Virus record (IMG/VR): IMGVR_UViG_3300027861_004487
Coordinates: 1 to 25,945 of that record
From: a virus
DNA: 25,945 bases
Strand: one strand, 5' to 3'
Both the position numbers and the translations under genes were made by a program. This document shows, piece after piece, positions 1 to 25,945 of the stretch (its first letter is position 1; the number at the start of each line of letters is the position of its first letter). The notes under the pieces were generated by a model that saw nothing but the letters and a program-made list of their open reading frames with translations, was not told the DNA's origin and made no database searches.

Positions 1-277
1 CTTTTATCTGTTTTTCGACTTCGTCGATCATTTTGTCTATGTTCGATATGGCAGAATTAAAATTTATGCTTGGGTTTGTTAAAGATCCTTGCTCCATATC
101 AAACATCCACTGAGAGTGTAGATCTAAATTCTTAGCTTTCTTTTGTTTTTTGTTTTCATTTAATTCAATTGACCTTAGTGACCTGTTTAAATAAGACCTT
201 GTTTCTGAAAACTCTTGTTTATTCGGAAGCTCTTGTAAGGCTTTAATCAAAAACTGTTTACTTCTCTCTAGTGACAT
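1..277 (-). CDS. Hypothetical protein, C-terminus beyond left edge
   Basis: The reading frame is open from an ATG at 277 to the window edge, about 92 residues, with its C-terminus outside. It begins MSLERSKQFLIKALQELP and is lysine/glutamate-rich and probably helical. The start lies one base after the terminase stop codon, so it is almost certainly translated from the terminase transcript; the upstream GGATGG is a weak ribosome binding site. I do not recognise the family. Its position directly after the large terminase suggests a packaging or head function, but this is inference from order only. Confidence 0.7.
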   Translation of the reverse strand, partial: MSLERSKQFLIKALQELPNKQEFSETRSYLNRSLRSIELNENKKQKKAKNLDLHSQWMFDMEQGSLTNPSINFNSAISNIDKMIDEVEKQIK

Positions 278-278
278 T

Positions 279-2114
279 TTACCATCCAAACTCTTTAAGT
301 AAATTTTCATTTCTTCTTCTAAAATCAAAACTGATACCGGATAGAATATCTTCATCATCTGGCATCAAATTGTGATCGTTTGTTTTCTCATCCAGCCAAT
401 CTTGCGGTGAGTCCTCTAGGATTTCTTTTTTAATTTCTTCGTACACAGACGACTTAAATATTTTAGTTATTTCGTCTGGGGCGTCAGCACCTACTGGTAT
501 ACCTCTAATTTGTGAATCTCGAACCCAAATTGCCAAAGCCATAGAAATTACCAAGTCATCATGCTTTCCTTTTCTCGCTTCAGCTTTTTTGCTTCTTGCG
601 TTGTAAACGAACGTAGAAAGTTCGTTTACAAGTCTGTGGCTGTTGACTTTTACCCCTCCATTAATGATTCTGTGTTGAAGTGCTTCTAAGTATATAGGAC
701 GTTTGATTCTATTGGGAGTAACTCCAGCCTTGGGCTGTCCTGATTTTGGTTCGAAGTAAATGTTTTCATATGCCAAGTCATGCTGAAGGTTGCTTATAAC
801 AGCACCTCCTTGGCCAGTATTTTCTACAACTAGTAAAGCCGTATTGTAATAGTACCCTATCTCATTAAGAACTTGTGCGTATATGTGAGGAGGTATGGTG
901 TTGCTATAAAACTCTGCGACTTGTTCCAGAGAAGCCATGTCAAGTATCTGAAAAGCACTATTGTCTCCACCTTCTCCCACGCCCTCTGCACAGTCAACTC
1001 CAATTATGTACTCGTGACCGTCTTTAGGCTCTTTCCACAACCAAAGTGCCCCAGTGTCTTCTTCGTTTTGGTCTCTATCTTTTGTTATACTAAGCCATTT
1101 TTGAAATTTTATTCTTAATGGATAGTTTTCCCTTGTATATCTATCAAGTTCTTTAATTACTTTTCCATTTATATAGGTTTCACCAGACCCAAGGAAGTCT
1201 CCTAAAACTTCTTGCCTCCAACCCTTTGCTCCAAGGTTGGCCTTTGTTGATTTCACCCATGTGGGATCATTGTAATCTGGATGGGAGGAATAATGAAGGT
1301 CAATTATGTTAAAGGCATTCTTCCCAGCTTCAGCCTCGTGGTAAATTTCTTGATACCAGTTACCAAGACCATTAACCGTAGATATAACACAACACTGACC
1401 ACCTGTTGATATAACTGGATACATTGATTTCCAGTGTTTGTGCATGTCTTGAATAAACGCAGCTTCGTCAATAATTAAAACCGTGATAGATTTACCACGA
1501 GCGGCTTCAGGTGTGTAAAACCAAATGACAGAACCAGTATCTAAAAACTGTCTTTCGTGTTCATTATGTTTGCCCATTTCTGGCTTCATCCATGCGGGCA
1601 AATTGAACATTGCATTTTTCACAACATCGCCAGCAGCGATTGCTTCACGATCTGTTTTTGACATGACAAGTATTCTTTGGTCTGTTTTGAACAATGCTCT
1701 CCACAATGCCCACGCAACACTAACAGTCGTTAGTCCTCCTTGTCGGAACTTTCTTAGGATGTTGAACCTATTGGAGTCATATCCATCAATTGTTCTCCTT
1801 TGATAGGAATACATGATGAATGGAATCAATCCATGAATTGGGTGATTGATTTTTACATACTTTGTACAGAAATAGGCGAAATCATTAACGCACTTGATTA
1901 TTTCTTTTATCTGTCTTTCTTGGGAGTATGCTTCAATTTGTTCTTTAGTTTCATTGATTTTTATATCTAATTCGTTTTCGCTAAATTCGAAGTAGTGTTT
2001 ATAAACCTCGTCCCACTCTTCAGTTTCTACGACATCTCTAATAGTGTCGTGCTTTGGGAAAAACTTTTCAAACTTAATGTCTGGTATTGCAATATTTAAA
2101 TTTTCGTTGTTCAT
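279..2114 (-). CDS. terL: Terminase large subunit (ATPase and nuclease)
   Basis: This is the phage DNA-packaging motor, which pumps DNA into the prohead with an N-terminal ATPase and cuts it with a C-terminal RNase H-fold nuclease. The 611-residue length fits T4 gp17-type terminases. A Walker A-like loop lies at residues 123-130 (FRQGGLTT), Walker B at 212-218 (VLIIDEA), and a coupling motif near 245-249 (STVNG). Nuclease acidic residues are seen at D374 (IIGVDCAEG), E431 (LVVENTGQGG) and D519/D520 (KGKHDDLVIS). The Walker A loop has Leu where the classical Lys sits. The ATG at 2114 has no Shine-Dalgarno, but TATATA lies 6 bases upstream. No later Met occurs before the conserved domain, so this start is favoured. 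Confidence 0.96.
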   Translation of the reverse strand: MNNENLNIAIPDIKFEKFFPKHDTIRDVVETEEWDEVYKHYFEFSENELDIKINETKEQIEAYSQERQIKEIIKCVNDFAYFCTKYVKINHPIHGLIPFIMYSYQRRTIDGYDSNRFNILRKFRQGGLTTVSVAWALWRALFKTDQRILVMSKTDREAIAAGDVVKNAMFNLPAWMKPEMGKHNEHERQFLDTGSVIWFYTPEAARGKSITVLIIDEAAFIQDMHKHWKSMYPVISTGGQCCVISTVNGLGNWYQEIYHEAEAGKNAFNIIDLHYSSHPDYNDPTWVKSTKANLGAKGWRQEVLGDFLGSGETYINGKVIKELDRYTRENYPLRIKFQKWLSITKDRDQNEEDTGALWLWKEPKDGHEYIIGVDCAEGVGEGGDNSAFQILDMASLEQVAEFYSNTIPPHIYAQVLNEIGYYYNTALLVVENTGQGGAVISNLQHDLAYENIYFEPKSGQPKAGVTPNRIKRPIYLEALQHRIINGGVKVNSHRLVNELSTFVYNARSKKAEARKGKHDDLVISMALAIWVRDSQIRGIPVGADAPDEITKIFKSSVYEEIKKEILEDSPQDWLDEKTNDHNLMPDDEDILSGISFDFRRRNENLLKEFGW

Positions 2115-2120
2115 ATCATT

Positions 2121-2126
2121 TATATA
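2121..2126 (-). promoter_or_regulatory. -10-like element abutting terL start (possible leaderless promoter)
   Basis: On the minus strand the order is TATATA, six bases (AATGAT), then the terL ATG, with no Shine-Dalgarno in between. A -10 hexamer at this distance would start transcription at or next to the ATG. The wider string ACTATATAA also occurs upstream of 5203 and 12831, but there 28-33 bases from the start. Confidence 0.45.
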
Positions 2127-2156
2127 GTAGGAAATTTATTCAAAAAAGGAGTTCTA

Positions 2157-2327
2157 ATGGCTAGAAGATTAAAATCTAAATGTAAAAAAGAAAAATATAT
2201 TGAAAAAGAGTTCTTAGTTCCAGCCGCTGCGCCAACCTTTTTCTTCATAGTAAAGAATGCTATAGGAGGAATGATTGCTTTCTTCACTGTAGAGATGTTT
2301 AAAAAGTTCAAAAACAAAAAAAAATAA
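2157..2327 (+). CDS. Small basic hydrophobic protein (56 aa)
   Basis: A 56-residue reading frame is preceded by a good Shine-Dalgarno (AAAGGAG, 2146-2151 region) six bases before the ATG. The N-terminus (residues 1-18) is strongly basic. Residues 19-46 are hydrophobic (FLVPAAAPTFFFIVKNAIGG), and the tail is again basic (FKKFKNKKK). This looks like one membrane-associated helix with basic flanks. It is divergent from terL, with 42 bases between the starts. I do not recognise the family; small membrane proteins at such positions can be holin-like or superinfection-related, but nothing here settles it. Confidence 0.65.
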   Translation: MARRLKSKCKKEKYIEKEFLVPAAAPTFFFIVKNAIGGMIAFFTVEMFKKFKNKKK

Positions 2328-2349
2328 TTCATTTTTTGCTGTTTTGCGT

Positions 2350-2355
2350 TATACT
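2350..2355 (+). promoter_or_regulatory. -10-like TATACT six bases before GT8 start
   Basis: TATACT (2350-2355), then AATTAG, then the ATG at 2362. No Shine-Dalgarno is visible, and the preceding gene stops at 2327. The geometry matches a leaderless promoter, as at terL and at 20433. Confidence 0.45.
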
Positions 2356-2361
2356 AATTAG

Positions 2362-3159
2362 ATGAATAAAGCGTATTTTACTCTAGCCACCTCAGACTAC
2401 CTTAAAGGTGCCGTTTGTCTTGTAAAGAGTCTAAAAAAGCATAGCAAAATCCCCATAGTAGTAATGAGCGTAGATCTCTCTATCGATGAGAAACATCACC
2501 TTAAAGACTTAGGAGCGGGTGTGATTGAGGTTCCTAAGATAACTTCTAAATTGGTGAAAGTGCTCCCCTTTCACAAGGATGAAAATTTTTGTCAAAATTG
2601 TTTCTGTAAACTAAACATGTGGAATACGACAGAATACGACAAAATTGTTTATTTAGATTCAGACACAGTTGTGTTGAAAAACACAGATTGCATGTTCGAA
2701 ACAGATTCGGACTTTTCTGCTTGTCGATCATTAAACGTCGAAATCAACATTGATGAATTTAAGAAACATCCTTCTTTTAAAAAGTCTGCAAGCCTTAAAG
2801 ACATTCCCAGAAAATTCATAAAAACAAATTATAAGAATGATTACTTCAATGCTGGGGTGTTAATTTTAAAGCCGAATAAAGAAGACTATAAAAAAATGAT
2901 GAGTCTAAAAGACGCAATTGTTCCAAACAACAGCAATGGCGATCAAGGGTTTTTGAACAATTACTTTAAAGGGCGATGGCACCCTATGGATCACAAATTT
3001 AATTATTCCCGCAGACATTTTGAAATGTGGCCAGAAAAATTTGAGAAAGATAAAGAGGACATACACGTTTTGCACTTCACAGGCGCAGACAATAATCCTT
3101 GGAGCAAAGAACCAGAAAACGAAATGGAAAGGATATGGTGGTCAAATTTTGACTGCTAA
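2362..3159 (+). CDS. GT8-type glycosyltransferase (glycogenin-like)
   Basis: This 265-residue protein has the GT8 layout of retaining, metal-dependent sugar transferases. The N-terminus (AYFTLATSDYLKGAVCLVKS) binds the nucleotide sugar. The metal-binding DxD is at residues 99-101 inside IVYLDSDTVVLKN, followed by YFNAGVLILKP (161-171), GDQGFLNNYF (193-202) and a C-terminal HFTGADNNPW (238-247), where glycogenins have the HFxGxxKPW signature. It likely uses a UDP- or similar sugar to modify a phage or host surface or DNA component; the acceptor is unknown. It starts a tight run with the M28 peptidase (2-base gap) and the ferritin-like gene. Confidence 0.88.
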   Translation: MNKAYFTLATSDYLKGAVCLVKSLKKHSKIPIVVMSVDLSIDEKHHLKDLGAGVIEVPKITSKLVKVLPFHKDENFCQNCFCKLNMWNTTEYDKIVYLDSDTVVLKNTDCMFETDSDFSACRSLNVEINIDEFKKHPSFKKSASLKDIPRKFIKTNYKNDYFNAGVLILKPNKEDYKKMMSLKDAIVPNNSNGDQGFLNNYFKGRWHPMDHKFNYSRRHFEMWPEKFEKDKEDIHVLHFTGADNNPWSKEPENEMERIWWSNFDC

Positions 3160-3161
3160 AT

Positions 3162-4274
3162 ATGATGAATAAAAAATATATAATTTTTTGCTTGATTGTA
3201 ATGATTTCAAGCGTTGTTGTTTTGAAAAATAATTTCATTACAAACAAGCCCGTTGACCCTATAGTTCCAATCGGCCCTATAGTTCCCATTGATCCCGATC
3301 CAGACTTAACTTTGACCGAAGCTCTAGAGACCATCACAGAAGAAGAATGCGAAGAGTATGTGTTCAAACTTGCAGACGATAAGTGGGAAGGACGTATGTC
3401 TGGCAAGGCTGGAAACGTCGCCGCAGCCGAATGGATAAAACAATATCATGAAAGTAATGGTTTAAAGACTGAATATCAAAGATTTGACATTAGACGCTTG
3501 AATCCAGGTCCTAACAATGAAACGGGTGACAATTATACACAAAATATATTTGCTTGGATCGAAGGCGAAAATCCCAATGAAATTGTTGTGCTAGGTGCTC
3601 ACATGGATCACATTGGATACGGTCCTTCAATGTCCAGATCAAGGACGATGGCAATTCATCCAGGCGCAGATGACAATGCGAGCGGAACTGCTGTAATCAT
3701 GGAAATTGCAGAAGCCCTTTCAAAGATGGAAAAACCTAAGAGAACTATTGTGATACAGCACTACTCTGGCGAAGAAATGGGATTAATTGGAAGTCGATAT
3801 TACTGTGCTAATCCAACTTTTCCTAGAGAAAATCCAAACATAAGAAGTCATGTTGCGATGGTTAACTTAGATATGGTGGGATACTTAGATAAAGGTGTAT
3901 ATTTCACAGGATGGGGCGATGGAGAAAGTTCTATAGACGTTAAAAATATAATTAAAAAATTAAATGAAAAATATATTTTTGCAAATAAAATCACAAGTCG
4001 TGGAGGAGGCGGAAGCGATCATGCTCCATTCTATAACAATAAAATTCCTGTGGCGTTTTTGCACACAGGAGGCCATAAACATTATCACACTCCTTCTGAT
4101 ACTCCCGATAAATTGAATTATGCCGGAATGAAGCAGGTTTCAAAGTATACGTTGGAATTAGTTTGGGAACTTGCAAATATCGAAAATAAGCCAAAATTCA
4201 ATATTGCAAACTTTAAAACTATGAATTATAAACATGACCACGGAAATCCTGAAGTTAAATTTGAAAGGGAATAA
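3162..4274 (+). CDS. Exported M28-family zinc aminopeptidase
   Basis: An N-terminal hydrophobic segment (residues 5-21) after MMNKK is a signal peptide or membrane anchor. It is followed by a proline-rich linker (30-49, repeated P-I-x-P) and an M28 peptidase domain. All co-catalytic zinc positions are visible: H147 (GAHMDH), D170 (HPGADDNASG), E204/E205 (YSGEEMGL), D237 (VNLDMVGY) and H309 (YHTPSDT). Proteins of this family remove N-terminal residues or cleave peptides outside the cytoplasm. The length (370 aa) is normal for a bacterial secreted member. It starts 2 bases after the GT8 stop with only a weak ribosome site, so it may depend on translational coupling. An exported peptidase in a phage suggests action on the host envelope. 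Confidence 0.9.
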   Translation: MMNKKYIIFCLIVMISSVVVLKNNFITNKPVDPIVPIGPIVPIDPDPDLTLTEALETITEEECEEYVFKLADDKWEGRMSGKAGNVAAAEWIKQYHESNGLKTEYQRFDIRRLNPGPNNETGDNYTQNIFAWIEGENPNEIVVLGAHMDHIGYGPSMSRSRTMAIHPGADDNASGTAVIMEIAEALSKMEKPKRTIVIQHYSGEEMGLIGSRYYCANPTFPRENPNIRSHVAMVNLDMVGYLDKGVYFTGWGDGESSIDVKNIIKKLNEKYIFANKITSRGGGGSDHAPFYNNKIPVAFLHTGGHKHYHTPSDTPDKLNYAGMKQVSKYTLELVWELANIENKPKFNIANFKTMNYKHDHGNPEVKFERE

Positions 4275-4277
4275 TAA

Positions 4278-4739
4278 ATGGAAAATGAACAACTAATTGA
4301 ATTCTTACAAGAAGACTTGAAGAATGAAAGAAAACATCTGTCAGCGTACACGCAATATGCTGTTCAGTTAACAGGGTTACATAGAGAAGAGCTTCGAGAG
4401 TTTTGTGAGACTCAGGCTGCTGATGAACTAAAGCATGTTACTGAATTTTCAGAGCTTATAGTTCATCTAGGCGGAACCCCAGATGTTAGAACAAACCCGT
4501 ACCCTTCTGGCTTAACCTGCCCCACTTCGATTGTCAAAGCAATTGTAGAGATGGAAGATGAAGTCGCAGATAATTATGCGAAGCGTCTCAAGTCAACTGA
4601 AGACTATGATAATGCCGCTACAGCATACACGCATCTTTTCTACGAAGAGCAGCTTTTAGATTCTTGGAAAACTGCTAGAGAAGTTCAGAAAATGATCCCT
4701 AAAAAAACATGCGAAACTAAAGCCCGATCAGGTAACTGA
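4278..4739 (+). CDS. Ferritin-like four-helix protein (bacterioferritin/Dps superfamily)
   Basis: This 153-residue, mostly helical protein has ferritin-like di-iron spacing: E17 (KNERKH), E50 and H53 (ADELKHV), E91/E93 (EMEDE) and E123/E124 (FYEEQLLDSW). Family members bind and oxidise iron, or use a di-iron site for other redox chemistry. Helix D has E-E-Q-L-L-D where a bacterioferritin would have ExxH, so the last histidine ligand appears replaced. The start has a clear AAAGGGA site and follows the M28 stop by 3 bases. It could store iron in the infected cell, scavenge peroxide, or be a repurposed structural helix bundle. The superfamily call is firm and the activity is open. Confidence 0.82.
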   Translation: MENEQLIEFLQEDLKNERKHLSAYTQYAVQLTGLHREELREFCETQAADELKHVTEFSELIVHLGGTPDVRTNPYPSGLTCPTSIVKAIVEMEDEVADNYAKRLKSTEDYDNAATAYTHLFYEEQLLDSWKTAREVQKMIPKKTCETKARSGN

Positions 4740-4764
4740 TCTCTTAAGTAGACGACAATAGTTA

Positions 4765-4792
4765 TTGTTAAAAAATATAAAATTATTATGAT
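4765..4792 (+). promoter_or_regulatory. Candidate sigma70-like promoter for the 4882 gene
   Basis: TTGTTA (4765-4770) and TATGAT (4787-4792) are separated by 16 bases, in the 142-base gap before 4882. A short palindrome (ACAATA-GT-TATTGT, 4755-4768) overlaps its upstream edge and could be a weak terminator of the preceding run. Confidence 0.35.
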
Positions 4793-4881
4793 TCATATTG
4801 AATCAAGATAGAGAGATCTGTAAACTTACAAAGTTAACAAATCAAACTAACATTAAAAAACTGATATTGGAGGGTACAATA

Positions 4882-5091
4882 ATGCTTGATTTATATAGCA
4901 AAAGAAATGAACGAAAAGTCTCGGTTCTATATCCTACTCGTAAGAAAGATGGAACCAGATCAAATGTCTTACGAAAAATAGATGGAATAAAAATTCGTTC
5001 TTATACTGGACCAAATGGTCGTGGAGCAGTTATTCAGGAAAACAATGGTCAAATTAGATCATTATCTAATTCTAGATGTGTAGAACCCTGA
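4882..5091 (+). CDS. Small basic protein (69 aa)
   Basis: The ATG at 4882 is chosen because GGAGGG (4869-4874) sits at ideal spacing; an in-frame TTG at 4798 has no such site. The 69-residue product is basic and glycine-containing, with short beta-prone stretches (KVSVLYPTRKKDGTRSNV and GIKIRSYTGPNGRGAVIQ). It could be a small beta-barrel nucleic-acid or protein binder, but I do not recognise the family. It has its own candidate promoter and a very strong terminator 20 bases after the stop, so it is probably a well-expressed monocistronic gene. Confidence 0.72.
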   Translation: MLDLYSKRNERKVSVLYPTRKKDGTRSNVLRKIDGIKIRSYTGPNGRGAVIQENNGQIRSLSNSRCVEP

Positions 5092-5109
5092 AATGTAAAA
5101 AATAAGATA

Positions 5110-5137
5110 AACCCCGCCTTTAGGCGGGGTTTTTTTA
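5110..5137 (+). terminator. Rho-independent terminator
   Basis: A GC-rich stem, AACCCCGCC / GGCGGGGTT (5110-5118 with 5123-5131), closes a TTTA loop and is followed by a run of T. It ends the 4882 transcript and isolates the 5203 gene. Confidence 0.93.
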
Positions 5138-5165
5138 TTTAAAAATCATTTATAGAGGTTGATTA

Positions 5166-5174
5166 ACTATATAA
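5166..5174 (+). promoter_or_regulatory. ACTATATAA box upstream of virion-like gene
   Basis: ACTATATAA lies 28 bases before the ATG at 5203 and immediately after a terminator. The same nonamer is 33 bases before the ATG at 12831. It probably contains the -10 element of a leadered promoter. Confidence 0.45.
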
Positions 5175-5202
5175 AACCACACAGTATCCGTGAGGAAAAA
5201 AC

Positions 5203-6111
5203 ATGACATTTTATCAAAATCCATTCTCATTTGATTATCAAGGCAATCTCCTTTTAGGAGACAGGCATCACATTCCCGGTTTCCCGATTAAAAGAAACGC
5301 AGGTCGTGGTGACGATTTAGTAATGGCTTGGCAATCAGGGCCATTTGATCTTTCTGGCAACGATGCAGACGGCGTAAATTCCCGTGATACACTCGTTATT
5401 TGGTTTGCTCGAAACACTGATGAATTTACAAATTGGGCCAAGATATCTATTGCTCTGCCGAATGGTGCTGCTGAAACTAATACGACTATTGCAGCGGCGT
5501 TAAATGCAAACGCACAATTCTCTGCTTGGTTCACTCTTTCATCTAGTCCAGGAAATGACACCTCAGAACAAGAACGATTGTTTATAAGACAAAAGAAAAA
5601 TGTAGGAGAATTTCGATTTTATATCGAAAATGGAAGAGCCGAAGAAGCGATTCAATTCAACGCTAGATCAGGTGTAAATGAAATTCTTACGTATTTCGAT
5701 AGAGATAGAGTTTTTCATTTTTTCACTTCCGATGAAAGAACAAGGCACAATCCCGCAGGAGATAGACCTGGAAACAACTGTTTGATCAAACTCGATCCAG
5801 CAGGCAGCAATGTTGACGCTGCTGTGATTGATAATGCTTTAAATGCAGCAGGAAAATCATTAGGGTTTAATTCTTCCGTTGTTCAAGAAGATTGGGAAAT
5901 TATGAGTGGAAAATCAGGGATTTTCCAATTCACAAAGTATTCCGCCGCTGTTGTAGCATCCACAAATACTTCAATAATTTATCCGGCAGGAGCAGAAGTT
6001 GGAGACTTTGCGTTGAAAGTCGTCGAACAATATGACGTTACTCCTGAATTAGTTAACAAATTTAACCTTCCTTACACCTTAGAAGCAGGCGATTTAATAA
6101 CTCCTCCGTAA
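5203..6111 (+). CDS. Putative virion structural protein (302 aa)
   Basis: The protein is rich in Asn, Asp, Gly, Ala and aromatic residues, with alternating hydrophobic patterns typical of beta-rich phage particle proteins (for example DTLVIWFARNTDEFTNWAKI and VGDFALKVVEQYDVTPEL). It has no signal peptide or membrane segment. It has its own promoter box, a GAGGAA ribosome site 8 bases from the ATG, and a strong terminator in front, an arrangement that suggests strong late expression. I do not recognise a named family. The structural role is inferred from composition and context; a baseplate, head decoration or tail protein are all possible. Confidence 0.65.
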   Translation: MTFYQNPFSFDYQGNLLLGDRHHIPGFPIKRNAGRGDDLVMAWQSGPFDLSGNDADGVNSRDTLVIWFARNTDEFTNWAKISIALPNGAAETNTTIAAALNANAQFSAWFTLSSSPGNDTSEQERLFIRQKKNVGEFRFYIENGRAEEAIQFNARSGVNEILTYFDRDRVFHFFTSDERTRHNPAGDRPGNNCLIKLDPAGSNVDAAVIDNALNAAGKSLGFNSSVVQEDWEIMSGKSGIFQFTKYSAAVVASTNTSIIYPAGAEVGDFALKVVEQYDVTPELVNKFNLPYTLEAGDLITPP

Positions 6112-6177
6112 GCCCCATTTAAATTTTTCATATTAATCATACATATCATAGAAGTCTTTTAAATGGAGGGATTTATA

Positions 6178-6684
6178 ATGGATGCTAAAAAAATAGAGAA
6201 ATTTGTCATGGAAGATGGGCGTAATGCTGAAAGGCATCTTCATACGGTTGAAGAAAACGGTGAGACAAAACACATCACAGAGCTTTTCGTAGAAGAAGCA
6301 CGACCAATGGAACTCGCTAAGAGAGTCGTTGAAGTTGAACGTCCGATGATTGTTGAAAGACATGTTGAAGTCCTTGATGAGGAAGGCAACGTTGTTGACA
6401 AAACAAAAGAAGTCGTTGATAGCGGCGAAGAATTGAAGAAGATGGCCGCTGGAGTAACACAAGAAGAACTTCAAGAGGCAATTATGAGAGCAGTCGTTTT
6501 AGTTCAAGGTGGCAGTTGTGATCACAAGTGCGATCATGAAGGTCACGACGATACTCCAATTTCCGCTATGCAAGCGAATGTCGCCAAGCGTGTTGAATCG
6601 AAAAGTTCAAATACATTGGATATCGTACTATGGGTAGTCATTGCAGGATTGGGAGCAACACTCGCATACATCACATTGATGTAG
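6178..6684 (+). CDS. C-tail-anchored protein with Cys/His cluster (168 aa)
   Basis: The ATG at 6178 is preferred over 6163 because the Shine-Dalgarno GGAGGG (6165-6170) lies between them. The body (1-110) is charged and probably helical, with repeated E-V-E-R/V-E-R-H motifs around residues 50-65. Residues 114-123 (CDHKCDHEGH) form a compact Cys/His cluster that could bind zinc, copper or nickel. A single hydrophobic helix at about 147-166 (LDIVLWVVIAGLGATLAY) ends the protein, so it should be anchored with the body in the cytoplasm. Function and family are unknown to me. Confidence 0.7.
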   Translation: MDAKKIEKFVMEDGRNAERHLHTVEENGETKHITELFVEEARPMELAKRVVEVERPMIVERHVEVLDEEGNVVDKTKEVVDSGEELKKMAAGVTQEELQEAIMRAVVLVQGGSCDHKCDHEGHDDTPISAMQANVAKRVESKSSNTLDIVLWVVIAGLGATLAYITLM

Positions 6685-6800
6685 AAGAAAATTTCCATCC
6701 CTACACATTATATAATTTGAATTTGACTTCTTGCGCAGCTAACCCTCGCAATAAAGAATGTGTAGAAAAGGTTATATTTCGAACGTTAAAAGAATTAAAC
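6685..6800. other. Short intergenic stretch, no supported gene
   Basis: Between the tail-anchored gene and the bidirectional hairpin, one plus-strand frame stays open to 6875, but it starts inside the previous gene, has no ribosome site, and runs through the terminator. I see no RNA gene in it. Confidence 0.4.
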
Positions 6801-6838
6801 AAGCCTATAGACTTTGAGAAGTCTATAGGCTTTTCTTT
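6801..6838. terminator. Bidirectional hairpin terminator
   Basis: A perfect 14-base stem, AAGCCTATAGACTT / AAGTCTATAGGCTT (6801-6814 and 6819-6832), closes a TGAG loop with T-rich sequence on the plus side and A-rich sequence on the other. It lies between convergent transcripts ending at 6684 and 6847. Confidence 0.88.
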
Positions 6839-6846
6839 TAAAAATT

Positions 6847-7305
6847 CTATAGAAGAGGATTGCTGTCATCTCTAACAGGTCTGCAAGATACTTGTACTAT
6901 CTTTTCTGGATCGATCCTTAATTTTTCAAGCAAAGCCTCTGCACTTTTTCTCCCAATTGCATCGGCCTCTTCATGCGTTCGAGCTTCGACAAATAAGTTT
7001 TTGTATTCTGGTCCTAATCCTTGATCATACATCACTGAGACCCGCCATCTTTGCTTTGGAGGACATTGGTTTTTTTCTTCAGGTGTTTCCCATTCAATAA
7101 ATTCTTTAGCGAATTCAATTGCATCATTGAAAGAATTAAACTGCAATTGATACACATGTGGAGGCTTCGCATTTGGAAATGAATTTCTTGTATCGTGAGG
7201 AGACGGTGTTTTTGTTATTATCCATCTGCTATGGTCCTTCCATATCGCAATCCCACGGTTCATCAATTCTTTTAAGAGCAAATATTCATTTGACCAATTT
7301 GTCAC
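6847..7305 (-). CDS. Hypothetical protein (152 aa)
   Basis: A GTG at 7305 overlaps the stop of the upstream gene (GTGA) and follows AGGTGGGGACT, so I choose it; another in-frame GTG at 7314 would add three residues. The sequence begins VTNWSNEYLLLKELMNRGIA (first residue read as Met) and carries two alpha/beta-looking halves: one around IYQLQ-like FNDAIEFAKEFIEW and one around WRVSVMYDQGLGPEYKNLFV. I do not recognise the family. It is co-transcribed with the 7302-7940 and MscL genes and ends at the bidirectional hairpin. Confidence 0.68.
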   Translation of the reverse strand: MTNWSNEYLLLKELMNRGIAIWKDHSRWIITKTPSPHDTRNSFPNAKPPHVYQLQFNSFNDAIEFAKEFIEWETPEEKNQCPPKQRWRVSVMYDQGLGPEYKNLFVEARTHEEADAIGRKSAEALLEKLRIDPEKIVQVSCRPVRDDSNPLL

Positions 7306-7940
7306 AGTCCCCACCTTTCTCTCATTTTTTGAATCCAGCTTGTTTTCATTTTCTGAACTTCTTTTATTTCTTCTTCTTTTCTTTCTTTTTTGACGGATCT
7401 TTCTTTTGTTGCAGCGATTTGGTACAAATAATTAATTTTATTTTCCCATTCTTCATTGGGAGAATATGCAGCCAACTCACCTGCTGACTCCTTATATGCC
7501 AGATATCCCTTCCAGTTCAACGTTAAGCTTTTGCTGTGTTCATCGTATTTGATCTCCATATGAACACCGCTGCTTAAGCCGTCAAAGTACCATCCAATTT
7601 GAGATGTAGAATTGAAAGGCATATCATAGTCTCTGCTCTGTCTGAAAGCACCGTCAATAGGTTCTTCTGTTCCTTGTGGGTTCATTTCCATATATGGAAT
7701 TTGGTTTTGAACATAGTCAGCGGGTCCCTCTCTAAGTTCTCCAGGAGTATTTTCCGATTGCAAAGCCCAAGGATCATCGAGATATGACGAATCCATAAGC
7801 GATCCGCCTTGACTTTGTGCTATCAATGGCTCACCGAGGTTTCGAAGCACAGTCCCAATTTTTCCAGTCAACCCCATTAGATTTTTTCTGGTTGCTTCAA
7901 TCGTTCTTTGTTCTTGTATTCTCTTTTCTCTTTCGTTCAT
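7302..7940 (-). CDS. Hypothetical protein (212 aa)
   Basis: The N-terminus (MNEREKRIQEQRTIEATRKN) is charged and helical. Residues 45-105 are low in hydrophobics and rich in Pro/Gly/Ser/Asp, probably disordered. Residues 110-170 look folded (QIGWYFDGLSSGVHMEIKYD, then LTLNWKGYLAYKES). The tail (175-212) is a Lys/Glu coiled-coil-like helix. It starts one base after the MscL stop and overlaps the next gene by 3-4 bases, so the three form one operon. No family is recognised; the central region resembles a small surface or structural domain only in general character. Confidence 0.68.
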   Translation of the reverse strand: MNEREKRIQEQRTIEATRKNLMGLTGKIGTVLRNLGEPLIAQSQGGSLMDSSYLDDPWALQSENTPGELREGPADYVQNQIPYMEMNPQGTEEPIDGAFRQSRDYDMPFNSTSQIGWYFDGLSSGVHMEIKYDEHSKSLTLNWKGYLAYKESAGELAAYSPNEEWENKINYLYQIAATKERSVKKERKEEEIKEVQKMKTSWIQKMRERWGL

Positions 7941-7941
7941 A

Positions 7942-8436
7942 TTATTCTTTCAAAGTTGATGTGCAAAATGGGCACTTGCTTGCTTTGTAGTGTATCTCTT
8001 CTTGACACTCTGGGCAAGATATGGTTTGAATGCATCTTATTTTTACATCTTCTTTCAATAAAGGAAACATGACTTTCCTGTAAACGACATACAAAATAAT
8101 AGAAATTAGCACAAAGTCTAAGAAAGAGCCAGCGAATTGACCTAGTTCAAAAGTCATTCCTTCAAGAGGGGAAAGACTGTAATCCCTCCAGTCTTCGCCA
8201 GTTTTCCCAACGACATAATTCACCATTGGCATGATCAAATTTTGGGAAATAGAACTTACAACCTTTTGAAATGCCGCTCCAAGTATGAAGGCAATCGCCA
8301 TTTCGATCATTCTGCCTTTGAATGCGAACTTCTTCCACTGCTTTAGTTCTTCTTCTCCAACGACGTGCTCGATACCATCTTCGATGGTATCTTTCGCTTT
8401 TTTTATGTTAGCTCTATTTATAAATTCTTTTTTCAT
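7942..8436 (-). CDS. mscL: MscL large-conductance mechanosensitive channel with C-terminal zinc ribbon
   Basis: The core matches MscL: KFAFKGRMIEMAIAFILGAAF leads into TM1 (about 43-72), ending KVVSSISQNLIMPMVNYVVG. A periplasmic loop follows, and then TM2 (about 99-122, FLDFVLISIILYVVYRKV). MscL pentamers open under membrane tension. The usual cytoplasmic helical bundle is replaced by a zinc ribbon (C141-x2-C144, C155-x2-C158: CPECQEE ... KCPFC). The ATG at 8436 is preferred over an in-frame TTG at 8484, which would overlap the divergent gene's start. A channel in a phage could relieve osmotic stress, help lysis, or let DNA or ions cross. The family is clear and the phage role is inference. 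Confidence 0.9.
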   Translation of the reverse strand: MKKEFINRANIKKAKDTIEDGIEHVVGEEELKQWKKFAFKGRMIEMAIAFILGAAFQKVVSSISQNLIMPMVNYVVGKTGEDWRDYSLSPLEGMTFELGQFAGSFLDFVLISIILYVVYRKVMFPLLKEDVKIRCIQTISCPECQEEIHYKASKCPFCTSTLKE

Positions 8437-8483
8437 ATTATTACCAAATACATACTCATGAATATCTATCCAAGGAGTCTGCA

Positions 8484-9932
8484 ATGTTTGATTATATTAA
8501 ATCAATGTTTTCTAGAGAGGTTGGTGCTTTATCTGCAAATCAACTTTGGTATCCGTTTAATGATCCAACTACACCAAGTTTAGGTTCTTTAATTAGTCCA
8601 AAAATTCCACCTAAAAAACTAAACTTTCAAGTGTTTGGGTATAAAAAAGGAAATTTCAAAAAAGGATCAAAAGACCATCAGGCATCTTGCTGTGTTGAAA
8701 CAATGTGCAGAACGGTTGAACTCTCACAAAGAAATATTAAAAGCTTTAGAAAGCCTCTTGACAAATGGGCAGCAACTAAAAGTTTGATTGTCAAGCCAAG
8801 AGCGGGAAATGATTTCAATGCTTGGTATGATCGCAAGAGTTTGAGCTTTTTCTACGATCAGGATTCTAAAACTAAGAAAATGATTTTTACCGCTGACTCT
8901 GTGGATATAATTGCACATGAGGCTGGCCATGCCATTTTGGATGCAATGAGGCCGGACTTTTGGAGCGTACCTGCTTTGGAAATTTGGTCATTCCATGAAG
9001 CCTTCGCAGACATAATTGCTATACTCACATTAATGGAATCAGATGAAGTTTTAGAACATGCGTTGAAAGAGACAGATGGAGATCTGGGAAAAGACAATGT
9101 TATAAGTAAGTTGGCGGAAGAAATGGGCAGTGCTATATTCAACCTTACAGGCGGTAAAGGCGGATATAGTCATGCATACCTAAGAAAAGCAAATAACACA
9201 TTTAAATATCAAGATCCTAGAAACCTTCCAAAACAAGCACCAAACAATAAGCTTGCCGCTGAGTGTCATTCGTTTGGAAGAGTTTTCTTAGGAGTGTGGT
9301 ATGAAATTATGGTTAGAATTTTTAACCATCTTAAACAAAACAAATCAGATATTGAATCTTTAAAAGAAGCTAGAGATGTAATGAGTCTTTATTTATTTAA
9401 GGCAATTCCAAGAACCCCTAGAACCTCAAAATACTACCAAGCAATAGCTAAATCAATGATGGACGTGGATCGCCAAGCTGGTAGTCCGTATGGAAAAATA
9501 ATGAGAAAGGTCTTTGAAGGAAGAAAAATACTTACACAAGAAGTTAAAATGTTATCAAAAGATAATGAAGGTCTAAATTGGAAAGATTTCAAAAAAGGAG
9601 TCGAGCCAGAAGATAATGTTTTCAAACATAAAGATGGACTTACTTATATTTCCAAGTCAAATCACGTTGTAAAATTAAGCGACTATGTAGTTAGCGGTTT
9701 GTCTGGCGACAATCCTTTGTTTGATGTAGAGATTGAATTAGCTCAAGATGGTTTGTATGAATTTGATAAATCTGGAAACTTAATTGAGGAAATAGTTCCA
9801 AATGGAACAGAGGCAATGGATGATGCTGTATTTTGTCTAAATGTAATACAAGATGAAAACTTAATAAACAAAGCTTGGGATAGTATGTGGGAAGTGAAAT
9901 CAGGCAAATTAGAAAGAATATACATGCAATGA
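8484..9932 (+). CDS. Gluzincin zinc metallopeptidase (thermolysin-like motif)
   Basis: HEAGH at 145-149 supplies two zinc ligands and the catalytic Glu. A second helix at 170-178 (FHEAFADII) supplies the third ligand, E172, and the stabilising D176, as in thermolysin-type enzymes (HExxH plus ExxxD). The N-terminal 60 residues are Pro/Lys-rich, and no signal peptide is visible, so it probably acts inside the cell or is carried in the virion. The C-terminal half (about 300-482) is not recognised. The start has AAGGAG (8472-8477) seven bases upstream. Candidate roles are processing of phage proteins or cleavage of host targets. It overlaps the next gene by ATGA. Confidence 0.85.
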   Translation: MFDYIKSMFSREVGALSANQLWYPFNDPTTPSLGSLISPKIPPKKLNFQVFGYKKGNFKKGSKDHQASCCVETMCRTVELSQRNIKSFRKPLDKWAATKSLIVKPRAGNDFNAWYDRKSLSFFYDQDSKTKKMIFTADSVDIIAHEAGHAILDAMRPDFWSVPALEIWSFHEAFADIIAILTLMESDEVLEHALKETDGDLGKDNVISKLAEEMGSAIFNLTGGKGGYSHAYLRKANNTFKYQDPRNLPKQAPNNKLAAECHSFGRVFLGVWYEIMVRIFNHLKQNKSDIESLKEARDVMSLYLFKAIPRTPRTSKYYQAIAKSMMDVDRQAGSPYGKIMRKVFEGRKILTQEVKMLSKDNEGLNWKDFKKGVEPEDNVFKHKDGLTYISKSNHVVKLSDYVVSGLSGDNPLFDVEIELAQDGLYEFDKSGNLIEEIVPNGTEAMDDAVFCLNVIQDENLINKAWDSMWEVKSGKLERIYMQ

Positions 9933-10207
9933 ACGTTTGGTTGTTAAATGTTTGGCAAAATGGATATGATTATGTTCTTGCTTCGAATGTTAGAGAAGCC
10001 AGAAAAATTGTAGCCGACCACAATAATTTTAAAGACCCCTACATGTATGCTGAACGTATTGCCATAGAGGGCAATGGATGGAAGGTCTTGCCTCACGATA
10101 AAAAATTTAAAATAAAAATAGAAAATGAATACTTCAATGAAACTCCAATATTTTGGGCAATGTTTTGGCAAGAACCTGTATATCTTTCAAAAATAAAAAA
10201 TTATTGA
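9929..10207 (+). CDS. Small hypothetical protein (92 aa) coupled to the metallopeptidase
   Basis: The ATG at 9929 overlaps the peptidase stop as ATGA, the typical signature of translational coupling; an upstream in-frame start at 9887 lies inside the peptidase and is less likely. The 92-residue product (MNVWLLNVWQNGYDYVLASN) is rich in Trp, Tyr, Asn and Lys, with a helix around VREARKIVADHNN and a beta-prone C-terminal half. No family is recognised. Coupling to the peptidase suggests an inhibitor, chaperone or cofactor, but this is inference. It converges on the lipoprotein gene with a 7-base overlap. Confidence 0.62.
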   Translation: MNVWLLNVWQNGYDYVLASNVREARKIVADHNNFKDPYMYAERIAIEGNGWKVLPHDKKFKIKIENEYFNETPIFWAMFWQEPVYLSKIKNY

Positions 10208-10617
10208 AATTTTCTTACGGGATTCCCATCTCTGAAGTTAATTGTAGCAATGTTTTCTTCTATCTTTTTATAAAGCAACTCTGCGTATGGCTTGTCCCCC
10301 ATGAAATTAACTCTTATACTGAGCTTCGAAATTTCTTTTTCGTAGGGTTGGATTGTTATTTTAAATTTATCATTTTTTCCAGCAATGATGTAATAATTTT
10401 CATTTTCCGATGTTTCGTCTTTTAGAATTTCAATCCCCATTTCGGATAATGTTGACTTTGTAACTCTGTATATTGTTTTAGAATTATAGTTATAATACAC
10501 ATGCGCTTCTCCTTCACTCCAAGCTATTACTCCACTCACGATTGGAGCAATAAAAATTTCAGGTCCACATCCCGCAAAAGTAATTGCAAATAGAAAAATT
10601 ATAAGAATTTTTTTCAT
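10201..10617 (-). CDS. Small lipoprotein, DUF3568-like
   Basis: A signal peptide (MKKILIIFLFAITFAGC) ends in a lipobox with the modified cysteine at residue 17, so the 138-residue product should be exported and lipid-anchored. The body has the pattern I associate with DUF3568: a short Gly/Ala/Ser segment (VSGVIAW), a Tyr-rich strand (AHVYYNYNSKTIYRVTKSTL), a helix with M-G-I-E-I, then KITIQPYEKEISKLSIRVNF, and a closing helix. The ribosome site is a full AGGAGGT. Lipoproteins in phages often block superinfection or aid lysis; which applies here is unknown. The family match is from memory. Confidence 0.75.
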   Translation of the reverse strand: MKKILIIFLFAITFAGCGPEIFIAPIVSGVIAWSEGEAHVYYNYNSKTIYRVTKSTLSEMGIEILKDETSENENYYIIAGKNDKFKITIQPYEKEISKLSIRVNFMGDKPYAELLYKKIEENIATINFRDGNPVRKFQ

Positions 10618-10627
10618 TTTAACCTCC

Positions 10628-10633
10628 TATAAT
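10628..10633 (+). promoter_or_regulatory. TATAAT box in the 51-base divergent gap
   Basis: A perfect TATAAT 35 bases before the acidic gene's ATG. On the other strand it touches the lipoprotein ribosome site (AGGAGG), so the two divergent transcripts share this short region. Confidence 0.4.
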
Positions 10634-10668
10634 ATGTATTAATTATCCAAAAATAAGAAAGGCGAAAA

Positions 10669-10923
10669 ATGTCTAATTATAATAAATGGTCTGATGATGA
10701 AGATAATGGATGGTTCGAACCAGAACCAGAATATGATGAAGAAGACGATGATGATAGACCTGACTATGATGATGGCGAGCGTAAAAAATATGATGACGGG
10801 TATGGTAGAAGGGATTATCCAAGTTACTATAATGACGACGAAGACGATGACGAAGACGATGAATGGGACGAAAATGATGAAGATGAAGATGAAGATGAAG
10901 ATGAAGATGAGTGGGAGCATTAA
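10669..10923 (+). CDS. Extremely acidic low-complexity protein (84 aa)
   Basis: More than half of the 84 residues are Asp or Glu, with aromatic residues interspersed (WSDDEDNGWFEPEPEYDEED). A central basic patch (GERKKYDDGYGRRD) is followed by an acidic tail made of D-E dipeptides. It is almost certainly disordered when free. Such composition occurs in DNA-mimic proteins, histone-like chaperones and calcium buffers; no family can be assigned. An AAAGGCG ribosome site precedes the ATG. The stop is followed immediately by the next ATG. The opposite strand is also open here, but that is a by-product of the repeated GAT/GAA codons. Confidence 0.72.
   Translation: MSNYNKWSDDEDNGWFEPEPEYDEEDDDDRPDYDDGERKKYDDGYGRRDYPSYYNDDEDDDEDDEWDENDEDEDEDEDEDEWEH
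10876..10910. repeat. Hexanucleotide tandem repeat (GATGAA)n
   Basis: Five perfect GATGAA units plus a partial sixth encode the D-E tail of the acidic protein. A slippage-prone tract of this kind can change length in-frame by two residues per unit. Confidence 0.85.
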
Positions 10924-11529
10924 ATGAATCTTGGAGTTGAATACTTTGTCAGATCCAGGTTTAAAGATTTATCTTTATTTTTTCCGTGTTCTTTATTTTT
11001 AACTTCCAAGTCAGGAAAAAAAATAGTAACAACAATAGACGGGTGGCCTAGTGATTGCCTCGTAAAGCATTGGAATATATCAGAATGCGAAAAAGATTTA
11101 GTTCTTCCTCCCATGAAAGAAATCTATGTAAATGATGTATTTGACAAAGGCTCGCACTTGTCTAGTTATAAAATGTTCAAATTCCAAGAGCAGCCAATTC
11201 CCACCAGCCTGAATAATTGGCGAAGACCAATGCCTAAAAAAGAATATGATTCTTATTGCAACAACATCTTGTGTCCATCTAAGCATGAAAACGCAAAGAA
11301 GTTCTGGCTTTGGAATGAATTTGTAAAAATCTACAATCCGTCATGTAAATTTCCAAAATACAATTGGCTTGGGATTAAGTTGAGAAGGTCAGAAGTTTAT
11401 GCAAATCAAGTTGAAACTTTAAAATCAGATTATCCTAAGCTTTGGAAATACTGGCAAATTTGGCAAAAAAATCTAATCAAGAAATCAGATATTGCTGGAG
11501 AATTAATTTTTCATCGTATTTACAATTAG
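10924..11529 (+). CDS. Hypothetical protein (201 aa)
   Basis: It starts directly after the acidic protein's TAA, so it is co-translated with it. The product is basic, Trp/Tyr/Lys-rich and largely soluble, and contains several cysteines, including YCNNILCPS near residue 115. Aromatic-basic segments (GIKLRRSEVYANQVETLKSD and PKLWKYWQIWQKNLIKK) suggest a compact nucleic-acid- or protein-binding fold. I do not recognise it. Pairing a basic protein with an extremely acidic neighbour could mean that the two bind each other; this is inference. It converges with the next gene with a 4-base overlap. Confidence 0.66.
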   Translation: MNLGVEYFVRSRFKDLSLFFPCSLFLTSKSGKKIVTTIDGWPSDCLVKHWNISECEKDLVLPPMKEIYVNDVFDKGSHLSSYKMFKFQEQPIPTSLNNWRRPMPKKEYDSYCNNILCPSKHENAKKFWLWNEFVKIYNPSCKFPKYNWLGIKLRRSEVYANQVETLKSDYPKLWKYWQIWQKNLIKKSDIAGELIFHRIYN

Positions 11530-11723
11530 ATTTTTTTCATCTTTTTCTTCATTCTGAATTTGTTTTTCTTTGTAGGCGGATCTTCTTCGGCATTATATGT
11601 AGGGAAGGCTCCTCTGGACTGTCCAGGGGCTGGCGAAGGATCAACAGGGCTTTGTTTAGGAGGCTCCAAACCTCCTCCTAACACCTGTGATTCTATCCAT
11701 TTTTTAAAAGATAAACATTTCAT
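11526..11723 (-). CDS. Small proline-rich protein (65 aa)
   Basis: A 65-residue frame with a Gly/Pro/Ser-rich middle (GGGLEPPKQSPVDPSPAPGQ) and a strongly basic tail (KKNKFRMKKKMKKI). Its ATG is only 18 bases from the divergent ATG of the 11742 gene, and there is no good ribosome site, only a weak GAG. TATATA (11731-11736) lies 7 bases from the start. The composition is that of a linker or scaffold-like peptide, with no recognised family. It may be real, but without a ribosome site the evidence is mainly length and gene packing. Confidence 0.45.
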   Translation of the reverse strand: MKCLSFKKWIESQVLGGGLEPPKQSPVDPSPAPGQSRGAFPTYNAEEDPPTKKNKFRMKKKMKKI

Positions 11724-11730
11724 ACTCTGA

Positions 11731-11736
11731 TATATA
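11731..11736. promoter_or_regulatory. Palindromic TATATA shared by two divergent starts
   Basis: The whole intergenic region is 18 bases (11724-11741). TATATA is 5 bases from the plus-strand ATG and 7 from the minus-strand ATG, and neither gene has a convincing Shine-Dalgarno. It fits a divergent pair of leaderless promoters. Confidence 0.4.
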
Positions 11737-11741
11737 CTATT

Positions 11742-12284
11742 ATGAAAAATAAAAATGAATCACCATGGTCGGGATTGGTAAAAGTCCTGCATATTCAGCA
11801 TTTGTCTAAAAATGGCGACATTCTTTGGGAAGATTATAATTTAAAAAATATTTTCCACACTGAAGGTGAGGCATTTGTACTGAATTCAGTTTTTTCGGGT
11901 GGAAATAATCCAAACACATTTATACCAAATAATTATTACTTTGGTTTGGATGGTAGGATATCTCCAAACGCTGGTGATTCGATGGCAGATATTCTCGGAG
12001 AACCTGTTACTAATGGCTACTTTAGACAAACTATAAGCTCAGAGGGACAGTTTTCGGTTTCTGAGGTAGAAGGAGTGAATCAGGCTAATGGGCCTATTAT
12101 TCAATTTAGTGCCTCGGGCGGATCTTGGGGGCCAGTGAGACAGTTGTTTTTTACGAACGCAACTGGTTTATCAGGCGACTTAATTGCAACGGTCGCACTC
12201 AGTAGTGAAATAACTTTGTCTGATGGAGAGTCTGTAAACATGAGAATGGGCTTGAGTTTGAGAGATTGCCCTCCTGCTCCCTAA
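11742..12284 (+). CDS. Putative virion protein, beta-rich (180 aa)
   Basis: The sequence resembles small phage particle proteins with a Gly/Ser/Asn-rich beta fold: NNYYFGLDGRISPNAGDSMADILGEP, abbreviated here as FGLDGR then LGEP, followed by GYFRQTISSEGQF, FSASGGSWGPVRQLFFTN and a final strand SVNMRMGLSLRD. No signal peptide or membrane segment is present. Proteins of this pattern occur as head fibres, tail or decoration proteins in many phages; the exact role is not fixed by sequence. The start lacks a Shine-Dalgarno and has TATATA five bases upstream. Its stop overlaps that of the convergent gene. Confidence 0.65.
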   Translation: MKNKNESPWSGLVKVLHIQHLSKNGDILWEDYNLKNIFHTEGEAFVLNSVFSGGNNPNTFIPNNYYFGLDGRISPNAGDSMADILGEPVTNGYFRQTISSEGQFSVSEVEGVNQANGPIIQFSASGGSWGPVRQLFFTNATGLSGDLIATVALSSEITLSDGESVNMRMGLSLRDCPPAP

Positions 12285-12766
12285 GATAAAGTGCTTTCTA
12301 AAATTTCTTTTTTTTGTATTTCCACATAGTGGATTACATTTATTTTCCATTTATCTTTTGTAATTAAATCAAGAGTTTTGAACTTTAAAAATTCATTTCC
12401 ACCATCTTTTATATCTCTTAAATTCTCAGCACTGTCAGGTTCTTTATTTATTTCACCCCATAGAAGACGTTCTTTTTCCGTCATTTCATTCCACTCGTCT
12501 TCTTCTGTTTCTATTTTTTCATAATCATCAGGAACCTGTGGCAAGTTTATTTTGTAACCTTGTTTAGTTGTAGAAACAGGATAGATTTGTTTTACGTTTG
12601 TTAAATGGTACTTGCTAAATATTTCAACAGCAGGTTCTGATGTTGTTCCTTTATGAAACCAAACTGGAACACTAACGCCTATACATTCTATAGTTTTTCC
12701 ATTTATTAGTTCTTTTCTTTGTTTTTCGTTCAAAAACACATTATGAGATACTGCTAAGGTTAACAT
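12281..12766 (-). CDS. Hypothetical protein (161 aa)
   Basis: The ATG at 12766 (MLTLAVSHNVFLNEKQRKEL) is preferred because AGGAAA lies about 8 bases upstream; an in-frame start at 12877 would run into the divergent protease gene. The product has a beta-rich first half (ECIGVSVPVWFHKGTTSEPA), then an acidic helical region around KIETEEDEWNEMTEKERLLW, and a charged C-terminus. No family is recognised. It is divergent from the exported protease with a 64-base gap and converges on the 11742 gene with overlapping stop codons. Confidence 0.62.
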   Translation of the reverse strand: MLTLAVSHNVFLNEKQRKELINGKTIECIGVSVPVWFHKGTTSEPAVEIFSKYHLTNVKQIYPVSTTKQGYKINLPQVPDDYEKIETEEDEWNEMTEKERLLWGEINKEPDSAENLRDIKDGGNEFLKFKTLDLITKDKWKINVIHYVEIQKKEILESTLS

Positions 12767-12788
12767 TTTCTTTTTCCTATTGTCTAAA

Positions 12789-12797
12789 ACTATATAA
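12789..12797 (+). promoter_or_regulatory. ACTATATAA box upstream of the protease
   Basis: The same nonamer as at 5166-5174. It lies 33 bases before the ATG at 12831, which also has an AAAGGAG ribosome site, so this is a leadered promoter candidate. Confidence 0.45.
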
Positions 12798-12830
12798 GTT
12801 GAACGAACACGATAATTCAAAGGAGTGATA

Positions 12831-13778
12831 ATGAAAAAAACATTTTTACTAGTGTTGTCATTTATGTTTTGTTTCATGACGTTCTTCCACAGTCATGATT
12901 CACACGTTGGCGATCCTATAGTTATGTGGGGTGCATCAGATAACGATGTTGCCCGTATGCCTCTTGTACAAGATGGAAACCCACGTACTGCATCGTTAAA
13001 AACCGATCAGCCGCTTGCTCAAAGAGGAATTGAGTTTCGACGTTTTTTATCCCCTTCTGTAAAAATCAGAGTATCGAATGCTTCAGGGTCTGGAACAATT
13101 GTCTATTACGACAAGGTAACAAAAGAAGCCTACGTGGCTAGTTGTGGACACCTCTGGAGCGGGACTCGTTCATCTGCTGATCTTAGGAGTAATCCTGTAA
13201 GCTGTGAGATTGTTGTATGGTATCACAATAATGTTAAATTAAAAAGACCAAAAGTATATAAGGCACAAGTGTTGTTTTGGTCAAATGACAGAGGATACGA
13301 CAGCAGTCTTCTTAAATTTAAAGCGGACTGGGAGCCTTCTTATTTTCCAATTGCGCCAAAATATCACATAATACCAGAAAACTCTCATCGACATTCTACT
13401 GGGTGCGACAACGGGAGCGAAGTGGCACATTATGATGTAGTGATAGATGAATTTCGAGGTGGCGATTTAATTACCAAATATAATTCACCGAGGCCAGGTC
13501 GAAGTGGTGGCGGTCTTTTAGATGATGCTGGATATTATATCGGAACTTGTTGGGGAACCTCTAATTATAATGGATCTGGAATTGGGTACTTTACCCCATT
13601 GAGTGCAATCCATAAAATGTTCAACCAAAATGGATATGGCTGGTTACTTGATATTAATCCTTTTGGTTCTGCAAGAGAAATTAGAATCCTAGACAGATCT
13701 GATTTCGATAGAAGATTCCCAAAAAGTTATATACCAATTCCTTCAGGACGAATGAGTGTTCCGCTAGGTTTGAGATAG
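12831..13778 (+). CDS. Exported trypsin-like serine protease
   Basis: A signal peptide (MKKTFLLVLSFMFCFMTFF) is followed by a chymotrypsin-fold domain. The likely catalytic triad is H107 (VASCGHLW), D157 (GYDSSLLKF) and S225 in PGRSGGGLL, where the canonical form is GDSGGP. The order and spacing fit S1-type bacterial proteases. The ATG at 12831 is five bases from AAAGGAG; the GTG at 12825 overlaps that site and is rejected. The enzyme should act in the periplasm or outside the cell, perhaps trimming surface receptors or degrading envelope proteins at lysis. The residues after about 265 are not recognised. Confidence 0.83.
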   Translation: MKKTFLLVLSFMFCFMTFFHSHDSHVGDPIVMWGASDNDVARMPLVQDGNPRTASLKTDQPLAQRGIEFRRFLSPSVKIRVSNASGSGTIVYYDKVTKEAYVASCGHLWSGTRSSADLRSNPVSCEIVVWYHNNVKLKRPKVYKAQVLFWSNDRGYDSSLLKFKADWEPSYFPIAPKYHIIPENSHRHSTGCDNGSEVAHYDVVIDEFRGGDLITKYNSPRPGRSGGGLLDDAGYYIGTCWGTSNYNGSGIGYFTPLSAIHKMFNQNGYGWLLDINPFGSAREIRILDRSDFDRRFPKSYIPIPSGRMSVPLGLR

Positions 13779-13779
13779 G

Positions 13780-14556
13780 TCATGTTAATCTATAAAACGG
13801 GCATATGGTTCTATAGTCGCAAAACTTGCAGTGATCTTGCACGTTTCCCCATGCTTTATTTTCAGGGGTTCGTTTAATTTGATCATATGCATAGATCAGT
13901 TCTTCATGAGCTTCGATAAGTGATTGTTCAGAAAACTTGCATCCAATCAAAGATTTGTCTTCTAAGTAATACAAAGCAGCACGAATTTTGTTTGCTGGTA
14001 TTCCTTTTTCCAATTGAACAACTCTGGCATATGCTCGCAATTGCAAGTCTGTTCGAATTGTTCTTAGATTTTTCCTATATCTTCCCTTTTTAGTTGTTTT
14101 GTAATCAATAATTATCCATTCATCACCTTTAGGAATCAACCTGTCGATGAATCCCTTGATCATTTTGTTGTTTGGAGGATCGATGTCAAATTCAAATTTA
14201 TATTCTATCTCTCCCTCTGTTCCAAGTTGATCAGTCAAATACTGAATTGATTCCATATGTTTGGGAAATCTCTTTTTATATTCCTTGGGCAATGTAGGAG
14301 CAAAAATTTCATTCCCATCTTTATCTTGGTCGAAAGGTATTTTTCCTTCCAGTATATCTTGCGATATCTTCTCTAAAGAAACTTTTGCTTCTTTTTCGAC
14401 ATACAACTCTGCAATCTTGTGGACCATTGATCCGTATGTGAAGAAAAAAGGCTCCTCAACTCCAGTGTCAATTTTTAGATGATATTTATACTTGTATTGT
14501 TGCTGACATTTATTCCACACATCTTTTCGGGAAACGCTTATGTGGTTGATATCCAT
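13780..14556 (-). CDS. Cas4/RecB-type PD-(D/E)XK nuclease with Fe-S cysteines
   Basis: The start at 14556 (MDINHISVSRKDVWNKCQQQ) has GGAAG eight bases upstream and gives the classic S-x-S-x-x-x-x-x-x-C-x-x-x-Y opening of this family. All key motifs are present: C17, H46 (GSMVHKIAE), D138 (GFIDRL), D151 and K153 (IIDYKTTK), Q172/Y176 (LQLRAY), and C243, C246, C252 near the end (CKFCDYRTIC). The four cysteines should hold a 4Fe-4S cluster, and the active site should cut single-stranded DNA ends. There is no CRISPR locus here, so a role in phage recombination or replication is more likely. It is divergent from the primase. Confidence 0.88.
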   Translation of the reverse strand: MDINHISVSRKDVWNKCQQQYKYKYHLKIDTGVEEPFFFTYGSMVHKIAELYVEKEAKVSLEKISQDILEGKIPFDQDKDGNEIFAPTLPKEYKKRFPKHMESIQYLTDQLGTEGEIEYKFEFDIDPPNNKMIKGFIDRLIPKGDEWIIIDYKTTKKGRYRKNLRTIRTDLQLRAYARVVQLEKGIPANKIRAALYYLEDKSLIGCKFSEQSLIEAHEELIYAYDQIKRTPENKAWGNVQDHCKFCDYRTICPFYRLT

Positions 14557-14645
14557 TGAGAAACTTCCGTTGACTAAAGAAAATGTTTTTGTTAATTTAT
14601 TCTTCAAGTAAAAAAATAGCAATACCAATTTGCAGAGTGGTCTTA

Positions 14646-15713
14646 ATGTCGGTCGATTTTGATAAATTTCTAGCTTGGGCAGAATCCCGTTGGGGTGGCG
14701 ATGTGATAGTAAAGGGTGAAGAAATTCGCTTGAATTCTCCTTTTACTGAAGATTACAAACATAAGATGTGGTGTAATTGCTCTGGCGGTAAGAAAAAAAG
14801 AAATAATGGAGTCTTTCACTGTTGGAAAACAGAAGAACGAGGAACTTTAATTTCTCTTGTCATGTTTAGAGATGGATGCTCATACGACGAAGCTTTGGAG
14901 ATATTGGGAGGAAGCGACACGTTTTTAGCAGAGGCAGAATTAAAGTTAGAAGAAATATTTAATAATTCAAATCAAGAAATTGCCCCTGTGGCGGAAGAGA
15001 AAGAGTTAACTTTGTCCCTTCCGCCAAATTCATATAAAATCAAAGACCTTCCAGAAAGCGATTTTTATCGAATAAATGCAGAGATGCACCTATCTGAAAG
15101 GAAGATCCCCACAGATGGACTTCTGGTGTGCATTGGCGGCAAGATTGGCGACATTGACTACACTAATAGAATCATTATACCTTATTATGATAAGTATGGG
15201 GATTTAATTTACTTCAATGCTCGATACTTAGGAAGCGAGAAAAGAGTTCCGAAGTATATGGGACCTCCTAAAGAACTTGGAATCGGAAAGTCAGATATTT
15301 TATATTTTCCAGCTTGGCCTGAGCAAGGATCAAAAATACATTTAACAGAGGGCGAATTGGATGCGAAAGTTTTAAGAATGTCTGGTATGTGGTCTGGTGC
15401 TTTTGGGGGAAAGGAAATTAGCGATAAGCATGCCCAGATTTTAAGAGACTTAGAGTCAAAAGTTGTCCTATGTTTGGATAACGATAGGGCTGGAAAAGAC
15501 TCTTTACCAGAAATCGGTTTATCTTGCGTAAGGGGTGGAATTTCTGTTGAATATGCATTCCCACCGGAAGGATATAAAGACTGGAATCAAATGTTGGAAA
15601 AGTTAAATGCAAAAATTATAAGTGCCTACATCAAGAAAAGCACCGAACCATTTGATGTTTTTGAATGGGAAATTAAAAGCGGTAAAATCGCTAAAAACTT
15701 AGACACAGAATAA
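14646..15713 (+). CDS. DnaG-type Toprim DNA primase, atypical zinc site
   Basis: The N-terminus resembles a primase zinc-binding domain: residues 27-75 contain IRLNSPFTEDYKHKMWCNCS and FHCWKTEERGTLISLV, with C43, C45, H58 and C59 instead of a regular CHC2 set. The catalytic Toprim domain shows E235 (LTEGELDAKV) and D278-x-D280-x2-G (CLDNDRAGKDS). The protein is 355 residues with no visible helicase part, so it is a stand-alone primase that makes RNA primers at the phage replication fork. I chose the ATG at 14646; the frame is open upstream but would overlap the divergent nuclease start. Confidence 0.86.
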   Translation: MSVDFDKFLAWAESRWGGDVIVKGEEIRLNSPFTEDYKHKMWCNCSGGKKKRNNGVFHCWKTEERGTLISLVMFRDGCSYDEALEILGGSDTFLAEAELKLEEIFNNSNQEIAPVAEEKELTLSLPPNSYKIKDLPESDFYRINAEMHLSERKIPTDGLLVCIGGKIGDIDYTNRIIIPYYDKYGDLIYFNARYLGSEKRVPKYMGPPKELGIGKSDILYFPAWPEQGSKIHLTEGELDAKVLRMSGMWSGAFGGKEISDKHAQILRDLESKVVLCLDNDRAGKDSLPEIGLSCVRGGISVEYAFPPEGYKDWNQMLEKLNAKIISAYIKKSTEPFDVFEWEIKSGKIAKNLDTE

Positions 15714-15733
15714 AAAACTAATTCTTAATTAAC

Positions 15734-15739
15734 TAGTTT
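15734..15739 (+). promoter_or_regulatory. -10-like TAGTTT before the 15745 gene
   Basis: TAGTTT is followed by five bases and the ATG; the upstream 31-base gap has no Shine-Dalgarno. This is a weaker member of the leaderless set. Confidence 0.3.
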
Positions 15740-15744
15740 ATATC

Positions 15745-16155
15745 ATGAAACATTTAGAGAGATTTGTTGGAAAAGTATGCACGGTTTTTACTGTAGGCAT
15801 CAATAGAGATTTCAAACAAGAAAATCCAAAAACATATCCAAAGCCTTTGTATGTTTATTTTATGGGTGCTATAGAATTTGTGAACGAACATGGAATCATG
15901 ATGCAACAAGTGACAACTGGTTTGTCCACTTTTGTCTTCATGAATAATGTCGTAAGCATTTCTGAGGAAGAAGTCCTAGACCCAGAGAACGAAAACGATG
16001 CTGAAATGATCAAAAAATATAAAGAAGACGCCGAACAGATCAAAAAACAATATAGCACTCAAGGAAAAGATGATGCTCAAGCCGAATCTTCTGAATATTT
16101 AAATGTAGATTCCATGAGTGACTTATCTGACATGATACAGAAAGATATAAAATGA
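15745..16155 (+). CDS. Hypothetical protein (136 aa)
   Basis: The first 75 residues look like a small beta domain (ERFVGKVCTVFTVGINRD, then LYVYFMGAIEFVNEHGIMM, then LSTFVFMNNVVSISEEEVL), similar in character to SH3- or Sm-like barrels. The rest is an acidic, Gln/Lys-rich helix and a Ser/Asp tail. No family is recognised. The gene has no Shine-Dalgarno. Its stop overlaps the bisphosphatase start as ATGA, so the two are translationally coupled, but no functional link can be read from the sequence. Confidence 0.65.
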   Translation: MKHLERFVGKVCTVFTVGINRDFKQENPKTYPKPLYVYFMGAIEFVNEHGIMMQQVTTGLSTFVFMNNVVSISEEEVLDPENENDAEMIKKYKEDAEQIKKQYSTQGKDDAQAESSEYLNVDSMSDLSDMIQKDIK

Positions 16156-17102
16156 AAAACCATCACTTAGATATAATAAGGGCGACAGAGGCAGCGGCAA
16201 TATCTGCTGCCGAATGGGTTGGTCGAGGCAATAAAGAGTTAGCAGACAAAGCTGCAACCGATGCAATGCGTTCAAGATTGAACGATATAGATTTTCGTGC
16301 GCAAATAGCTATAGGCGAAGGAATCAAAGATGGTTCTTTCGGGCTTTTTGAAGGAGATCTGGTCGGAGCCGCATATGGGGATTGTCCCTCTGATGCGGAA
16401 TATGATATTGCAGTCGATCCGATTGAGGGAACAACCCCCACGGCTAAAGGTGGGTACGAAGCAATGGCCGTTCTTGCTATGGGGAATGTAGGATCACTGT
16501 ACAAAACAGATGTTTTTTACATGGACAAGATTGCCGTGGGTCCCAAGGTGGCAGCAAAGGCTCAGATTGACCTCAAAAACCCTGCAAGTGCAAATGTTGG
16601 GATGGTTGCTGCTGCTTTGGGGAAATCGCCAGAGCATGTTACCGTATGTGTTCTAGACCGAGAAAGAACAAAGCCACTTGTTGGAGAACTGAGGAAAATA
16701 GGTTGCCGGATCAAGTTTATTAGTGACTGCGATGTGACGGCCTGTATTGCCACCTGTGTGCCCGATAGCGGGATTGATATGTATTGGAGCATCGGTGGAG
16801 CACCAGAGGCTGTGATAGCCGCCTCAGCGATGAAATGCATGGGAGGTTTCCTGCAATGTAGGGAAGTCGAGGAGTCAGTACAAAAATGTGGTGATTTTCA
16901 AGGAATTTTGACACATGCATCTGATTCGATGCATATAAATGACCTCGCTGAAGGCGAGGTCATGTTTGCTGCCACTGGGATTACGGATGGGAAATTCTTG
17001 AAAGGCGTTAGATTTACATCCAATGGCCCAGTCACTAGCTCAGTATCTATGAGATCAGAAAGCGGGACAGTCAGATGGTTGACGACAGAACACGGAAATT
17101 AA
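16152..17102 (+). CDS. glpX: Class II fructose-1,6-bisphosphatase (GlpX family)
   Basis: This 316-residue protein carries the GlpX signature throughout: ATEAAAISAAEWVGRGNKEL near the N-terminus, then IAIGEGIKDG, VDPIEGTTPTAKGGY and SIGGAPEAVIAA. Expected metal ligands align as D32, E56, D89, E92 and E219. The family removes the 1-phosphate of fructose-1,6-bisphosphate (sedoheptulose-1,7-bisphosphate in some members), in gluconeogenesis and the Calvin cycle. The usual E-A-P-M-L-Y-I-G-E segment is replaced by DGSFGLFEGDL, and the length is slightly short. Two 60-base samples give about 48% and 53% GC, against 33% in the preceding gene, suggesting a more recent host origin. It is a candidate auxiliary metabolic gene. 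Confidence 0.92.
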   Translation: MKNHHLDIIRATEAAAISAAEWVGRGNKELADKAATDAMRSRLNDIDFRAQIAIGEGIKDGSFGLFEGDLVGAAYGDCPSDAEYDIAVDPIEGTTPTAKGGYEAMAVLAMGNVGSLYKTDVFYMDKIAVGPKVAAKAQIDLKNPASANVGMVAAALGKSPEHVTVCVLDRERTKPLVGELRKIGCRIKFISDCDVTACIATCVPDSGIDMYWSIGGAPEAVIAASAMKCMGGFLQCREVEESVQKCGDFQGILTHASDSMHINDLAEGEVMFAATGITDGKFLKGVRFTSNGPVTSSVSMRSESGTVRWLTTEHGN

Positions 17103-17104
17103 AT

Positions 17105-18805
17105 TTAGCGATATAGTTTTTCTTTTAGGTATTTAACTCTTTCGTTGAGCTTAATTTCGCTTAAATTAATTCTGTCTGAACTCATACGAATCCCACAAGA
17201 CAAAAGTTTTTTGTAATACTCCAGCTTATGATGCGGATTTAATTGTTCTAGTATTTTTGTAGCTTTATAATGATCTAAGCCCGCTCCTTCAAATTTGTAT
17301 GAAGAAACTGCACCTTTGCTCGGTCCTTGAGAGAGTTCAACTGGCTCACGATCAACTGGAATTTCTCTAAGTTTGTTTTCGACCTGTGACTTGTCCATTT
17401 TCAAAATTTCTTCAGGAGAGAGTTCACCGCTGAAGCCGTGTTTAGAAATTAAATCTGCCATGACTTGAATATGCAATTTAAGTTGTTGATCCTTTTTTAA
17501 TTCCTCAAGTTTTTTACTTTCCTTAGTTTCATCGTTGTGTTGCTTAAGTCGTTTTGTATAAAAAGATTTTAGCTCTTCGTCTTCTGAATTTGCTATATTC
17601 TTTTTCCACGATCTTAGACTGTAGATATCTATTAAAGGGTCGCTGTCTCCTAATACATGGGGCATTAGCCCTATAAATTCTTTAGATTTCTCATTAGTAA
17701 AGACGTTGGCCGTTTTGCTTGAAACGTCAGCATTGTCGCCTTCTTTGCCAGACTCGTCTCCACCAGAAGGAGGACTGATTGGCCTTACTTTGCTTACAAC
17801 GCCCGTGGGCGTGTCGTCCCCTTTACCAGCATCCACATCATCAGCAGTGGGTGCTGACGAAGAGGACATTTCAGCAGAATCTGCCTCGGGAGATTTCTTT
17901 TTATTAATCAATCTTTGAATTATTCCCTTTCCTTGGTTACCGAACGGCGGCAGGGTTCGAGTACCTTTTTTCAGTATCCAAGTGTTTTTATTTTTTACGA
18001 ACTCCCATCCTTCCATATCAATTTCATCCGTATTGATTTTATTGATTAGAGTTTCCATGGCTTCATCTAAATTAGTTAATGGATCTATTCCTAATTGACT
18101 CAAGAAAACGTTTAATGTTTCAAGGTTGGTTTTCCTGCCCGCTCCTCTAGAGTTGCTGCCTTTTTGTCTAGCTTCGGCCACAGCTTGCCTGAAGTGACTT
18201 GCTATTTTTTCTTTGAGAGAATTGATTAGATCATCATAATCGGTCACTACAGCTTCTGTCAAAAATTGATTTGAAAGTTGGTCAACTTTTTCTGATATTT
18301 GCTTATTTAAGAATATGCATTCATCTAGAGTTAGCCTTTGCTCGGCTTTATACCCTTGCCAACTGGGATTCTCAGGATGGTCGCCGTGCCACAGCTTTCT
18401 AAAAAATCCCTTCATTCCATGTTTAAACCATGGAAGCTTTGAATTCGGATCATATCCAGATCTTGATTGTTGGACAGGCGACACACCGCCGCTCATGCCA
18501 CTTGGACTTGATGCCCGACCAAAGCCATATTCAGGTGTTTCAGGTTTTGGAGCAAATGTCTTTTTAAGATCTTCAGAATCAAATTCTGGCTGAGTGGCCT
18601 TAGTTCCAGAAGGCAATGCTGGGGCATCACCGGATTTTGGGAGTTTAGGGATGGGAGATGGAGTATCATTTTTTTGAGGATGAAGCTCATCACTAGATGC
18701 CTTTACAGGCTCTCTTTTGTGTACTTGAGCAATAAACTCATCGACTTCTATTCCAATGTCATTCAGTAAACTGTCTAAAATTTCTTCTATTCTGTCTTTA
18801 GCCAT
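17105..18805 (-). CDS. Large modular protein of unknown function (566 aa)
   Basis: A short acidic helix (1-30) is followed by a Pro/Ser/Gly-rich disordered stretch (about 32-125). Next come a Trp/His-rich segment (LPWFKHGMKGFFRKLWHGDH) and a helical domain to about 300. A second disordered Ser/Asp/Gly linker spans about 310-370, and the helical, Lys/Glu-rich C-terminal half ends in SEIKLNERVKYLKEKLYR. No catalytic motif or membrane segment is visible. The layout of folded blocks joined by disordered linkers suits a scaffold or an injected virion protein; this is inference. GGAGTG precedes the ATG, and its stop is two bases from that of the convergent bisphosphatase gene. Confidence 0.75.
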   Translation of the reverse strand: MAKDRIEEILDSLLNDIGIEVDEFIAQVHKREPVKASSDELHPQKNDTPSPIPKLPKSGDAPALPSGTKATQPEFDSEDLKKTFAPKPETPEYGFGRASSPSGMSGGVSPVQQSRSGYDPNSKLPWFKHGMKGFFRKLWHGDHPENPSWQGYKAEQRLTLDECIFLNKQISEKVDQLSNQFLTEAVVTDYDDLINSLKEKIASHFRQAVAEARQKGSNSRGAGRKTNLETLNVFLSQLGIDPLTNLDEAMETLINKINTDEIDMEGWEFVKNKNTWILKKGTRTLPPFGNQGKGIIQRLINKKKSPEADSAEMSSSSAPTADDVDAGKGDDTPTGVVSKVRPISPPSGGDESGKEGDNADVSSKTANVFTNEKSKEFIGLMPHVLGDSDPLIDIYSLRSWKKNIANSEDEELKSFYTKRLKQHNDETKESKKLEELKKDQQLKLHIQVMADLISKHGFSGELSPEEILKMDKSQVENKLREIPVDREPVELSQGPSKGAVSSYKFEGAGLDHYKATKILEQLNPHHKLEYYKKLLSCGIRMSSDRINLSEIKLNERVKYLKEKLYR

Positions 18806-18828
18806 TTTTCACTCCAATTAATCCTACA

Positions 18829-18838
18829 CTATATAGCA
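18829..18838 (-). promoter_or_regulatory. CTATATAG box upstream of the 566-aa gene
   Basis: The minus strand reads GCTATATAGT about 23 bases before the ATG at 18805, with a GGAGTG ribosome site between. It is related to the ACTATATAA boxes and is itself palindromic, so the strand cannot be fixed from this alone. Confidence 0.35.
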
Positions 18839-18847
18839 TTAATTGAA

Positions 18848-19093
18848 TCAATTATGATTAGGCATATAATCGCCAATTTTCTTCAAAGACATAATGCAAG
18901 AATCGAATCTGTGGAATTCGCTAGACAGGTATTCTAATTGTCTTTGATCGAATTCTGAAGATCCTGATTCTTCGACTTGAAAGATAATAGCTCTTTGTTG
19001 TCTGCCTATCACCCTATATCCGTGCATCATTAAATAAGCTGCTGCGCCTAAATCTCCAACTTTTTTGGTAACGCTTTCGTTTTCGTTTTCCAT
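18848..19093 (-). CDS. Small DUF5659-like phage protein (81 aa)
   Basis: The pattern GDLGAAAYLMMHGYRVIG, then a strand RAIIFQVEES, then a helix ending in a Phe/Asp-rich segment (FHRFDSCIMSLKKI), matches what I recall of DUF5659, a small phage domain of unknown function. A strong ribosome site (AAAGGAAATAGG) precedes the ATG. It lies after the MreB-like gene, separated by the tetranucleotide repeat. The family match is from memory. Confidence 0.72.
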   Translation of the reverse strand: MENENESVTKKVGDLGAAAYLMMHGYRVIGRQQRAIIFQVEESGSSEFDQRQLEYLSSEFHRFDSCIMSLKKIGDYMPNHN

Positions 19094-19120
19094 CTTGTAC
19101 CTATTTCCTTTCGGTCTTGT

Positions 19121-19154
19121 TCATTTATTTATTCATTCGTTCGTTCGTTCGTTC
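19121..19154. repeat. Tetranucleotide tandem repeat after the MreB-like gene
   Basis: Eight and a half four-base units run TCAT-TTAT-TTAT-TCAT then TCGT four times (GAAC/GAAT/AAAT on the other strand). They start five bases past the MreB-like stop and before the DUF5659-like ribosome site. This could be a protein-binding iteron (centromere-like), a spacing element, or simple slippage. Confidence 0.85.
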
Positions 19155-19158
19155 TTTA

Positions 19159-20175
19159 CTAACCTTGTGCAGCTTCTGCTGCCACAAGGCATCCTCGTGC
19201 TACTGAATAAAGGGGGTCGCTAGGCCGAATAACCTCCCCAATATCAATGCCTATATTTGATGACTTAAGCACATCACTAAACATAGTATCAAATCCAGGC
19301 GGAGAACTTGTTCCACCTGCAATTACAATGTCAATCGGATGATCAGCACGAGCACTTTTGCCCGCTTCTTCAATGCCGTTCTTGATTCCTGTAACTGTCT
19401 TTTGAATCATGATTTCATACTGTGCCTTGATAGCTCTTTGAACTAGCAAGTCTGAATCTTCATTTAAATCTACTTTCATTTTTTCTTTATTGATATAAGT
19501 AGGACTTTCGCCTGTTGCCCTAGCTGCCATTTTGTCGATCCAGTCTCCACTATTAACGAGAGCGAATTCAAAAATTGGAGCACCATAGATTGCAAAGCAA
19601 AGATTTACCATGCCTGCGCCGAACGAAATTCCAATTCCAGTATATGCTGTCTTTTTCAGTTCAGCATATACTAGTGCCAATGCTTCATTAATTGGGTGAG
19701 CTTCAACAACTTTTCCTGTTTCATCTTCAAACGCATTGAATACAGCTTCTAAAACTTTTGAGTGGTAATCTGCATCTGTATCTTGATTAATAGCATTTGC
19801 GGGCACACTGTAATAGAGTTGCTGCTTATCTTCGTCGAGTTCGTCAAGAAGACTGTGCATCATTATACTCATGATTTGTTGAGCATACTTTTCTTTTGGA
19901 TTCAAGCAGCCATCTTTCATTGGTCGCTTTAGTTCAATGTCGTTCATTGTGTATGCGATATCTACAGCGGCTTCTCCTAAAGCGTAGGCAATCCCTGCCT
20001 CAGTTCTTTCAATTAGAGGAACGCCTGCGTTCTTCATCATGTTGAACACAAATCTATTTTCTAAAGGCATTTCAATGAATGCATTTACCTCTCTTTTATG
20101 CGAGAAGTCTTTGTTTTCGTCTCTTCTGCAACAAACAAGGTTGTATGTCCCACAATCAAATCCTAATCCTGCCAT
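19159..20175 (-). CDS. MreB/actin-superfamily filament protein
   Basis: This 338-residue protein has the actin/Hsp70 nucleotide fold. Phosphate 1 is GLGFDCGTYNLV (3-14), and an MreB-like RPMKDGCLNP is at 84-93. Connect 1 is AHPINEALALVYA (159-171), phosphate 2 is GIGISFGAGMVNLCF (180-194), adenosine binding is IVIAGGTSSPPGF (283-295), and connect 2 is around ARGCLVAAEA (326-335). Such proteins polymerise with ATP into filaments that shape cells or move DNA or virions. RPMKDG favours MreB-like over ParM. The ATG directly follows the stop of the 85-residue partner gene, so the two are co-expressed. Confidence 0.85.
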   Translation of the reverse strand: MAGLGFDCGTYNLVCCRRDENKDFSHKREVNAFIEMPLENRFVFNMMKNAGVPLIERTEAGIAYALGEAAVDIAYTMNDIELKRPMKDGCLNPKEKYAQQIMSIMMHSLLDELDEDKQQLYYSVPANAINQDTDADYHSKVLEAVFNAFEDETGKVVEAHPINEALALVYAELKKTAYTGIGISFGAGMVNLCFAIYGAPIFEFALVNSGDWIDKMAARATGESPTYINKEKMKVDLNEDSDLLVQRAIKAQYEIMIQKTVTGIKNGIEEAGKSARADHPIDIVIAGGTSSPPGFDTMFSDVLKSSNIGIDIGEVIRPSDPLYSVARGCLVAAEAAQG

Positions 20176-20433
20176 TTACTTGTCCTCTTTCTTTTCTATG
20201 CCAAATTTGACTTTATTTCTCTTTTTAGCACTTGAGAAATCTGGTATTGCCCAATTTACATCTTCGTCATCATTTTTCTTTTTGACTTCTTCAGATGAAG
20301 TTTGTGCAGCTTTAGCTGAAATGTGCAATCCATCTGAGTTTAGATTGACATTTAAGTCAAGAACAATGGAGATTTGAACTTCTCCATCTTGAGTTACTAC
20401 TTTTGTTGATCCGGGTCTTATTAAATTAGGCAT
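20176..20433 (-). CDS. Small partner of the MreB-like protein (85 aa)
   Basis: The first half (MPNLIRPGSTKVVTQDGEVQ, then ISIVLDLNVNLNSDGLHIS) is beta-prone. The second half is charged and disordered, with a W-A-I-P-D-F motif near residues 61-66 and a basic tail. Its stop abuts the MreB-like ATG, so the two are made together. The layout of one folded domain and one flexible motif-bearing tail suits an adaptor that links a filament to cargo. ParR-like adaptors normally follow the filament gene rather than precede it. The role is inferred only from adjacency. Confidence 0.7.
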   Translation of the reverse strand: MPNLIRPGSTKVVTQDGEVQISIVLDLNVNLNSDGLHISAKAAQTSSEEVKKKNDDEDVNWAIPDFSSAKKRNKVKFGIEKKEDK

Positions 20434-20439
20434 ACTGTA

Positions 20440-20445
20440 TTTATA
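20440..20445 (-). promoter_or_regulatory. -10-like TATAAA six bases before the 20433 start
   Basis: The minus strand reads TATAAA, TACAGT, ATG, with no Shine-Dalgarno. It also contains TATAAATA, the T4 late-promoter core. Either reading puts the transcription start at about the ATG. Confidence 0.5.
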
Positions 20446-20465
20446 TTAGTAAAAGATTATTTTTT

Positions 20466-21431
20466 TTAAATTATGGGACATTTTTTTAACATTTGATCTA
20501 CGCCATTTAGAAGCATATCCACTGATATTTTAGAGCAACAAGGTTTAATTGGGTTTTTTCTTTCCAGCGAGCAGTTAGGCCAGTTATAGCAGGGGCCGCA
20601 AGGCCAATCGTCATTATCCCTGTGTTTCTGAACTAGTGTGAAATCATAGTGCTTCCCGTATACCTTTCCATCTGCAAAAGTGAATATTCCCATTAAAGGT
20701 TTTCCAATTCCTCCTGCAAAGTGAAAAGCAGCCGTATCCACACTAATTACATAATCTGCTGCGTTTAGAATACCCATCCATTCTTTAATTTTAAGACCGT
20801 AAATTTGTGGTGTGTCTTTCGGGAATCCGTCTATAGGGCGAAGATGAAGTCCAACAACAAACGTGCCCCTATCTCTTAATCCCTTAATTAAACCTTCCTG
20901 CTGCCAATCCTGTAGATTCTTAGTAAGCATCGCTGATATAGGGTTCAGCACCACTACAGGAGACTTACCATCGTGTCCTGCTTGTCTTATTTTTTCTTTG
21001 CCAAAATTTATTGTATCTTCGTCAAGATTTATATGCATATTGTGATTTTGAAGCTCTACGCCGCAATGGTTGGCCCAAATGTCGCTTCTGTTTTTGTTAG
21101 ATAGAGGTGCGTGCCTCATCTCATGTCTAGTGCAGGCACTTGTCGTGTTGTAATGAATTGTATAATCATAAGGATTCACCTTTCTCGAATCCAAAATCTC
21201 ATCAATAAAAGGATGATCTCTCAAAGCCTCGTGATACATGGTGGGGCATGCAAAAACAATCTTCGCATCGGGCATTATCCTGTTAAAGTCCTCAAACATC
21301 TGTCTATGCATTAAGATGTCGCCCAAACCACCTGTTTCACGCATTATCAATATTTTGTTTTTTCTTTCATGAAATTCTTTTATTGACAATGATTTCTTTA
21401 TAGGATCGTTTCTTCTTATGATTCTTGGCAT
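20466..21431 (-). CDS. GT9-type glycosyltransferase (heptosyltransferase-like)
   Basis: A GT-B layout is visible. The N-terminal domain has MRETGGLGDILMHRQMFEDF (30-49), and the C-terminal domain has the sugar-nucleotide signature ADYVISVDTAAFHFAGGIGK (225-244) followed by PLMGIFT. D232 and H237 sit where GT9 enzymes bind the donor. These enzymes add heptose or another sugar to LPS core or similar acceptors. The region 278-299 has five cysteines (CGPCYNWPNC ... CC), unusual for the family and possibly a metal site. The gene lacks a Shine-Dalgarno and has TAATTT five bases before its ATG. The likely role is altering the host or phage surface. Confidence 0.86.
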   Translation of the reverse strand: MPRIIRRNDPIKKSLSIKEFHERKNKILIMRETGGLGDILMHRQMFEDFNRIMPDAKIVFACPTMYHEALRDHPFIDEILDSRKVNPYDYTIHYNTTSACTRHEMRHAPLSNKNRSDIWANHCGVELQNHNMHINLDEDTINFGKEKIRQAGHDGKSPVVVLNPISAMLTKNLQDWQQEGLIKGLRDRGTFVVGLHLRPIDGFPKDTPQIYGLKIKEWMGILNAADYVISVDTAAFHFAGGIGKPLMGIFTFADGKVYGKHYDFTLVQKHRDNDDWPCGPCYNWPNCSLERKNPIKPCCSKISVDMLLNGVDQMLKKCPII

Positions 21432-21436
21432 GAATT

Positions 21437-21442
21437 AAATTA
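21437..21442 (-). promoter_or_regulatory. -10-like TAATTT before the GT9 start
   Basis: TAATTT, then AATTC, then ATG on the minus strand, with no ribosome site. This is another member of the leaderless set. The terminator at 21474-21509 lies just upstream, so this gene needs its own promoter. Confidence 0.38.
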
Positions 21443-21473
21443 GTTTAAAAACAAAAAAAGTTGAACTAAACAA

Positions 21474-21509
21474 AAATAAACCGTGACCAGAGATGGTCAC
21501 GGTTTATTT
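21474..21509 (-). terminator. Terminator of the 21545-22126 gene
   Basis: A perfect 16-base stem, AAATAAACCGTGACCA paired with TGGTCACGGTTTATTT, closes a GAGA loop. On the minus strand it lies 36 bases after the structural gene's stop and is followed by AT-rich sequence. T-runs are short, but the symmetric stem could act on both strands. Confidence 0.85.
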
Positions 21510-21544
21510 GTTAGGATTTTTAATCAATATTTTATCTGTACTGA

Positions 21545-22126
21545 TTAGCTATCGCAAGAAGCTCGCACAGAAAGAATAATTTGAACATCGCTTTCTGGAT
21601 TTCCAGATGCACTGTTGTCAATTTCAATCAAGCTAATTGAAAGATCGCCAGCATTAAATACCTGAGTATCACCTGCGACCAAATCAAACGCTCCATCTAC
21701 AATGCCATTTAATCGAATTTTTACAGAACCAGTTGCGCCATTGTTAGTAATTTGGGCAAATACAGCATATCCGCCAGTGTCTCCATTAATATCCGCTTGA
21801 TTAGCGGCATATGCACTTCCTGCGGCGGCAGTGATGTCATAAACTTTTGGATATGAATTTTCACTTGCAATATCACTGTAAATGCTTCCATCGTCTGTAA
21901 CTATTTCGATGAATGAATCACTCAGTGGAACTTGAGGATACGCAAATCTTTTCCAGTAGTTACAATCTGTGAAAGTTTCTCCATCTTTCAGTAAGCGATT
22001 GATTCTGTTTGGACCCATAACATATATTGTTCTTTGGATCGATGTTGCGAATTCCTGACCCGTTTTTGGGTTGATATCCAGTTGTCCTTGAATATCATTG
22101 TTTAGGTTTACTCTAAATACACTCAT
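21545..22126 (-). CDS. Putative virion structural protein (193 aa)
   Basis: The protein is Asn/Asp/Gly/Ala-rich with strongly alternating hydrophobic strands (GSVKIRLNGIVDGAFDLVAG and DLSISLIEIDNSASGNPESD), no Lys-rich tail, and no membrane segment. This is typical of beta-rich capsid decoration or tail proteins. The gene stands alone between an AT-rich promoter region and a strong terminator, with a GGAGG ribosome site, an arrangement that suggests abundant late expression. No family is recognised; the second half resembles an immunoglobulin-like or jelly-roll domain in general character. Confidence 0.66.
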   Translation of the reverse strand: MSVFRVNLNNDIQGQLDINPKTGQEFATSIQRTIYVMGPNRINRLLKDGETFTDCNYWKRFAYPQVPLSDSFIEIVTDDGSIYSDIASENSYPKVYDITAAAGSAYAANQADINGDTGGYAVFAQITNNGATGSVKIRLNGIVDGAFDLVAGDTQVFNAGDLSISLIEIDNSASGNPESDVQIILSVRASCDS

Positions 22127-22165
22127 TATGTCCTCCGAAAAAAAACGGATTATTTTTTTTGCCTT

Positions 22166-22176
22166 CTATTTATGTA
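22166..22176 (-). promoter_or_regulatory. Late-promoter-like TACATAAATAG
   Basis: The minus strand reads TACATAAATAG about 40 bases before the ATG at 22126, close to the T4 late core TATAAATA. It is a plausible promoter for the structural gene. Confidence 0.35.
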
Positions 22177-22200
22177 TGAAATAATAAAACAATTTCATAT

Positions 22201-22524
22201 TTATTTTAATTGACTCTCTAAAAAGGACAATTCAGATTCTTTTAAAAACTCAATTATAGGATCATCTTTCATGTTAAACGTTAATTCACGAATGTGCGAA
22301 AAGTTCCTTTTGTTCTCTTGTATGTTTGAATATTTCAATGTTTTTTCTTCGGAATTTGATACAAATTGATCTCTTAGGCACACATAAACCTCTGTGGATG
22401 GGAATGTTTTTTCAAGAATTGGACGTAGATACTTCAACTGCTTAATTGTTTTTTCATTAGGCCCAAAATAACATATGCAATATCTATTTTTAATTTTTGC
22501 ATAATCAGGAAATCTTATTGACAT
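22201..22524 (-). CDS. Hypothetical protein (107 aa)
   Basis: The ATG at 22524 is chosen over an in-frame TTG at 22536. The product starts MSIRFPDYAKIKNRYCICYF and continues with a Rossmann-like alternation: strand CICYFGPNE, helix KQLKYLRPILEKTF, strand TEVYVCLRD, then a Glu/Lys-rich helix. It could be a small nucleotide- or sugar-processing fragment, but the family is not recognised. Its start codon overlaps the divergent start at 22523 (CATG), and no clear ribosome site is visible. Confidence 0.6.
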   Translation of the reverse strand: MSIRFPDYAKIKNRYCICYFGPNEKTIKQLKYLRPILEKTFPSTEVYVCLRDQFVSNSEEKTLKYSNIQENKRNFSHIRELTFNMKDDPIIEFLKESELSFLESQLK

Positions 22525-22747
22525 GAAAAACCCCAATAAAAAAAATATAGAAGGATATCAAACTCTCAACTCATTTTTTGAACAATTTGGAGACAGAGAC
22601 GTTTATACTATGATAGTATTAGAAGAGGTATTTAAGGAAATTTATGGGACAGAAGAACATTTACATATATCTGGCGAGGCGGGACAGGAAGGGCGTGCAG
22701 GTTCTCTACATGTTTCAAGGGACGAATCGCAAGATACATCCAAATAA
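22523..22747 (+). CDS. Small hypothetical protein (74 aa), overlapped by the next gene
   Basis: A CAGGAAATC about ten bases before the ATG at 22523 could act as ribosome site. The first half (KNIEGYQTLNSFFEQFGDRD, then VYTMIVLEEVFKEIYG) looks like a real helical protein. The last 32 residues (from GTEEHLHISG) share DNA with the start of the 22644 gene in another frame and look less natural. It may be a complete small gene, or the front part of a longer protein joined to the 22644 frame by a frameshift. Confidence 0.5.
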   Translation: MKNPNKKNIEGYQTLNSFFEQFGDRDVYTMIVLEEVFKEIYGTEEHLHISGEAGQEGRAGSLHVSRDESQDTSK

Positions 22748-23042
22748 AATAGAAAGTATTAGTGAGTTTAACCTGCCGGTTAAAATTCAAAACTCTATTC
22801 AAAAAAGCATCACAGATAACCGGATGCTTTGGGAAGCTTGGGCTGAAAGCTCTGATTCATTTCAAGATTTAAAAGAATCTCTAAAGAAAAGAGGGTATAA
22901 AAACTTACCAATTAGCTCTTTCCCAAAATTTAAAGAAAGTATTTCCTCGAAAATTTCATTTGGCAAGAAAGAGCAAGGAAGAGATTTTAATTTTAGGAAT
23001 TTAAAAGAAACAAAAACTATGTTGAGAAGAAAAAAAAATTAA
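22644..23042 (+). CDS. Hypothetical protein (132 aa)
   Basis: The ATG has AAGGAA at good spacing. The first 30 residues overlap the previous gene by 104 bases in a different frame. The body (IHPNKIESISEFNLPVKIQN, then LWEAWAESSDSFQDLKESLK) is helical and basic and ends in a Lys/Arg-rich tail (KTMLRRKKN), suggesting nucleic-acid or membrane-surface contact. No family is recognised. It converges on the 23039 gene with a 4-base overlap. Confidence 0.6.
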   Translation: MGQKNIYIYLARRDRKGVQVLYMFQGTNRKIHPNKIESISEFNLPVKIQNSIQKSITDNRMLWEAWAESSDSFQDLKESLKKRGYKNLPISSFPKFKESISSKISFGKKEQGRDFNFRNLKETKTMLRRKKN

Positions 23043-23335
23043 GACCTTCTAACGTAAGACCTGTGAATATAAAAATCTCCTAGGTCTGTTTCAATTAAAA
23101 AGTGCTTATCCTGCGATTCTTTTATAATTCCCCCTTTTTCAAGAAATTCTTGAGCCACCTCGTAAGCATCTCCTTCATTTGGTTCCATCTTTGAAATTAA
23201 TTTTCTAACTCCAATTTTTGATTCAACAAATATACCATTGAATGATTTTCTTTTAAATTTTTGCGAGTCTTCTTCGGGCTTATCTTTTATCCACTTTTTA
23301 AAATCATCAAAGTTGAAAAATGAATTTGTTTGCAT
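23039..23335 (-). CDS. Hypothetical protein (98 aa)
   Basis: The N-terminal half is helical and charged (FNFDDFKKWIKDKPEEDSQK), and the C-terminal half is beta-prone (KHFLIETDLGDFYIHRSYVR). There is no signal peptide or membrane segment. The ATG lies just after the stop of the 23340 gene, within AGGTAATAAAATG, so the two are co-translated. I do not recognise the family. Confidence 0.62.
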   Translation of the reverse strand: MQTNSFFNFDDFKKWIKDKPEEDSQKFKRKSFNGIFVESKIGVRKLISKMEPNEGDAYEVAQEFLEKGGIIKESQDKHFLIETDLGDFYIHRSYVRRS

Positions 23336-23339
23336 TTTA

Positions 23340-24188
23340 TTACCTAAAAAAATCTTTAACTTCTTCTTCTGTTTTTATATATGTTGCATTACTCAACTTT
23401 GGGCCACTAGAATAATCAGATACTTCTATATTTTCTTTTTTAAACCATTGCAGCAAAGCGTCTATGATTTGATTTGATTTGATTTGTTGTTCATACGCCC
23501 ACAGACCATTCTCCAATTCAATTGACGATGGACGTTCTTGGTTGAAAGAATCGTCGCAGCAAAATAGCATTAATTTATCGACTTTAAAGTTACAAGCTAA
23601 ATTTATACAGGCACAAATTACATTTCTGTAGTCGTCTATTGTTGTTCCAAGATTGTCGATCTTACAAGAGAAGTTTTCATTTTTCACAGGGTTGAATAAA
23701 ATCTTTTGACCCCTGTACGACTCTAGAAATTCTGGATTTGTTCTCATAGATGCAATACAATTTGGGTAATATCTATGTTTATCTGGAAGGCTTAATAAGC
23801 ACTCTTCATAAGGATTGGACGTTACATAGTAGTTGATTCTTCTCCGCATAGCTTGCGGGCATTCCTCTCCAACTAAGTCCCAGTACTTTAAAGCACCATT
23901 TGCAGCCAATATGCAAACGTCGTTTGGAACTTCAGATAAAATCTTTTGCTTACTTTTAAAGTCGTATCCATCTGAAACTATAATTATATTTTTAAATACA
24001 TTTGCATTGTTTTCAAGAATGGGATATTTTTTTCTTTTGTTTTTATATTCATTGTTGAAAATCAATGAATAATCCTCGCTTCTGAACGAGTTAATATCCA
24101 AAGGTGAAGAATTCTTAAAAGGATCTCTAACCCACGTTCCATCCGTTGAAAGAACATATTGGTTCGATTTATATTTTTTTATTCTCAT
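23340..24188 (-). CDS. DUF115-like Rossmann protein, possible glycosyltransferase (282 aa)
   Basis: Two segments resemble the DUF115/MptE-like fold of motility-associated sugar-transfer proteins: FKNIIIVSDGYDFKSKQKIL with ILAANGALKYWDLVGEECPQ, and later INLACNFKVDKLMLFCCDDS. In that family a Rossmann strand, N-x-A-L-K-Y and a D-D end the cofactor pocket. The match is partial and from memory, and the GPSL-type loop is replaced by SDGYDF. The ATG overlaps the stop of the repeat-protein gene (TAATG), so the two are coupled; decoration of the repeat protein with sugar is a natural guess but unproven. Confidence 0.5.
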   Translation of the reverse strand: MRIKKYKSNQYVLSTDGTWVRDPFKNSSPLDINSFRSEDYSLIFNNEYKNKRKKYPILENNANVFKNIIIVSDGYDFKSKQKILSEVPNDVCILAANGALKYWDLVGEECPQAMRRRINYYVTSNPYEECLLSLPDKHRYYPNCIASMRTNPEFLESYRGQKILFNPVKNENFSCKIDNLGTTIDDYRNVICACINLACNFKVDKLMLFCCDDSFNQERPSSIELENGLWAYEQQIKSNQIIDALLQWFKKENIEVSDYSSGPKLSNATYIKTEEEVKDFFR

Positions 24189-25945
24189 TAGTTACAAGGT
24201 ACAAATCTAAAACATGGACCATCAGTCCCATCTCCATCTCCGAGCACGTTACTGGTTGTAAACTCTATTGGAACAGGACCGCCTTTATAAACTAGTGGAA
24301 CCTCTAAATTTTCTGGTGCTTTAATTGTGATTTCGCTAGGCAGACTTCCCTTCAGTTCTATTGAGTCTGGAACGCCAACAACTTGTATTTCGGAAGGAAT
24401 TTGTGATCCATCTATTACTATCTGAGATGGGAAATTTTCTGGAACTATAAGACGAATTTCTTCTGGCAAACTAGACTCCAATTTTATTACGTCTGGTAAT
24501 TCATGCACTATTTCAACCGAATTTGGAACTTCCGTTCCTACAATTTCTATTTGTCTAGGAATAGAGTCAACCCCAGTTATTCTTATGTTTGGAATATCTG
24601 GGACATCAAGGGCTATACTCTTAGGAAGATCGTGCAAAATTCTCACATTTGGGATCTTAGGGGCAATTATCTTTATCTCAGATGGTATTCCAATATCTGC
24701 GGTTTGCACCTCTAGTAAATCGTCTCCAAATGAATCAACAAAACTGTCATCAAAAGATTGCGATCTGAACGGAGTTGCACTTGCTCCAGGACACTCAACA
24801 GCGACAGTTACAGATGCTGTAATTGTCGGAACTGGACCCCAGTTCACATCTACTGAAGGAACTGGACCCCAGTTCACATTTATATCTGGAATGTCAGAGG
24901 AGACGGTTATTACTGATGGTATATCGCAACCTTCAATACTTATTGTTGTTGGTATATCAGGACTTTCAACACTTATTGTTGTTGGGATGCTGTCAACAAC
25001 GGTTATTGTTGTTGGGATATCATCATATACGCTTATTGTTGTTGGGATGTCACCATCAATACTTATTGTTGTTGGAATATCATCATATACGCTTATTGTT
25101 GTTGGGATGCTATCAACAACGGTTATTTGGATTGGGATATCATCATATACGCTTATTGTTGTTGGGATATCATCAATAACGGTTATTTGGATTGGGATAT
25201 CATCAGTAACACTTATTGTTGTTGGGATGTCACCAGTAATACTTATTGTTGTTGGGATGCTGTCAACAACGGTTATTGTTGTTGGGATGTCACCAGTAAT
25301 ACTTATTGTTGTTGGGATGTCACCAGTAATACTTATTACTGGTGGTATATCAGGACTTTCAATACTTATTGTTGTTGGTATATCAGGACTTTCAATACTT
25401 ATTGTTGTTGGTATATCGCAACCTTCAATACTTATTGTTGTTGGTATATCAGGACTTTCAATACTTATTACTGGTGGTATATCAGGACTTTCAATACTTA
25501 TTACTGGTGGTATATCAGGACTTTCAATACTTATTACTGTTGGTATATCAGGACTTTCAATACTTATTACTGTTGGTATATCAGGACTTTCAATACTTAT
25601 TACTGTTGGTATATCATCGTAGACGCTTATTATTGTTGGGATGTCAGGGCTTTCAATACTTATTACTGTTGGGATGTCAGCTACAACACTTATTACTGTT
25701 GGTATATCATCTAAAACAAGAATTACGTCGGGGATGTCATCTAAAATTGTTATTTCAGATGGAATTGGCGGACCAGTAATCTCAATAGGACTGAACGATG
25801 GACCAGTAATTTCAATAGGACTAAACGATGGTGCTGGACCAAACTCAATAGGACTAAACGATGGTGCTGGGCCAAACTCAATAGGACTAAACGATGGTGC
25901 TGGGCCAAACTCAATAGGACTAAACGATGGTGCTGGGCCAAACTC
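24188..25945 (-). CDS. Repeat protein with I-P-T-T-I units, N-terminus beyond right edge
   Basis: One minus-strand frame is open from 24188 to the window end, at least 585 residues. At the upstream end are about four 11-residue FGPAPSFSPIE units (33-bp DNA repeats). Next come about 27 units of 10 or 11 residues of the form IPTTISVYDD or IPTVISIESPD, two WGPVP units, and a short spacer with DDSFVDSFGDDLLEV. About 130 residues of diverged IPxxIxI units follow, and the protein ends in GPCFRFVPCN. Pro and alternating Ile/Val fit a beta-solenoid or fibre. A GTG at 24877 is not the true start. A fibre, adhesin or tail-surface role is inference. Confidence 0.85.
   Translation of the reverse strand, partial: EFGPAPSFSPIEFGPAPSFSPIEFGPAPSFSPIEFGPAPSFSPIEITGPSFSPIEITGPPIPSEITILDDIPDVILVLDDIPTVISVVADIPTVISIESPDIPTIISVYDDIPTVISIESPDIPTVISIESPDIPTVISIESPDIPPVISIESPDIPPVISIESPDIPTTISIEGCDIPTTISIESPDIPTTISIESPDIPPVISITGDIPTTISITGDIPTTITVVDSIPTTISITGDIPTTISVTDDIPIQITVIDDIPTTISVYDDIPIQITVVDSIPTTISVYDDIPTTISIDGDIPTTISVYDDIPTTITVVDSIPTTISVESPDIPTTISIEGCDIPSVITVSSDIPDINVNWGPVPSVDVNWGPVPTITASVTVAVECPGASATPFRSQSFDDSFVDSFGDDLLEVQTADIGIPSEIKIIAPKIPNVRILHDLPKSIALDVPDIPNIRITGVDSIPRQIEIVGTEVPNSVEIVHELPDVIKLESSLPEEIRLIVPENFPSQIVIDGSQIPSEIQVVGVPDSIELKGSLPSEITIKAPENLEVPLVYKGGPVPIEFTTSNVLGDGDGTDGPCFRFVPCN
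24895..25640 (-). repeat. Array of 30- and 33-bp in-frame tandem repeats
   Basis: About 27 units encode IPTTI(S/T) decapeptides or IP(T/P)(T/V)ISIESPD undecapeptides. Identical neighbours (for example three IPTVISIESPD in a row) indicate recent amplification. All units keep frame. Confidence 0.9.
25800..25945 (-). repeat. 33-bp tandem repeats encoding FGPAPSFSPIE
   Basis: At least four near-perfect 33-bp units run to the window edge, differing mainly by GGGCC versus GGACC. The array continues outside the window. Confidence 0.92.

Follow-up and report, generated by a model that had tools for sequence, protein, structure and literature searches.

A probable tail-fibre protein from uncultured huge phages, containing a length-variable array of short isoleucine-proline units

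The window analysed here, the whole of an IMG/VR record of 25,945 bases, is a phage fragment whose right edge is crossed by an open reading frame of 585 codons on the minus strand (24188-25945), correctly placed by an earlier sequence-only reading. This frame is the 3' part of a tail-fibre-like gene, which has full-gene homologues in three related loci (L005, L006 and L002) and a probable N-terminal half in a fourth (L046); roughly its first 350 codons lie outside the window. From the edge inwards, it comprises four 33-bp units encoding (E)FGPAPSFSPI, three exact and one near-exact (25814-25945), at which assemblies break; an array in which about 30 I-P units, each 10 or 11 residues long, follow the consensus IPTTISIxxD with one predicted beta strand apiece (24833-25765); and a conserved C-terminal domain of about 214 residues with irregular I-P units (24191-24832; DIGIPSEI...VYKGGPVPIEF). 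A large antisense frame (24585-25622, plus strand) passes through the same repeats and has no support of its own.

Downstream on the minus strand follow an MptE/DUF115-like (Maf-type) protein of 282 residues (23340-24188; PF01973, E 3e-6, its 27.4 bits lying under the Pfam cut-off of 34.6) that recurs in 86 related loci, two small proteins of about 100 and 110 residues conserved in the module by synteny (23039-23335 and 22201-22536), a 193-residue protein conserved in 77 related loci (21545-22126), a GT9-like protein of heptosyltransferase type (20466-21431; PF01075, E 7e-4, and synteny) and, at the end of the conserved module, an actin-like protein (19159-20175; Pfam Volactin, PF25216, E 8e-67; 69 related loci). 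A T4-type large terminase (279-2114, minus strand) serves as lineage indicator. Elsewhere the fragment carries a GT8-family glycosyltransferase (2362-3159, plus strand; PF01501, E 5e-26), a ferritin-like protein (4278-4739, plus) beside an M28 peptidase (3162-4274, plus), an MscL-type mechanosensitive channel (7942-8484, minus; PF01741, E 4e-21) and a phage-borne GlpX-type fructose-1,6-bisphosphatase (16152-17102, plus; PF03320, E 4e-106).

The IPxxI(S/T) unit that had been read from the sequence at nearly every 30 or 33 bases is confirmed by 27 IPxxI[ST] motifs in the 585-residue protein, spaced by 10 (14 times), 11 (11 times) or, once, 20 residues, when shuffled versions hold 0.6 on average and 5 at most. 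Self-identity of the array at lags of 10 and 11 is 0.42, against 0.14 in shuffles (maximum 0.20), and TRF gives periods of 30, 33 and 90 bp over 24917-25945. It had also been proposed that near-identical units in the middle grade into diverged ones towards the C-terminus. Neighbours among units 11-15 and 17-18 are indeed near-identical, but the one-way gradient did not stand: the pattern is patchy, with units 6-10 on the N-terminal side diverged as well and several of units 20-32 having exact counterparts at distant positions. Nor are the C-terminal repeats those of a decaying array, since 24191-24832 forms a separate domain kept between phages; that of L005 is 66% identical to the window's and 46% to that of L006.

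Isoleucine and valine together make up about 31% of the window array, serine and threonine 26%, and lysine and arginine are almost absent, with hydrophobic residues recurring regularly at unit positions 1, 5 and 7. Between units, synonymous change exceeds replacement change (pN/pS = 0.74). The array might instead be a flexible spacer, disordered or polyproline-like, that separates two conserved virion domains and whose repeats drift except for the I-P pattern. Such a spacer would fit the proline in each unit, a pN/pS just mildly below 1 and the P/T/S-rich linkers that occupy the array position in L113, L114 and L098. Such a content of isoleucine and valine and such regular hydrophobic positions are however unusual for disorder, and within the window protein the confidence of the AF2 model peaks in the array. 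We regard a spacer of this kind as quite improbable.

Two further contigs, from two other metagenomes, represent the same phage with 99.99-100% identity, and both also stop in the array. The gene is a frequent breaking point of assemblies, which end inside it in 26 of the 96 N-terminal loci and 13 of the 32 C-terminal loci. These breaks, together with the exact copies among the edge units, could be taken for an artefact of assembly or slippage on repetitive, AT-rich DNA that has no folded product, an eventuality that the sequence-only reading had itself raised. As far as the existence of the gene is concerned, it is contradicted by the same array in independent assemblies (100% and 99.99% identical), by about 70 loci in which the gene is uninterrupted and its ends are conserved, by the synonymous bias and by a unit plan kept though the sequence differs. 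We consider an artefact extremely improbable, while the copy number at the window edge may differ.

Extension past the edge had been suggested as a way to the N-terminus, and a 24.5-kb contig from another metagenome, that of L046, terminates in copies identical to the 33-bp unit of the window. In a scan of 2.9 million viral contigs, from which the window's own record was possibly left out, this unit was confined to that contig and the L003 record. Because its contig ends in a unit shared by so few others, L046 very probably carries the N-terminal half of the window's protein, the proposed join resting on identical repeats and not on a spanning read. The full protein would count about 930 residues if the edge units overlap fully, and the gap may hold more units.

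Profile scans detected the C-terminal domain in 36 loci and the N-terminal domain in 103 (80 kept), and the family is encoded in about 100 viral loci, including 12 records of 225-595 kb. Each of these large records holds one strong copy, the PKD genes upstream giving weaker matches, and 11 of the 12 encode a terminase related to that of the window (44-61% identical). A second, shorter terminase-like frame was noted at 129905-130621 (minus strand) in G009, the record behind L086, where the full one lies at 115310-117025. Uninterrupted genes, present in 70 loci (some redundant), measure 605-3049 codons with a median of 861. Outside IMG/VR, the 595-kb uncultured phage LR756511.1 was the only match among 50,697 phage records, and one more was found on a contig in a Neisseriaceae metagenome bin, with upstream tail genes too. 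A host-encoded adhesin was rejected, since a search of bacteria and archaea (about 85,000 genomes) gave a single match, which lies on a contig bearing the same phage genes. A tape-measure protein was rejected too, as the sequence has no helical pattern and the gene stands in the wrong position. The gene belongs to one lineage of huge phages, uncultured and equipped with a T4-type terminase, and the generic adhesin first envisaged is refined to a tail-module protein of these phages. For the moraphage lineage, which was also considered, a search of the text showed no link (PMC12619734).

The family shares a common layout, in which an anchor domain of about 150 residues and a PKD domain precede the I/F-P array, itself followed by a C-terminal domain of about 210 residues. 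The N-terminal 300 residues are conserved across the family and the C-terminal 210, to about the same degree, in most members; the array between them is not. The PKD profile matches 25 of 66 members at E <= 0.01 (best 6e-5). In the AF2 model of the first 380 residues of L046 (built on 66 sequences), residues 30-110 mostly have a pLDDT near or above 90 and residues 168-242 adopt a PKD fold, and Foldseek matched the model to PKD domains with a probability of 1.00. By hhalign, the N-terminus of the repeat protein is homologous to those of both upstream PKD proteins (E 5e-19 and 4e-11), the three being consecutive in the large records, and this homology suggests that the three neighbouring genes probably have a docking domain in common. 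In L113-L115, RCC1/kelch propellers, not an I-P array, come after the N-terminal domain, as expected of an exchangeable distal module. Across L113-L115 and L090 together, the place of the I-P array behind this N-terminal domain is taken by RCC1 and kelch propellers or by proline-rich stretches.

The array itself is highly variable. The strongest unit lag varies between lineages, being 10, 11, 12 or 13 residues (9 in one array), and the units read as differently as DDIPTTISV, ITITPVTIPTA, FGPAPTIPTSIT, FNWGKAPKVEGAS and FDCISFCHPPS. Arrays rich in cysteine, with FDCISFC-type units, were observed in L002 (6714-8738) and in L038-L041, the latter with about 10% Cys; their composition suggests disulfide or metal cross-links. 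Units are often closer within an array than between phages (9.8 versus 7.4 of 10 residues in L006, 9.6 versus 6.3 in L116 and 9.1 versus 8.0 in the window; L005 and L106 are exceptions), which is a sign of repeated turnover. The clearest case is provided by L052 and L053, whose proteins are identical except for one extra 11-residue unit (33 bp) between flanks that are 100% and 99.8% identical. Because the extra stretch is one base off its neighbour, and so not an exact copy, it argues against a collapse of exact copies; an assembly error would be possible. Through turnover of whole units the shaft is lengthened, shortened and restyled from one phage lineage to another, as the comparison of unit number across related genomes indicates, with both ends kept. 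The prediction that length evolves by unit gain and loss is borne out by this pair and by full homologues of 605-3049 residues. That expansion is ongoing stood between lineages and in this one close pair, but no difference in unit number appeared among the three contigs of the window's phage.

The neighbourhood of the gene is that of a tail module, ordered as a gpI-like baseplate gene, two PKD proteins, the repeat protein, the Maf/MptE-like, 193-residue and GT9-like proteins and the actin-like protein. Profiles of the neighbouring genes detect counterparts in 60-101 of 115 loci, mostly with the gene order preserved, absences often falling beyond contig ends; the gpI relative is found in 60 loci and the two PKD proteins in 101. 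In LR756511.1, a Tail_P2_I protein (2e-10) and a Phage_tail_fib protein (6e-10) lie upstream of the repeat gene, followed by a 189-residue protein, an opposite-strand gene, a 224-residue protein, PKD-type proteins of 331 and 647 residues, the repeat protein, an MptE-like protein, small proteins, a 194-residue protein, a GT9-like protein and Volactin. PHROG 'baseplate wedge' matches of three members may stem from P/T/S-rich linkers and were set aside. Near the phage tail genes of L005, thiolase, FadB-like and acyl-CoA-dehydrogenase genes form a beta-oxidation set (13623-18190, minus strand), either phage cargo or the mark of a chimeric contig.

The suggested coupling of the repeat gene to a possible sugar-transfer gene is upheld to the extent that neighbours of sugar-transfer type are conserved across loci. 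The array could be mainly a Ser/Thr-rich scaffold glycosylated by its Maf/MptE-like, GT9-like and GT2-looking neighbours, giving a sugar-coated fibre for shielding or adhesion, a reading that is compatible with a tail fibre. Putative sugar-transfer genes flank the fibre genes in most loci, the GT9-like protein of L006 passes Pfam's cut-off (PF01075, E 4e-6) and a quarter of the window array is serine or threonine. Against this, PF01973 matches fall under the curated cut-off, as do the 23 bits of the MptE-like homologues of L006 and L002, that of L005 having no match; a PDB search found no relative of the MptE-like protein, and the 189-residue protein of LR756511.1 has the look of a GT2 sugar transferase without Pfam support. 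Several arrays flanked by the same genes (L038-L041, L027) moreover contain only 12-15% serine and threonine, and other virion or host targets are equally possible. That the array is mainly such a scaffold appears unlikely on balance.

Searches of Pfam, PHROGs and PDB sequences with the window protein and its homologues returned no credible relative of the array, in agreement with the view that its unit belongs to no named family, and the titles, abstracts and passages searched, a scope that excludes preprints and many journals, hold no description of the I/F-P repeat. Among rejected matches, those to leucine-rich repeats were low-scoring and paired one hydrophobic repeat with another, as did an Achromobacter N4-like 'putative tail fiber protein' (20% identity, E 2e-4), which was not used; the BFVD matches, with an uncharacterised Megavirus protein as the best (E 2e-5), were of low TM and uninformative.

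In a monomer model of the window protein by AF2 (45 sequences), each unit between residues 60 and 345 forms one strand of 4-6 residues, with a pLDDT of mostly 63-77; that of the C-terminal domain is mostly below 55, near 50 or lower. The beta-solenoid proposed from the sequence is thus upheld in its one predicted strand per unit and not in its fold, pLDDT being about 70 and no solved fold matching. A single-chain beta-solenoid with two or three units per coil, the fibre being monomeric or built of side-by-side solenoids, would account for the regularity of the monomer model and for weak Foldseek matches that are themselves single-chain solenoids (leucine-rich repeats, left-handed beta-helices of GlmU/LpxA). 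None of the matches to this array model of moderate confidence reached E <= 0.001, however, and TM-scores are near 0.1. Nor do the arrays have a family-wide super-period of two or three units, a lag of one unit usually being the strongest, and a single-unit indel would shift the register of all later coils. A solenoid is therefore somewhat unlikely in our estimation. An intertwined trimer would fit better on these indirect grounds: the lack of a common super-period is expected if each unit is one equivalent strand, and together with the single-unit indel of L052/L053 it is more easily accommodated by an intertwined oligomer. We advance a trimeric intertwined beta-helix as a tentative model of the shaft. 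The usual distance between stacked beta strands is 0.48 nm. At this rise per unit, the 35 units visible in the window would span about 17 nm, and the longest array, with roughly 150 units in L006, about 70 nm.

With gene layout, synteny, shared N-termini, unit turnover and beta propensity all computed directly, we consider the repeat protein of these uncultured huge phages to be, most likely, a tail fibre or an appendage attached to the baseplate, with a beta shaft of variable length; its N-terminus and tail-module context uphold the fibre-type protein first proposed. Its N-terminal part, a beta-rich domain with short helices and a PKD domain, would dock it to the baseplate, the two upstream PKD genes carrying the same docking domain. 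Each unit of 10-13 residues would contribute one short beta strand and a proline turn, and the equivalence of units would allow whole units to be added, lost or swapped in frame, changing the length and surface of the shaft, which the conserved C-terminal domain would cap or tip. A role in adsorption, with sugar decoration by the neighbouring genes, may be envisaged. Two observations count against a fibre: the C-terminal domain is conserved, when many tail fibres have a fast-evolving receptor-binding tip, and AF2 confidence is moderate in the array and poor in the C-terminal domain, with no solved structure matching the array. More speculatively, the family could represent a new class of beta-fibre, intertwined and probably trimeric, whose strand is the unit and which tolerates differing unit lengths as well as the gain or loss of one unit; unit turnover would then tune the length while the ends and the sugar-transfer module stay fixed.

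Most tail proteins of huge phages lack annotation, and the hosts of these phages are mostly unknown. The gene offers a conserved, recognisable marker of one huge-phage lineage (about 100 loci, 12 large records) and points to its adsorption apparatus. If the shaft has one strand per unit, its sequence code (unit length, polar positions) would be readable across many natural units, and fibre length could be counted from metagenomic sequences and put to laboratory test. The array is also a possible source of very regular beta fibres for protein design.

A tail fibre with a repetitive shaft follows a known plan, while the family and its unit appear absent from Pfam, PHROGs, the PDB and the literature as searched. 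The triple-stranded beta-helix of T4 gp5 is built on an eight-residue unit, VxGxxxxx (PMC4576200). Like it, the array has one short (predicted) strand per unit, equivalent units and a length set by their number; unlike it, its units have 10-13 residues with [IVLF]P at the turn, no VxG pattern occurs in the window units, and the best lag is 10-13 instead of eight in nearly all arrays. Triple beta-spiral shafts, as in the adenovirus fibre and PRD1 P5, consist of units of about 15 residues with two strands each. They too are fibre shafts of short repeats with a Pro/Gly turn, whereas the repeat protein has one predicted strand in 10-13 residues, and no unit of about 15 residues was found. The only PDB sequence match with E < 1e-3, chain A of 9lc0 ('60 kDa protein'), is a short repeat rich in I, V and N; its aligned stretch holds no I-P unit, and the low score, probably driven by composition, led us to discard it as a relative. 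A further comparison, from outside IMG/VR, is the unannotated record LR756511.1, with a full homologue of 674 residues, the same gene order and a terminase 52% identical, which differs by an array replaced by the Cys-rich 11-residue unit FDCISFCHPPS. In contractile-tailed phages, fibre or appendage genes such as P2 gpH and those of the T4 long tail fibres lie downstream of gpI. The repeat protein is unlike these in that no sequence relation was found, its shaft is made of I/F-P units of 10-13 residues, its C-terminal domain is conserved instead of hypervariable and no chaperone gene was recognised. It resembles them in following a gpI-like baseplate gene and a tail-collar-fibre N-terminus, and in joining an N-terminal anchor, a long repetitive shaft and a C-terminal domain, with distal modules exchanged in some relatives.
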